NCBI RefSeq assembly: GCF_029937855.1 | Contig: NZ_JAPYPC010000011.1 | Span: 1 to 64,000 of the forward strand | From: Christiangramia sp. | Lineage (GTDB): Bacteria > Bacteroidota > Bacteroidia > Flavobacteriales > Flavobacteriaceae | Reading direction: 5' to 3' | Length of the DNA: 64,000 bases | Shown: one piece after another, positions 1 to 64,000 of the stretch | How the letters are laid out: the number at the start of each line of letters is the position of its first letter | Position numbering within the stretch: position 1 is the first letter of the stretch | Notes under the pieces: model-generated | The model's database searches: none | Seen by the model: the letters and a program-made list of their open reading frames with translations, nothing else | Told to the model about the DNA's origin: nothing | Position numbers and translations under genes: made by a program

Positions 1-203
1 CTTATTTCGGCACAGATATCTGTCCCATCAATTCCGTTCAATAATTTGTCCATTATTACCAAATCAAATTTTCCTTCCAGAAGATTTTCTACTGTCTCCC
101 TTGGGGCTCTTAATAAGAATACCTCATAACCATTCATTTCCAGTTGATCTTTGAGTATAAGGCCCAGGTGATTATCGTCCTCAACCAGTAAAATTTTATG
201 CAT
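1..203 (-). CDS. Response regulator receiver-domain protein, partial (runs off left edge)
   Basis: Reverse strand reads MHKILLVEDDNHLGLILKDQLEMNGYEVFLLRAPRETVENLLEGKFDLVIMDKLLNGIDG..., a REC domain signature; no stop before the window edge. Confidence 0.85.
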   Translation of the reverse strand, partial: MHKILLVEDDNHLGLILKDQLEMNGYEVFLLRAPRETVENLLEGKFDLVIMDKLLNGIDGTDICAEI

Positions 204-451
204 TATAATACTTATTTACGGAATTTATAAATTCTGCAGGCCTCATAATGTGATAATTGCTCGTGGAAAAATCACATCTTGTCCCTCTATATAATTCACC
301 AAAAATACCTTTAGAAAATTATTTTTCCCCAGATTTCACATAAATTTCACACAATTTTTAGATTTAAAAAGCTTTTACACTTGAAAAATTCATAATACAT
401 ATTCGATTTTTCATGATTATTTTCCCACGTATTTAAAATCTGCCATTTCCT

Positions 452-3400
452 ATGCCCAAAAAGACCACACCTACCAAAACAAAAAGTAAAATCTCAACCC
501 AAAAAACCACTCCTGTAAAACGTCGATTGGTTAAAAAATCTAAACGGGTAGCAGATAAAGATATGTTCAAGGATAATGATTATATGCATGAACAATTGGA
601 CAGGCTGATATTTGCATTGGAAGCATTTAGGGAAGGAGATATTTCCGTAAGGTTGTCAAAAGAACGAAACGATAAATTCGCTGATCTGTCTGAAGCTTAC
701 AATACCATGGTTGAAATGATTGGAGGTGTAAGTACGGAAGTATCACGTATTTCCCGTGTAGGGGGAATTGAAGGAAACTTGGATGCCAGGGCTGAATTCA
801 AAGCTTCCAGTGGGGTCTGGAAGGATATGATCGATAACATCAACATTCTTATTGAAGCTATAGCTAAACCCGTACTTGAAGTAAGCCGCATCCTTAATAG
901 TATAGCAGCGGGTAAACTGGAAGATAAATTTAGTCTTACAGTAACTGGTGACTTCCGGTCCATGGCCGATGTAATAAACCGAACCTTGGGTAGCCTGAAT
1001 ATTTTTGCAGAACAAGTAACACAGGTAGCCCGAGAGGTAGGAGTAGAAGGGAAATTGGGAGGACAGGCGAGCGTACCGAATGTTTCCGGAACCTGGAAAG
1101 ATCTTACCGATAATGTGAACCAGATGGCAAGTAACCTGACGGAGCAAGTGCGGGAAATAGCAGGTGTAACCACGGCGGTTGCTGATGGTGACCTCTCAAG
1201 AAAGATTACGGAAGAAGGAAAAGGTGGTGAAGTTCTTGGATTGTCTACGACCATTAACCGAATGGTGGATTCCCTGAATATTTTTGCTGCAGAGGTTACG
1301 AATGTGGCCCGGGAAGTGGGGGTTGAAGGAAAGTTGGGAGGACAGGCAGATGTGCCCGATGTTGCCGGAACCTGGAAAGATCTTACTGTTAACGTAAATA
1401 CCATGGCTTCCAATCTTACAGCCCAGGTACGGGAGATTGCAGGAGTGGCAACTTCAGTTGCAAATGGTGACCTTTCAAAGAAAATCTCTATTAATGTTAA
1501 GGGAGAGATTGCTGAATTAAAGGATACTATCAACCAGATGGTGGATTCCCTTAATATTTTCTCTGACGAGGTAACCCGCGTGGCGCGTGAAGTAGGTACT
1601 GAAGGAAAACTAGGGGGACAGGCAGAAGTTCCTGATGTGGCCGGGACCTGGAAAGATTTAACAGATAATGTAAATACCATGGCAAGCAACCTGACCAATC
1701 AAGTGCGGGAGATTGCATCTGTAACCACGGCGGTTGCCCAGGGAGACCTTACACAAAAAATTACGGAAAAAGGAAAAGGTGGAGAAGTATTAATTCTTTC
1801 GAATACCATTAACAGCATGGTTGATTCATTAACCCTGTTTGCCGCTGAGGTAACGCGGGTTGCTCGTGAAGTGGGTACCGAAGGAAAACTGGGAGGACAG
1901 GCAACTGTACCTAGTGCCGCCGGAACCTGGAAAGATCTTACCGATAATGTTAATATCATGGCCAGCAACCTGACTACCCAGGTGCGGGAAATAGCAAATG
2001 TAGCTACTGCGGTAGCCGATGGTGACCTTTCACAAAAAATTACTATTGATGTAAAAGGAGAGATTGCTGAACTTAAGGATACCATCAACCAGATGGTGGA
2101 CTCGCTAAACATTTTCTCTGATGAGGTAACCCGTGTTGCCCGGGAGGTGGGAACAGAAGGAATTCTTGGAGGTCAGGCTAAGGTTCCAGATGTGGCCGGA
2201 ACCTGGAAAGACCTTACCGATAATGTAAATTATATGGCCTCGAACCTTACCACTCAGGTACGGGAAATTGCGAATGTTGCAACCGCAGTAGCAAAAGGAG
2301 ATCTGGCACAAAAAATTGCCATTGAAGCCAAAGGTGAAATAGCAGAACTAAAGGAAACCATCAATACCATGGTGGATTCCCTGAATATATTTTCAGATGA
2401 GGTAACCCGTGTTGCCCGCGAAGTTGGAACTGAAGGTATACTTGGTGGTCAGGCGCAGGTTCCCAATGTAGGTGGAGCTTGGTGGGAATTAACCGAGAAT
2501 GTAAATACGATGGCATCAAACCTTACCACACAGGTAAGGGAAATTGCATCGGTGACAAAGGCTGTAGCAAACGGTGATTTATCTAAGAAAATTTCTGAAG
2601 AGGAAAAAGGAGGAGAAGTATTAGAACTCTCGACTATTATCAATACCATGGTGGACTCCCTGAACATACTTTCCAATGAGGTAACGCGTGTTGCCCGCGA
2701 GGTAGGTACTGAGAGGATGTTGGGAGGTCAGGCGGAAGTACCCAATGTTGCGGGTGCCTGGTTGGACCTTACCGGAAATGTAAATACGATGGCGAGTAAC
2801 CTTACCAGTCAGGTGAGGGAGATCGCTAACGTGGCGACTGCGGTAGCCAATGGGGATCTTTCACAAAAAATTTCTATTAATGTAAAAGGGGAGATTGCTG
2901 AATTAAAAGACACTATCAACCAGATGGTGGACTCGTTGAATGTCTTTGCCGCGGAGGTAACGCGTGTGGCCCGGGAAGTTGGAACTGAAGGTATGCTTGG
3001 AGGTCAGGCAAAAGTACCTAATGTCGCAGGTACCTGGAAGGGGCTTACGGATAATGTGAATACCATGGCAAGTAATTTGACCACCCAGGTACGGGAGATT
3101 GCCTCTGTAACCACAGCGGTTGCACATGGGGATCTTTCACAGAAAATTTCAGAACAAGGAAAAGGAGGCGAGGTATTAGAACTTTCTACTACGATCAACA
3201 TCATGGTAGATGCCCTTAATATATTTGCAGATGAGGTAACCAATGTTGCCCGGGAAGTAGGTACGGAAGGTATTCTAGGCGGTCAGGCCGAGGTACCTAA
3301 TGTGGCAGGATCCTGGAAAGATCTTACTGATAATGTGAACCAGATGGCAAGTAATCTTACCTCCCAGGTACGGGATATCGCCGGGGTATCTACTGCCCTA

Positions 3401-6391
3401 GCCAGAGGTGATTTCTCCAGGAAAATTGATGTGGAAGTAAAGGGTGAAGTTCAGGAGTTAAAAAATAACATCAACGCGATGGTAGACAGTTTCACGACCA
3501 TTGTAAAGGCAGCCAATACTATAGCAGAAGGGAACTTTGCCATTGAAATGCCACTTCGTAGTGAAGCCGATCAGTTGGGAATTGCTCTGAACTCCATGAC
3601 TGAAAACTTGAAACGTATCTCAGAAGAAAATGAGAATGAAGCATGGATTAAAACCGGACAAGCTGGGCTTAACGATAGAATGCGTGGCGAACAAGACCTC
3701 CTGACGTTGTCCAAGAATATTATTTCCTATTTAACTAAATACCTCGATGGCCAGGTAGGAGTAATTTATTTGGCGGAAGGGAATAAGGATAAGAAACAAT
3801 TAAGAATGACCGGTTCTTATGCGTTTACCCATCGAAAATCCCTTAAAACCACTTTTGATTTTGGAGAAGGTCTTGTAGGTCAGGCTGCTACGGAGAAAGA
3901 AGCCATAGTCCTTTCAGGAATACCCGGAGATTACATAAGTGTATCATCTGGCCTGGGAAAAACCGAACCCAGACACATTTTGGTTCAGCCGTTCATTATA
4001 GATGGTGAGGTAAAGGGGGTGATAGAAATAGGATCTTTCAAGTCATTCAATGATAATCAATTGGAATTGGTACGGTCGGTAGGAGAAAACATTGCTATTA
4101 CTACTAACTCTGCTCTCGATAGGGAAAAGATGAAAGACTTACTGGAAGAGTCGCAGCGTCAATCAGAAGAGTTGCTGCAACAACAGGAAAAACTAAAGAT
4201 TCAGAGTAAGGAATTACAGATGGCCAATGAAGACCTTGAATCAAAAACTACAGATTTGGAGATGCAGAAAGAAGATCTTCAATCCAGTAGGGTTGAGGTA
4301 GAACGTAAAGCAAAGGAATTGGAGCTAGCCAGTAAATATAAATCAGAATTCCTGGCCAATATGTCTCATGAATTGAGAACACCACTTAATAGTCTTCTGA
4401 TCCTTTCCAAAGACCTTAGTGATAATAGAAAAGGCAATTTGTTTAAAGATCAGCAAAAGTCGGCAAGCATTATTTATGAAGGAGGTTTAAACCTGCTAAA
4501 TCTTATTAATGATATTCTGGACCTTTCTAAAGTAGAAGCGGGAAAACTACAGATTCATCCGGAAGAAATTCGAATAGATAACCTTGTAAATAACCTTCAG
4601 GACCAGTTTGAACCCCTGGCCAAATCGAAAAAGCTAAAATTTACAATTCAATCTAAACCAAATGCGCCTGAAAGAATAATTACCGATGGGCAGCGGCTGG
4701 AACAAATCATAAAGAATCTTATTTCAAATGCAATTAAATTTACCGAAAAAGGTTCGGTGGAGGTTTCTATTTGCAAACCGGATGAAGGGGTTGATTTTCG
4801 TGAAATTACCATTTCCAAATCTGAAGTATTGGAAGTTTCAGTAAAAGATTCCGGAATTGGAATTCCAGAGGCAAAGCGAATGATGATATTTGAAGCTTTC
4901 CAGCAGGCAGAGGGAGGTACCAGTCGTCAATATGGGGGCACAGGACTTGGATTAACCATTTCAAGAGAATTGTCAAGATTACTAGGTGGGGAAATACATA
5001 TAGAGAGTAAAGAAGGAAAGGGCAGCATTTTTAAGGTGTATGTTCCTATAGACCTTCCAAGCGCACCTATAAAAGAAATGGATGATGCCATTTCCTCTTA
5101 TAGACATTCAAACCAAAATAATTCGCCAAATAAAGCGATGGAGTTGGTAGAAAATAAATCTACAGGTTCACAGGAACTAAATAATATTTCTGATGATAGG
5201 GATAATTTAAAAGCTTCCGAATACTCATTATTGATAATTGATGAAGACCAATACCTGGCGCAGACAATAAAGAAACTAGGCAAGAAATACGGTTTTAAAC
5301 TTCTTTTTGCAAAGGACGGGAAAGAAGGAATGAAAATGGCTGCTCAATACCAACCCAAGGGTATACTCTTAAACAATCAATTACCTGATATGAAAGGGCT
5401 GATCCTTCTGGATCATTTAAAATTCAATTTACAAACCAGGCACATACCGGTATATTGTACGGGAGATGAAGATAGACGTAGGGAGGCGTTAAGTAAAGGT
5501 GCAATGGGCTTTAGTGTAAAACCTTTAACCTCCAATGTTCTTGAGCATGCTATAAAAAAAATAAAGAAATTAGATAGCTCGCCTCTTAGAGAACTTCTAA
5601 TAATTGAAGATGATGAAGTAACTTTAAAAGCAATAAAAAGTATCCTCAAGAATAAAGAATTAAAAATTTCTACGGCAAGCACGGGAAAGGATGGATTAGA
5701 AGAACTAAAATCCAAAAGATTTGATTGTATTATTCTTGATCTTAAACTACCAGATATTACCGGGTTTGAGGTGCTGAAACAGTTACAATCAAGTCCAAAA
5801 GAAGGTAATACTCCAGTAGTTGTGTATACCGGAAAGGAACTCACAACAACAGAAGTGAGAGAACTGAAAAAGTTTACAGATAGTATTTTAATTAAAGGAG
5901 CTTCTTCTCCTGAATTACTTCTGGATGAGGTTTCTTTATTTATACATTTTAACGAAAATAATTTCTCGACCAGGCAGAAAAAGATAATGCATGACTTGCA
6001 TGATCCGAAACATGTTTTAAAAGGCAGAAAGGTATTGGTAGTAGACGATGATGAACGTAATTCCTATGCCCTTTCCAAAGCCTTAACTGATTCGGGTATG
6101 AAGGTAGTATTGGCAGAAAACGGAAAAATGGCGATTGAGAAATTAGAAAAGGAAAAAGGAATAGATATTGTCTTGATGGATGTAATGATGCCAGTCATGG
6201 ATGGATACGAAGCCACAAAAAAAATCAGGGAAGATGCAGCCTATAATAATTTACCGATAATTTCATTAACCGCAAAAGCAATGCCTGAAGATAAAGCCAA
6301 AAGTCTTGAGGCTGGTGCCAATGATTACCTTACCAAACCGGTCAAAATAGACAAATTATTAAACATCGTTCGGTTATGGCTAAAGCAGTAA
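452..6391 (+). CDS. Giant soluble hybrid histidine kinase: tandem HAMP-like repeats, GAF, HisKA/HATPase, three REC domains
   Basis: 1979 aa ORF; nine near-identical VAREVGxEGxLGGQAxVP units, GAF-like region, SHELRTP H-box, N/G boxes ([21 protein letters not shown]), C-terminal receivers. No obvious TM segment; Lys/Thr-rich N-terminus. Confidence 0.95.
1009..3470 (+). repeat. Intragenic tandem repeat array (~276 bp units, ~92 aa, nine good copies) encoding HAMP-like modules
   Basis: Repeated coding of V(T)[49 protein letters not shown]. Confidence 0.9.
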
Positions 6392-6538
6392 TAAGGGGAA
6401 AGAGATTTTTCAATAGCTCTGCTAAAACTTGAATATAATAAAAAACTTTTTCTCATTAAATTTTTTGCTATCTGCTGATAAATATTTCAGAATAAGCTAT
6501 TTGGTATAATTATTATGCGTACATAATAAAAATTTAGT

Positions 6539-6628
6539 ATGGAAGATTGTTTTATAATGATAGGAATCATAATGGCGGGAATTGGATTATTAACAATTTT
6601 TATCCTAAATAAAAAAATTGGTGATTAA
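6539..6628 (+). CDS. Possible 29-aa single-TM small protein
   Basis: MEDCFIMIGIIMAGIGLLTIFILNKKIGD; ATG and hydrophobic core, in a gap otherwise lacking + strand ORFs. Confidence 0.35.
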   Translation: MEDCFIMIGIIMAGIGLLTIFILNKKIGD

Positions 6629-6678
6629 AAATTATTAAAATTTTTTATGAATAGTTACCATTTCGCTAGTTATTGAAA

Positions 6679-6945
6679 TTATTTAAAGATAAGATGGTGA
6701 TAATCGAGGTTGATTTTTATGTAAACTGGAATGGTCTTACCAATTAAAATAAAATCCGTGGTAGTGTGGTAAATTTTACTAAGGCGTATAACGTGATTAA
6801 CACTTATCCCATTTTGGCCCCCTTCAATTAAGCTATATGCCGCTTGTGAAATAAATAGCTTTTCCGCCACATTTTTTTGAGTCCAATTTTTAGACTGCCT
6901 AAGCTTTCTAATCCTTTTGGCTATTGGTGAGGTGGAAATTTTCAT
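6679..6945 (-). CDS. XRE-family helix-turn-helix transcriptional regulator
   Basis: IAKRIRKLRQSKNWTQKNVAEKLFISQAAYSLIEGGQNGISVNHVIRLSKIYHTTTDFIL matches HTH_3 layout. Confidence 0.85.
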   Translation of the reverse strand: MKISTSPIAKRIRKLRQSKNWTQKNVAEKLFISQAAYSLIEGGQNGISVNHVIRLSKIYHTTTDFILIGKTIPVYIKINLDYHHLIFK

Positions 6946-6998
6946 CTAGTCTTTTATTTGATGGCAGGCCGATCTGTCAAAGTACTAATAATTTATAT

Positions 6999-7067
6999 CA
7001 ACCACAATAAATATTTAATTGAATAGTAAAAAAAATGATGATTTGTGATAAGTTCCAATTGTGGTTG
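6999..7067. promoter_or_regulatory. 10-bp perfect inverted repeat CAACCACAAT ... ATTGTGGTTG upstream of the XRE gene
   Basis: Arms 6999-7008 and 7058-7067, 49-nt spacer, intergenic. Confidence 0.4.
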
Positions 7068-7202
7068 GACTTTATATGCTCTACGCTTAAATATGGAGAA
7101 AGTTAAAATTAAACGGAAAGCCAGAGGAGTAATGGTCTGTTCCGGGATTTTAATAAAGTAGCTCAAAGTTTAAATTACACACTTAATTATTCTACCAAAA
7201 CC

Positions 7203-7245
7203 TGATTATCGTCATGTTTCTTTTCGGCTACTGAAATTACTTTTG
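7203..7245 (+). promoter_or_regulatory. CTGAY-N4-GTCAT box (core 7203-7214) + 23 bp + TACTTTTG (-7, 7238-7245), hemN promoter
   Basis: cTGATTATCGTCAt then exactly 23 nt to TACTTTTG; same layout as five other promoters in the window. Confidence 0.75.
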
Positions 7246-7266
7246 AAATTGCTAAAACCTAAGAAA

Positions 7267-8631
7267 GTGAATTTAAAATTAATTGGTAAATATAATGTCC
7301 CGGGACCTCGCTATACAAGTTATCCCACCGTGCCTTATTGGGACGATGAACTATTTACACTAAAAGAATGGAAGGCTTCGATCCAGAGAAGCTTTGACGA
7401 GAGCAATTTTTCAGAAGGCATAAGTCTTTACATTCATCTTCCTTTCTGCGAAAGCCTGTGTACTTTTTGCGGCTGTAATAAAAGAATAACAAAAAACCAC
7501 CATGTAGAGGTTCCATACATCCAGTCCGTTTTAAAGGAATGGAAGATGTACTGGGATCTTTTTGAAGAAAAACCGGTGATCAAGGAATTACATCTTGGCG
7601 GGGGTACACCCACCTTTTTTTCAGCAGAAAACCTTCAATTATTGCTGGATGGAATTTTTAGTTTAGCCCGTAAACACCCCGATGCTGAATTTAGTTTTGA
7701 AGGGCATCCTAATAACACTAAAAAAGATCATCTACAAGCACTTGCTAAATTAGGTTTCAACAGGCTTAGTTATGGAGTGCAGGATTATAATCCAGTAGTG
7801 CAGAAGGCCATTCACCGTATTCAGCCTTTCAAAAACGTGAAAAAAGCAACTATAGAAGCAAGGGAAGCAGGTTTTACTTCAGTGGGGCATGATATTATTT
7901 TTGGGTTGCCGTTTCAAAAGAAGGAACATATCATCCATACCATTGAGCGAACCAGGGAATTAATGCCAGACAGGATCGCTTTTTATAGCTATGCACATGT
8001 TCCATGGATTAAAGGCAATGGCCAGCGCGGATTCAAAGAAAGCGACACTCCTTCAGCTTCCGAAAAACGTGAGCAATACGAAATAGGAAAAAAAATGCTC
8101 CTTGAAGCCGGATATGAAGAAATAGGAATGGATCATTTCGCACTGAAAACCGATAGTCTTTACCAGGCCGTGGAAAATAAAAGCCTGCACCGTAATTTTA
8201 TGGGATATACGGCCTCCAAAACACTGTCGATGATTGGCCTGGGTGTTTCAGCTATAAGTGACAGCTGGTATGGTTTTGCTCAAAATGTAAAGGGCGTGGA
8301 GGAATATCAGCACCTGGTTCAGAATAATATTTTACCTGTTTATCGCGGCCATATTTTAACTGAAGAAGATCTTATCATTAGAAAGCATATTCTCAATCTA
8401 ATGTGCAAACTGAAAACTTTTTGGTATACCCGTAATCAGTTTTTTAGGGAACTTCCTGAAGTGCTGGTCAAACTCAGGGAAATGCAGCAGGACGGACTTG
8501 TGGAAATTGATAGCAATTACCTTAAAATCACCGAAAAAGGCAGGCCATTCGTAAGAAATGTGGCCATGGCTTTTGATTTACGTCTGCAAAGAAAAAAACC
8601 CGAAGCCAGATTATTTTCTATGACTGTTTAA
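7267..8631 (+). CDS. hemN: Oxygen-independent coproporphyrinogen III oxidase (radical SAM)
   Basis: YNVPGPRYTSYPTVPYWD, CESLCTFCGCNKR radical-SAM motif. ORF track starts at TTG 7243, but that overlaps the -7 element; GTG 7267 is suggested. Confidence 0.93.
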   Translation: MNLKLIGKYNVPGPRYTSYPTVPYWDDELFTLKEWKASIQRSFDESNFSEGISLYIHLPFCESLCTFCGCNKRITKNHHVEVPYIQSVLKEWKMYWDLFEEKPVIKELHLGGGTPTFFSAENLQLLLDGIFSLARKHPDAEFSFEGHPNNTKKDHLQALAKLGFNRLSYGVQDYNPVVQKAIHRIQPFKNVKKATIEAREAGFTSVGHDIIFGLPFQKKEHIIHTIERTRELMPDRIAFYSYAHVPWIKGNGQRGFKESDTPSASEKREQYEIGKKMLLEAGYEEIGMDHFALKTDSLYQAVENKSLHRNFMGYTASKTLSMIGLGVSAISDSWYGFAQNVKGVEEYQHLVQNNILPVYRGHILTEEDLIIRKHILNLMCKLKTFWYTRNQFFRELPEVLVKLREMQQDGLVEIDSNYLKITEKGRPFVRNVAMAFDLRLQRKKPEARLFSMTV

Positions 8632-8717
8632 AGTTTATGGCTTAAAATGTTTTCAGGTATAACTAGTTGATTTTAAGCGAATTTTTAGCGGTTTTTTAAG
8701 ATGTTTCCATTATTAAA

Positions 8718-8960
8718 ATGGATATCTTAAAATTAAAAATGAAAAGTTCGGCTATTTTATTCCTCATATTAACCACCTGCGTTTTGGTTCTTGTTACCAT
8801 TTTTTCTGCACTGAATTTCCCGTTTCCTTTGATCTTTTATATGGTTTGTGCGGGGCAGTTGTTGTTGATCTGGACTGTTTATAAAGTGCTTACTGAAAAA
8901 TATACCACAGAAAAAACATTTGAAGATTATTATGAAGATCATCCTATAGACAGGGAATAG
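8718..8960 (+). CDS. Small two-TM hypothetical membrane protein
   Basis: 80 aa, two hydrophobic stretches, directly downstream of hemN. Confidence 0.6.
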   Translation: MDILKLKMKSSAILFLILTTCVLVLVTIFSALNFPFPLIFYMVCAGQLLLIWTVYKVLTEKYTTEKTFEDYYEDHPIDRE

Positions 8961-9032
8961 AAAATTAGAATGTCATAAATTTGAATGGAATGGTTTTAAT
9001 TTTCAATTTTGTACTTTCTTAATTAGCTCATA

Positions 9033-10283
9033 TTGCAGGAAAAATTCAAGAATAATCGTGATATTTTCAATTTGCTCTTCCAGGCCGCTTCGGAAGGGAT
9101 CATTGTGGTGAATTCAAAACAAATAGTCGTTGCCTCGAATCTGGCTGCCGAAGAAATGTTTGGATATGAAGAGGGGGAACTCATAGATCGGCATCTGGAC
9201 GTGCTTATCCCTAAAGAATATCACCACAGTCACCATCGTCATTTCAATAATTTTATAGATAAATCGGAAAAAAGGCAGATGGGCCATGGTAGGGACCTGC
9301 ACGGCGTAAAAAAAGACGGTACCCTTTTTCCCGTTGAAGCCGGATTGAATCCTTTTAAAATGGAGGGGGAAGAATATGTCATGTCCCTGGTGATAGACAT
9401 TAGCGTGAGAAAAGAAACCCAGCGGCAAATACAGGAACTAAATGCTCAGCTTGAAAACAAGATCAAGGTAAGGACCAGCGAATTGAGTGAAAGTGTAAAG
9501 AAACTTCAAAAGGTAAATGTAGATCTCGAAGAGGAAATAGCTCGGAGAAAAGAAGCCGAAAAAAAGATCAAGGATGCGCTGCAAAAGGAAAAGGAATTGA
9601 ATGAACTAAAAACAAAATTTCTTTCGCTGGTTTCTCATGAATTCAAAACTCCCTTAAGTGGTATTTTAACCTCTGCAATGCTCACTGAAAAATATACCAA
9701 AGAAGAGCAGCAGCAAAAAAGGGAGAAGCACCTCGTGACCATCAGGAATAAGGTGCATTACCTCAATAATATCCTTAACGATTTTCTTTCTATCGAAAGA
9801 CTGGACACAGGAAAAGGCCAGTACAAATATACCAGTTTCAGTCTCAAGCGGCTTATCAATGAAGTGATCTACAACGCCAATATCACTTTGAAAGATGGCC
9901 AGGAAATTATTTATCCCAGGGACATTGAAGATATTACGCTATTTCAGGATGAAAAGATACTGGAGCTTATCCTGTCCAATCTCTTGGGAAATGCGGTAAA
10001 ATATTCTCCGGAAAATACCACTATCAAACTGGTGATAGCTTTCAGGGAAAAGAATATAATTTTTACTATTGAAGATCAGGGTCGGGGAATACCGGAAAAA
10101 GATCAGAAACATATTTTTGAACGTTATTTCAGGGCAGAAAACGCACTTCTTGATCAGGGAACTGGTATTGGACTTAATATTGCGAAGGCCCACCTTGAAA
10201 ATCTTGGTGGAAACATCAGTTTTGAAAGTGAAGAAGAAAAAGGAACCAAATTTAGAGTGGAACTGCCGGTTAATCAATCCTGA
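9033..10283 (+). CDS. PAS-domain sensor histidine kinase, FixL-like
   Basis: N-terminal PAS with IPKEYHHSHHRHFNNF...MGHGRDLHGVKKDGTLFPVEAGL; SLVSHEFKTPLSGIL H-box; GTGIGLNIAK G-box. No TM segment seen. TTG start. Confidence 0.9.
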   Translation: MQEKFKNNRDIFNLLFQAASEGIIVVNSKQIVVASNLAAEEMFGYEEGELIDRHLDVLIPKEYHHSHHRHFNNFIDKSEKRQMGHGRDLHGVKKDGTLFPVEAGLNPFKMEGEEYVMSLVIDISVRKETQRQIQELNAQLENKIKVRTSELSESVKKLQKVNVDLEEEIARRKEAEKKIKDALQKEKELNELKTKFLSLVSHEFKTPLSGILTSAMLTEKYTKEEQQQKREKHLVTIRNKVHYLNNILNDFLSIERLDTGKGQYKYTSFSLKRLINEVIYNANITLKDGQEIIYPRDIEDITLFQDEKILELILSNLLGNAVKYSPENTTIKLVIAFREKNIIFTIEDQGRGIPEKDQKHIFERYFRAENALLDQGTGIGLNIAKAHLENLGGNISFESEEEKGTKFRVELPVNQS

Positions 10284-10295
10284 TAAATTGAAATT

Positions 10296-11339
10296 ATGAA
10301 GAACATACTACTTATTGAAGACGATATAACCGTAAGGGAAAATACAGCCGAATTACTGGAATTATCAGATTATGAAGTGGCAACTGCGGCTAATGGAAGA
10401 CAGGGAATCGATAAAGCCAGGGCTTCTCATCCAGATATTATCGTGTGCGATGTCATGATGCCGGAAGTTGATGGCTATGGAGTTCTGGAGGCTTTGAGCA
10501 ACGATCCTGAAACCGCCAATATCCCATTTATTTTTCTTTCAGCGCGGACTGAACATAAGGATATTCGTAAAGGAATGGATCTTGGTGCCGATGATTACCT
10601 CACCAAACCTTTTGATGAAGAAGATCTTTTAAGTGCGATTGAAAGTCGACTGGCAAAAGTCGCGATCCTTAAATCTTATCAAAAAATCGATCAGCCCAAA
10701 ACAGATCAGGGAACCCTCAAAGATCTCGATGATCTTCGTGAAATGTTCAAGGAATATAGGTTGGAAGATTTCAGGAAAGGAGAGGTCATTTATGAAAAAG
10801 GCAAACACTCAAATTTCTTTTACCTGGTAAAACGTGGGGTGGTGAAGGCACACAGAATGGATAACCAGGGAAAGGAATTGATCACGGAACTCTATAAAGC
10901 TGGGGATTTCTTCGGGAATCATGCAAATAATACACAATCGGCTTATGAAGATTACGCCACCGCTATGGAAGATTCACAGTTATATGTGATCTCCCGGGAG
11001 GAATTCCATAAGGTGTTGGCAAAAAATCCACGAGTTACGTTACAACTTATCGAGGTTTTGAATACGAACCTTTCAGAACTGAAACAGCAGCTTATGGATA
11101 TGGCTTATGGTTCTGTTAGGAAAAAAACTGCGAATACTATTTTGCTTTTTGCTGAAAGGATTGAAAAGCATCCACTAAAAAGTATCCGTATCTCGCGGGC
11201 AGATCTTGCAGGTGTCGCGGGGATGGCCCCGGAGAGTCTTATTAGAACCTTATCTGATTTCAAAAAAGAAGGATTGATCGAGATCGAAGGTCGAAATATC
11301 AAATTGCTGAATCCTGAAGCGCTTAAGAATATTAAGTAG
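10296..11339 (+). CDS. Response regulator with REC + cyclic-nucleotide-binding-like + Crp/Fnr HTH domains
   Basis: LLIEDD...IIVCDVMMPEVDG...LTKPFD REC; FRKGEVIYEKGKHSNFFYLVKRGVVKAHR cNMP fold; SIRISRADLAGVAGMAPESLIRTLSDFKKEGLIEIEGRNIKLLN Crp HTH. 12 nt after the kinase. Confidence 0.93.
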   Translation: MKNILLIEDDITVRENTAELLELSDYEVATAANGRQGIDKARASHPDIIVCDVMMPEVDGYGVLEALSNDPETANIPFIFLSARTEHKDIRKGMDLGADDYLTKPFDEEDLLSAIESRLAKVAILKSYQKIDQPKTDQGTLKDLDDLREMFKEYRLEDFRKGEVIYEKGKHSNFFYLVKRGVVKAHRMDNQGKELITELYKAGDFFGNHANNTQSAYEDYATAMEDSQLYVISREEFHKVLAKNPRVTLQLIEVLNTNLSELKQQLMDMAYGSVRKKTANTILLFAERIEKHPLKSIRISRADLAGVAGMAPESLIRTLSDFKKEGLIEIEGRNIKLLNPEALKNIK

Positions 11340-11367
11340 CGCAATTCATCCCTTACATTCTAATAAC

Positions 11368-11410
11368 TGATTTTTGTCATTTTTCTATAGTCACTTCTGG
11401 CGTAATTTCG
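11368..11410 (+). promoter_or_regulatory. CTGAY-N4-GTCAT box (core 11368-11379) + 23 bp + TAATTTCG, usp promoter
   Basis: cTGATTTTTGTCAt then 23 nt to TAATTTCG (11403-11410). Confidence 0.7.
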
Positions 11411-11430
11411 CTTATGTTAAATGATGAAAG

Positions 11431-12198
11431 ATGAATGTTTTAATCCTGACTGACTTTTCGGAAGTTTCAGATAATGCTGCAAAATATGCTATAGATTTTT
11501 TACAGGAAATTCCTTCGAATTTCTATTTACTGAATATTCAGGATTTTAATTTTAATAGGACAGCCAGCAATAAGCTTGAGCATCAGCTAATTGATATTTT
11601 AGAGAAGCTTCAGAAAAATGCTGAAGAACTAAAATATTATAGCAGTAATCCTGAACATCATTTCAATACCTCCCTTTCTTCAGAAAATCTTATAAAGGCT
11701 GTACGTTTGGCGATGGAAGAACGTAAAATTGATCTTATTTTTATAGGAACCGTTAGTCAGAAAACACATCAGCATCCTATCCTGGGCGACCATGCCTATG
11801 ATGTGGTTCGGAAGATAAAATGTAATATTATCGCCGTGCCAGCAGGCTGCCAATATAAAATTCCCAAAAACACGATCTTCCCGGTAGATTCATCTCTGAT
11901 TCCCGATGAAAAGATCGTACAGATCATGGAGGAAAGTTTTTATTTAAAAAAAACCAAATTTAGCCTGATGGAGATCAATGATACAAAGGTAATTGCGCGT
12001 AACCCGGAAGGCCAGGAAAAGAACGTGATCCGGTTCAAAGATCTCAACTACAATTTCCTGGAAGACATCAGGGAAAAATTTGATTTTATCTTCATAATTG
12101 GTAAAAACCTGAATATTTGTGACAGGTTTCTACATACCCGCTACGGCTTTTCAGCCAAGATGGTTATCAAAATTCCAATTTTCGTATATCATCAGTAG
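11431..12198 (+). CDS. Universal stress protein family
   Basis: MNVLILTDFSEVSDNAAKYAIDFL, LIFIGTVSQ..., DHAYDVVRKIKCNIIAVPAG. Confidence 0.85.
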   Translation: MNVLILTDFSEVSDNAAKYAIDFLQEIPSNFYLLNIQDFNFNRTASNKLEHQLIDILEKLQKNAEELKYYSSNPEHHFNTSLSSENLIKAVRLAMEERKIDLIFIGTVSQKTHQHPILGDHAYDVVRKIKCNIIAVPAGCQYKIPKNTIFPVDSSLIPDEKIVQIMEESFYLKKTKFSLMEINDTKVIARNPEGQEKNVIRFKDLNYNFLEDIREKFDFIFIIGKNLNICDRFLHTRYGFSAKMVIKIPIFVYHQ

Positions 12199-12271
12199 CA
12201 AATTAGATGAGATCCTATGAATTAAAATAGACTGCTCCATCGTTTCTACTCGCAGTTACACTTTAATTTGA

Positions 12272-12301
12272 TGTCAATGGTAGGCGAAGCCGTGGCAATT
12301 T
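12272..12301 (-). repeat. Dispersed repeat fragment (ATTGCCACGGCTTCGCCTACCATTGACA), copy 1
   Basis: Minus strand resembles the copy at 59503-59541 (ATTGC..CG.CTTCG...CAATGACA). Confidence 0.4.
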
Positions 12302-12469
12302 GCTCTCTATTAATCTTAACCTTAATATAAGCCAGTAATTATGTGAAAGGATTATCAATTGCTGTTAGTCAGGTTGTAGCAAATTCGAGACCTTTATTTT
12401 TAAAAAACGAAGATTTGCCTGCGGCGGTGTACGGGCTCGCAGTGACCGGTGTAAAGGTATTTTTTAGGA

Positions 12470-12871
12470 CTATGCTTTTGAAGAGATCCCACGGTTTTGG
12501 TAAATCCTCAGAAAGAGATGGGTAGACATTTTTCGGGCATTGTTCTTGGCCCGTTGCGCATATTCGCCTTCAAAAAGTTCATCGATGGTTTGGAACCAGA
12601 GATTTAACCAGATACCAAAGTGATATTCGGTGATACTATTCTTATGTTCAGCGTCAACTTTTACATGTGCCTGCGCCGGATTTCCCATGAATGAGCCAGT
12701 AAAGAAAAGATTGCCTTCCCAAAAATCGGTCAGTTTTTCAAGATGTGATTCCCAATTGGTGATCGTGTTATTGAAAAAATGGCCGATCTCTCCATTCTGC
12801 CTAACTTTCTTATAAAAGCTGTCCACCAGTAAAAATACATCAGCCCGGTTTTTAATATCTTTTTTGATCAT
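12470..12871 (-). CDS. Truncated haemoglobin (group III-like)
   Basis: DVFLLVDSFYKKVRQNGEIGHFFN...HLEKLTDFWEGNLFFTGSFMGNPAQAHVKVDAEHKNSITEYHFGIWLNLWFQTIDELFEG. Confidence 0.9.
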   Translation of the reverse strand: MIKKDIKNRADVFLLVDSFYKKVRQNGEIGHFFNNTITNWESHLEKLTDFWEGNLFFTGSFMGNPAQAHVKVDAEHKNSITEYHFGIWLNLWFQTIDELFEGEYAQRAKNNARKMSTHLFLRIYQNRGISSKA

Positions 12872-13149
12872 ATAAGATTTATGATAATTAAAATGGAACT
12901 TAATATAAGACTTATGATAAGCGAATTAAGAACAAATTTTGCTTTTAACTGTGCAAGGACCGAAGCATTGAACCACATACAAGCGACAACGATTATTCCA
13001 AGCTGGATCATATTTATAACATCATGCCCGTTCATTAAAATGAACATTGCCGCGATAGATCCCAAACAGCTTGAAACTAAGATTCCGGTAGTTGCGCCTG
13101 CAAAAAAATCCTGAGTGAATTCGTTTAGAGTTTTTTGATATAGTGTCAT
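12868..13149 (-). CDS. Small membrane protein co-transcribed with the truncated haemoglobin
   Basis: MTLYQKTLNEFTQDFFAGATTGILVSSCLGSIAAMFILMNG...; ATGA overlap with downstream haemoglobin. ORF track begins at 13191; 13149 fits the promoter better. Confidence 0.75.
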   Translation of the reverse strand: MTLYQKTLNEFTQDFFAGATTGILVSSCLGSIAAMFILMNGHDVINMIQLGIIVVACMWFNASVLAQLKAKFVLNSLIISLILSSILIIINLI

Positions 13150-13173
13150 GATTTCAGCTTTTAAATTATGATG

Positions 13174-13216
13174 TAAAATTACCGCCATCATAGCAGGTAA
13201 AATATGACACAGATCA
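13174..13216 (-). promoter_or_regulatory. CTGAY-N4-GTCAT box (core 13205-13216) + 23 bp + TAATTTTA, promoter of membrane protein / haemoglobin operon
   Basis: Minus strand CTGATCTGTGTCAT then 23 nt to TAATTTTA (13181-13174). Confidence 0.7.
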
Positions 13217-13242
13217 GTTTTATCTGATTTTAAATTATTGAT

Positions 13243-14523
13243 TTATACATTATTAAGCCTTTCAAACGCCTGCTGTTCCAGTTTCTCCCTATGATCTGGA
13301 TTTGCTATGGAAATAAGCGCTTCGGCTCGTTGTTTTAGATTTTTACCGAAAAGGTCTACCACGCCATATTCCGTAGCAATGTAGTGCACATGCGCGCGGG
13401 TAGTGGTTACTCCCGCGCCTTCTTTGAGGTAGGGAACGATCTTGGAAATACCTTTATTCGTGACTGAAGGCATGGCGATAATTGCCTTTCCTCCTTCTGA
13501 AAGGGAAGCCCCGCGAATAAAGTCCATCTGCCCGCCAACACCGGAATATTGGATTTTCCCAATAGTATCGGCACAGACCTGACCTGTAAGGTCGATCTCA
13601 ATGGCCGAGTTGATGGCGGTTACTTTTGGGTTTTGTCTTATTAGGGCTGTATCGTTGGTATAAGCCGCTTCCTTGAAATGTACCAGCGGATTGTCATCTA
13701 TAAAATCGTACAATTTGGGGGAACCTACTGCGAAACAGGTCACCAGCTTACCAGTTTTGATCTTTTTCTGTTGGCCGGTGATCACTTCTTTTTCTATAAG
13801 TGGTAATACCCCATCTGAGAACATTTCGGTGTGTATTCCCAGGTTTTTATGGTTGGTGAGATTATTCAGTACAACATTCGGGATACCACCAATCCCCATT
13901 TGAAGGGTGGCACCGTCTTCCACAAGACCGGCCACATGTTTTCCTATCTGCCTCTCAATTTCGGAAGGTTCCGATAAATGAGCGGCATGAATAGGCTGGT
14001 CAACTGCAATGGCCGCATGTAGCTGACTAATATGAATGATCCCGTCTCCGTGGGTTCTTGGAACCTGCGGATTGATCTGTGCAACTACTTTTTTTGCGCT
14101 TTGTATGGCGGGAAGCGTTACATCTACTGAAACACCAAGTGAACAATAACCATGTTTATCGGGCGGGGAAACCTGGATAAAAGCAAAATCCAGCGGAAGA
14201 ATATTTCTGCGAAAGAGCACGTGTATCTCGCTGAGGAAAATTGGAATATAAGCTCCATAATTAGAATTCACTGCTTTTCTCACATTACTTCCTACAAAAC
14301 AGGAGTTAGTCTTAAATGATTTATTGTAAGGTTCCTGGGTGTAAAGTGCATTTCCTTCAGTATGGATTTGAATAAGCTCCACATCCTTAAGTTCTTCATG
14401 CCTATCGCATAGTGCGTTGATAAGGGTGTTGGGGGTCATCGCTGCACCCTGTAAGAAAACCCGATGGCCAGATTTAACTTCTTTTACTGCTTCTTGAGCT
14501 GAGACGATATCTAGATTTTTCAT
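13243..14523 (-). CDS. Acetyl-CoA hydrolase/transferase family (4-hydroxybutyrate CoA-transferase-like)
   Basis: GDGIIHISQLHAA..., LQMGIGGIPNVVL, HTEMFSDGVLPLIEKEVITG, GVGGQMDFIRGASLSEGGKAIIAMPS. Confidence 0.92.
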   Translation of the reverse strand: MKNLDIVSAQEAVKEVKSGHRVFLQGAAMTPNTLINALCDRHEELKDVELIQIHTEGNALYTQEPYNKSFKTNSCFVGSNVRKAVNSNYGAYIPIFLSEIHVLFRRNILPLDFAFIQVSPPDKHGYCSLGVSVDVTLPAIQSAKKVVAQINPQVPRTHGDGIIHISQLHAAIAVDQPIHAAHLSEPSEIERQIGKHVAGLVEDGATLQMGIGGIPNVVLNNLTNHKNLGIHTEMFSDGVLPLIEKEVITGQQKKIKTGKLVTCFAVGSPKLYDFIDDNPLVHFKEAAYTNDTALIRQNPKVTAINSAIEIDLTGQVCADTIGKIQYSGVGGQMDFIRGASLSEGGKAIIAMPSVTNKGISKIVPYLKEGAGVTTTRAHVHYIATEYGVVDLFGKNLKQRAEALISIANPDHREKLEQQAFERLNNV

Positions 14524-14657
14524 TTGTGTATATTTTTAAAATGTAATTTGCCAATGATCATCTCGGTTAGGAGTGAAGTTCAGTAATGGCTAAACTCATG
14601 TTGTTTTTCGAAATTTATGTGCGGAATGCCTTATAAAATGTCGGTTTTTAATGGTTC

Positions 14658-15224
14658 TTATCTTAGTACTTTGAGATTGAATTGTACTTCGATAATTTCT
14701 CTCACCTGGACCAAACCCATAGCTTTTTTTGGTGGCTCCAGCCCGAAATCCCTGATATTGATATTGAATTCCCCTTCAAAGTTATTATCGTTAATATGTA
14801 CTGGCAGCTCATAATCTTTTTGACCGCCGGCGAGGTTCACCGTGATAAATGCCCTCACAAATTCTTCGGAAATGAGCTCCACTTTATTAATTTCAAGCAC
14901 AATTGCCGGATATTCATCAAATTTCAGCAGGTCCTGAAGGTCTTCATTCATTCTGCGGTGCGCGCAATCAAAAGCATCGGTTGCAAGTTTTAAGGAAAGT
15001 CCTTTGAACCGGATTTCCTTTTCACCTTTGGAATATTCAATTTCTCGGTTCCCTTTTATAAGATCGGAATCAAACTTACAATCAAACTTATTTACGTTGG
15101 TACTTCCAGCGATTATAAGTTCACTTTTGGGCGAAATCTTTATCCTGGTTTCACTGAAATCTCTTTGTGCCAGGATTGCAGTGCATAAAAACAGCATACA
15201 GAAAGACATTAAAAGATTTTTCAT
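14658..15224 (-). CDS. YceI-like domain protein (secreted)
   Basis: Signal peptide; SELIIAGSTNVNKFDCKF...FRDFGLEPPKKAMGLVQVREIIEVQFNL. Confidence 0.75.
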   Translation of the reverse strand: MKNLLMSFCMLFLCTAILAQRDFSETRIKISPKSELIIAGSTNVNKFDCKFDSDLIKGNREIEYSKGEKEIRFKGLSLKLATDAFDCAHRRMNEDLQDLLKFDEYPAIVLEINKVELISEEFVRAFITVNLAGGQKDYELPVHINDNNFEGEFNINIRDFGLEPPKKAMGLVQVREIIEVQFNLKVLR

Positions 15225-15243
15225 GGTATTTGTTCTAGTTCAG

Positions 15244-15288
15244 AAAAAAGGGCGAAGAACTTAGGCTGAAAAGCCATGAACCTCGCCC
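15244..15288 (-). terminator. Intrinsic terminator after the porin gene
   Basis: Minus strand GGGCGA...GGCTTTTCAGCC...TCGCCC hairpin followed by TTTTTT. Confidence 0.7.
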
Positions 15289-15306
15289 GATTTCAGCATA
15301 TTCAAA

Positions 15307-16611
15307 TTAGAAGCTAATTACTGCTTCAAAGACAAATCCATCAGCTTTACCGTCGTTATGGATATCGGTTACCGGGTAGTCATTATAATTCTGGTTCATG
15401 TATTCAATTTTAGCCAGGATATTTTTGGTCATAAACCAGCCTGCTCCAAGGTTTAAACGGTTAACACTGACATCTTCCCCGCTGGCAAGTTCTCCGTCCA
15501 CATAATTGTAACGGCCACCCAGGTAGAATTTTTCATTACTTCCGAAGCGGTAAATAAGTTCCCCGGCATACTGGTTCCATACTCGTTCATCAGCTTCAGC
15601 GGCTACTTTTCCTGAAGCTCTTTCATAGATCCCGAAGAATTCGAGTCCGCCATATTTAATAAAGGGATTAATCATTACAGAGGTTAGCTCATTTCTTAAG
15701 TTAGGATTAATTCTTGCAGCCCTAAAGGTATCCCCACTACCATCCACATCGGTAAACAGGTTGTAGTAACGGGAACCTGCACGGTCTCCACTATATAAAT
15801 AAGCACTTGCAGTTTGATTGGTGTGATAAACAGAACCGGTTAGCCTAAACCTAAAATCTTCATTCAGGTAATTGTCGTAACCCACTTTTGCAAGTAAAGA
15901 AGGGCTGGTGCTTTTCGGATTGGTAACAGACTGATTTAATTTACCATTGGTAGCTCCCAGCATGGCAAGAAAACCTTTGTTGAAATAATAAACTTCTGCA
16001 CCTACTTCAGTGGTAAAACTATCCATAAGATAATTTCCAACAAAAGGATTATAAAGAGCCATGGCATTATCGGTCCTTCTAAAATGTGCATCCCCGTAAT
16101 TATTTTCCATATGGCCAATTTTGATCCTCAAGTGGTCCATAAGACCTTCGGCAAAACCTTCGCTTATAAAATCCAGTTTATCAATTTGGAGATATCCACC
16201 CTTTACATAAGTTTCTGTATGATGTTGGGAAGACAGATAGGTTCTAAGATGTAGTTGTACCCCATCATAAAGCATCACGTCAAAATCCAAGTTTGCTGTT
16301 GCCAGGTTGAAGTTACCACCTATTTCCTGCAGGATCGGTGTGGCTTCATTTCCTGAATTTTCATGATCTATGTCCTGGAATTGCAATGCAAAAGCACCGC
16401 CTACCCTTACATTAATACCTTTAAAATTGGTTAGGGTATCTTTATTAGGTTCGAATTCATTTACCCCTCGCTGGTCTCTTTCCCTGAAGTTAGGGAAATC
16501 ACGGTTGAACAAATCACTTTCCCAGAAAGACTGTTTCTGCTCCTGGGCCTGCAATTGGAAACTGAATACTGCTACCAGCAGGAATACGAGATATTGAATG
16601 GAAGTTTTCAT
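15307..16611 (-). CDS. Outer-membrane porin / beta-barrel protein
   Basis: Signal peptide (FSFQLQAQ), many aromatic alternating strands, C-terminal ...GFVFEAVISF. Confidence 0.8.
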   Translation of the reverse strand: MKTSIQYLVFLLVAVFSFQLQAQEQKQSFWESDLFNRDFPNFRERDQRGVNEFEPNKDTLTNFKGINVRVGGAFALQFQDIDHENSGNEATPILQEIGGNFNLATANLDFDVMLYDGVQLHLRTYLSSQHHTETYVKGGYLQIDKLDFISEGFAEGLMDHLRIKIGHMENNYGDAHFRRTDNAMALYNPFVGNYLMDSFTTEVGAEVYYFNKGFLAMLGATNGKLNQSVTNPKSTSPSLLAKVGYDNYLNEDFRFRLTGSVYHTNQTASAYLYSGDRAGSRYYNLFTDVDGSGDTFRAARINPNLRNELTSVMINPFIKYGGLEFFGIYERASGKVAAEADERVWNQYAGELIYRFGSNEKFYLGGRYNYVDGELASGEDVSVNRLNLGAGWFMTKNILAKIEYMNQNYNDYPVTDIHNDGKADGFVFEAVISF

Positions 16612-16633
16612 TTTTAAAATTTTTAAGGTTGAT

Positions 16634-17218
16634 TTATTGATTAAAATGAGTTTCGAATTTTATTTTAACACTATCACCGGTAGTGATGGTACCAAACATT
16701 GCTGAAGGTGGTTCCACGCCGTAATCGGTCATTTTTAAACTGTGCTCACCTTTGAGAATGATCTTGTTTTCTGTGGTTTCAAGATCGAAGTCAAGGCTAA
16801 TATCTTTTTTGGTGCCCGAAATCTCCAGTGTTCCGGTAGTTTTTACCTTGTAGCTGTCTCCTGAAAAGTTCTGGATGTCATTAATCTTTTTTAGCTTGTA
16901 AAGGATCCTTTTATGGTCATCAATATTCAGGGCCTTATAAGTGTTTTTGTTCATGGCGCCCTTTCCGCTTTCAAGGCTTTCAACTTCTACAGAGAATTCA
17001 AGGTTTTCGATCTCTTTAAGCTGGCCTTCATCAAATTCTGCAGTTATAGTTCCGGTAAAACTTTCTGCCTCGATGGTCCAGTCGTGTATATTGGAAGTGC
17101 CATCTATACTAAGACTGCTAGCTTTATTGTTCAGTGTATAGGTCTGAGCGATCGCGGTGCTTCCAAATCCTATTAGAAGGACAGCGATCATCAATTTTAG
17201 GGTGCCATAGGTTTTCAT
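16634..17218 (-). CDS. YceI family protein
   Basis: QTYTLNNKASSLSIDGTSNIHDWTIEAESFTGTITAEF...LKMTDYGVEPPSAMFGTITTGDSVKIKFETHFNQ; signal peptide. Confidence 0.9.
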   Translation of the reverse strand: MKTYGTLKLMIAVLLIGFGSTAIAQTYTLNNKASSLSIDGTSNIHDWTIEAESFTGTITAEFDEGQLKEIENLEFSVEVESLESGKGAMNKNTYKALNIDDHKRILYKLKKINDIQNFSGDSYKVKTTGTLEISGTKKDISLDFDLETTENKIILKGEHSLKMTDYGVEPPSAMFGTITTGDSVKIKFETHFNQ

Positions 17219-17242
17219 AATAATTGCGTTTTAAAGTCAGTA

Positions 17243-17285
17243 CAAAGTTGGGGAAAGAGCATGGCCTAAATTATGACCATCGTCA
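17243..17285 (-). promoter_or_regulatory. CTGAY-N4-GTCAT box (core 17274-17285) + 23 bp + CAACTTTG, yceI-porin promoter
   Basis: Minus strand CTGACGATGGTCAT then 23 nt to CAACTTTG. Confidence 0.7.
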
Positions 17286-17327
17286 GCTAAGTTGTTTTTA
17301 GTAATTATTCATGAACCGGACGTTTCC

Positions 17328-17370
17328 TGATATCTGTCATTTTTTAATAGGGGTTGCTTCCTAATTTTTG
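17328..17370 (+). promoter_or_regulatory. CTGAY-N4-GTCAT box (core 17328-17339) + 23 bp + AATTTTTG, ccoI promoter
   Basis: cTGATATCTGTCAt then 23 nt to AATTTTTG (17363-17370). Confidence 0.7.
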
Positions 17371-17387
17371 TATTCAAATTGAATACA

Positions 17388-19808
17388 ATGCACATTTTGA
17401 ATTGTTTCCACTGTGGAGAGGAATGCCTGGATGAAGTAATTCGCTTTTCTGAAAAGGATTTCTGCTGCACCGGCTGTAAGACCGTTTTTGAAATTCTGAA
17501 TACGAACGATCTCTCTTATTATTATGAACTGGAAAGAAACCCCGGTACCTCGCCGAAATTCAGCGAAAACAAATTCGATTTCCTGGATAATCCGGAGATC
17601 GCTGAAAAACTGCTGGAATTCGACCATAATAATATCCAGGTAATATCGCTGATGATCCCATCCATTCACTGTAGTTCCTGTATCTGGGTACTGGAAAACC
17701 TGAACAAGATCCATAAATTTGTACGCAGTTCCCAGGTAGATTTTCCGAAGAAAAGAGTCCGTATAAGTTTTGCTTCAGATAAGCTAACCTTGAAAGAACT
17801 CGTGATCATGCTCGCGCGTATTGGTTACGAACCTTCCATATCGTTGGAAAGTTATGAGCCAAAAAACTCAAATATCGACCGTAGTCTTATTTACAAACTG
17901 GGCGTGGCTGGTTTTGCTTTTGGGAATATTATGTTCCTCTCTTTCCCTGAATATTTCGAAATCAATGAGTTCTGGTTGGAAAAGTTTAAACATCTTTTCC
18001 GGTGGCTTATGTTCAGTTTTTCACTGCCTGTAGTATTCTACGCCGGAAAGGACTATTTCACCTCTGCCTGGAAAGGTTTACATGCAGGAATGCTGAATAT
18101 AGATGTTCCCATCGCGCTGGGAATTGCCGTTCTTTTCTTAAGGAGTACTGCGGAAATCGCCTTTGATCTTGGCACAGGATTTTTCGACAGTCTTAGCGGA
18201 CTCGTCTTCTTTCTTCTCCTCGGAAGGTTTTTTCAGCAGAAGACCTATTCTTTTCTTTCTTTTGAAAGGGACTATAAATCTTATTTTCCTATAGCGGTAA
18301 CCCGGCTTAATTCAGAAGAAAACCGGCAAAAAGAAGAACAGGTACAGGTTTACAAAATAAAGATAGGGGACAGGATACTCATTAGAAATGAAGAGCTTAT
18401 TCCCATGGATTGTATCCTTATAAAAGGGAAAGCACGAATAGATTATAGTTTCGTGACGGGCGAGGCTGAACCGGTAAGCAGGAAAAGCGGTGAAAAACTG
18501 TTTGCCGGTGGCCGCCAGCAGGGTGGTATTATTGAAGTGGAAGCAGTAAAACCCGTTCAGCAGAGTTATTTGACCGAACTCTGGAATAACGAGGTCTTTA
18601 GTAAAGATAAGAACAACGCTTTCCAGAATTTAACCAACCAGATCAGCCAACGTTTTACGATCGCGGTGCTTAGTATTGCAATTGTTGCTACAGTTTTCTG
18701 GATGTTTTATGATGCTTCCAGGGCCTGGAATGTATTTACCGCGGTGCTTATTATCGCCTGTCCCTGTGCCATTGCGCTTTCCGCACCATTCACCCTGGGA
18801 AATATGCTGCGTATTTTCGGTAAGCATAAATTGTATCTGAAAGAGGCTAGGGTAATCGAACAAATATCCCAGATAGATACCGTGGTATTCGATAAAACGG
18901 GCACGATTACCACAAGCAAAAAAGAAACGATTACTTACGAAGGGCTGGAGCTTAATGACGCCGAAAAGCAATTATTGACCGGCAGCCTTCGGGCATCCAA
19001 TCATCCACTTAGTCGGGCACTTTACCGTATTTTGGATAAGAACGATATCGCACTGCCTGAAAATTTTGAAGAGGTAACCGGGAAAGGACTGCTAACTTCT
19101 TCCAGTGATCTTAAACTGAAAATAGGTTCTTCGGAATTTGTAAAGCAACCGAAAGCTGCGCAAACATTGTCTGGAGGAGCTTCAAAAACTTCCGTGCATA
19201 TAAGCGCGAACGATGAATATAAAGGTTGTTTCAGTTTTCATAACGCGTACCGCAAGGGAATTTCTGAATTGTTCGCCAGCTTATCGGAAGACCGGGAGTT
19301 AATTATTCTTTCGGGGGACAATGCAGGGGAAAGGGAAAAACTGGAAAAACTACTCCCTGCAGGAACACTCATGTTTTTCGATCAGAATCCGGGAGATAAA
19401 TTGCAGTTCATAAAAGATCTTCAACAGCAGAACAGGAAAGTGATGATGATTGGAGACGGGCTAAATGACGCCGGTGCCCTGGCACAAAGTGAAGTGGGAA
19501 TTGCCATTTCTGAAGATATCAATGTCTTTTCTCCTGCTTGTGACGGAATCCTGGATGCCAGGAAATTCGGTGATATCAATAAGTTTTTCGATTTATCCTC
19601 TAAAGCGATCAAAGTGATAAAATGGAGTTTTATGCTTTCGCTTTGCTACAATCTCGTGGGGCTTGGTTTTGCGGTTACCGGTAACCTTATGCCTGTGGTG
19701 GCAGCGATCCTGATGCCGCTTAGTTCCATCAGTGTCGTATTCTTTGCCACGTTGGCTACTCAACTACTGGGTAAAAAACTCGAAAGCAATTTAAAACCGG
19801 AAAGCTGA
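17388..19808 (+). CDS. ccoI: cbb3-associated heavy-metal P-type ATPase
   Basis: N-terminal CFHCGEEC/CCTGCKTVF, CSSC motif, CPC membrane motif (ACPCAIALS), DKTGTIT, GDGLNDAGAL. ORF track TTG start 17379; ATG at 17388. Confidence 0.93.
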   Translation: MHILNCFHCGEECLDEVIRFSEKDFCCTGCKTVFEILNTNDLSYYYELERNPGTSPKFSENKFDFLDNPEIAEKLLEFDHNNIQVISLMIPSIHCSSCIWVLENLNKIHKFVRSSQVDFPKKRVRISFASDKLTLKELVIMLARIGYEPSISLESYEPKNSNIDRSLIYKLGVAGFAFGNIMFLSFPEYFEINEFWLEKFKHLFRWLMFSFSLPVVFYAGKDYFTSAWKGLHAGMLNIDVPIALGIAVLFLRSTAEIAFDLGTGFFDSLSGLVFFLLLGRFFQQKTYSFLSFERDYKSYFPIAVTRLNSEENRQKEEQVQVYKIKIGDRILIRNEELIPMDCILIKGKARIDYSFVTGEAEPVSRKSGEKLFAGGRQQGGIIEVEAVKPVQQSYLTELWNNEVFSKDKNNAFQNLTNQISQRFTIAVLSIAIVATVFWMFYDASRAWNVFTAVLIIACPCAIALSAPFTLGNMLRIFGKHKLYLKEARVIEQISQIDTVVFDKTGTITTSKKETITYEGLELNDAEKQLLTGSLRASNHPLSRALYRILDKNDIALPENFEEVTGKGLLTSSSDLKLKIGSSEFVKQPKAAQTLSGGASKTSVHISANDEYKGCFSFHNAYRKGISELFASLSEDRELIILSGDNAGEREKLEKLLPAGTLMFFDQNPGDKLQFIKDLQQQNRKVMMIGDGLNDAGALAQSEVGIAISEDINVFSPACDGILDARKFGDINKFFDLSSKAIKVIKWSFMLSLCYNLVGLGFAVTGNLMPVVAAILMPLSSISVVFFATLATQLLGKKLESNLKPES

Positions 19809-19848
19809 CCATTGTCATTTTTTAGGATGCTGCCTGGAAATACTTTTA
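19806..19848 (+). promoter_or_regulatory. CTGAY-N4-GTCAT box (core 19806-19817) + 23 bp + TACTTTTA, ccoS-NO-Q-P promoter; overlaps ccoI stop codon
   Basis: cTGACCATTGTCAt, TGA at 19806-19808 is the ccoI stop; 23 nt to TACTTTTA (19841-19848). Confidence 0.7.
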
Positions 19849-19867
19849 CAGTCGAAGAACAGGAAAG

Positions 19868-20059
19868 ATGAATATTATCTATTTGTTGCTAGCAATAAGT
19901 CTCGTAGTGGCACTGATATTCTTTGTTGCCTTTATTTTTTCAGTGAGAAAAGGTCAGTACGACGATGTTTATACACCTTCCGTTCGAATGCTTTTTGAGG
20001 ACGAGATCATTAAAAATCCCAATACAAATCAATCTGTCAAAAAAGAGAAATCTAGTTAA
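19868..20059 (+). CDS. ccoS: cbb3 oxidase assembly protein CcoS
   Basis: 63 aa, one TM then RKGQYDD(V) motif typical of CcoS; located between ccoI and ccoN. Confidence 0.9.
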   Translation: MNIIYLLLAISLVVALIFFVAFIFSVRKGQYDDVYTPSVRMLFEDEIIKNPNTNQSVKKEKSS

Positions 20060-20061
20060 TT

Positions 20062-22257
20062 ATGGAATTACAGCAGTTTTATTACGATAATAAGATCGTA
20101 AAGAAATTTATCATCGCTACGATGTTCTGGGGCATTATAGGGATGAGTGTCGGGCTACTGCTCGCTTTTTTGTTTATTTTCCCTAATCTTACCGAAGGCA
20201 TCCCATGGCTAAGTTTTGGTAGGTTGAGGCCTTTGCATACCAATGCGGTAATATTTGCCTTTGTGGGGAACGCCATTTTCGCTGGAGTTTATTATTCCAC
20301 ACAGCGTTTACTTAAAGCCAGGATGTGGAGCGATGCCTTAAGTAACATAAACTTCTGGGGCTGGCAACTCATTATTGTGGGCGCGGCGATCACCCTGCCC
20401 ATGGGTTTTACCTCTTCTAAAGAATATGCTGAGCTGGAATGGCCTTTCGATATTGCCATTGCGGTAATCTGGGTAGCTTTTGGAGCCAACCTTATCGGGA
20501 CTATGTTAAAAAGGCGGCAACGACACTTGTATGTAGCAATCTGGTTTTACCTGGCCACTTTCGTAACCGTAGCGGTGCTGCATATTGTAAATAATATTGA
20601 AATTCCCGTAAGTGCCTTTAAAAGTTATTCTTTTTATTCAGGAGTTCAGGATGCGCTTGTACAGTGGTGGTACGGGCATAATGCCGTTGCATTCTTCCTT
20701 ACCACACCATTCCTGGGATTGATGTATTATTTTGTACCAAAGGCCGCAAACCGGCCGGTATATTCCTATAGATTATCCATTATTCACTTCTGGTCGCTGA
20801 TCTTTATCTATATCTGGGCAGGTCCGCACCATTTGCTATATACTTCTTTGCCAGACTGGGCCCAGAACCTTGGAGTGGCGTTTTCTGTAATGTTGCTTTT
20901 CCCATCCTGGGGAGGAATGATCAATGGACTTTTAACATTGAGAGGTGCATGGGATAAAGTACGGGTAGATCCCGTGCTGAAATTTATGGTAGTGGCTATC
21001 ACGGGATATGGAATGGCAACTTTTGAAGGTCCAATGCTTTCGCTTAAAAATGTGAATGCTATTGCCCATTTTAGTGACTGGATCATCGCTCACGTTCATG
21101 TTGGCGCACTTGCCTGGAATGGGTTTTTAACCTTCGGAATGGTCTACTGGCTGGTACCAAGGTTATTTAAAACGAATTTATGGTCTATAAAACTAGCTAA
21201 TACTCATTTCTGGATGGGTACCCTTGGTATCATTATTTACGCGATGCCAATGTATGTTGCCGGATTTGTTCAGGCATCCATGTGGAAACAGTTCAATCCT
21301 GATGGTACTCTTACCTACGGAAATTTCCTTGAAACCGTTACCGAGATTATCCCGATGTACTGGATGCGTGCCATAGGAGGAAGCCTTTATATCCTTGGTG
21401 CCTTTGTAATGCTTTACAATATTGTTAAAACCGTTCGCCAGGGAAGCCAGGTGGAAGATGAACTTGCCGAAGCAGCCGCATTGCAACCGGTTACCAAAAA
21501 GAGGACTGCCGGGGAAGCCTATCACAGCTGGCTGGAAAGAAGACCGGTAAAACTTACCATTTTCGCCACCATAGCGATCCTTATTGGGGGAATGGTGCAG
21601 ATCATCCCTTCATTAATGGTAGATGAATATGTGCCGGTAATTTCCAGCGTAAAACCTTATACGCCGCTGGAATTGGAAGGTCGGGATATTTACATAAGGG
21701 AAGGCTGTGTTTCCTGTCACTCGCAAATGGTAAGGCCATTTAGAAGTGAAGTGGAGCGTTATGGCGAATATTCAAAGGCCGGGGAGTACCGTTATGATTA
21801 TCCTTTCCTTTGGGGAAGTAAACGTACCGGGCCCGATCTTCACAGGATTGGCCAGAAATATTCAGATAACTGGCACCTGAACCATATGTACGATCCGCAA
21901 AGTACTTCTTCCGGTTCCATTATGCCGTCCTATCCCTGGATCATTGAGGATGAGTTGGATAAATCACAGACCGAAGATAAGATGCGCGCCATGCAAATCC
22001 TGGGAGTGCCATATACCGAAGAAGAGATCGCGAATGCCCAACAGTGGATGGAAGAACAGGGAACGAGGATAGAACAGAACCTGTATTCAGATCCCGATTT
22101 CGCCGCCACATACGAGGCCGATAAGAAATATGCGACAGAGAGCGGGGAAGCATTCACTGAAATGCGTGACCGTGAGATCGTTGCTCTTATCGCTTACCTG
22201 CAACGTTTGGGCACTGATATCAAAGCCGAAGATTTAAAGCAAGTATCAACCGAATAA
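20062..22257 (+). CDS. ccoNO: cbb3 cytochrome c oxidase, fused subunits I and II (CcoN-CcoO)
   Basis: CcoN His motifs (RPLHTNAV, WWYGHNAVAFFLTTPFLGLMYYFVPK, HFSDWIIAHVHVGALAWNGF) followed in the same ORF by CcoO haem motif EGCVSCHSQMVRPF. Confidence 0.95.
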   Translation: MELQQFYYDNKIVKKFIIATMFWGIIGMSVGLLLAFLFIFPNLTEGIPWLSFGRLRPLHTNAVIFAFVGNAIFAGVYYSTQRLLKARMWSDALSNINFWGWQLIIVGAAITLPMGFTSSKEYAELEWPFDIAIAVIWVAFGANLIGTMLKRRQRHLYVAIWFYLATFVTVAVLHIVNNIEIPVSAFKSYSFYSGVQDALVQWWYGHNAVAFFLTTPFLGLMYYFVPKAANRPVYSYRLSIIHFWSLIFIYIWAGPHHLLYTSLPDWAQNLGVAFSVMLLFPSWGGMINGLLTLRGAWDKVRVDPVLKFMVVAITGYGMATFEGPMLSLKNVNAIAHFSDWIIAHVHVGALAWNGFLTFGMVYWLVPRLFKTNLWSIKLANTHFWMGTLGIIIYAMPMYVAGFVQASMWKQFNPDGTLTYGNFLETVTEIIPMYWMRAIGGSLYILGAFVMLYNIVKTVRQGSQVEDELAEAAALQPVTKKRTAGEAYHSWLERRPVKLTIFATIAILIGGMVQIIPSLMVDEYVPVISSVKPYTPLELEGRDIYIREGCVSCHSQMVRPFRSEVERYGEYSKAGEYRYDYPFLWGSKRTGPDLHRIGQKYSDNWHLNHMYDPQSTSSGSIMPSYPWIIEDELDKSQTEDKMRAMQILGVPYTEEEIANAQQWMEEQGTRIEQNLYSDPDFAATYEADKKYATESGEAFTEMRDREIVALIAYLQRLGTDIKAEDLKQVSTE

Positions 22258-22267
22258 ATTTTAAACG

Positions 22268-22471
22268 ATGTTGAAATTCGTAAAAGGACCCCTGGAAAGT
22301 ATAGAAGGTGTGGAAATATATCCGATCATTTCCCTGCTTATCTTTTTCATCTTTTTCACTGCGCTTTTCTGGTGGGTGTTTACCGCAAAAAAAGATTATA
22401 TCAATAATGTAAGCAGCATTCCGCTGGAACAGGAAGACGAAATCAATAATTCCAAAGAAGACCTGTCATGA
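22268..22471 (+). CDS. ccoQ: CcoQ/FixQ-like subunit
   Basis: 67 aa, one TM, gene order. Confidence 0.75.
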   Translation: MLKFVKGPLESIEGVEIYPIISLLIFFIFFTALFWWVFTAKKDYINNVSSIPLEQEDEINNSKEDLS

Positions 22472-23436
22472 AAAAGATATATTCAATTTTAAGGGTTTCG
22501 GGATTGATGTTGCTGGCGGTTATCATCGCTGAAAATACTCTGGAAACCGGGGGTAAAAGCAGTTTCGGAGTATACCCAATTCTATGGCTAATCCTTGGTG
22601 TAGCTTTCATATTTGCAATCGCTGCCGAAATTTCGGTAGCTGCACTGGAAAGCACTCTCTACAAAGCGCTTAAGCCGGAAATGAAAATTAAATATGACCA
22701 GGCTGCTATCGCAAAACAAGAAAAATGGAAAAACTGGTTCAAGAAATTTTACGATAAACTTCTAGATAAAAAGCCACTGGAGAAAGAAGAGGAGATCGTA
22801 TTGGATCATAATTACGATGGCATAAAGGAGCTGGATAATAATCTACCGCCATGGTGGCTGTATGGTTTTTACGCCAGTATTGTCTTCGCAGGAATTTACA
22901 TGGCCAGATACCACATATTTGACGGATCAAGTCAGCGGGAGGAATATCTGACTGAGATAACGGAAGCACGTGAGGCCGTTGAAGAATATAAAAAGAATGC
23001 CAACGGCCTTATAGATGCCAATACGGTAGAGTTGCTGACCGGGGAGGAAGATATTAATAGGGGAAAGGCCACCTTTGAAGCTAATTGTGTTGCCTGCCAT
23101 AAGATAGATGCAGGCGGAGGTATTGGCCCTAATCTCGTAGATTCTTATTGGATTTTGGGGGGTGGGATCAAGAATGTTTTCAATACAATTTCTGAAGGTG
23201 GGCGTACGGGAAAGGGTATGATTGCCTGGAAAACCGATCTCAAACCAGAGGAAATTGCTCAGGTGGCCAGTTATGTGCTAAGCCTGCACGGCAGCACTCC
23301 TGCCGATCCCAAAGAACCTGAAGGTGAGTTTTGGATTGATCCTGATGCAAGGATAGAGGAAGTAGATGTAAACAGTCCCGATTCTCTTTCCATCGAAATG
23401 GAAATGGGATATGAAGAAGATATGCTGGAGGAATAA
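22468..23436 (+). CDS. ccoP: cbb3 oxidase subunit III, cytochrome c (CcoP)
   Basis: DGIKELDNNLPPWWLYGFYASIVFAGIYMARYH; ANCVACHKIDAGGGIGPNL haem c site. Confidence 0.93.
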   Translation: MKKIYSILRVSGLMLLAVIIAENTLETGGKSSFGVYPILWLILGVAFIFAIAAEISVAALESTLYKALKPEMKIKYDQAAIAKQEKWKNWFKKFYDKLLDKKPLEKEEEIVLDHNYDGIKELDNNLPPWWLYGFYASIVFAGIYMARYHIFDGSSQREEYLTEITEAREAVEEYKKNANGLIDANTVELLTGEEDINRGKATFEANCVACHKIDAGGGIGPNLVDSYWILGGGIKNVFNTISEGGRTGKGMIAWKTDLKPEEIAQVASYVLSLHGSTPADPKEPEGEFWIDPDARIEEVDVNSPDSLSIEMEMGYEEDMLEE

Positions 23437-23438
23437 AA

Positions 23439-24866
23439 TTGCGGAAATTGGAAAAGAAAGAAGAGAAATTTAGAGATAGCATTGCTACGATGGACGAGGA
23501 AGGGAAACGTTCCTGGGTATTCCCTAAGAAACCTTCTGGGAAATATTATGAATATCGTAAATATGTGAGTTATGTTTTACTGGCCTTTCTTTTTGTTTCT
23601 CCCTTTATAAAAATCAACGGCAACCAGTTCCTGATGTTCAATGTACTGGAGCGCCGCTTCAATATCTTCGGAGCCGTCTTCTGGCCGCAGGATTTTTATC
23701 TGTTTGTGATAGCTATGTTAATAGGTGTGGTGTTCATCTTATTGTTCACCGTAGCTTTCGGAAGGATCTTCTGTGGTTGGATATGTCCCCAGACGATTTT
23801 TATGGAAATGGTCTTTAGAAGGATTGAATACTGGATTGAAGGTGACCGCGGAAAGCAGATACGGCTTGAAAAACAACCCTGGAATTCAGAGAAGATCAGG
23901 AAAAAGGTCCTAAAATGGTCAATTTTCTTCTTCATTTCTTTGCTCATCGCCAATGTCTTCCTGGCCTATCTTATAGGAAGTGACCGCCTGCTGCTTTATA
24001 TCTATGAAGGTCCGGCGGTACATTTTAGCACATTGATCTCTTTACTCATCTTTACCGGTGTGTTCTATTTTGTTTTCGCCTGGTTCCGCGAGCAGGTTTG
24101 CGTGATCGCCTGTCCTTATGGTCGTTTGCAGGGAGTGTTGCTGGACAACAAATCTATCGTGGTGGCTTACGATCATAAACGCGGTGAAAAGGAAAAGGGA
24201 AGGGCGAAATTTAAAAAAAATGAAGACCGTTCAGCAACCGGAAAGGGTGATTGTATTGATTGTTTTCAATGTGTGCAGGTTTGTCCTACCGGAATAGACA
24301 TCCGCAACGGTACCCAGCTGGAATGTATCAATTGTACTGCATGTATCGATGCCTGCAACCAGATGATGGAGGCGGTGGATCTTCCACAAGGCCTTATCAG
24401 GTACGCCAGTGAAGAGAATATTGAAAAGAAGGCGAAATTCAAATTTACTCCACGTCTCAAAGGATATACGGCAGTGTTATTCATATTAGTTTCTATTTTA
24501 ACAGGTATGTTGTTTCTTAGAAGTGATGTGGAAGCCAATATTCTAAGGCTTCCCGGTCAGTTATACGAACACAAGGAAGAGAATATCATCAGCAATGTTT
24601 ATACCTATAAACTTATCAATAAAACCAACAATGCGTATGGGAATATCCGTTTTGAACTGGCATCCCATAAAGGAACTATTGAAACGGTAAAACAGCAAAA
24701 TATTGAGGTCTCCGGCAACGCACTGGCGGAAGGAACCTTATTCATCGAAATTAACAGGTCGGCCCTGGAAGATGATAAAGATGTGGTAGAGATCGAAGTT
24801 TATAATAACGATCAACTTATTGAAACCACTTCTACCATTTTTATGGGACCGAGAAATTATAAATAA
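23439..24866 (+). CDS. ccoG: cbb3 assembly ferredoxin-like protein CcoG
   Basis: FGRIFCGWICPQTIFMEMVFRRIEYWIEGDR; CIDCFQCVQVCPTGIDIRNGTQLECINCTACIDACN. Confidence 0.95.
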   Translation: MRKLEKKEEKFRDSIATMDEEGKRSWVFPKKPSGKYYEYRKYVSYVLLAFLFVSPFIKINGNQFLMFNVLERRFNIFGAVFWPQDFYLFVIAMLIGVVFILLFTVAFGRIFCGWICPQTIFMEMVFRRIEYWIEGDRGKQIRLEKQPWNSEKIRKKVLKWSIFFFISLLIANVFLAYLIGSDRLLLYIYEGPAVHFSTLISLLIFTGVFYFVFAWFREQVCVIACPYGRLQGVLLDNKSIVVAYDHKRGEKEKGRAKFKKNEDRSATGKGDCIDCFQCVQVCPTGIDIRNGTQLECINCTACIDACNQMMEAVDLPQGLIRYASEENIEKKAKFKFTPRLKGYTAVLFILVSILTGMLFLRSDVEANILRLPGQLYEHKEENIISNVYTYKLINKTNNAYGNIRFELASHKGTIETVKQQNIEVSGNALAEGTLFIEINRSALEDDKDVVEIEVYNNDQLIETTSTIFMGPRNYK

Positions 24867-24871
24867 GAATT

Positions 24872-25327
24872 ATGAAAATCAAGATACATTGGGGGACAGG
24901 ACTGGCGATTGGAATGGTTATTTTTATATCATTCATCATGTATTTCGTTATAACCATGCTGAGCAGTACAGATTATGACCATGATCTGGTGGTAGAAGAT
25001 TATTACAAAGCCGAGCTGCATTATCAGGAAGATATAGATGCACAGCGGAACCTTCTTGCTTTAAGTAGGGGGGTGGATGTCTATAAAAAGGATGGCAGAT
25101 TGATGCTAAACCTGCCTGAAGAAATGGAATTATCAAAAATGAAAGGTTCTGTAACGCTGTACAGGCCCTCTAACAAAAAACTGGATTTCGATATTCCTTT
25201 GCAGGATCTTGTGGAAAAGACTATAGAAATTTCATCTAAAAAGCTTATTCCGGGTCGCTGGAACGTGATCGTAAGCTGGGTTTATGAAGGTGAGGAGTAC
25301 CTTTTCAAAAAAGAAATTCTTTACTAA
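24872..25327 (+). CDS. ccoH: FixH/CcoH family protein
   Basis: KIHWGTGLAIGMVIFISFIMYFV...VVEDYYKAELHYQEDIDAQRN typical FixH layout. Confidence 0.88.
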   Translation: MKIKIHWGTGLAIGMVIFISFIMYFVITMLSSTDYDHDLVVEDYYKAELHYQEDIDAQRNLLALSRGVDVYKKDGRLMLNLPEEMELSKMKGSVTLYRPSNKKLDFDIPLQDLVEKTIEISSKKLIPGRWNVIVSWVYEGEEYLFKKEILY

Positions 25328-26029
25328 ATGCTACTTTCAGCACTCATATTTGGATTATTGGGGAGTTTCCATTGCATGGGGATGTGCGGCCCTATTGCCT
25401 TTATGCTCCCCGTCGACCGGAAGAATATGCTGAAACGTTTTATTCAGATATTGCTTTATCATCTTGGTCGTATTGCGTCTTATGCAGTCATTGGCCTGGC
25501 TTTTGGTGTTGTGGGAAAAAGTCTTTCGCTGTTCGGGCTTCAGCAACAGCTTTCCATTATCATGGGAGTTTTAATGCTGACTATCATATTGATCCCGAAA
25601 TTTAGCCAATCTAAGAACAGGCTTTCGCAAAAAAGTTTTCGGTTGATTTCCACATTAAAGAATTCGCTTGGGAAAGAATTGAAAAAGAAACGTCCCGACA
25701 CTTTTTTCACAGTAGGTTTGCTAAATGGATTTCTTCCCTGTGGACTCGTGTATATGGCGGTTTTTGGTGCAGTTGCCATGGGGAATGCATTCCAGGGAAG
25801 TATTTATATGATTCTGTTTGGTGTCGGCACCATGCCATTGATGACCACCGCAATCTGGATTGGGAATTTCATATCAGTAAAATTTCGACAAAGAATACGT
25901 AAAGCAATACCTGTCTTTGTAGGGATCATAGCCATTCTTTTTATTGTAAGAGGACTAGGTTTAGAAATTCCTTATTTATCTCCTTCTCATCCTACAGAAA
26001 AAGTAAGTACGAATTACAACTGTCATTGA
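25328..26029 (+). CDS. Sulfite exporter TauE/SafE family (CcoH-like heme/copper maturation neighbor)
   Basis: LLGSFHCMGMCGPIAFMLP, GFLPCGLVYMAVFGAVAMG. Confidence 0.9.
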   Translation: MLLSALIFGLLGSFHCMGMCGPIAFMLPVDRKNMLKRFIQILLYHLGRIASYAVIGLAFGVVGKSLSLFGLQQQLSIIMGVLMLTIILIPKFSQSKNRLSQKSFRLISTLKNSLGKELKKKRPDTFFTVGLLNGFLPCGLVYMAVFGAVAMGNAFQGSIYMILFGVGTMPLMTTAIWIGNFISVKFRQRIRKAIPVFVGIIAILFIVRGLGLEIPYLSPSHPTEKVSTNYNCH

Positions 26030-26510
26030 AATTCTTCAATGGAGATTTTAGATAATAGGCAAAGCTAAATAGGTGCCATCTGGAGTATAAGTAGGTTAAT
26101 CTAAAAAAGACAGCAGCGTTTTAATATCTTTCTACGAGATGATTTCCCACTTTCGTTTTATAACTGTGATTAAACATGACAAAAACTAAGGCTCATAATA
26201 TGCTCTCGTGCTAGTGAATATATAAGTCCTATTCACAGGATTGTTCAAAATATATCAGTTGCATTTTAAGAAATATCCAATCTCAGAAAATATCGGTGCC
26301 TTAATTTTTAGGTCATTTTTTAAATCCTTATTAACATTTATAATAATAAAGAAGAATAGTTTCTCTTTTTTACGGAATTAAAAGAAGATAATTTCTGTAT
26401 TTTTAAATATCGAAAATTGAATAGAATTATATAAGATTTTTGTGGTTCACAAATCGTCAACACAAAGAATAGAATTTTGCAGAAGCCCTATAAATACAGG
26501 GTATACGAGA

Positions 26511-26536
26511 AAGGGTTTGAATCCTGGCGAGGTCAC
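26511..26536 (+). other. Degenerate tRNA 3'-end-like sequence, copy 1
   Basis: AAGGGTTTGAATCCTGGCGAGGTCAC resembles a T-arm plus acceptor 3' strand; no upstream cloverleaf recognised. Confidence 0.35.
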
Positions 26537-26560
26537 AAAATAAATTTTATAATAAGAAAA

Positions 26561-26588
26561 AACGCTAAGCTTGCTTGAGCGTTTTTTT
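26561..26588 (+). terminator. Intrinsic terminator
   Basis: AACGCTAAGCTTGCTTGAGCGTTTTTTT. Confidence 0.7.
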
Positions 26589-26617
26589 ATTTGAGGCATC
26601 TTCAAAGCATATCTTAG

Positions 26618-26646
26618 AAGGATAATCGATCCTGCGAGATCACAAC
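26618..26646 (+). other. Degenerate tRNA 3'-end-like sequence, copy 2
   Basis: AAGGATAATCGATCCTGCGAGATCACAAC aligns with copy 1. Confidence 0.3.
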
Positions 26647-26673
26647 GAATCAAATTTTACTAAAAAGTCAAAA

Positions 26674-26699
26674 AAAACCTAGCTAACTGCGGGTTTTTC
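26674..26699 (+). terminator. Probable intrinsic terminator
   Basis: AAAAACCTAGCTAACTGCGGGTTTTT. Confidence 0.5.
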
Positions 26700-26981
26700 T
26701 ATTATAGGATGGTTAAATCCCAAAGTTTGGCTGGTTTTTAAATTTTTAGAGATTCGAAATGTATTTTACTTAAATGCTCCGCGGACTGCCCCGGAGAATT
26801 TTACTTGTCCTGAATAATTGTTCGGTGAGGAAAAATAAATGAAAGAGTAAGTTCCTAATGCCCGACCTACTTATGGGTCATTAAAATTCTCTTTATTCCA
26901 GGTCTAGTTCTGTTATTAACAGGATTTAAATTTGTAAATTTTAGTTGAAAAGCTATATTTAGGCAGCAATAAACTTCTTGT

Positions 26982-29123
26982 ATGAAGATTTCTAATATAT
27001 TTTTATTTCTGATAGTTTTCTTCATTTTCACGGCGTGTACTTCAGAAAAGAAGAATATTTCTAAAGCAAATGAACCTAAAAACAGGTTGGCTCAATCCAG
27101 CAGTCCCTATCTAATTGAACATGCCGATAATCCGGTAGACTGGTACGAATGGGGACCCGAAGCCCTTCAAAAAGCAAAGGAAGAAGATAAACCTATTATC
27201 ATTAGTGTTGGGTATTCATCATGTCACTGGTGCCATGTGATGGAGAAGGAAAGCTTTATGGATTCCACCGTTGCGTCAATTATGAACAAATATTTCGTGT
27301 CTATAAAAATAGATCGCGAAGAACGTCCAGATATCGATAAAATTTATATGGATGCCGCTGTTCTTATCAATGGCAGTGGAGGGTGGCCTTTGAATGCAAT
27401 AGCTTTGCCCGATGGAAGACCTTTTTTCGCCGGGACATACTTTCCAAAAGAACAATGGAAGAATATTCTTAGCCGAGTTGCCGAAGCCTATAAAAATAAT
27501 AAAGCTGATCTTGTTAATACAGCCAAAGCCCTTACCGAGGGAATTAGGAATTCGAATAGTCTAGATAGTCTTACCAATACTAAAACTGGATTTTCTGAGG
27601 CCGATTACTTTTCAATCCTCAATAACTGGCAAAATGAATGGGATATTTATTTTGGTGGATATTCTGGCACACAAAAATTTCCGCTCCCGATGTCGTGGGA
27701 GGCAGTATTACAATATTATTATTTATCCGGGGATAAGAATGCATTGAATATGGTGAATACAACTTTACAAAAAATGGCACGCGGCGGAATCTACGATCAG
27801 TTAGGCGGCGGTTTTGCCAGATATTCTATAGATTCAAAATGGCTGATACCGCATTTTGAAAAAATGCTTTATGATAACGCTCAGCTCGTTAGTCTCTATT
27901 CCAAAGCTTATAAGGTGACACATAATGAAGAATATAAGCAGTTGGTTAAAGAAACTATTGCGTTTACGGAAAGAGAACTATCTAATGGCGATGCTATTTT
28001 TTATTCTTCCATAAATGCTGATAGTGATGGTGAAGAAGGTAAATATTATGTATGGACTACAGAAGAAATAGATAATGTGCTAACAAAAAGTGAAGCAGTG
28101 ATCATTAAAGATTATTTTAATGTAGAGCGTTATGGAAACTGGGAAGAGGGTAAAAATATTCTTCACCGCAGTACTTCTCCTGAGGAATTCGTAAAGGAAA
28201 AAACATTTTTACTATCCGATTTTAATGAAACTCTAAATTCTGCGAAAAAGAAGTTGTTGGAGTTCAGGAGAAGTAGAGAAAAACCGTCTGTGGATAAAAA
28301 AGTGCTCACTTCTTGGAACGCGCTCATGGCACAGGCATATCTCGACGCTTATACTGCCTTTGGTGAGAAAGAATATCTGGAAGAGGCCTTAAAAATTGGT
28401 AATTTTCTTAATCGAGAGATGGTACAGGAAGATGGCAAACTTTGGAGAAACTATAAAAATGGAAAAAAGAAAATCCCTGGATTTCTTGATGATTATGCCT
28501 TTTTGATCCAGGCATATATCAATTTTTATGAAATAACCTTTGATATTAAATGGTTGCAGAGGGCGGATAAACTTTTAAACTATACAATAGAGCATTTCAG
28601 GAGCGAGCAGGAGGTCATGTTTTTTTATACCGATGCTGGGCAGGAAAATCTTATTGTTAGGAAGATTGAAATTCAGGATAATGTAATGCCTTCTTCGAAT
28701 TCTGTAATGGCCAAGAACTTATTTGTTCTAGGCCATCTTCTGGAAAAGAAACAATACCTTGATCTAAGTGATCAAATGCTTACCCAGCTTTTAGATTTAG
28801 TGATTAGCAACCCATCAAGCTTTGCTAACTGGACAAGGCTTTACGGAATTAAAGCTTTTGGATCTTATGAAATAGCCATCGTGGGAAAAGAGGCAGTAAG
28901 TAAAAATTTTAAGATGAACCAGGAATATTTGCCTACTTCCTTATTTATGGGTGGAAGGGAGGAGAATCTGCCACTGCTAAAAGCAAAACTTACTCAGGGC
29001 AAAACCTTGATCTATGTATGCCAGAACAAAACCTGTAAATATCCGGTGGAACAAGTTGATGAAGCTCTTGAATTAATTCAGAGTCACCTGCAGGAATCAG
29101 AATCTAATAGCTGGTGGGATTAG
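26982..29123 (+). CDS. DUF255 / thioredoxin-fold YyaL-like lipoprotein
   Basis: Lipobox [65 protein letters not shown]. Confidence 0.93.
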
Positions 29124-29161
29124 CATTATATTTTAAATCTCTCTACCAAAGATAATTATTA

Positions 29162-29206
29162 GTATCTGATCTTAATTAAAAATTTAATTAAGATCGGATA
29201 CTTTTT
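29162..29206 (+). terminator. Long near-perfect hairpin terminator
   Basis: GTATCTGATCTTAATTAAAAATTTAATTAAGATCGGATAC followed by CTTTTT. Confidence 0.75.
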
Positions 29207-29526
29207 GCGAAAGCTAATTCTTAAAAAGTATTAGCATAGGCCGGTTGCTTTTTGCCGATTTAGAAACAGAGGCCTGGTCCACTCAATATTGCTTATAAAT
29301 ATTAATTGTTACCTGGATTAGATCAGAGAGTTTTTTTAAAGATATTTTCTCTTAAAGCAGGAGGATTAAATTTTAAAACGAGAAAGCAAACTTTTAATAA
29401 AAAATGATTTAACTTTATTGACTTAGGAAATAAAATTTATTATTTATTTTGATTCTTAGTTGCTCATTTAAGTTTTTTTTATACTTTTAATAATAACCTG
29501 TTAACTAATTAACTATAATTTAAATT

Positions 29527-32500
29527 ATGAGCATGAAAATTACTACTCGTCCTTCATGGCTATCAGAAGGAAAAAGAAAGGGTATTTTCTTAAGTATTTG
29601 TATTGCCACAATGATTTTAAACATTGGGAATACCGATATTTATGCAATGAGTACGCTTGAAATCACAGATCAGGAGACAGTTTCTGGTATGGTGACCGAT
29701 CAAAATGGAGTTCCATTACCTGGGGTAAATGTTTTTGTTAAAGGCACAACTGTGGGAACTCAGACAGACTTCGATGGGAATTACTCTATTACTGTGCCAG
29801 AGGGTGAGACTCTTGTGTTTAGTTATGTTGGCTTCACTTCACAGGAAATAATCGTGAGTGACCAGGATACGATAGATGTTTCCCTGGAGGAAGATGCCAG
29901 TCAACTGGATGAAATAGTTGTTTTGGGATATACCCAGCAAACCAGAGCCGATGTAACTGGTTCTGTATCTTCTGTTGATGTTTCTGAGGCAACTAAAACT
30001 CCAATCGTAAATGCTGCAGAAGCTTTGCAGGGAAGGGTTACCGGAGTTACTGTTCAAAACGATGGTTCACCGGGTTCGTCTCCTATAGTTAGGATTCGTG
30101 GCTTTGGAACTAGTAATAATAACAATCCGTTATATATTATAGACGGTGTTCAGACGGATGATCCCTCAATATTAAATAGTCTGAACTCTAATGATATAGC
30201 TCAGATGAACGTTTTAAAAGATGGAGCGGCAGCAATTTATGGTGCAAGGGCTTCTAATGGAGTCGTTATTATTACTACCAAAGACGGTTCATTTGGTATG
30301 GTGGGACCTTCTATTTCGATAGATTCTTATGTTGGTTTTTCAAGAGCGGCTAACTTGCCAGATCTTTTGAATCCACAGCAACATGGTGAAATGATATTTC
30401 AGAGTTGGCGTAATGATGGAGCTGTGCTTGATCATGCCCAATATGGTGAAGGTTCTACTCCTGTGGTTCCTGATATGATCAAGGAGATCTCGGTAGATGT
30501 TACGGTGCCTGAAGGAGGGACGGACTGGTTGGATGAAATATTTCGAAATGCCCCTACCTACAGCGCCTCTCTAAGCATGCAAAACGGTAACGAATTTGGA
30601 AAATATCTTATGTCCATTAACTACTTAAAAAGAGAAGGGATTCAACTTGAAACAGGTTTTGAAAGGGCTACGACGCGTTTAAATTCGGAATTTAAAATTT
30701 TTGATAAATTAAGGGTTGGTGAGCACCTGAATGTATCCTTCAGCAATACCCGTAACGGTAATGAAGTTAATAACGCATTGCGATTCTCCCCGTTATTGCC
30801 GGTAAGGGATGATAATGGTAATTTTACCGGAACTTATGGTCCGGATACGGGACTTAGTAATCCAACAAACCCTGTAGCCAATCTTTTAAGGGCTTCCGAT
30901 AACTTTAATAAATCACTTCGGTTGTTCGGGGATGTTTATGCTACTCTTGAACTGTTTGAACATTTCAACGTAAAGACTTCAGTTGCTGCTGATATTCAAG
31001 CTTATGATGGTAGGTTTTTCCTTCCTTTAAATCCAGAGCATTCAGAGCCTCGTTCAACAAACACATTAACCGAGCAGAATTCCAATAATTACCAGTGGCA
31101 GTGGACGAATACTGTGAACTATAATAATAACTTTGGGGAGCATAGTGTGAATGCTATTGCTGGTATTGAAGCTTTATCTCAAAGAGGAAAAGGGAATGGG
31201 ATTTCCCGGAATGGTTATTTATTCGAAACCCCGGATTTTTATCTTCTAAGTAATGGTTCAGGTACACCAATTGTGAATTACGCATTTGATCAAACTTCAA
31301 CCCTGTATTCTTTTTTTGGAAATGTAAATTATAATTATGCTGGAAAATATTATTTATCAGCAACTTTAAGAAGGGATAAATCCTCCAGGTTCAGAGGCGA
31401 TAATCAAAGTGATATATTTCCTTCCTTTAGCGCAGGATGGGTGATAAGTGAGGAAGATTTTTATCCTACCGATGCTTTTGTGAACAGATTAAAGCTAAAA
31501 GCGTCCTGGGGAGAATTGGGAAATCAGACCTTGCCAGCTTCCAATCCTACTATTAATATTTCCAATTTAAATGAGCAATTTGCAGATTATGCTTTTAATG
31601 GAAGTAGTGTGACTACAGGAGCAATACTTAGCCAGGTTGGAAATCCAAATCTTAAGTGGGAGACCAGTGTCACCAAAAATATAGGTTTGAACATTGGAAT
31701 GCTGGATGACAGGTTGGATGCCACTATAGAGGTTTATGAAATTACCACTGAAGATCTTATCACCAGGGATAATAGCCTAATCAGTACAACAGCGATAGAT
31801 GCACAGGCTCCGCTGGTGAACCTTGGTTCTATTAGAAATACGGGAGTGGATTTTAATATTGGTTATCAAAGCGAGTCTTCTTCAGATTTTACCTATGGTT
31901 TTAACCTGAATATTTCGCATTATAAGAATGAGGTGATTGATCTGATTAGCGAATTCCAGACTGGTAATACCGGTTTTAGGGGAGGACCTGTTACCAGAAC
32001 CTCTGAAGGTAAACCGCTTTCATATTTTTATGGAAGAGAAGTAATAGGAATATTTGCCTCTGAAGCAGAGGTTGAAGCAGCAGCAGATCAGGGATTTGAA
32101 ACTTCTGCTGATGGAGTGGGACGCTTCCAGTATGCTGATATCAATAATGATGGAGTGATAAACGATGATGACAGGACGGATATAGGATCCCCTCATCCCG
32201 ATTTTACATATGGTTTAAACCTCAATGCTGAATATAAAGGATTTGATTTTTCGGCATTTTTCGCCGGCTCGCAAGGGAATGAAATATACAATTATCAAAA
32301 AGTATTTACAGATTTCCCCCTATTTTTTAATGCCAACAGAAGTGCCAGGGTTTTAAATTCCTTTACACCGGATAATCCGGACGCCGCATTACCTGCACTA
32401 AGTGCAACTATAAGAAATAATGAAACGAACCCAAATTCTTATTTTGTGGAAGATGGTTCTTTTCTAAGATTAAAAAATTTACAAATCGGCTATAATTTTG

Positions 32501-32718
32501 CTGAAACTATAGTAGAAAAATTAAGAGTACAGAATTTGCGTATTTATGTTCAGGGAACTAATTTGTTCACTATTACTGGATATGACGGACTCGATCCTGA
32601 GGTAGGTTCCTTTGATAGTCTTACGTTGGGTGTTGATGGAAATGTTGGAGGTGGAGGTTTATTAACAGTATATCCACTTTCACAGATATATACATTTGGT
32701 GTTAATATTAAACTTTAG
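29527..32718 (+). CDS. SusC/RagA-family TonB-dependent outer-membrane receptor
   Basis: VSGMVTDQNGVPLPGVNVFVKGTTVGTQTDFDGNYSITVP carboxypeptidase-like domain, plug NPLYIIDGVQTDD...MNVLKDGAAAIYGARASNGVVIITTK. Confidence 0.97.
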   Translation: MSMKITTRPSWLSEGKRKGIFLSICIATMILNIGNTDIYAMSTLEITDQETVSGMVTDQNGVPLPGVNVFVKGTTVGTQTDFDGNYSITVPEGETLVFSYVGFTSQEIIVSDQDTIDVSLEEDASQLDEIVVLGYTQQTRADVTGSVSSVDVSEATKTPIVNAAEALQGRVTGVTVQNDGSPGSSPIVRIRGFGTSNNNNPLYIIDGVQTDDPSILNSLNSNDIAQMNVLKDGAAAIYGARASNGVVIITTKDGSFGMVGPSISIDSYVGFSRAANLPDLLNPQQHGEMIFQSWRNDGAVLDHAQYGEGSTPVVPDMIKEISVDVTVPEGGTDWLDEIFRNAPTYSASLSMQNGNEFGKYLMSINYLKREGIQLETGFERATTRLNSEFKIFDKLRVGEHLNVSFSNTRNGNEVNNALRFSPLLPVRDDNGNFTGTYGPDTGLSNPTNPVANLLRASDNFNKSLRLFGDVYATLELFEHFNVKTSVAADIQAYDGRFFLPLNPEHSEPRSTNTLTEQNSNNYQWQWTNTVNYNNNFGEHSVNAIAGIEALSQRGKGNGISRNGYLFETPDFYLLSNGSGTPIVNYAFDQTSTLYSFFGNVNYNYAGKYYLSATLRRDKSSRFRGDNQSDIFPSFSAGWVISEEDFYPTDAFVNRLKLKASWGELGNQTLPASNPTINISNLNEQFADYAFNGSSVTTGAILSQVGNPNLKWETSVTKNIGLNIGMLDDRLDATIEVYEITTEDLITRDNSLISTTAIDAQAPLVNLGSIRNTGVDFNIGYQSESSSDFTYGFNLNISHYKNEVIDLISEFQTGNTGFRGGPVTRTSEGKPLSYFYGREVIGIFASEAEVEAAADQGFETSADGVGRFQYADINNDGVINDDDRTDIGSPHPDFTYGLNLNAEYKGFDFSAFFAGSQGNEIYNYQKVFTDFPLFFNANRSARVLNSFTPDNPDAALPALSATIRNNETNPNSYFVEDGSFLRLKNLQIGYNFAETIVEKLRVQNLRIYVQGTNLFTITGYDGLDPEVGSFDSLTLGVDGNVGGGGLLTVYPLSQIYTFGVNIKL

Positions 32719-32720
32719 TA

Positions 32721-34409
32721 ATGATGAAAAAGAAATTAATTTATTATATCCTTCCATTATTGGCTTTGATAGCTTGTAATGAAGAATTTACGGAGACTCC
32801 CGCTGTAGGTGCCCTTAGTGATGAAGCGTTACAGAATCCTCAGGGAGTAGATCTCTTACTTACAGGAGCTTATTCGGCTTTGACAGGCGCAGTTAACAAT
32901 AATGGAGGGAATGGTTTTGCTGTGAGTCCTGATAACTGGTGGTTTGATGTAATGTCAGACGATGCTCACAAAGGAAGTACCGATGGTGATCAGCTGGATT
33001 TATTTTTGTTGGAGACCTATCAGTTTACTCCTGCCAACCCTTATATTCTTGGGAAATGGGAAGCGCTATATGGAGGTGAAAACAGGGCAAATGCTGTTAT
33101 TAATGTAATTAATGGAATAGAAGGAGAGGATGTTACGGGAAAACTGGCAGAGGCTAGATTTTTGAGAGGTTATTATAATTTTGAACTACAAAAAATCTTT
33201 GGTAACCCTGCTTTTATCTCAGCTGAAAATTATGCCAATAGTAATTTCAACCAGCCAAACCCTGGACCAATATGGGAAGAAATTGAAGCTGATCAGCAAT
33301 TTGCCATAGAAAATTTACCCGAGACACAAGCAGAACCAGGTAGACCAACTTCATGGACAGCTAAAGCCTTTTTAGCCAAAACCTACTTATTTCAGGAAAA
33401 GTGGCAGGAAGCTTTTAATCTTCTACAGGATATAATCCAAAATGGACCATATAGTCTAAACCAAGAATTCTTTGCCAATTTTAGAGCTGAAGGCGAAAAT
33501 AGCCCAGAATCGGTATTTTCTATTCAATTTACGGCCGATGATGGTAATTCTTATAACGGGAATGTGGGAAGTACATTAAACTTTCCCAACGCTTTAGGTT
33601 TTTGTTGTGGTTTTTATTCCCCTACTCAGGATCTTGTAAATGCATACCAAACAGGAGAGGATGGTTTGCCACTTTTGGACACATTCGGTGAAAATGATGT
33701 AGCGAATGATTATGGAATAGAAAGTGACCAGCCTTTTACTCCTGAATCGGGACCATTGGACCCACGCTTAGATTATACTGTAGGAAGAAGAGGAATAGAT
33801 TATAATGGTTATGGGATAAATCCAGGAAAGGAATGGGTTCGTAATAGTTTTGCAGATATATCAGGTCCTTATCTTCCTAAAAAGAATGTGTACTATGCAG
33901 GAGAAGATGTGAATATGGGCACAGGTCCCTGGGGGCAGCAATATTCCGGAATTAATTACAATGTTATGCGATTTTCAGGTGTTTTATTGATGGCGGCAGA
34001 AGCTGCCGTGGAATTGGGCGATCTAGATACCGCATTAGATTATGTTAATCAGGTAAGGGAAAGAGCAAAGAATATGACCTATGTGCAGGCCGAGGACGGT
34101 TCCCCTGCAGCTAATTACAATATAGATCTATATGATTCTTTTTCAGACCAGGAATTTGCGAGAAAGGCAGTTCGTTTCGAAAGGAGATTAGAACTTGCCA
34201 TGGAAGGTCACAGATATTTTGATCTTGCCAGGTGGGGACCTAACTATATGAAAAATGTTATTGAGGAATATATCGATAATGAAACCTCCACTATTCCTAA
34301 TTTCGGGCCAAAAACATCAACTTTCCAGGAACATATGGTAATAATGCCTATCCCAACCACAGCAATAGATCTTTCTGGGGGAGTGCTAACTCAAAATCAA
34401 GGATATTAA
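32721..34409 (+). CDS. SusD/RagB-family outer-membrane lipoprotein
   Basis: LIACNEEF lipobox, RGYYNFELQKIFGNP, RFERRLELAMEGHRYFDLARWG, C-terminal IPTTAIDLSGGVLTQNQGY. Confidence 0.97.
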   Translation: MMKKKLIYYILPLLALIACNEEFTETPAVGALSDEALQNPQGVDLLLTGAYSALTGAVNNNGGNGFAVSPDNWWFDVMSDDAHKGSTDGDQLDLFLLETYQFTPANPYILGKWEALYGGENRANAVINVINGIEGEDVTGKLAEARFLRGYYNFELQKIFGNPAFISAENYANSNFNQPNPGPIWEEIEADQQFAIENLPETQAEPGRPTSWTAKAFLAKTYLFQEKWQEAFNLLQDIIQNGPYSLNQEFFANFRAEGENSPESVFSIQFTADDGNSYNGNVGSTLNFPNALGFCCGFYSPTQDLVNAYQTGEDGLPLLDTFGENDVANDYGIESDQPFTPESGPLDPRLDYTVGRRGIDYNGYGINPGKEWVRNSFADISGPYLPKKNVYYAGEDVNMGTGPWGQQYSGINYNVMRFSGVLLMAAEAAVELGDLDTALDYVNQVRERAKNMTYVQAEDGSPAANYNIDLYDSFSDQEFARKAVRFERRLELAMEGHRYFDLARWGPNYMKNVIEEYIDNETSTIPNFGPKTSTFQEHMVIMPIPTTAIDLSGGVLTQNQGY

Positions 34410-34438
34410 TTTAATCATATTTATTTAGAAATAATCAG

Positions 34439-34544
34439 GACTGTTTAAAAATAGTTTTAGTTGTTTAACTGAGCTTTTCGTTTTTCTATAAAAAGGAAAA
34501 TAAACGATAGGCTCAGTTTATTTAATAATAAAATTGAAACAGTC
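34439..34544 (+). other. Nested intergenic RNA hairpin (terminator/attenuator-like) after susD
   Basis: Outer arms GACTGTTT/AAACAGTC, inner AACTGAGC/GCTCAGTT (34467-34518) with internal CGTTT/AAACG. Confidence 0.5.
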
Positions 34545-34571
34545 ATGTCTTATTAAAATTCAAAGAGGAGG

Positions 34572-37500
34572 ATGTTGAAAATGAAGAGCATTAAATTCAT
34601 ACCGATCATTGCTGCTTGTATTTCATTTTCATGTATTACCGAAAGTGAAGAAAGTTTACAAGATCAGACCCATTTTACAAGATTAAGTGTAGAAGACTCG
34701 AATATAGATTTTCAGAATATTTTAACCGAGAATGATAGTCTTAACTACTTCAGTTATTCTTATCTATATATGGGTGGAGGTATAGCTGCAGGAGACATAA
34801 ATAATGACGGCCTTACAGATCTTTTTTTTACCGGAAATATGGTATCAAACAAACTGTATCTAAATGAAGGCAAGCTTAAGTTTAAGGATATCTCAAAAAA
34901 AGCAGGTGTAGAAGGAGATGGACGTTGGTTTACCGGCGTGACCATGGCAGATGTAAATGCTGACGGCTGGCTTGATATTTACGTCTCGGCTTCTGGAAAA
35001 TTTGAACCTCGCGAAAACTTACTGTATGTGAATAATAAGGATGGCACCTTTACAGAAAGAGCCCGGGAATATGGAATAGCAGATAAAGGTCATAGTGTGC
35101 AATCTACTTTCTTTGATTATGACCTTGATGGAGATCTGGATCTTTTTGTAGCTAATTATCCTCCCACACGTTTTGATTCCCCCAATCATTTTTATTTGTT
35201 CAAAATGCAAAACCTCAAAGAGGTAGAGTCAGATAATTTATATAGAAACGATAATGGCGTTTTTACCAAAGTTACCGATGAAGCCGGAGTAAAATCTTTC
35301 GGACTTTCACTCAGTGCCACAGTGGGTGATTTGAATGAAGATGGATGGCCAGATATTTACATTTCCAACGATTTTAGCACACCAGATTATATGTATCTTA
35401 ACAATCAGGATGGAACTTTTACCGATGTGCTGAAAGAAGCTACTCAACAAACTTCTTTCTATGGTATGGGGGTGGATATTGCTGATTACAATAATGACGG
35501 ACTTCTGGATATTCTGCAAATGGATATGGCCGCCAAGGATAATAGACGCTCGAAAGCGAATATGGCCAGTATGAATCCAGATCTGTTCTGGAGTACAGTA
35601 AATTCAGGGTTTCATTACCAGTATATGTTCAATTCTCTTCAGACCAATGCGGGAAATTTGCAAGGAAATACACCCTATTTTAGTAATACAGCAAATCTTG
35701 CTGGAGTACAAGCCACAGATTGGAGCTGGGCTCCGTTATTTGCCGATCTGGATAATGACGGATGGAAGGATATTTTTATTTCGAACGGCACAAGAAGGGA
35801 GATAAACAATAAAGATTATTTTAATGAACTTAAAAAAAGATCTGTTCAGAACGATAGTCTTCTGGAGAAATCCCTGGAAATTCCTTCTGAAAAAATAGAT
35901 AATTTCGTTTTTAGAAATAAAGGAGATTTAACTTTTGAAAGAGTGAATGATAAGTGGGGTTTAAATTATGCAGGCTTTTCCAATGGAACTGTATATGCCG
36001 ATCTTGATAATGACGGGGACCTGGAAATTGTGCTGAACAATATTGATGATACCGCAACCATATTTCGGAATAATAATCTAGATGGAAATAGTTATTTAAA
36101 TATCAGCTTGAAAGGTCCGGAAAAAAATAAATTTGGTATTGGTGCCCGGGTTTATCTTAAAAATAATGAGCAGTCTCAAATGCAGGAGCTTAATCTAAGC
36201 CGGGGCTTTCAATCTTCTGTAGCTCCGGAATTACACTTTGGATTAGGAAACAGGAAAAAAATAGAAGAGCTTAAGGTTGTTTGGGCAGATCAAAGAACCC
36301 AGGTCTTAAAGGATGTTTCAGTTAACCAAGATTTGGTTATTAATTATTCCGATTCCCAGACCCCGACTTCTGTGGTTCCCAAAAATCCTGTGAGAAAGCT
36401 ATTTTTAACGGTTTCAGCAGACTCGCTTAATCTTGATTATAAACATTCGGAAAACACCTTTGATGATTTCCAAAAAGAAATTCTCCTACCTCATAAAACT
36501 TCTATGTTTGGCCCGGGGATGGCTGTAGGGGATTTGAATAATGACGGACTGGATGATCTTTTTATTGGCGGAGCTTCAGAATCTCCAGCCGGAATTTATT
36601 TTCAAACTCCTAATGGCTTTCAAAAGAAGGAGTTTGAGGCTATATATAAAGATCTTAAATACGAAGACCTTGGAGCCCTGATCTTCGATGCAGATAATGA
36701 TGGCGATAATGATCTTTATGTGGTTAGCGGTGGAAATGAATTCTCTCCACATTCTGAATTCTTACAGGATAGGCTGTATATCAATGAAAATGGAAATTTT
36801 CAAAAATCGAGATCCGCACTGCCGGAAATGATTACCAGTGGTTCAAGAGCTTATGCGCATGATTATGATAAGGACGGAGACCTCGATCTTTTTGTTGGTG
36901 GAAGGTTAGTGCCGGGTAATTATCCCTCACCTGCTACCAGCTATCTTTTGGAAAATATTTCTGAAAATGGAAATGCCAAATTTATAGATGCAACACCAAA
37001 AGCAGCGCCTGAACTTTCAAATCTTGGAATGGTAACTAGTGCTACTTGGACAGATTTTGACAATGATGGATGGACAGATTTAGTTATCGCAGGAGAATGG
37101 ATGCCGATCAAGGTATTTAAGAATAATCGCGGCAATTTTTTCGATATATCAAAACAGTTAGGACTTGCAGATTCTACAGGTTGGTGGTTCAGCATAAAGG
37201 AGGGTGATTTTGACAATGATGGTGATATGGATTTTATAGCAGGAAACTTAGGTGAGAACTATAAGTACAAGGCCAGCGAGGATGCTAGTTTTGATATATA
37301 TTATTATGATTTTGACGGAAATGACACCAGGGATATTGTGTTAAGTTACTATAATGATGGGGAAAAATTTCCTGTGCGGGGAAGAGAGTGTTCTTCCCAA
37401 CAAATGCCCGGAATCAAAAAGAAATTTGAAGATTATAACTCTTTTGCAAATGCAAATCTGGAAGATATATATACCACGAATTACTTAGGAAATGCTCTCC

Positions 37501-37922
37501 ATTACCAGGTAAACTCTTTTGCCAGTGTATATATTGAAAACAGGGGAGATAAATTTATTAAACATAATTTACCTAAGGAGGCCCAGATTTCAACTATAAA
37601 CCAGATTCTCACAGAAGATTTTAATAAGGATGGAAACCTGGATGTAATAATTGCCGGCAATCTATATGCTTCAGAAGTGGAAACACCCCGGGCAGATGCC
37701 GGAATAGGTCTTTTGCTGCTAGGTGACGGAAATGGGGGTTTTGAGCCGGTAAAAGCTAGAGATAGTGGTTTCTTTATACCTGGTGATGTAAAGGATATGG
37801 CCAGGCTGAGAACTCCTGATGGGGAATATATCATAGTGGCTAAGAATAATGACAATTTACAATTGATTAAGCTTAAAGAGCCGATTTCAAAGAATAATGA
37901 AATAGCAGCCGCTAATAATTAA
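34572..37922 (+). CDS. VCBS/FG-GAP repeat lipoprotein with ASPIC/UnbV-type domain
   Basis: Multiple GDLNNDGxxD/ADLDNDGW repeats; SRGFQSSVAPELHFGLG...; lipobox ISFSC. Confidence 0.93.
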   Translation: MLKMKSIKFIPIIAACISFSCITESEESLQDQTHFTRLSVEDSNIDFQNILTENDSLNYFSYSYLYMGGGIAAGDINNDGLTDLFFTGNMVSNKLYLNEGKLKFKDISKKAGVEGDGRWFTGVTMADVNADGWLDIYVSASGKFEPRENLLYVNNKDGTFTERAREYGIADKGHSVQSTFFDYDLDGDLDLFVANYPPTRFDSPNHFYLFKMQNLKEVESDNLYRNDNGVFTKVTDEAGVKSFGLSLSATVGDLNEDGWPDIYISNDFSTPDYMYLNNQDGTFTDVLKEATQQTSFYGMGVDIADYNNDGLLDILQMDMAAKDNRRSKANMASMNPDLFWSTVNSGFHYQYMFNSLQTNAGNLQGNTPYFSNTANLAGVQATDWSWAPLFADLDNDGWKDIFISNGTRREINNKDYFNELKKRSVQNDSLLEKSLEIPSEKIDNFVFRNKGDLTFERVNDKWGLNYAGFSNGTVYADLDNDGDLEIVLNNIDDTATIFRNNNLDGNSYLNISLKGPEKNKFGIGARVYLKNNEQSQMQELNLSRGFQSSVAPELHFGLGNRKKIEELKVVWADQRTQVLKDVSVNQDLVINYSDSQTPTSVVPKNPVRKLFLTVSADSLNLDYKHSENTFDDFQKEILLPHKTSMFGPGMAVGDLNNDGLDDLFIGGASESPAGIYFQTPNGFQKKEFEAIYKDLKYEDLGALIFDADNDGDNDLYVVSGGNEFSPHSEFLQDRLYINENGNFQKSRSALPEMITSGSRAYAHDYDKDGDLDLFVGGRLVPGNYPSPATSYLLENISENGNAKFIDATPKAAPELSNLGMVTSATWTDFDNDGWTDLVIAGEWMPIKVFKNNRGNFFDISKQLGLADSTGWWFSIKEGDFDNDGDMDFIAGNLGENYKYKASEDASFDIYYYDFDGNDTRDIVLSYYNDGEKFPVRGRECSSQQMPGIKKKFEDYNSFANANLEDIYTTNYLGNALHYQVNSFASVYIENRGDKFIKHNLPKEAQISTINQILTEDFNKDGNLDVIIAGNLYASEVETPRADAGIGLLLLGDGNGGFEPVKARDSGFFIPGDVKDMARLRTPDGEYIIVAKNNDNLQLIKLKEPISKNNEIAAANN

Positions 37923-37946
37923 ATATTTCAGCAAAATCAACCATTT

Positions 37947-39689
37947 ATGAAAAGTCCGGATCTAAAGAAAAAATATGATGCAATAGTTATTGGTACCGGT
38001 ATTACCGGAGGATGGGCATCGAAGGAACTCACAGAAGGAGGCCTTGATACACTTGTTCTGGAGCGGGGAAGAATGGTGGAGCATGTAAAGGACTATCCTA
38101 CTATGAATAAAGATCCCTGGGATTTTCAGTTTAGAGGTCAGCCAACCTATGAAGAAAGACAGCGGCAGCTGAAACAGGCGAGAACGGGCTACACTACAGG
38201 GGAAGCGAGTAAGCACTGGTTTGTTGATGATATAGAGCATCCCTATAATGAAGAAAAGCGTTTTGACTGGATTCGCGGCTATCATGTTGGTGGAAAATCC
38301 CTCATGTGGGCCCGAATGTCTTTTAGGTGGAGCGAAATGGATTTTGAAGCCAATAAAAAGGATGGCCACGGGGTAGACTGGCCAATCAGGTATAAAGATC
38401 TGGTTCCGTGGTATGAGAAGGTGGAGAAATATATTGGAATTAGTGGGAAAACTGAAAATCTACCTCAATTGCCAGATAGCATCTTTACTCCGGAAATGCC
38501 CCTGAATTGTGTGGAAATGGAGCTGAAGGACGGAGTAGAAGCAAACTACGATGACAGAAAAGTTATAAATTCCAGGGCTGCAAACCTAACTGATCCTGAA
38601 GGAAGGGAAGGACGTGGTCCCTGCCAGTACCGGAACAGGTGTATCAGAGGTTGTCCTTATGGAGCATACTTTAGTAGTAACTCCTGTACGCTTCCCGCTG
38701 CGGAAAGAACTGGTAACATAAGCCTTAGACCGCATTCGATCGTTCATGAAATTATATATGATGATGCCTTGGGAAAGGCTACAGGGGTTAGGGTTATTGA
38801 TGCGGAGACTAAAGAAAAAATGGAATTCTACGCTGATGTTATATTTTGTTGTGCCGGCGCAATCCCTTCAACTTCGATTCTTATGCAATCAAAATCGGAA
38901 AGATTTCCAAATGGCCTTGGGAACGATAGCGGAGAGCTGGGTCATAATATAATGGACCATCATTTTAAAGTGGGTGCTACCGGTAAATCTGATAATCACC
39001 AGGAGGATTATTATAAGGGAAGAAAGCCGGCAGGTTTTTTCGTTCCTCGTTTTCGGAATATAGACGAAAAAAGCACCATGAATACGTTTATCCGCGGTTA
39101 TGGTATGCAGGGCGGAGCCAGCAGAACCGATTGGACGGAAGCCGTAGGGGAAATGAGTTATGGTAAAAAACTCAAGGACAAATTAATCAAGCCGGGTGGC
39201 TGGACGATAGGCATCAATTGTTTCGGCGAATGCTTGCCTTATCATGATAACAAAATGACCTTGAACTATGATAAGCCAGATCAATGGGGGTTGCCTACAG
39301 TTACCTTCGATTGTGAATATAAAGAAAATGAAAGAGCGATGCGAAAAGACGCTCAGGAGCAGGCCGTAGCAATGCTTAAAGCAGCAGGATTTAAAGATGT
39401 GGAAGGCTACGAAGATCCGTGCTTTCCAGGTAATGGTATTCACGAAATGGGAACTGCCAGGATGGGAAGGGATCCAAAAACTTCTGTTTTAAATAAGTAT
39501 AATCAAATTCACGCAGTTCCTAATGTTTATGTAACAGATGGAGCCTGCATGACCTCTTCAGCTTCCCAGAATCCCTCCCTTACTTATATGGCTATTACAG
39601 CCAGGGCAGCCAATCATGCCATAGAAGAATTTAAAGCGGGCAAATTTAAAACCTCTTCGAGTAATACTGTAGAAATCCAACCCACCTAA
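37947..39689 (+). CDS. GMC family oxidoreductase (FAD)
   Basis: DAIVIGTGITGGWASKELTEGGLDTLVLERG; GNGIHEMGTARMGRDPKTSVLN...VTDGACMTSSASQNPSLTYMAITARAA. Confidence 0.95.
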   Translation: MKSPDLKKKYDAIVIGTGITGGWASKELTEGGLDTLVLERGRMVEHVKDYPTMNKDPWDFQFRGQPTYEERQRQLKQARTGYTTGEASKHWFVDDIEHPYNEEKRFDWIRGYHVGGKSLMWARMSFRWSEMDFEANKKDGHGVDWPIRYKDLVPWYEKVEKYIGISGKTENLPQLPDSIFTPEMPLNCVEMELKDGVEANYDDRKVINSRAANLTDPEGREGRGPCQYRNRCIRGCPYGAYFSSNSCTLPAAERTGNISLRPHSIVHEIIYDDALGKATGVRVIDAETKEKMEFYADVIFCCAGAIPSTSILMQSKSERFPNGLGNDSGELGHNIMDHHFKVGATGKSDNHQEDYYKGRKPAGFFVPRFRNIDEKSTMNTFIRGYGMQGGASRTDWTEAVGEMSYGKKLKDKLIKPGGWTIGINCFGECLPYHDNKMTLNYDKPDQWGLPTVTFDCEYKENERAMRKDAQEQAVAMLKAAGFKDVEGYEDPCFPGNGIHEMGTARMGRDPKTSVLNKYNQIHAVPNVYVTDGACMTSSASQNPSLTYMAITARAANHAIEEFKAGKFKTSSSNTVEIQPT

Positions 39690-39700
39690 AAATAAAAATT

Positions 39701-40582
39701 ATGATCCAAAGACGTACTTTTTTAAAACAAACAGGACTGGCACTTGCGGCTACAACAGTTCTTCCCAGTATTTTTTATAGCTGCAGAAAAGATTATCCTC
39801 TTGGTTTACAGCTTTATTCCTTAAGGGAGACCATTGGGAATAATGTGGAAGGTGCGATCGAGAAAGTGGCCGGAGTAGGATTCAAAGAAGTAGAGACCTA
39901 TGGTTATTCACCGGAAAATGGTTTCTGGGGTTTAACTATAACACAGTTTAAGGATCTTTTGAACAGGAACGGACTCAGCTCACCAAGTGGACATTATGGA
40001 GCCGATAAATTTTTGAGTGCGCAGGGTACTATGAGTGATTTTCAGAATGTGCTGGATGCGGCTAACGAGCTGGGACAAACTTATGTGATCATACCATACA
40101 TCGGGGAGCCTTTAAGGACCTCTATTGATGATTACAAACGGATGGCCGATAAGCTGAATGAGGCCGGAAGAAAATGTAAAGAAGCAGGTTTAAAATTGGG
40201 CTATCATAATCACGCGTTCGAATTCGATAGCTTCAATGGAAGCACGGGCTATGAAGTATTCCTGGAAAATACCGAGGAAGATCTTGTCTTTTTCGAAATG
40301 GATATATATTGGGTGGTCAGGGCAGGTAAGGATCCGGTTGAATTGTTTCAGCAATATCCGGGAAGATTTCCATTATGGCATGTGAAAGATATGGATAGAA
40401 TGAATAATGAATTGAATACGGAAATTGGTAGTGGTACAATCGATTTTCAGAAAATATTTGAAAAAGCTAGATTGGCAGGAGCTAAGCATTTCATCCTGGA
40501 GCAGGAGAATTTTAAAATGGATCCATACGAGAGCCTTGCTGAAAGTTATTCCTATATAAAGAATGATCTCATCCAATTATAA
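39701..40582 (+). CDS. Tat-exported sugar phosphate isomerase/epimerase-fold lipoprotein
   Basis: MIQRRTFLKQTGLALAATTVLPSIFYSC; LGLQLYSLRETIG, GYHNHAFEFD, HVKDMDR, LEQENF. Confidence 0.9.
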   Translation: MIQRRTFLKQTGLALAATTVLPSIFYSCRKDYPLGLQLYSLRETIGNNVEGAIEKVAGVGFKEVETYGYSPENGFWGLTITQFKDLLNRNGLSSPSGHYGADKFLSAQGTMSDFQNVLDAANELGQTYVIIPYIGEPLRTSIDDYKRMADKLNEAGRKCKEAGLKLGYHNHAFEFDSFNGSTGYEVFLENTEEDLVFFEMDIYWVVRAGKDPVELFQQYPGRFPLWHVKDMDRMNNELNTEIGSGTIDFQKIFEKARLAGAKHFILEQENFKMDPYESLAESYSYIKNDLIQL

Positions 40583-40610
40583 AGCTTTTTCAGAGAAAAA
40601 CACATATAAA

Positions 40611-41270
40611 ATGAACAGGCGACAAGCATTAAAAAATATTGGATACGGCGCAGGCTTTTTCGTAGTAGGACCTACTGCTCTTAGCATTCTTCAGGGTTGT
40701 AAAAAGGAGCCTGAAAATAAATGGCAGCCGGTTTTCTTGAGCGCAGGCCAAGGCCTCATTCTTACTAAAATTCTTGATGTAATTATCCCGGCTACAGATA
40801 CTCCTGGGGCGAACGATGTAAATGTTGCCGGGTTTATTGATGCCTATATGGAAAAAGTACTATCCCCGGAGGAAAAACAGAATTTTAAACGTTCTGCCGA
40901 AGCATTTAGCCAGGCCTTTAAGAATGAGTTAGAGAAAGAAGCTGAAGAAGGAAACACAGAGGATTTTTTAAGGATCATAAAGAAATTTTTTGAGGCTACC
41001 CCTGCACAACAGGAGGAATTTGCCAGGAGGAGTGGAGAAACTCAGGATCCTATGGATAAAACTCCGGAAGAAGAGAATCTATTCACTCCTGAGCAGGCAG
41101 ATTCACTTGCTTTTGGATACCTTAAGGATATCAGGAATATGGGGATATGGGCCTGGAAAACGAGTGAAGAAATAGGGGAAAACGTGCTCTGGTACGATCC
41201 GGTTCCCGGTGAATATATTCCGTGTGCACCAATCACTGAACTGGGCAGCGGGAGAGCTATGTCTTTATAA
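40611..41270 (+). CDS. Gluconate 2-dehydrogenase subunit 3 family protein
   Basis: MNRRQALKNIGYGAGFFVVGPTALSILQGC; ILTKILDVIIPATDTPGANDVNVAGFIDAYMEKVLSPEEK. ORF track start 40563; ATG 40611 gives the Tat signal. Confidence 0.85.
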   Translation: MNRRQALKNIGYGAGFFVVGPTALSILQGCKKEPENKWQPVFLSAGQGLILTKILDVIIPATDTPGANDVNVAGFIDAYMEKVLSPEEKQNFKRSAEAFSQAFKNELEKEAEEGNTEDFLRIIKKFFEATPAQQEEFARRSGETQDPMDKTPEEENLFTPEQADSLAFGYLKDIRNMGIWAWKTSEEIGENVLWYDPVPGEYIPCAPITELGSGRAMSL

Positions 41271-41313
41271 TAATATAGATCTAATTTTCATTTAAAAATT
41301 TAACCTTCCCAGA

Positions 41314-42840
41314 ATGCGAGTTTTTAGTTTACTCTTTTTATTGTTGAACAGTATTTTGAGTGTTGCTCAAAACCCTGTAGGGATATTCAGTTTCAGCAAA
41401 GATATTGGCAATCCTTCCGGGGAAGGTTCTGCAATCTATAATCAGGAGGATCAAAGCTATACTTTGAGTGGAGCCGGTTATAATATCTGGTTCGAAAAAG
41501 ATGAATTTCATTACCTGTACAATAAAATTGAAGGAGATTTTATTATAACCGCGAATTTTGAATTCGATGGAGAGGGAACAGATTCCCATCGCAAAGTAGG
41601 ATTGATGATAAGAAAATCTGAAGACGAAGATGCAGCACATGCCAGCGCAAGTCTTCATGGGGATGGTCTTACGCTATTGCAGTGGCGCGAGTCACGGGGA
41701 TCTGAAATGAGAAATCCCGAAACACAGATATTTTCACCGAAATCCGGATACGAAATTCTTCAACTTGAACGGAAAGGAAATGAAATTATAATGCGGGCTG
41801 CACATTGGGGCGAACCTCTACAAAAAATAGGTTCCAAAAACCTGCCCAATCTCTCTGGTGAAGTATTGGTAGGCTTATTTATAAATTCTCATAATGAAGA
41901 GGTGGTTGAAACTGCCAGAGCCTGGAATGTTAGAATAGACCGGCCGGTAGCAGATGATTACAATCCGGGTGAAGAAGGCTGGTTAGGCTGTCGCCTGGAA
42001 ATTCTGAACGTGCAGAATGGAATGCGAAATGTGATCTATGAAAAAAATGATCGCTTTGAAGCACCTAACTGGATGCCGGGAGGAGAAAATCTTTTATTCA
42101 ATATGGAAGGTTCCTTATACACCATACCTTTAACCGGAGGTGAACCTGTGAAATTCGATACAGGGTTCGCAGATAACCTCAACAATGATCATGGGATTTC
42201 ATTTGATGGGAAAATGATTGCTATTAGCCATCATCGTGATGGTTTGCAAGGTGGGGGCTCCACGATCTATGTCCTTCCTATTGAGGGAGGAACTCCGCAG
42301 CTTGTTACAGAAGAAACTCCATCTTATTGGCACGGCTGGGCGCCAAATAATGAGGAGGTGGTTTACGTAGCTACTCGTGAAGGCAATCCCACTTATGATA
42401 TTTATAAAAAATCTATTCATGGCGGTGAAGAAATTGCCCTTACCGATACCGGGGAAGGTGAACACGTAGATGGTTGTGAATATTCTCCAGATGGGGAATA
42501 TATTTATTACAATGGCAGTGCTTCCGGCACCATGCAGATCTGGAGAATGAAACCAGATGGTTCCAATAAAGAGCAACTTACATTTGATGCCAGGAATGAC
42601 TGGTTTCCGCATATTTCACCGGACGGAAAATGGATCGCCTATATCTCATTTCCTGCAGAAATTCCGGTAAACGATCATCCTTCCTTTAAAGGGGTAACGC
42701 TCAATTTAATGCCAACTTCAGGAGGCGCGCCAAAAGTAATTGCTTATTTGTACGGTGGTCAGGGAACTATTAACGTCCCGTCGTGGTCCCCGGATAGCAG
42801 ATACATAGTGTTCGTTAGTAATTCGGGAATTGCAGATTAA
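41314..42840 (+). CDS. Exported TolB/PD40-type beta-propeller with N-terminal jelly-roll-like domain
   Basis: Signal peptide; repeated YSPDGEYIYYNG, ISPDGKWIAYISF, WSPDSRYIVFVS. Confidence 0.85.
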   Translation: MRVFSLLFLLLNSILSVAQNPVGIFSFSKDIGNPSGEGSAIYNQEDQSYTLSGAGYNIWFEKDEFHYLYNKIEGDFIITANFEFDGEGTDSHRKVGLMIRKSEDEDAAHASASLHGDGLTLLQWRESRGSEMRNPETQIFSPKSGYEILQLERKGNEIIMRAAHWGEPLQKIGSKNLPNLSGEVLVGLFINSHNEEVVETARAWNVRIDRPVADDYNPGEEGWLGCRLEILNVQNGMRNVIYEKNDRFEAPNWMPGGENLLFNMEGSLYTIPLTGGEPVKFDTGFADNLNNDHGISFDGKMIAISHHRDGLQGGGSTIYVLPIEGGTPQLVTEETPSYWHGWAPNNEEVVYVATREGNPTYDIYKKSIHGGEEIALTDTGEGEHVDGCEYSPDGEYIYYNGSASGTMQIWRMKPDGSNKEQLTFDARNDWFPHISPDGKWIAYISFPAEIPVNDHPSFKGVTLNLMPTSGGAPKVIAYLYGGQGTINVPSWSPDSRYIVFVSNSGIAD

Positions 42841-42883
42841 CTAAGCTTTATGAGAAACTGAAGAAAAAAAAGACAAATCTATT

Positions 42884-43294
42884 TTATTTACTTTTATTCA
42901 ATTCTACTGAATCATATACCTGTACCTTTTTCCATAGATGGGAAGCTTCATCAATAAACTTTAGATGAGCTGGTTCTTTTTGGTATTTGTTCTGAATTTC
43001 TTTTGAAGCAAAGCTAAGTATCAAAGAATACGTATAGGAGTTATCGACAACTTCTCTAGGCGTATTGGCAGGAACACCAATAAATTTTGTTCCCGCGTAT
43101 TCGCTTTTATTTAGAAATTCTTTAAGTGAGGCCTCAAAATCTGCTCTGTCCTGTTCATTTTGTGGATTATTTAACCAGAAGTAAACCACATGGACGAAAT
43201 TCTTATCGAAGTCTGATGGGCCTTCCTGCGCGAATATGGGCTGAGAAGCGATAACAAATAAGAGTATAATGCTGAATTTTAAAAGTTTTGACAT
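42884..43294 (-). CDS. Dabb (stress-responsive alpha/beta barrel) family protein with signal peptide
   Basis: SP ...QPIFAQ; FVHVVYFWLNNPQNEQDRADFEASLKEFL. Confidence 0.8.
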   Translation of the reverse strand: MSKLLKFSIILLFVIASQPIFAQEGPSDFDKNFVHVVYFWLNNPQNEQDRADFEASLKEFLNKSEYAGTKFIGVPANTPREVVDNSYTYSLILSFASKEIQNKYQKEPAHLKFIDEASHLWKKVQVYDSVELNKSK

Positions 43295-43521
43295 TGGTGA
43301 AGCTCATTTTAAGTTATTGTGAAAAGTACGATAAAAATTGAAGTTTATAGTCATGCTTGCCCGATCAGGAAAAAGACTATAAGTAATTGGAAAGGAGTGT
43401 TTAAAAAATTCTTAACCAAGACAATTGGTTATAATACCGGTATATTAGGCTCACTATCTAATTATGAAGTTTAACCGAAAAATTTTAATTATCTTCATAT
43501 GGTTCAACAAAAATCTATCTA

Positions 43522-44469
43522 ATGAAAATTCGAGTTGCTTCCTGTTTTTTTGTATTTCTATTCACGTTCACTTTTTCGATTTCAGCACAGAATACAGGCA
43601 ATATTGCTGAAAAATTAGGCTACCCGGGCGATTCGAAACTCCTTATTATTCATGCCGATGATGCAGGGGTAAGTCATTCAGAAAATATGGCTACCATTAA
43701 AGGAATGGAAGCCGGAATCGTTAACTCTGCCAGTATAATGGTACCATGCCCCTGGTTTCCGGAAATTGCGGCATATGCAAGAGAGAATTCCGAAAAGGAT
43801 TTTGGGCTTCACCTCACTATCACTAGTGAATGGAAAGATTTTAAATGGGGTTCTACAAGCTCCAAAAATGAGGTGAAGAGCCTTATTAATAACCACGGAT
43901 ATTTTTACCATTTAACAGATAGTGTACGAGTAAAAGGCGATGCTATGGATGTGGAAAAGGAGATAGACAGTCAGATCAGAAAAGCGCTTGACTTTGGAGT
44001 GGATGTAACCCATCTTGACGGCCATATGATGGCGGTGATGAGTACACCGGAATTTATGGAAGCATATATTAAGAAAGGCAGGGAGTATAAAGTACCAGTA
44101 TTATTAAGTAAACAATTTCCTGCTTTTGAAATGCTAAAGGAGAAGATGGAATTTACCTCCAAGGATGTAGTTACAGACCATCTTTTTCAGGCATATCCAG
44201 AAGCTTACAATACCCAGGGTATGGAGAATTTCTATGAAGATATTCTAACTAATCTTGAGCCCGGACTTTCAGTGATCCTTATCCATCTGGCTATCAATAA
44301 TGATGAAATGAAGGCTGTTACCAAAGATCATCCAGATTATGGAAGCCAATGGCGACAGGATGATCTTGATTTCTTCACCAGTGAAAAAGCACGAAAATTA
44401 GTGGAAGACAATAACATTATTTTGGTTACCTGGCGGGAAATAAGAGATAAAATAGTTAGAGCGAAATAA
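43522..44469 (+). CDS. ChbG/YdjC-type carbohydrate deacetylase-like protein, exported
   Basis: LLIIHADDAGVSHSENMATIKGMEAGIVNSASIMVPCPW; FGLHLTITSEW; DVTHLDGHM. Confidence 0.92.
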   Translation: MKIRVASCFFVFLFTFTFSISAQNTGNIAEKLGYPGDSKLLIIHADDAGVSHSENMATIKGMEAGIVNSASIMVPCPWFPEIAAYARENSEKDFGLHLTITSEWKDFKWGSTSSKNEVKSLINNHGYFYHLTDSVRVKGDAMDVEKEIDSQIRKALDFGVDVTHLDGHMMAVMSTPEFMEAYIKKGREYKVPVLLSKQFPAFEMLKEKMEFTSKDVVTDHLFQAYPEAYNTQGMENFYEDILTNLEPGLSVILIHLAINNDEMKAVTKDHPDYGSQWRQDDLDFFTSEKARKLVEDNNIILVTWREIRDKIVRAK

Positions 44470-44587
44470 GATTAAGATTAGCCTATTCAAAATCTACTGC
44501 ATGAATTCAAATTATTCTTACACTAATTGGAATTGAGGCACAAGACTACTCATCTTTCATATATCTAAGAGATCCAGGTACATTCCG

Positions 44588-44652
44588 CGAGATCAAAACA
44601 CTGATCCCATACTGGAAAAATCTCCAGCGAAAAAACAATAGTTATAGGATGG
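44588..44652 (+). other. Possible third copy of the tRNA-3'-like scar with its flank
   Basis: CGAGATCAaAAC ... TTATAGGATGG parallels CGAGATCAcAAC ... TTATAGGATGG at 26635-26712. Confidence 0.25.
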
Positions 44653-44810
44653 AACCAATAAAAATAAACCCTTCTGCGCTTTCCTATGAAAATATTTGAC
44701 TGTACCAAAGATCCAGCAGTTGATAAAGAATGCTATTTATTAATAAGTAATTTTATGGAAGATCTAAACAGTTTTTACAATAAACGTTATTTATTAAATT
44801 CTCCAGATTT

Positions 44811-45308
44811 TTATTCCTCTAATTCCACAATCACTTCAATTTCTACAGCAATATTCGATGGTAATGAACAATGTCCAACGGCTACACGTGCGTGTTTTCC
44901 TTTATCTCCAAAAATTTCAACCATAAGATCAGAAAATCCATTGATCACTTTAGGCTGATCATAAAATTCAGAAGAGGAATTTACCATTCCCCGTACTTTT
45001 ATAAATTGTTTAATTCTGCTGAGGTCTCCGGTTGCCGCCTTAAGAGTTGCAATGATATCAATGCCGGTTTGGCGAGCTGCTTCATATCCCTGGTCGATAG
45101 TAAGATCCTCACCAAGTTTTCCTTTCATTTTACTTCCATCGCCCGCCAGATAGAGCAAATTTCCTGTCTGTCGCCATTTTACAAAGTTGGCAGAAGGTTC
45201 TGTAACTTCGGGTAGCTTGATATTTAAATGATTTAACTTTTCTTCGGGGGTTTGTCCTAAGGAGCTGAAACAAACAAGGATGAATAGTAGAAGGGATAGA
45301 TTTTTCAT
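44811..45308 (-). CDS. RidA family protein with signal peptide
   Basis: SP MKNLSLLLFILVCFSSLGQ; NLLYLAGDG, GYEAARQTGIDIIATLKAATGDLSRIKQFIKVRGMV, ARVAVGHCSLPSNIAVEIEVIVEL. Confidence 0.92.
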   Translation of the reverse strand: MKNLSLLLFILVCFSSLGQTPEEKLNHLNIKLPEVTEPSANFVKWRQTGNLLYLAGDGSKMKGKLGEDLTIDQGYEAARQTGIDIIATLKAATGDLSRIKQFIKVRGMVNSSSEFYDQPKVINGFSDLMVEIFGDKGKHARVAVGHCSLPSNIAVEIEVIVELEE

Positions 45309-45470
45309 AAAATAGATTCCATTAAATATTCTTTAAATTTTAAAGGTTTATATACCTCTTTAGCCTGGAGTAAATGTCTTCGCTCATGAGATTATTTCTA
45401 AAGCCATTTTGAGTTTATAAACTTGGAGATGCATAATATTTTCCAGTTCCTTTTCCTCTAACAGTTGCAC

Positions 45471-45566
45471 CTCTCCCTTGGGAGAGGTCGGAACTGCTTT
45501 TTTAGCAGTTCCGGGTGGGGAAAATAAAAAAATCGGTTTTTGGCCGGGAAGGCCAAAATGAAACCG
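45471..45566. repeat. Cluster of three adjacent palindromes (REP-like intergenic element)
   Basis: CTCTCCCTTGGGAGAG (45471-45486); GGAACTGC...GCAGTTCC (45490-45512); CGGTTTTTGGCCGGGAAGGCCAAAATGAAACCG (45534-45566). Confidence 0.65.
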
Positions 45567-45896
45567 GCGAAATACCCCTACAGCTTACCTTAAAGATAGT
45601 AGTTTTCAAGAAAGTTTTTATTCCCTCTCGGTTTAAGAGCTTAAAAATTCCACTATAATATCATCAACTCAATGATTCCAATTCTCCTGAATTTTTATAA
45701 TCTTTTAAAGCTATAAAAGCTTCATGAATTATGATAAGGAAATTATGAATTGAGAAAAAGAATCAATTTCTCGGTCAGGATCTGCTAAAAATACAGCTAA
45801 TGAGGTAAATAAAATTAACCTCAAATAAAATTCTTTATATTATTCTGCAATCAGAAAGTAGAAAATATCAGGATTTTAAAATCTATAAAATATAGG

Positions 45897-46241
45897 CTAT
45901 TCAGGAATAGCATTCTTTTTGAAATTCTTGGAAGAAGGGTTTTTATTAAATCTTTTCAAAGAATCCGGGATAAACTTTTCCTTTAATCCAAGACTGATCA
46001 TATGATCTATGCTGTTCTGTTTTACACATTTTTCCATTTCCCCAAGAGGTATGCGGTAACAGGATTTTCTAATGTACATTTTATCCTGATCAAATAGTTT
46101 AGATGTAATATCAAGATCTATTAAATTTCCATTGGTTCTGCTTGAACAATAGTAATTAAATTTAATTTTCTCTTTATTCTTAAGCGGTAGTTCATTCACC
46201 TTCGGAATCTCCAGATCATTTCCAAGTTTTTTGTATTTCAT
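45897..46241 (-). CDS. Hypothetical protein
   Basis: 114 aa ORF, ATG start; no family recognised. Confidence 0.5.
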   Translation of the reverse strand: MKYKKLGNDLEIPKVNELPLKNKEKIKFNYYCSSRTNGNLIDLDITSKLFDQDKMYIRKSCYRIPLGEMEKCVKQNSIDHMISLGLKEKFIPDSLKRFNKNPSSKNFKKNAIPE

Positions 46242-46390
46242 GGTGGTCGGGTTTATACCTAAAATTAATTTAAAATCTTTATTTCAATTAACACAATCCC
46301 GTTTTTTATGAATACAAAAGATTGGTATTCAGTAAGTAACATAATTGTCGGTAAGCCTGGCGCTATTTTTATCTACCTCTAAATTTAATT

Positions 46391-46558
46391 TCACCTTCGC
46401 TTTTAGAAGTTACACTCGAACTTAACGATGTAGGTGGGAAATTTTGTCTTTCAATGAATGTCCCAATTAAAAATAAAAAAAGCAGGTTAAATATAGCAGT
46501 TAAGCGCTTTGAACCATTGAAAAGATGTGGTTCAGGTTCGTTCCTTAAAATTCAGATT
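46391..46558 (-). repeat. Degenerate dispersed repeat, copy A (inverted relative to 52690-52876)
   Basis: RC shares GAACGAACCTGAAC, TTTCAATxGTTCAxAGC, TTAACT, ATTGAAAGACAxAATTTCC, GTTAAGTTC with copy B in the same order. Confidence 0.6.
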
Positions 46559-46663
46559 TTAAAATATAATAGCAGAAAATGAATTTTTTTAACCGGTTGT
46601 TAACTGCAATACAGAGGGGAATTTTATATGTTCAGTAATTATTAACCTGAAAAAAATAAATCT

Positions 46664-47314
46664 ATGGAACTGAAAGCACTTTTCCTTAATTGTACATTGA
46701 AAAAATCCCCGGAAACTTCCAATACTGAAGCCTTTATTAAAAACGCCGAAAAGATATTCAAAGAACTTGATGTGGAGACGGAAAGTATCAGAGTGGTAGA
46801 TCACCAAGTGAGTTTTGGCAATACATCAGATGAAGGAGATGGTGATGAATGGCCTGAAATCCTAAAAAAAGTAAAAGCAGCTGATATGCTCATTATAGCG
46901 ACCCCAATTTGGAGAGGGGACCGTAGTTCTGTCGCGAAAATGATCAATGAACGTTTTGATGGTATTATGGAAGAAGGAAACGATAAAAATGGCCAGTATC
47001 CTACCTATAATAAAGTTGGAGGCATTATGGTAGACGGGAATGAGGATGGCGCTAAAAAGGCAATTTCAAGTATTGCTTTCGATCTCTCTGAACACGGATT
47101 CAGCATTCCTGTAAATGCTTTTTGTTATTATGTTGGTAAGGCAGGGCCAGGACCAAGTTATATAGAGGCTGAAGGCGATAAACATGAATTTACGAATAAT
47201 ATGATGCTGCTTATGGTTCATAATATGGTGCATCTCGCAAAAACACTTAAGGAGAGTCCTTATCCCACACAAGTGAATAAACTGGAAGAAAGAGCAGGGA
47301 AGATGAGTGAATAA
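46664..47314 (+). CDS. Flavodoxin-fold NAD(P)H-dependent oxidoreductase
   Basis: ALFLNCTLKKSPETSNTEAFI...ADMLIIATPIWRGDRSSVAKMINERFDG. Confidence 0.9.
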   Translation: MELKALFLNCTLKKSPETSNTEAFIKNAEKIFKELDVETESIRVVDHQVSFGNTSDEGDGDEWPEILKKVKAADMLIIATPIWRGDRSSVAKMINERFDGIMEEGNDKNGQYPTYNKVGGIMVDGNEDGAKKAISSIAFDLSEHGFSIPVNAFCYYVGKAGPGPSYIEAEGDKHEFTNNMMLLMVHNMVHLAKTLKESPYPTQVNKLEERAGKMSE

Positions 47315-47361
47315 TTGTAAGCGTTTTATTGATTATTAATGTTGAGAAAGTTTAATATATT

Positions 47362-47408
47362 CACAATCCTTAATTTTTTGAGAGAAATTAGGGATTGCTT
47401 TTTTTTCT
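47362..47408 (+). terminator. Intrinsic terminator
   Basis: CAATCCTTAATTTTTTGAGAGAAATTAGGGATTG + T-tract. Confidence 0.7.
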
Positions 47409-47540
47409 TATAAGTTGGTTGAAAAAACCAGGATTTAAGCTTAGAGTTTAGCATCTGAAGAAAAGGTTCTTGAGGTCTATTTTTTAAAAGAAGGCTCTAT
47501 TTATCTAATTTAAATTCAGATTAACACCTTTGATATAAAA

Positions 47541-48197
47541 ATGGGCTTTTACAAAATGTTTGATTTTTTACGTCGACTCAACCGGAACAATTATAAAGAG
47601 TGGATGGATGAGCATCGAAATGAATATCATGAAGTGCGGGATTTCTATGTTGATTGGTTAAATCAATTGGATATAAAACTAGCTAAAATTGATTCAAATT
47701 ATTCACCCACTACCGGAAAGCAGGCAATAAATAGAATTAACAACAACCTTCTTTTTCATCCAAATAAACCGGTTTATAAAGACCATTTTGGAGCTGGCCT
47801 CGATAAGGAGAAAGATAAAGGGGATTTTTATATTCATATAGGAATCAATGAAAGTTTTGTAGCCGGAGGAATTTACAGGCCGAAAAAACAAATGCTAGAT
47901 AGTATTAGAGCTGCTATAGATTATAATGGTGAGGTTTTGGAAAAAATACTCCATAAAAAATCCTTTAAAGATACTTTTGGCGGATTGATGGAGGATGAAA
48001 AACTAAAAACTGCCCCTAAAGGCTTTTATCAAAACCATGAGCATATAGAACTATTGCGAAATAAGAGTTTTGCCGTAATGTCTAGCCTTAACCAAGAAGA
48101 GATTGTAAAAGATGATTTTCAGGAAAAACTTATAAGTATATATAGAGAAATGTCAGCTTTTCGTCACTACCTTAACAACGCGATAACTGTTCAATAG
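47541..48197 (+). CDS. DUF2461 family protein
   Basis: FLRRLNRNNYKEWMDEHRNEYHEVRDFY...NKPVYKDHFGAGLDKEKDKGDFYIHIG. Confidence 0.85.
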   Translation: MGFYKMFDFLRRLNRNNYKEWMDEHRNEYHEVRDFYVDWLNQLDIKLAKIDSNYSPTTGKQAINRINNNLLFHPNKPVYKDHFGAGLDKEKDKGDFYIHIGINESFVAGGIYRPKKQMLDSIRAAIDYNGEVLEKILHKKSFKDTFGGLMEDEKLKTAPKGFYQNHEHIELLRNKSFAVMSSLNQEEIVKDDFQEKLISIYREMSAFRHYLNNAITVQ

Positions 48198-48203
48198 AAA
48201 TTA

Positions 48204-48719
48204 ATGGATTTAAAATCATACGTTCGTGAAATCCCCGATTTTCCTAAAAAAGGAGTGAGTTATAAAGATATTACGCCCCTTTTACTGGATCACAAGGCAA
48301 TGCAACTCGCTGTAAAACTTTTTTTAGAGAATCTGCCCAAAGGAAATATAGATAAAGTAGTTGGCATTGAATCACGGGGTTTCTTATTTGCAACGCTACT
48401 TGCCGAAAAACTGAATGCAGGTTTTATTCCCGTTCGTAAACCGGGTAAATTGCCTTATCAGGTGCATAGGGAAGTATACGAACTGGAATATGGAAAAGAT
48501 TCATTAGAAATACATGAAGATGCCATTCTAAAAGGTGAAAAGATTCTTTTACATGATGATGTACTCGCCACTGGAGGTACGGCTGCAGCCACCTGTAAAT
48601 TAATAGAAAAATGTGGCGGAGAGATCGTGCAGTGTAATTTCCTGGTAGAGTTGGAGTTCTTAAAGGGGCTAAATAAGCTGAAAAATTACAATGTGTCCTC
48701 CTTAATTAAATATCCCTAA
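48204..48719 (+). CDS. apt: Adenine phosphoribosyltransferase
   Basis: VREIPDFPKKGVSYKDITPLL, VGIESRGFLFA, GEKILLHDDVLATGGTAAA. Confidence 0.97.
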   Translation: MDLKSYVREIPDFPKKGVSYKDITPLLLDHKAMQLAVKLFLENLPKGNIDKVVGIESRGFLFATLLAEKLNAGFIPVRKPGKLPYQVHREVYELEYGKDSLEIHEDAILKGEKILLHDDVLATGGTAAATCKLIEKCGGEIVQCNFLVELEFLKGLNKLKNYNVSSLIKYP

Positions 48720-48871
48720 TCCAGGGAGTTTTTTGTTACCCACAGTTTCCATCCTATAATTGCCATTTGTGCTTTGGAAGCATTCCGCAAATCAAAATCA
48801 TCCTTCTTGGAATAACTGGGGAGGACTTTTTTATTGAGTTTGGCAATTGTCTTGAAAATATGCTTTTTCAT
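48716..48871 (-). CDS. 51-aa small basic protein, conserved-looking flavobacterial family
   Basis: Reverse strand MKKHIFKTIAKLNKKVLPSYSKKDDFDLRNASKAQMAIIGWKLWVTKNSLD; not in ORF track because <60 aa; overlaps the apt stop codon. Confidence 0.75.
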   Translation of the reverse strand: MKKHIFKTIAKLNKKVLPSYSKKDDFDLRNASKAQMAIIGWKLWVTKNSLD

Positions 48872-48917
48872 CAATTCAACAATTAGTTATCTAATATACA
48901 ATTATAATAATGATGAT

Positions 48918-48943
48918 AAAAAGCCACTACACTAGCGGCTTTT
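48918..48943. terminator. Bidirectional terminator hairpin
   Basis: GATAAAAAGCCACTACACTAGCGGCTTTTATC palindrome between convergent transcripts. Confidence 0.7.
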
Positions 48944-48960
48944 ATCACAAATCATATTGT

Positions 48961-51216
48961 TTAATAGCTTCCATAATTGCTCGAAACGATAAGTTTACCA
49001 TCTTTTGTTAGGCCAATAATCACATGTGGTATACCTTCTGAGTTCTGAAAACTTGCACTGGCCATCTTCCCGTCTTTTGTTGTTGCCTTAATACTTACAG
49101 CAGTTATATCACCCTCCGAATTTCTCTTGATACCCGTAAATTCAGTTTCAATGTCTGCTCCAGATTTGATCATTTTTTTCAAATTTTTAATATTTTCTTC
49201 ATTGGAGTTTTTGTGAAGTACATACAAATCGGTTTTAACTGGATGAGATGTGTCTCCTTCAAATTTCTTAGTATAAATTTCTATCACACCATCTGAAGCC
49301 GCTTCCCCATATTTATCGGTTGCAGATGTTCCTTTTAGCACATTAATTTTTAATATGTTTTTAGGGTCGATTTTTTCCTTCTCGAAATCTCTCTTCTGAA
49401 CCTCTCCATTTAAGACGTATAAAGGATTGGATTGTTGTATAAATATTTGATCACTCGTGATCGTATTGTTGGATTCAGATATGCTTCCTGTATGTCTAGA
49501 ATTTAATTTGGTTGACTGAAAACCGATTATGTGGTCACCAGACATTTCTTTAATTTCTTCTGGGTCCTCTGTGAAAAATCCAGTTCCTGTAACTTCAACT
49601 TTCCCGGGTTTATCCTTCATCATTTCATAATCGCTCTTTTTCTGGAAACCTTCATCTTCAATACTTTTATTCTTTTTCTGTTTAGTCTTTTCTTCCGAAA
49701 CGTTCACCTGAGCATCAACTTTCATTATCCTCGATTTGCCATTTTTATCTATGATTAAATAATTCTGACTAAAATTTTTATCCGTTTCAAAAACCTGGTC
49801 ATCTGTAAATTTATCAAGTATTTTTCCTTTGCTGATATCTATAGAACCATCCTGACCACTGGAGCCGTATAAAGCAACAGATCTAATACCTGTTCTAATC
49901 TCTATAGGTCCCATGATTTTCACATATTTATTTCGAAGTTTATTAGCCTTAATGGGCTTACCCTCGATTATATAAAGTGGGTTATCACCTAGTGCCTCCA
50001 TCTGTTTATGAAGGTCTACAACTGAAATATCTGCATTTTCCAATGTTTCATAACCTATGTTGCCATCTTTATTTACAAAGATTTTGACCGGTTTAATACC
50101 ATTACTATTAGATTGATTATAAGTTCGGGTAATACCTTTAACAGGATCTGTAAGCGTGGATCTTATACTAATGATTTTCTCAGAATTAAATTTTAAGTCA
50201 AAAAATTTCAAAACCCTTCCATCTTTCTCAAAAATGTTTTCGAGTTTTTCAAGATCTTCTTCTGATGTCTTAGCATTGATTGTAATTGCCATCCCTTCCC
50301 TGGGATATTCTATTTGTGTAGAAACCTCTTTTTCAGTAGATGTTCGCACGTTTGCTTCAGTCTTCACATTAAATAGCAGCAGAAAAGCTAGCAAAACAGG
50401 CATCAGTAAGCTTAACTTCCATGCCGGACTTTGTGTGGATGATTTTTTGTTTAACATAAGGATTCGTTTTTTGATAAATGATTTGTAAAAATGATTAGTA
50501 AGTGCCGGTTTCAGGTCGGCTATAGAAACTTTTACCAGGGCATGCTGGTATTGCTTTAATTCAGCTTTTGACTTTACCGTTTCCCGGTCGGCAATAAATT
50601 CCAGGTTTTCTTCTACCGATTTTTTGTATACCCAAGCAAATGGATTGAACCATAACAGGCAACTCACCAGGTTCACCAGAAGAATATCGGCTGAATGTAG
50701 TTGTTTCGCATGCACCTTTTCGTGCTCTAAAATAAGGGCTAGGTCTTTATGGGAGTGTTGGGTTGGATTGTAAATTATATAATTAAAGAAAGAAAAGGGA
50801 AGTTGATTTTCTGACACTTCCAGATATTTTAATCCTGAATTTTTCTGAAAATCATGTGATATAATAATTTTAATGACTGTATATAGCTGAATGGAAAATC
50901 TCAATAAAAATAAGCCGGTGATGATGAAGTATAGAATTCCTGTGATCTGCCACCAGTCCACCGGAGTTTCCATAGGAATTTTGGAGGTTTCAGTAGTACC
51001 AACCAGGAAATTAAGGGATTGGGGTTTTTGCTCGATAAATACTTTCCGCGTAAAATAGATAAAAGGTAAGATTGTAGCGGTAATGATCCCGTAAGCTAAA
51101 TACTTCCTGTTTAGCTGGAAAGAAGTTTCCTTTTTGAGAAGCAACAAATAACCCAGATAAAAAATTCCTAGCAGGGCAGAGGCTTTTAAGAGATAAATAA
51201 TAATACTTTCCATCAT
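48961..51216 (-). CDS. BlaR1-like M56 metallopeptidase sensor with TonB-plug-like repeats
   Basis: N-terminal TM helices, LEHEKVHAKQLHSADILLVNL zinc motif; C-terminal NPLYVLNGEVQ...ILKINVLKGTSATDKYGEAASDGVIEIYTKK. Confidence 0.92.
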   Translation of the reverse strand: MMESIIIYLLKASALLGIFYLGYLLLLKKETSFQLNRKYLAYGIITATILPFIYFTRKVFIEQKPQSLNFLVGTTETSKIPMETPVDWWQITGILYFIITGLFLLRFSIQLYTVIKIIISHDFQKNSGLKYLEVSENQLPFSFFNYIIYNPTQHSHKDLALILEHEKVHAKQLHSADILLVNLVSCLLWFNPFAWVYKKSVEENLEFIADRETVKSKAELKQYQHALVKVSIADLKPALTNHFYKSFIKKRILMLNKKSSTQSPAWKLSLLMPVLLAFLLLFNVKTEANVRTSTEKEVSTQIEYPREGMAITINAKTSEEDLEKLENIFEKDGRVLKFFDLKFNSEKIISIRSTLTDPVKGITRTYNQSNSNGIKPVKIFVNKDGNIGYETLENADISVVDLHKQMEALGDNPLYIIEGKPIKANKLRNKYVKIMGPIEIRTGIRSVALYGSSGQDGSIDISKGKILDKFTDDQVFETDKNFSQNYLIIDKNGKSRIMKVDAQVNVSEEKTKQKKNKSIEDEGFQKKSDYEMMKDKPGKVEVTGTGFFTEDPEEIKEMSGDHIIGFQSTKLNSRHTGSISESNNTITSDQIFIQQSNPLYVLNGEVQKRDFEKEKIDPKNILKINVLKGTSATDKYGEAASDGVIEIYTKKFEGDTSHPVKTDLYVLHKNSNEENIKNLKKMIKSGADIETEFTGIKRNSEGDITAVSIKATTKDGKMASASFQNSEGIPHVIIGLTKDGKLIVSSNYGSY

Positions 51217-51575
51217 TTCTTTTCTTTTTCGATGATGTCCAAAATTTCACGTAGTTCCTCTGCACTAATTTTCTCCTCCCTGGCAAAATAGGAAACTACA
51301 TTTTTGAAAGAGTTGTCAAAAAAGCGCTTGGTGGCCATATTCATAAATTGCTTTCTGTATTTTTCCTTGCTTATAATAGGAAAATACTGATGAGTCTTTC
51401 CGTAGGCTTTATGTGAAACATAACCTTTCTCCTCCAGATTTCGAATAATTGTAGAAACGGTATTGTAATGCAGTTTTTGATCTTTTAACTCGGGAAGCAC
51501 CTCTTTTACAAAAGCTTTTTCAAGCTGCCAAAGCACTCTCATAATCTCTTCTTCTTTGTTAGTCAGTTTCTCCAT
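51213..51575 (-). CDS. BlaI/MecI/CopY-family transcriptional regulator
   Basis: LTNKEEEIMRVLWQLEKAFVKEVLPELKDQKLHYNTVSTIIRNLEEKGYVSHKAYGKTHQYFP. Confidence 0.95.
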   Translation of the reverse strand: MEKLTNKEEEIMRVLWQLEKAFVKEVLPELKDQKLHYNTVSTIIRNLEEKGYVSHKAYGKTHQYFPIISKEKYRKQFMNMATKRFFDNSFKNVVSYFAREEKISAEELREILDIIEKEKK

Positions 51576-51630
51576 TTATTTGCATTTTAAATTTTCCAAT
51601 TCTCAAATATAACGAAAAAAATAGTTTAAA

Positions 51631-51646
51631 AACTACAAACGTAGTT
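51631..51646. promoter_or_regulatory. Probable BlaI operator AACTACAAACGTAGTT
   Basis: Perfect 6-bp inverted arms, 4-nt spacer, upstream of TATATTTG (-7) on the minus strand before blaI. Confidence 0.7.
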
Positions 51647-51704
51647 GTGTTTTAATCTAGCACTTTTTTAAAGCATTTCTCCTATCTTCGCCAAAAATTG
51701 TTGC

Positions 51705-52649
51705 ATGAGCATTGTATTTCTATTGATTGGTTTTGTGTTGCTGGTAATAGGAGGGGAGTTTCTGGTAAGATCTTCCGTTGCCCTTTCATTAAAGCTAAAC
51801 ATTTCCAGAATGGTCATTGGGCTAACAGTGGTATCTTTTGCTACGTCTGCTCCTGAACTATTGGTAAGCTTACAGGCGGCGATTGAGGGTTTTTCTGATA
51901 TCTCCCTGGGGAATGTAATTGGCTCCAATATTGCCAATATTGGTTTGGTGCTGGGCTTAACGGCAATGGTATCTCCATTGATGGTAGATCGTGATTTCTA
52001 TAGGATTAACTGGCCAACCATGATGATTTTTTCTATCGTGCTCTATTTTTTTCTGTTAAGCAATAATGAATTATCCCGAATAGAAGGCGTAGCATTATTA
52101 ATAGGACTGGTTGCTTACCTGTTCCTACTTATAAAACGTTCCCGAAGAAAAGACAAGGTCATTGCAGAAGAAGTTGATGTATCACTTCGAAATGTAAGCG
52201 GATTTAAATTGACTATCTGGCTCCTTATTGGGATTGTTGCTCTTTGGGGTGGGTCTGAATTGTTGGTTAAAGGAGCTGTAGATTTGGCAACAAAACTAGG
52301 AATCAGTGAACGGGTAGTATCGGTTACCGTTATTGCGGTAGGAACCAGTGTGCCAGAGCTTGCCGCTTCCCTTATTGCCGCGGTAAAAAAAGAAAAAGCA
52401 ATTTCCCTGGGGAATTTAATAGGTTCCAATATCTTCAATATTGCATCGGTACTTGGGTTAACTGCTGTTATCAAACCTATTGTAGTTCAATCCTCCGCAA
52501 TTTTAACCAATGACATGTTCTGGATGCTTGGGATCGCTTTTATTTTGCTGCCTATGCTTTTAATCCCAAAATTCTCTGAAATGGGAAGGAAAGAAGGTTT
52601 TGCATTGCTTGCAGGTTATACCGTTTTTATTCTCCTAACTATTATGTAA
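51705..52649 (+). CDS. Calcium/sodium antiporter (CaCA family)
   Basis: GGEFLVRSSVALSLKLNISRMVIGLTVVSFATSAPELLVSLQAAIEG...GNVIGSNIANIGLVLG repeated halves. Confidence 0.93.
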   Translation: MSIVFLLIGFVLLVIGGEFLVRSSVALSLKLNISRMVIGLTVVSFATSAPELLVSLQAAIEGFSDISLGNVIGSNIANIGLVLGLTAMVSPLMVDRDFYRINWPTMMIFSIVLYFFLLSNNELSRIEGVALLIGLVAYLFLLIKRSRRKDKVIAEEVDVSLRNVSGFKLTIWLLIGIVALWGGSELLVKGAVDLATKLGISERVVSVTVIAVGTSVPELAASLIAAVKKEKAISLGNLIGSNIFNIASVLGLTAVIKPIVVQSSAILTNDMFWMLGIAFILLPMLLIPKFSEMGRKEGFALLAGYTVFILLTIM

Positions 52650-52650
52650 A

Positions 52651-52684
52651 CTGCCATTCTAAAAATGGCTTATAATTTTTTTCA
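52651..52684 (+). terminator. Intrinsic terminator after the antiporter
   Basis: GCCATTCTAAAAATGGC followed by T-rich tract. Confidence 0.65.
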
Positions 52685-52689
52685 GTAGT

Positions 52690-52876
52690 GTCTGATAAAA
52701 TTTAAAGAACGAACCTGAACAGAATTTTCAATAGTTCAGAGCTTTTAACTATTCCCTATACCCCGCTTTTACACATTTTATAATTATAGTATTTATTGAA
52801 AGACACAATTTCCAACTTCTTTTGGTTATCAGTTAGTTAAGTTCAGGTCTAACTCCTTATGTCTAAAGTGAGGCGG
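52690..52876 (+). repeat. Degenerate dispersed repeat, copy B
   Basis: Colinear blocks shared with the reverse complement of 46391-46558. Confidence 0.6.
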
Positions 52877-52901
52877 TCTGGTTTCTTCAACCGGACATAA
52901 G
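52856..52901 (+). other. Two mutually exclusive hairpins
   Basis: CTTATGTC/GACATAAG and GTCTGGTT/AACCGGAC share the GAC at 52894-52896. Confidence 0.4.
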
Positions 52902-53238
52902 TCAATTTTTATGCAATTCATATAGAAAGTACTTCTGCATAAATTTCCTTTAAAAGGAATGTTTCAAAATTTTTTTCTGATCATCTTAAATATCAGGAGA
53001 TAGTATTCAGGCTATTTATCGAAAAAATAATCTTTTTTTGAATCTTTAGGTTATAATCGGTTTATGACATTCGTAATATATGGCTTCTTTTCACATCGGT
53101 TTTTATGAACTGTTAAAAAACAGGGGTTCTTCTTAATAAAATCCTATTTATTTATTTTTAGCCCCTTTATTCTTATGGGGTAATTATTAATTTACATACA
53201 TTTGTCGCGTAAATTTTAAAAATCTTAATTTAGAATAT

Positions 53239-55425
53239 ATGCCAACTTTACGATTTCAAGCTTTAAAGGAAACACTTAACCGCAAACCAGTTAAGATCGA
53301 AGAACCTGCAAGAAGATCAGAAATTTTCTCCAGTAATGTTTTTAATGAAACGGTGATGCGCCAGTTTCTTACCAAGGAGGCTTTTGAAAATGTAACTGAA
53401 GCCATGCGTACCGGGAAGAAAATTGACCGTAATGTAGCCGATCACATTTCTACCGGAATGAAAGAATGGGCGATTTCTAAGGGAGTTACCCATTATACTC
53501 ATTGGTTTCAACCTTTAACAGGAACTACCGCTGAAAAACACGATTCTTTTTTCGAACCTTTATCTGAAGGTCTTGCTATTGAGAAATTTGGAGGTAGTCA
53601 GTTAGTGCAACAGGAACCAGATGCTTCCAGTTTTCCAAGTGGAGGTATTAGAAATACTTTTGAAGCACGTGGTTATACCGCATGGGACCCAACATCTCCT
53701 GCTTTTATCTGGGGAACCACATTATGCATTCCAACAATTTTTGTTTCCTATACGGGAGAAGCACTGGATAATAAGACTCCTTTACTAAGAGCGCTTCAGG
53801 CGGTAGATAATGCTGCCACCAATGTTGCTAAATATTTTGATAAAAACGTTAAGAAAGTGAATGCCACCCTTGGATGGGAGCAGGAGTATTTTCTTATAGA
53901 TTCTGCACTTGTTGCTTCACGACCAGATATAACCCTTACAGGTAGAACCCTTCTGGGACATTCTCCTGCAAAAGGACAGCAATTGGATGATCACTATTTT
54001 GGATCTATTCCTTCCCGGGCTATTGCTTTTATGATGGATCTTGAGATCGAATGTATGAAATTGGGGATACCGGTTAAAACCCGTCATAACGAAGTAGCAC
54101 CTAATCAGTTTGAGCTGGCACCTATTTTTGAAGAGGCTAACCTCGCAGTAGATCATAATTCATTAATTATGGATGTGATGAAAAAAGTTGGGGAAAGACA
54201 TAATTTAAGTGTCTTGATGCATGAAAAACCATTCGCCGGGATTAACGGTAGTGGAAAGCATAACAACTGGTCTTTAGCTACAGATACTGGAACAAACCTG
54301 CTTTCTCCTGGCTCAACCCCTATGAAGAACCTGCAATTCTTAACTTTCTTTATAAACACTATTAAAGCCGTTTATGATAATGAAGAATTGTTGAGGGCTT
54401 GCATCGCGAGTGCATCTAACGATCATCGTTTAGGTGCCAATGAAGCACCACCGGCAATTATTTCTGTATTTATAGGTTCACAACTAACGAAAGTTCTGGA
54501 TGAGCTTGAAAAGGTGACAGATGGTAAACTTTCTCCCCAGGAAAAAACAGATCTAAAATTAAATGTAGTAGGCAAGATTCCGGAAATTTTGCGTGATAAT
54601 ACCGATAGAAACCGTACTTCTTCTTTTGCCTTTACCGGGAACAAATTTGAATTCCGCGCCGTTGGTTCTCTTGCGAATTGTGCAAACGCTATGACCGTGC
54701 TGAACAGTATCGTGGCAAAGCAGCTTAAAGACTTTAAAGTAGAAGTAGATAAGTTAATCAAGGACAAGAAGATGAAGAAGGATGATGCGATCTTTAATGT
54801 TCTTAGAGAATATATCAAAAAATCCAAAAAGATCCGGTTTGAAGGTGATGGTTACGGCGAAGCATGGGAAAAGGAAGCAGAAAAACGTGGCTTAAGTAAT
54901 AACCGTACTACTCCGCAAGCTTTAAAAGCTCAGGTTAGCAAGAAGACCATCGCTTTATATAAAGAATTAGAGGTAATGAACCAAACAGAGGTCGAAGCTC
55001 GCCATGAGATCGAACTCGAGGAGTATGCGATGAGGATCCAGATTGAAGGTCGTATTCTTGGAGATATTGCCAGAAATCATGTGATACCTACCGCAGTTCG
55101 TTACCAGAATATCCTTATTGAGAATGTGCGTGGATTAAAGGAAATCTATACAGATGATTTTACGCGCCATGCTAAAGAGCAATTAGAGCTTATAGAAGGT
55201 ATCTCTGCTCACATCGCTAGCATCAACTCTAATGTAAATGCTATGATCGAAGCCAGAAAGATTGCTAATAAATTAGAGGAGGCTGAAGAAAAAGCTTTTG
55301 CTTATTGTGATGATGTAAAACCTTATTTTGAAGAGATAAGATATCATTGTGACAAGTTAGAGTTATTAATAGATGATGAACTTTGGCCATTAGCCAAGTA
55401 CAGAGAGCTATTGTTTACGAGATAG
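53239..55425 (+). CDS. glnN: Glutamine synthetase type III
   Basis: LGWEQEYFLID, KTRHNEVAPNQFELAPIFEEANLAVDHN, GINGSGKHNNWSL, RNRTSSFAFTGNKFEFRAVGS. Confidence 0.97.
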   Translation: MPTLRFQALKETLNRKPVKIEEPARRSEIFSSNVFNETVMRQFLTKEAFENVTEAMRTGKKIDRNVADHISTGMKEWAISKGVTHYTHWFQPLTGTTAEKHDSFFEPLSEGLAIEKFGGSQLVQQEPDASSFPSGGIRNTFEARGYTAWDPTSPAFIWGTTLCIPTIFVSYTGEALDNKTPLLRALQAVDNAATNVAKYFDKNVKKVNATLGWEQEYFLIDSALVASRPDITLTGRTLLGHSPAKGQQLDDHYFGSIPSRAIAFMMDLEIECMKLGIPVKTRHNEVAPNQFELAPIFEEANLAVDHNSLIMDVMKKVGERHNLSVLMHEKPFAGINGSGKHNNWSLATDTGTNLLSPGSTPMKNLQFLTFFINTIKAVYDNEELLRACIASASNDHRLGANEAPPAIISVFIGSQLTKVLDELEKVTDGKLSPQEKTDLKLNVVGKIPEILRDNTDRNRTSSFAFTGNKFEFRAVGSLANCANAMTVLNSIVAKQLKDFKVEVDKLIKDKKMKKDDAIFNVLREYIKKSKKIRFEGDGYGEAWEKEAEKRGLSNNRTTPQALKAQVSKKTIALYKELEVMNQTEVEARHEIELEEYAMRIQIEGRILGDIARNHVIPTAVRYQNILIENVRGLKEIYTDDFTRHAKEQLELIEGISAHIASINSNVNAMIEARKIANKLEEAEEKAFAYCDDVKPYFEEIRYHCDKLELLIDDELWPLAKYRELLFTR

Positions 55426-55451
55426 ATTATTTAAAATCGAATTATTTACTA

Positions 55452-55479
55452 AAGCCACGCCCAAAAGCGTGGCTTTTTT
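55452..55479 (+). terminator. Intrinsic terminator after glnN
   Basis: AAGCCACGCCCAAAAGCGTGGCTTTTTT. Confidence 0.9.
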
Positions 55480-55549
55480 CTTTAAAATTTACCGATTATT
55501 TACCAAAACTGTTTAAACTAATTATCTTTGAGGTCTCTAAGAAAAAATA

Positions 55550-56731
55550 ATGAGTAAAGAAGTTAGTAAGCGTTATTCAGGAAGAGGTGTTTCCGCCGGA
55601 AAAGAAGATGTACATAATGCGATTAAAAATGTAGATAAAGGACTTTTTCCGAAGGCGTTCTGTAAAATTGTACCAGATCATTTAACAGGGAGTGAGGATC
55701 ACTGTTTGATCATGCATGCAGATGGTGCTGGAACAAAATCTTCACTGGCGTATACGTACTGGAAGGAGACCGGTGATATTTCGGTTTGGAAGGGGATAGC
55801 GCAGGATGCTCTTATCATGAATATCGATGATCTACTTTGCGTAGGCGCAACCGATAATATCTTACTTTCTTCAACTATTGGAAGGAATAAAAATCTTATT
55901 TCCGGTGAAGTTATTTCAGCAATTATTAATGGAACCGAAGAATTAATTTCAGAACTCAAAAACTTTGGAGTCGAAATTCATTCTACCGGCGGAGAAACTG
56001 CCGATGTGGGGGATCTTGTAAGAACTATCATTGTAGATTCCACAGTAACTGCCAGGATGCCTAAAAATAAGGTTATTGATAATGCAAACATCAAACCCGG
56101 CAATGTTATAGTTGGTTTATCATCTTCCGGGCAGGCTTCTTATGAAAAAGAATATAATGGCGGCATGGGAAGTAACGGATTGACTTCTGCCCGTCACGAT
56201 GTGTTTTCCAAAATCTTAGCTGAAAAATATCCGGAAAGTTTTGATGATTCGATCCCTGAAGAATTAGTATATTCCGGCACTAAGAAACTTACCGATGAGG
56301 TGGCAGAGAGTCCCATAGATGCCGGTAAATTAGTGCTTTCCCCTACCAGGACCTATGCTCCTATTATCAAAAAGATCCTTCAGGATGTTGGGAATGAAAA
56401 TATTAATGGAATGGTTCATTGTAGTGGAGGTGCCCAAACCAAAATATTACATTTTATAGATCAAAACCATATCATAAAGGACAATCTTTTTGAGACACCA
56501 CCGCTTTTTAAATTGATTCAGCAGGAAAGTAAAACCGACTGGAAGGAAATGTACCAGGTTTTTAATATGGGACACCGAATGGAAATTTATGTGGATGAAA
56601 ATTTTGCCTCAGAAATCATTAAAATTTCAGAATCCTTTAATGTAGATGCAAAGATCATAGGCAGGGTAGAAGCTTCAGAAAATAAGAAACTATCTATCAA
56701 AAGCCCGCATGGAATGTTTGAATATAGTTAA
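55550..56731 (+). CDS. purM: Phosphoribosylformylglycinamidine cyclo-ligase (AIR synthase)-like
   Basis: YSGRGVSAGKEDVHNAIKNVDKGLFPKAF, HADGAGTKSSLAY, MNIDDLLCVGATDN, STGGETADVGDLVRT. Confidence 0.93.
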   Translation: MSKEVSKRYSGRGVSAGKEDVHNAIKNVDKGLFPKAFCKIVPDHLTGSEDHCLIMHADGAGTKSSLAYTYWKETGDISVWKGIAQDALIMNIDDLLCVGATDNILLSSTIGRNKNLISGEVISAIINGTEELISELKNFGVEIHSTGGETADVGDLVRTIIVDSTVTARMPKNKVIDNANIKPGNVIVGLSSSGQASYEKEYNGGMGSNGLTSARHDVFSKILAEKYPESFDDSIPEELVYSGTKKLTDEVAESPIDAGKLVLSPTRTYAPIIKKILQDVGNENINGMVHCSGGAQTKILHFIDQNHIIKDNLFETPPLFKLIQQESKTDWKEMYQVFNMGHRMEIYVDENFASEIIKISESFNVDAKIIGRVEASENKKLSIKSPHGMFEYS

Positions 56732-56819
56732 TATTAACTGTACAGCGTTTAAATTAAGCGGTAGTTGGTGACGCGATTTAGATAATTCAGTTTAATTTGA
56801 CAAGAAGTAACTTAAAAGA

Positions 56820-57515
56820 ATGAAATTCTGGTTTGGCCTTTTCATATGTATCGTTGTCCTGGCCAATTTTTTAGCCATATTCTATTTAGATTTAATCGCA
56901 GACAGGTGGTTCAGGTTTGGGCGACCTTTCTTTTTCTGCTGATCTACGTTTTAAAATATTTCTCCAGCAAGCGACTATTCAGTATTTTCTTATTGTTGGC
57001 AATCTGCGACGGCCTTATCGTATTCTATGAAATTTTCCGTTGTAAAGAATACTCTTTATTTGGTAAGGATACTTGCTTATTTAAATCTCATTTTATTAGT
57101 TATACCTGCCTTAAATAAACTTGTTCTCAATTTATTCACTGTTTTAATCTCTGTGTTTGTGATAGGCATAGATATTTATCTCTTGCATGAAATGGCTGAA
57201 TCATTGCCAGAGAGTGATAAAAATCCTTTATTTCTTAGTCTTTTTTATCTGTTAGGTTTTTTTTCACTTGCCATTGTAGCTGCATGTCTTTCTTATTTAA
57301 ACAGATATGCGAATAAGAAAGCTTTCCTCCTTGTGATAGCGGCGTTTGGGTTTGTATTGTCTGATATTTTCTATTATAATGCTTACTATCTTGATTTTGA
57401 AGTATTTTATTATCTGGATAGATTAGCTAATATTCTTGGCATAGGAGCGCTATTATTATTTTCAAGACGATTAAAACATAAGGATAAAAATTCTGTTAGT
57501 GCGTCTACTCTTTAA
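56820..57515 (+). pseudogene. Multi-TM membrane protein with two compensating frameshifts; paralog of 57594-58280
   Basis: MKFWFGLFICIVVLANFLAIFYLDLIADRWFRFG (frame 0) / ATFLFLLIYVLKYFSSKRLFSIFLLLAICDGLIVFYE (-1 frame) / FSVVKNTLYLVRILAYLNL... (frame 0) aligns end-to-end with the next gene. Confidence 0.8.
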
Positions 57516-57593
57516 AAAACCTTTATATTTTCCTTTAATTAACAGGTAGAATTCTATATTTATCCTAACTCTCTTGCAACCAAACAAATTACC

Positions 57594-58280
57594 ATGCTTT
57601 CTAAGTCTTTACTATCTGCGCTCACTGCGATAATACTTTTGGCAAATTTTTATATCATATTTGCTTATGACCTGGAAGTTAGCCGATGGGCTCGTTTAGT
57701 GAGTACTTCCGTTTTTATGTTTCTTTTACTTTTACAAAGAACTTACAGTAAGAGGTTGCTTGGAGTGTTCTTTTTCTTGCTTATTTCTGATATTGGATTA
57801 TTCTATTACGAAAATCCCTTAGCCAATGCAGGAACATTTTTAATGCGAATTACGGCCTATCTCTTACTCGTTTTCGTGGTGGGGTCAGAGCTAAAGAAGC
57901 TTCAAACCAGTCTTTTTCAGAAGGTATTATTTGTAGTTGTTTTTACGCTGAACCTTGCCATGCTTTATCTATTAGTAGGTATGGTGCCTGGTGAATATGT
58001 TTATCCCGGCCTGAATCTTCTTTTTTATGCCTATGGAATATCTATGATAAGTATGGTTATTGCTGCGATTTCCTACAGCAACCGTTATTCAGATAAAACA
58101 TCTTTCTTCTTTACGGCAGCCACCCTTTGTCTGGTTTTTTCTGATATCTCTTCCTTTATCGCTTATTATCTTGAATTTGAAGAATTTTATTTTCCCGATA
58201 GGTTTTTCTATATTCTGGGAATTGCCGGATTGGTGAAATTTAATTCCTTCGGAAGAGCCATAAGACGGTCGAAACTTTAG
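57594..58280 (+). CDS. Multi-TM hypothetical membrane protein (intact paralog)
   Basis: 228 aa, ~7 hydrophobic segments, DIGLFYYEN and FSDISSFIAYYLEFEEFYFPDRFFYILG. Confidence 0.85.
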   Translation: MLSKSLLSALTAIILLANFYIIFAYDLEVSRWARLVSTSVFMFLLLLQRTYSKRLLGVFFFLLISDIGLFYYENPLANAGTFLMRITAYLLLVFVVGSELKKLQTSLFQKVLFVVVFTLNLAMLYLLVGMVPGEYVYPGLNLLFYAYGISMISMVIAAISYSNRYSDKTSFFFTAATLCLVFSDISSFIAYYLEFEEFYFPDRFFYILGIAGLVKFNSFGRAIRRSKL

Positions 58281-58354
58281 AAAGCCTTTAAAGCTTTCTC
58301 TGAAATTTCAGGCAAATTATCGTAAATTTGCTATCCTAAATTCAGTAGTATTAT

Positions 58355-59431
58355 ATGATTGAGAGACTAAATATCGTAAAACAGCGGTTTGATGAGGTGA
58401 ATGATCTAATTATTCAGCCAGATGTAATATCAGATCAGAAGCGGTATATTCAATTAAATAAAGAGTATAAAGATCTTCGTGCGCTAATGGACGAGCGCGA
58501 AAAATATATCAGTCTTACCGATAATATTCAGGAAGCTGAAGAAATAATTTCAGACGGCAGCGATCCCGAAATGACCGAAATGGCAAAACTCCAGTTAGAA
58601 GAGGCCAAAGGTCAACTTCCGGAACTGGAGGAGAAAATAAGAATGATGCTTATTCCTAAGGATCCTGAAGATGCCAAGAATGTGGTAATGGAGATTCGTG
58701 CCGGTACAGGAGGAGATGAGGCCAGTATTTTTGCCGGCGATCTTTATCGTATGTATACAAAATATGTGGAAAGCAGAGGCTGGAGCCATAATATTGTAGA
58801 TTTTAGCGAAGGTACCAGTGGAGGATTTAAGGAGATGATCTTTGAAATTTCTGGGGATGATGTTTATGGAACAATGAAGTTTGAAGCCGGGGTGCATCGT
58901 GTTCAGCGTGTTCCGCAAACCGAAACCCAGGGACGAGTTCATACTTCAGCAGCAACCGTGATGGTACTGCCTGAAGCAGAAGAATTTGATGTGGAAATTG
59001 ATCCAAAAGATGTGAGAATAGATTATTTCTGTTCTTCAGGACCTGGGGGGCAGTCGGTAAACACAACCTATTCTGCAGTAAGGTTAACTCACGAACCTAC
59101 AGGTTTAGTAGCGCAGTGTCAGGATCAGAAGTCCCAGCATAAGAATAAAGAGAAAGCATTTCGTGTACTCCGTTCCAGGCTTTATGAAATGGAGCTGGCT
59201 AAAAAAATGGAAGCAGATGCCGCTAAAAGAAACTCCATGGTTTCCAGTGGAGACCGTAGTGCCAAGATTAGAACATATAATTATGCGCAAAGTCGTGTAA
59301 CCGATCACAGGATCAATTTAACGTTATATGATCTTTCCAATATAATTAATGGGGATATACAAAAGATCATCGATGAACTTCAGTTAGCTGAAAATACTGA
59401 GAAACTGAAAGAGAATTCAGATATGCTTTAG
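58355..59431 (+). CDS. prfA: Peptide chain release factor 1
   Basis: [75 protein letters not shown]. Confidence 0.97.
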
Positions 59432-59502
59432 TGAAAAGTGAGTCTGGATGCGAGTGTAGCGCAGAATAGCGCGGCAGTCTAATTTAATTCTAAAGCAAAC
59501 AC

Positions 59503-59541
59503 GAGATTGCGTCGCTTCGTTACACTTCGCTTTCAATGACA
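59503..59541 (+). repeat. Dispersed repeat fragment (GAGATTGCGTCGCTTCGTTACACTTCGCTTTCAATGACA), copy 2
   Basis: Similar to RC of 12272-12301. Confidence 0.45.
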
Positions 59542-59550
59542 GGTGGAAGG

Positions 59551-59591
59551 GAAAGCGAAAAGTGAAAAGTGAAAAGTGAAAAGTGAAAAGT
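59551..59591 (+). repeat. Tandem heptamer repeat (GAAAAGT)n
   Basis: gaaagcgaaaagtgaaaagtgaaaagtgaaaagtgaaaagt. Confidence 0.95.
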
Positions 59592-59620
59592 TTTCTAAAG
59601 TACGATTAAAATTTTATTTT

Positions 59621-59664
59621 CTGATAACTGATAACTGATAACTGATAACTGATAACTGATAACT
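59621..59664 (+). repeat. Tandem heptamer repeat (CTGATAA)x6
   Basis: Six perfect copies of CTGATAA followed by CTG. Confidence 0.97.
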
Positions 59665-59724
59665 GCCCTTCACCAAGCTTAGGGTGACAATAGATAATCG
59701 AGAACCTACAACCGATAAACAAAT

Positions 59725-60543
59725 ATGACTTCAAAAGAGCTCACAGAACAGATATTTAAAAAGAAATCTTTTTTATGTGTGGGCCTTGATACCGATCTGG
59801 ATAAGATCCCTACTTATCTACTTTCTGAGAAAGATCCTGTTTTCAGCTTTAATAAAGCTATTATAGATGCAACGCACGAGTATTGTGTAGCTTATAAACC
59901 AAATATTGCCTTTTATGAGGCGTTAGGAGTAGATGGTTGGAAGGCATTAAAAAAAACGATAGAATATTTACATTCAGAATATCCAGATATTTATACCATT
60001 GCAGATGCTAAGCGGGGTGATATTGGAAACACTTCCAGAATGTATGCAAAAGCCTTTTTTGATGATCTTGGTTTTGACTCAATTACGGTTGCGCCCTATA
60101 TGGGAAAAGATTCTGTAGAACCTTTTCTTGAATTTAAAAATAAGCATACCATTCTTTTGGCTTTGACTTCCAATGAAGGTGCTTTTGATTTTCAGACCTT
60201 GAAAACCGGAGATGACGATCTCTACAAAAAGGTGATCCAAACTTCAAAAGAATGGCAAAATTCTGAAAATTTAATGTATGTTGTGGGCGCCACGAAAGCT
60301 GAATACCTCGCAGATATTAGAAAAATTATTCCTGAAAATTTCTTGCTGGTTCCCGGAGTGGGAGCACAGGGAGGAAGTTTGGAAGAAGTTTGTAAATATG
60401 GGATCACTAAAAATGTGGGGCTTCTGGTAAATAGTTCCCGTAAAATAATTTATGCTTCAGATTCTTCAAATTTTGCAGAAATAGCCGGTGCAAAGGCTGA
60501 AGCCATGCAAAACCAGATGGCCCTGGAATTAGAAAAATTATAA
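59725..60543 (+). CDS. pyrF: Orotidine-5'-phosphate decarboxylase
   Basis: [67 protein letters not shown]. Confidence 0.96.
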
Positions 60544-60552
60544 TTTTTTGTC

Positions 60553-61326
60553 ATGCGAATTCAGGATCAGTTAGGAAGAACAATTGAACTGAAGGAGACT
60601 CCTGTAAGAATAATTTCCCTTGTTCCCAGTCAGACAGAATTATTAGTCGATCTGGGACTGGAAAAATTCATCGTTGGGATTACCCATTATTGCGTTCATC
60701 CAACATATTTAAAGCAAATAAAAATCAGTGTTGGGGGTACAAAAAAAGTAAATCTACGTAAAGTAAAGGAGCTACAGCCGGATATCATTCTTTGCAATAA
60801 AGAAGAAAATACTAAAGAAATGGTGGAAGATCTCGAGAAGATCGCACCGGTTCATGTGTCTGATGTAGCGAATATCGAGGACGCCTATCGGCTTATGAAG
60901 GATTATGGCAGCATCTTTAAATGTGAGGAGTTAGCATCAACTATAGTTAAATCTATTCAGAAGAAAGCGCAGAAACTCAAAGAGATAGTCGTGAATTCTA
61001 CTGAAAAAAGAGTCGCTTATTTTATATGGAACAAACCATTAATGGTTGCAGGAACCGGCACCTTTATAGATGAAATGCTTAGCCTGAATAAGTTTAAAAA
61101 TGTTTTTTCTGCTGAAAGGTATCCACAGGCGAATCTGGAAGAACTTAAGGATTTAGATATAGAGATATGTTTACTTTCTTCGGAACCTTTTCCTTTTAAA
61201 GAAGAACATAAATTCCAATTTCAGAATGTTTCTAAAGAAGCAAAAATCGTGGATGGTGAATATTTTAGCTGGTACGGTAGCCGACTTTTAGAGGCGATGG
61301 ATTATTTTAAGCAGTTTCACTCTTAG
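60553..61326 (+). CDS. BtuF-like helical-backbone metal receptor lacking a signal peptide
   Basis: RIISLVPSQTELLVDLGLEKFIVGITHYCVHP...VGGTKKVNLRKVKELQPDIILCNKEEN. Confidence 0.85.
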   Translation: MRIQDQLGRTIELKETPVRIISLVPSQTELLVDLGLEKFIVGITHYCVHPTYLKQIKISVGGTKKVNLRKVKELQPDIILCNKEENTKEMVEDLEKIAPVHVSDVANIEDAYRLMKDYGSIFKCEELASTIVKSIQKKAQKLKEIVVNSTEKRVAYFIWNKPLMVAGTGTFIDEMLSLNKFKNVFSAERYPQANLEELKDLDIEICLLSSEPFPFKEEHKFQFQNVSKEAKIVDGEYFSWYGSRLLEAMDYFKQFHS

Positions 61327-61504
61327 CTTCCACCAAATCGCAATTCATTCTTCTTAATTCAGCCATGATTTTTCTGGCGCGGTCATTTAATCGATCACTT
61401 TTTTCTTTATCAAAAAGGGCAAGTTTGTAGGAGCGCTGCATTAGCCACGAATATTTCTCGCAAAGTCTTTCTTCCTTTGTTTTATTTTCAAAAATTTTAA
61501 ACAT
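61307..61504 (-). CDS. Lacal_2735-type small protein
   Basis: MFKIFENKTKEERLCEKYSWLMQRSYKLALFDKEKSDRLNDRARKIMAELRRM. Confidence 0.75.
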   Translation of the reverse strand: MFKIFENKTKEERLCEKYSWLMQRSYKLALFDKEKSDRLNDRARKIMAELRRMNCDLVEAKSETA

Positions 61505-61663
61505 GGGATAAATCTAAATTCTCTTTCGTCATTAAATCATTTTCACATTACAAAATTAAGGCGCTAATAACTTACAAAATTATAAATAGCAGTTAAGTTT
61601 ATTGTAAAAAATAAAGAATTAGAGGTGATAAGTGTTAAAAAAATGCACATTGAAAGAAAAATA

Positions 61664-62368
61664 TTATTTATCCTGAAGTGCAAATACTTTCCGTAGTAGA
61701 TCTGTGGTTCTTGCAGAAATCGTATTTCGGATGGCTTTTTCTTCTTTTGCGATCATTATAAAAACTCCCTCAAGAGCTTCATTGGTTACATAATCTGTCA
61801 GGTCTGGGTTTACATTCGAGGTTATTGGAAGGGAATTATATTTCTGGATGATATTTTTCCAAACCTGGGTTGCACCAACTTTATCCAAAGAATTATTAAT
61901 AATAGGATTAAATCGTGCATATAATTCTGTTTCGGTTTTATTAGAAAGATACAAGGTCGCGGCATTATCTGCACCCAGTAAAATATTTCTGGCATCTGCA
62001 AAGCTAATTCCGGTTACGGCATCAGCAAAAACGGGTATTGCTTCGCCCACGGCATCTTCTGCGGCACGGTTAAGTACCTTAAGACCCTCATCTGCCAATG
62101 CGTCTAATCCCACGTCACGTAAGGTCTTATCTACTTTCTGAAGTTCTGGCGGAAGCCCTATCCTTATTAACTCATTATTGAAAAAACCATTTTCTTTTGC
62201 CAGATTGGTAACCTCTTTATCTATACCAAATTCAAGGGCTTGTTTTAAACCTGAACTAATTTCGGCATTACTTACCCCGTATTCCTGAGGTAATTGGGTG
62301 GCAATTTGTTGTAATTCAGCACAGGACGAAAAGAAAAGGATTCCTGCAAGGGCGATAATTTTTTTCAT
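61664..62368 (-). CDS. DUF4197-family lipoprotein
   Basis: MKKIIALAGILFFSSCAELQQ; ISSGLKQALEFGIDKEVTNLAKENGFFNNELIRIGLPPELQKVDKTLRDVGL. Track start 62398; 62368 gives the lipoprotein signal. Confidence 0.9.
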   Translation of the reverse strand: MKKIIALAGILFFSSCAELQQIATQLPQEYGVSNAEISSGLKQALEFGIDKEVTNLAKENGFFNNELIRIGLPPELQKVDKTLRDVGLDALADEGLKVLNRAAEDAVGEAIPVFADAVTGISFADARNILLGADNAATLYLSNKTETELYARFNPIINNSLDKVGATQVWKNIIQKYNSLPITSNVNPDLTDYVTNEALEGVFIMIAKEEKAIRNTISARTTDLLRKVFALQDK

Positions 62369-62751
62369 GTATGGCATTTTTGATAAAAATAAGGGCAATA
62401 GTGTTATAACCTGATTACTAAAAGTTATAATAATACTAAAACTAGGGTAGTCTGCTCAATTCCTTAGGTAGAATTCTTGTTGGAAGTCGGCTATTTTCCA
62501 TGAGATAAAATTTAATGATACTAATTTCTTCAGGGCTCCTCGGTGATAATGGGTTTCAGAATTTTATTTATTTTCAATCTTTCCGCAAGTAATTGGCAAG
62601 GGAAATTTTAATAGATGATATTTCCACAGAATATTAAAGATTTTCAGACACTAAGATTGACTGCCGATGGCTTTTATACTATTCTTAAAGAAGGCCTGTA
62701 TCTTTTACAATTTTCGTAAATTGCAGCTCCAAAAAATACCTAACATTAGAA

Positions 62752-64000
62752 ATGGAACAGCAAAATCCCTATAAACCTAAAAATAAAATAAGAATTGTAA
62801 CCGCCGCCTCTCTTTTTGATGGTCACGATGCGGCAATTAATATCATGCGTCGAATCATCCAGGCGACCGGCGTTGAAGTAATTCACCTTGGACACGATCG
62901 TAGTGTGGAAGAAGTGGTGAATTGCGCAATTCAGGAAGATGCCCAGGCAATTGCCATGACTTCGTATCAGGGTGGTCATACCGAGTACTTTAAATATATG
63001 TACGACCTGCTCAACGAAAAAGGCGCCGGAAACATCAAAGTTTTTGGTGGGGGTGGAGGTGTTATTCTACCTGAGGAGATCAAGGAATTGATGGATTATG
63101 GTATTGATCGTATTTATTCACCCGATGATGGCCGTGAAATGGGACTTCAGGGGATGATCAACGATATGATTAAAAGGGTGGACAATGAAGTTCCAGATCT
63201 CAAGAACCCAGATAAGGTTTCAGAAAATCTTAGCAAAAAAGACGTAAATACAATTTCCAGGCTTATTTCTCTTGCGGAAAACCGGCATGAAGAGTTTGAT
63301 AAGTTTTTTAATAGGAATGATTTTGATTCAGAAAAGACTCCGGTTCTTGGGATTACCGGTACCGGGGGATCAGGTAAATCCAGCCTGGTAGATGAATTAG
63401 TTCGTCGGTTTCTAATGGATTTTCCTGAAAAACATATTGGAATCGTATCTGTAGATCCATCCAAAAAGAAGACTGGCGGAGCACTTTTGGGTGACAGGAT
63501 TCGTATGAATTCAATTAATCACGAACGTGTATATATGCGGTCACTGGCCACCAGACAGGCCAACCTTGCCCTTTCCAAATATGTTGCTGAAGCAGTAGAT
63601 GTTTTGAAAGCTTCAGGTTATGATCTAATTATTTTGGAAACTTCAGGGATTGGACAGAGTGATACGGAGATTTTAGATCATTCAGATGTTTCTTTATATG
63701 TGATGACACCGGAATTTGGAGCGGCTACTCAGTTGGAAAAGATTGATATGCTTGATTTTGCAGATCTGGTAGCGATCAATAAATTCGATAAGCGTGGCGC
63801 TCAGGATGCTTTGCGGGATGTGAAAAAACAATATCAGCGAAACCACCAGTTGTGGCATTCAGATGCTGAAACGCTACCTGTTTTTGGAACAATTGCCTCT
63901 CAGTTCAACGATCCCGGAATGAACACTCTTTATAAGAGTATCATGGATGAGGTAGAAGAGAAAACCAAATCTGGACTTTCTTCCACTTTTGAGATTTCGA
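62752..64000 (+). CDS. icmF: Fused methylmalonyl/isobutyryl-CoA mutase (B12-binding + MeaI-type GTPase), partial at right edge
   Basis: [88 protein letters not shown]. Not in ORF track because no stop in window. Confidence 0.93.

Follow-up and report, generated by a model that had tools for sequence, protein, structure and literature searches.

A FixL-type kinase and a REC-Crp regulator as a likely replacement for Fe-S FNR at the cbb3 oxidase promoters of Christiangramia

Which protein reads a promoter box that recurs ahead of hemN and the cbb3 oxidase genes in a Christiangramia genome, and how might oxygen reach that protein? The DNA considered here (the window) comprises 64,000 nucleotides, positions 1 to 64,000 of contig NZ_JAPYPC010000011.1 (assembly GCF_029937855.1). 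It carries a sensor histidine kinase gene (9033..10283, forward strand) followed by a gene for a REC-cNMP-HTH_Crp response regulator (10296..11339, forward strand), here called REC-Crp. We consider it likely, with a probability of roughly 0.7, that REC-Crp is an FNR-type activator which receives phosphate from a FixL-type haem kinase and has replaced Fe-S FNR at the promoters concerned. About 200 relatives were compared, and the outcome indicates that the pair can take over from Fe-S FNR in switching on the high-affinity oxidase.

The original prediction described a PAS kinase with a REC-Crp fusion 12 nt further on, and the open reading frames, the gap, and the Pfam domains all bear this out. 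The last base of the kinase stop codon is 10283, and the ATG of the regulator starts at 10296; in the present reading, the kinase frame opens with a TTG start. The kinase consists of a FixL-type PAS domain (approximately residues 12-127), a coiled linker, HisKA (motif SLVSHEFKTPL), and HATPase_c, with Pfam scores well over the cut-offs (PAS_9 49, HisKA 48, and HATPase_c 100 bits). The same is true of the 347-residue regulator (Response_reg 104, cNMP_binding 67, and HTH_Crp_2 53 bits), and no dedicated model in the curated NCBIfam set scored REC-Crp over its cut-off.

Of 296 genomes from the class, 162 yielded REC-Crp homologues at E <= 1e-30, the weakest of these perhaps being partial matches; of 201 family genomes, 106 did so at E <= 1e-60. 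A kinase gene adjoined REC-Crp in 30 of 30 loci and then in 49 of 51, and cbb3 or hemN genes lay within about 10 kb of it in 22 of the 51. A scan of a genome collection gave at least 11 full-length named loci, the named carriers among the matches listed including Aquimarina, Jiulongibacter, Arcticibacter, Chitinophaga, and Sphingobacterium. In a genome of the same genus as ours (G332), the kinase, REC-Crp, usp, ccoI, ccoNO, ccoP, ccoG, and ccoH genes are contiguous and FNR is absent. With homologues in about half of the genomes sampled from class and family, the REC-Crp architecture is widespread, and the pair is a common, established two-gene system of Bacteroidota rather than a local oddity. 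Two further proteins were seen in passing. One genome has a second open reading frame after REC-Crp (L025:2552-3280) that matches the Crp half only, at 32% identity. The other, a hybrid kinase of 1979 residues, is encoded within the window at positions 452-6391 (forward strand); it combines many HAMP-like repeats with a kinase core and, toward the C terminus, several receiver domains.

The solved structures nearest to the kinase PAS domain by phmmer are the haem domains of FixL (2e-15) and DosP (9e-14), and a Foldseek search with the predicted PAS fold also gave FixL as its top matches. In alignments, His67 (codon 9231..9233, forward strand; in HHSHHRH, residues 64-70) is equivalent to the haem ligand His200 of BjFixL, and Arg87 (codon 9291..9293, forward strand; in MGHGRDL) is equivalent to the distal Arg220. 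Both residues are nearly invariant in A2, and among family kinases the histidine was kept in 40/40 and the arginine in 34/40. Alignment of 23 PAS_9-type domains of the window's genome with FixL served as a control. Histidine and arginine occurred together only in the pair's kinase, and the histidine in none of the 22 others. Given the nearness to FixL and DosP in sequence and fold, the conserved residues, and the control domains that lack the histidine, the kinase PAS domain likely binds haem, through which it would probably detect oxygen. Outside the family, the histidine was retained but the Arg220 equivalent was often M or I, so haem chemistry may differ there.

That variable position leaves room for a kinase that responds to some other cue in place of haem-based oxygen sensing, for instance a bound metabolite, NO, or redox state, with REC-Crp still reading the box. 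Haem binding is predicted here from sequence and fold, and haem PAS domains can respond to NO or CO too. Still, such a sensor would have to be reconciled with nearest relatives that are haem PAS domains, with a histidine kept throughout the family kinases and missing from every other aligned PAS_9 domain, and with a pair that stands in for a four-cysteine FNR at the same promoters (see below). We therefore regard a non-haem signal as unlikely and favor haem-based oxygen sensing.

The presumed output of the kinase is a set of promoters that share the extended box M-TGAY-N4-RTCA-K, in which A or C takes the flanking position that is T in FNR sites of E. coli. The 3.9 Mb genome holds 68 copies of this box, against 22 occurrences of a reversed-pattern control, and 8 of the 68 fall within 6185-19818 of the window. 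To describe its setting, we scored the Bacteroidota -7 element TAnnTTTG at >= 5/6 matches and measured its offset from the first base of the box. Upstream of hemN (oxygen-independent coproporphyrinogen III oxidase; 7243..8631, forward strand; TIGR00538 421 bits, cut-off 325), a candidate target, the box CTGATTATCGTCAT (7202..7215, forward strand) is followed by a perfect -7 element, TACTTTTG, at offset 35. Immediately downstream of the pair, CTGATTTTTGTCAT (11367..11380, forward strand) precedes a universal stress protein (Usp) gene with the -7-like TAATTTCG (5/6 matches) at offset 35. This candidate target (11431..12198, forward strand) is often found beside the pair.

The remaining candidate targets are the cbb3 genes, which start about 6 kb downstream of the pair (about 17379..26029, forward strand) and run as ccoI, a small open reading frame, a ccoNO fusion, ccoP, ccoG, ccoH, and a sulfite-exporter-like gene. 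Apart from the P-type ATPase, the subunits were named by reading their translations and from conserved order. Two boxes lie ahead of ccoI, which encodes the P-type ATPase: ATGACCATCGTCAG (17273..17286, forward strand), between a YceI-like gene and ccoI and without a -7 element at offset 35, and CTGATATCTGTCAT (17327..17340, forward strand), with the -7-like TAATTTTT at offset 34. Another, CTGACCATTGTCAT (19805..19818, forward strand), precedes the small ccoS-like frame and ccoN, with the -7-like TACTTTTA (5/6) at offset 35. The proposal that hemN and cbb3 genes with box promoters lie close to the pair is thus upheld by the TIGR00538 match, the position of the cluster (hemN being upstream of the pair), and the box counts.

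Other boxes and genes of this region are recorded here as observations. On the reverse strand, CTGATCTGTGTCAT (13204..13217) lies upstream of the orf107/globin-like pair, with the -7-like TAATTTTA (5/6) at offset 35. This small membrane-like frame and globin-like frame (12470-13191, reverse strand) have that promoter in common and may form a further target operon; the globin call was made by eye, and Pfam gave no match. An outer-membrane porin-like gene lies between two YceI-like genes (14658-17218, reverse strand), and the two boxes between the second of these and ccoI make divergent control possible. A perfect intergenic box at 6557-6570 has no clear gene adjoining it.

Across the loci near REC-Crp, the box preceded ccoNO in 15/15 cbb3 loci, Usp genes in 10/13, and kinase-type genes in 22/54, compared with 0.36 to 1.5 boxes expected per upstream set from mononucleotide shuffles. 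In these loci, the genes further inside the cluster (ccoG, ccoH, and the sulfite-exporter gene) had no box upstream, and the window's own kinase promoter has no perfect box. As a guide to a genome-wide regulon the box was rejected, because the 15 sampled sites outside the window were almost all within open reading frames and so look like chance.

The regulator had originally been tied to this box by proximity, and this argument proved insufficient. In a comparison able to refute the link, we examined the ccoN promoters of 40 family genomes with REC-Crp and 40 without it, and found the box in 40/40 and 39/40, respectively. Proximity alone was therefore rejected as grounds for the link, since the same box is present where REC-Crp is missing and a different Crp/Fnr protein would read it there. 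Neither the canonical FNR site TTGAY-N4-RTCAA nor the CRP site TGTGA-N6-TCACA occurred at ccoN in any of the 80 promoters. In the 40 genomes without REC-Crp, the Crp-type match was a stand-alone protein lacking a REC domain, encoded about 3 kb from ccoN in most and as far as 8 kb away in a few. Four cysteines were invariant in 29/30 aligned stand-alone proteins, as expected for Fe-S FNR, and their recognition helix (e.g., GTATESAIRVLSQFKKEGLI) is almost identical to that of REC-Crp.

We then sought FNR in the same 201 family genomes, 172 with cbb3 genes and 29 without. Among the 172, both regulators were present in 65, only REC-Crp in 38, only FNR in 69, and neither in 0. By contrast, neither regulator was present in 22 of the 29 genomes without cbb3 (Fisher p 1.4e-10, a value that overstates independence because the test treats related genomes as independent, though the genomes span many genera). 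The window's genome belongs to the REC-Crp-only group, having no FNR orthologue, and the box was found in 22/22 ccoN promoters fetched from this group.

Even so, another Crp/Fnr protein of the window's genome might read the box, with REC-Crp serving a different site and regulon and its position near cbb3 being incidental or a matter of co-regulation. The box does persist in nearly all genomes without REC-Crp, and the window's genome has other Crp-type proteins, one of which (on C76) has a helix, ITPESLSR, whose residues are spaced E-x-x-S-R as in E. coli FNR. However, the HTH of this protein was barely detected (E 0.007), and the sequence preferred by E. coli FNR, which has Ser at this helix position, is TTGAT, whereas the box has A or C in place of the outer T. 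With FNR absent, the helices that remain (TSRVVISR, TRAVVNR, and TPESLSR) are unlike that of REC-Crp, which is the only Crp/Fnr protein found in this genome with a matching recognition helix. Moreover, genome G447 keeps the box even though its only detected cNMP-fold proteins are REC-Crp and two with unlike helices, one of the TSRVVISR and one of the ITPEFMSK type, and REC-Crp and FNR together cover every sampled cbb3 genome. We consider a different reader improbable; the dissimilar helices, the box in G447, and the complementarity with FNR point to REC-Crp as the protein that reads the box in the window's genome.

The regulator itself resembles FNR in its DNA-binding half. Its recognition helix is GMAPESLIRTLSDFKKEGLI; it reads GMAPESLIR where REC-Crp proteins have GTATETxIR and the stand-alone FNRs GTATESAIR. 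Foldseek matched it to CRP/FNR folds and both PF00027 and PF13545 scored over cut-off, placing it in the Crp/Fnr superfamily. We rejected a reading of the regulator as an Fe-S FNR because the window protein has no cysteine at any of the four alignment positions that carry one in 29/30 FNR proteins. Compared with the stand-alone FNRs encoded near ccoI and ccoN in related Flavobacteriaceae-type genomes, REC-Crp shares promoters, box, spacing, and a near-identical helix but differs in the missing cysteines, the N-terminal REC domain, and the partner kinase. With E. coli FNR, it shares the Crp fold, a helix with matching Glu and Arg, and a palindrome with an N4 spacer; it departs from that protein in having Ile for Ser212, no cluster cysteines, and a box of MTGAY rather than TTGAT. 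The cNMP-binding fold and HTH are also those of E. coli CRP, but, by reading of the sequence, the stretch that in CRP holds the cAMP contacts E72 and R82 is not conserved (FFGNHANNTQSAYEDYATA), nor does ccoN carry the CRP site.

In its receiver half, the phospho-Asp that had been placed in VCDVMMPEVDG was confirmed as D52. This residue is invariant in 18 homologues together with D9, T103, and K104, so that the phospho-Asp, acidic pair, Thr/Ser, and Lys are all present. From the operon layout, the 49/51 adjacency, and these conserved residues, we infer that D52 takes phosphate from the neighbouring kinase.

The direction of the response is suggested by promoter geometry. The -7 element stood at exactly offset 35 in 39/39 ccoN promoters of genomes without REC-Crp and at 40/42 box sites scored in genomes with it; the centre of the box lies 29.5 bp before the -7 element begins. 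Judged from these promoters, the spacing is of the class-II activator type and is the same with either regulator. Phosphorylation could instead switch the regulator off, or REC-Crp could act as a repressor at some sites, as the sequence itself does not tell whether the response is positive or negative. Yet activators near -41 typically show such a fixed distance between box and -7 element, and the distance is unchanged where no reader other than FNR comes into question, which leaves this the least probable of the alternatives. We therefore retain activation by the phosphorylated regulator as the preferred reading.

Taken this way, a fall in oxygen would strip the haem PAS domain of its ligand and, by resemblance to FixL, lead the kinase to autophosphorylate and pass phosphate to D52 of the adjacent REC-Crp. 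The phosphorylated regulator, presumably a Crp-type dimer, would bind the palindromic box and activate ccoI, ccoS-ccoN, hemN, and usp from a class-II position, and probably the globin pair. Production of cbb3 and haem synthesis would then rise under low oxygen. REC-Crp would thereby do the job performed in related genomes by stand-alone Fe-S FNR, with the same box and spacing. We lean, with less assurance than for the mechanism itself, toward a broader reading in which the 38 of 172 cbb3 genomes with REC-Crp only control cbb3 through haem kinase, phosphate, and an FNR-type protein, leaving promoters and DNA code unchanged and making REC-Crp a phosphorylation-controlled FNR.

The core of the original prediction, direct control by a FixL-like kinase over a Crp/Fnr-class activator of hemN and cbb3, thus gains strength from the conserved haem residues, the absent FNR orthologue, the dissimilar helices of the other Crp proteins, and the joint coverage of cbb3 genomes. 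Besides its proximity argument, what gave way was the comparison with a shortened rhizobial cascade. Like FixL-FixJ-FixK, the pair has a FixL-type haem PAS domain with a HisKA/HATPase kinase and a Crp/Fnr-class output that would activate cbb3 (fixNOQP in rhizobia) and hemN. However, no separate FixJ (REC with a LuxR-type HTH) was found at the window's locus, where receiver and Crp-class parts form a single protein, which removes one transcription step, and the box lacks the outer T of TTGAT. Replacement of Fe-S FNR is the closer description, given the shared promoters, the near-identical helix, and the A/C box flank. For Rhizobium leguminosarum, PMC7888657 describes hFixL-FxkR-FixK, in which a FixL-type sensor controls the FixK activator through another regulator; those regulators are distinct proteins acting in series, unlike the single fusion protein here.

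Provisionally, the pairing of a FixL-type kinase with REC-Crp as a response regulator in place of FNR is a new arrangement. Our searches covered the open-access literature, with most subscription journals outside it, and found nothing on the pair under REC-CRP regulators, flavobacterial FixL, or Bacteroidetes FNR regulons. Within the same literature, we found no description of low-oxygen regulation of cbb3 in Bacteroidota or of a phosphorylation-controlled FNR as a response-regulator output class. A Flavobacteriales Crp/Fnr homologue with predicted carbon sensing was studied in PMC8510549, and a keyword search of that paper gave no mention of the REC-Crp/kinase system. If our reading is true, close relatives use one promoter code with two interchangeable oxygen sensors of unrelated chemistry, an Fe-S cluster and a haem kinase; the choice by a lineage of one sensor, both, or a swap becomes testable; and Bacteroidota have a compact two-protein oxygen switch.

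Some genomes hold further combinations of Crp-type proteins. In G343, G417, G392, and others, the genes for REC-Crp and a four-cysteine FNR lie a few kb apart, with cbb3 similarly close. A third Crp group of ~200 aa, with the similar helix LRVETVIR, lies 7.5-9 kb from ccoN in three genomes (L351-L354, L357-L360). This group was not found in the window's genome but is present in some genomes with REC-Crp and no FNR, and its members could read the box in their own genomes too.
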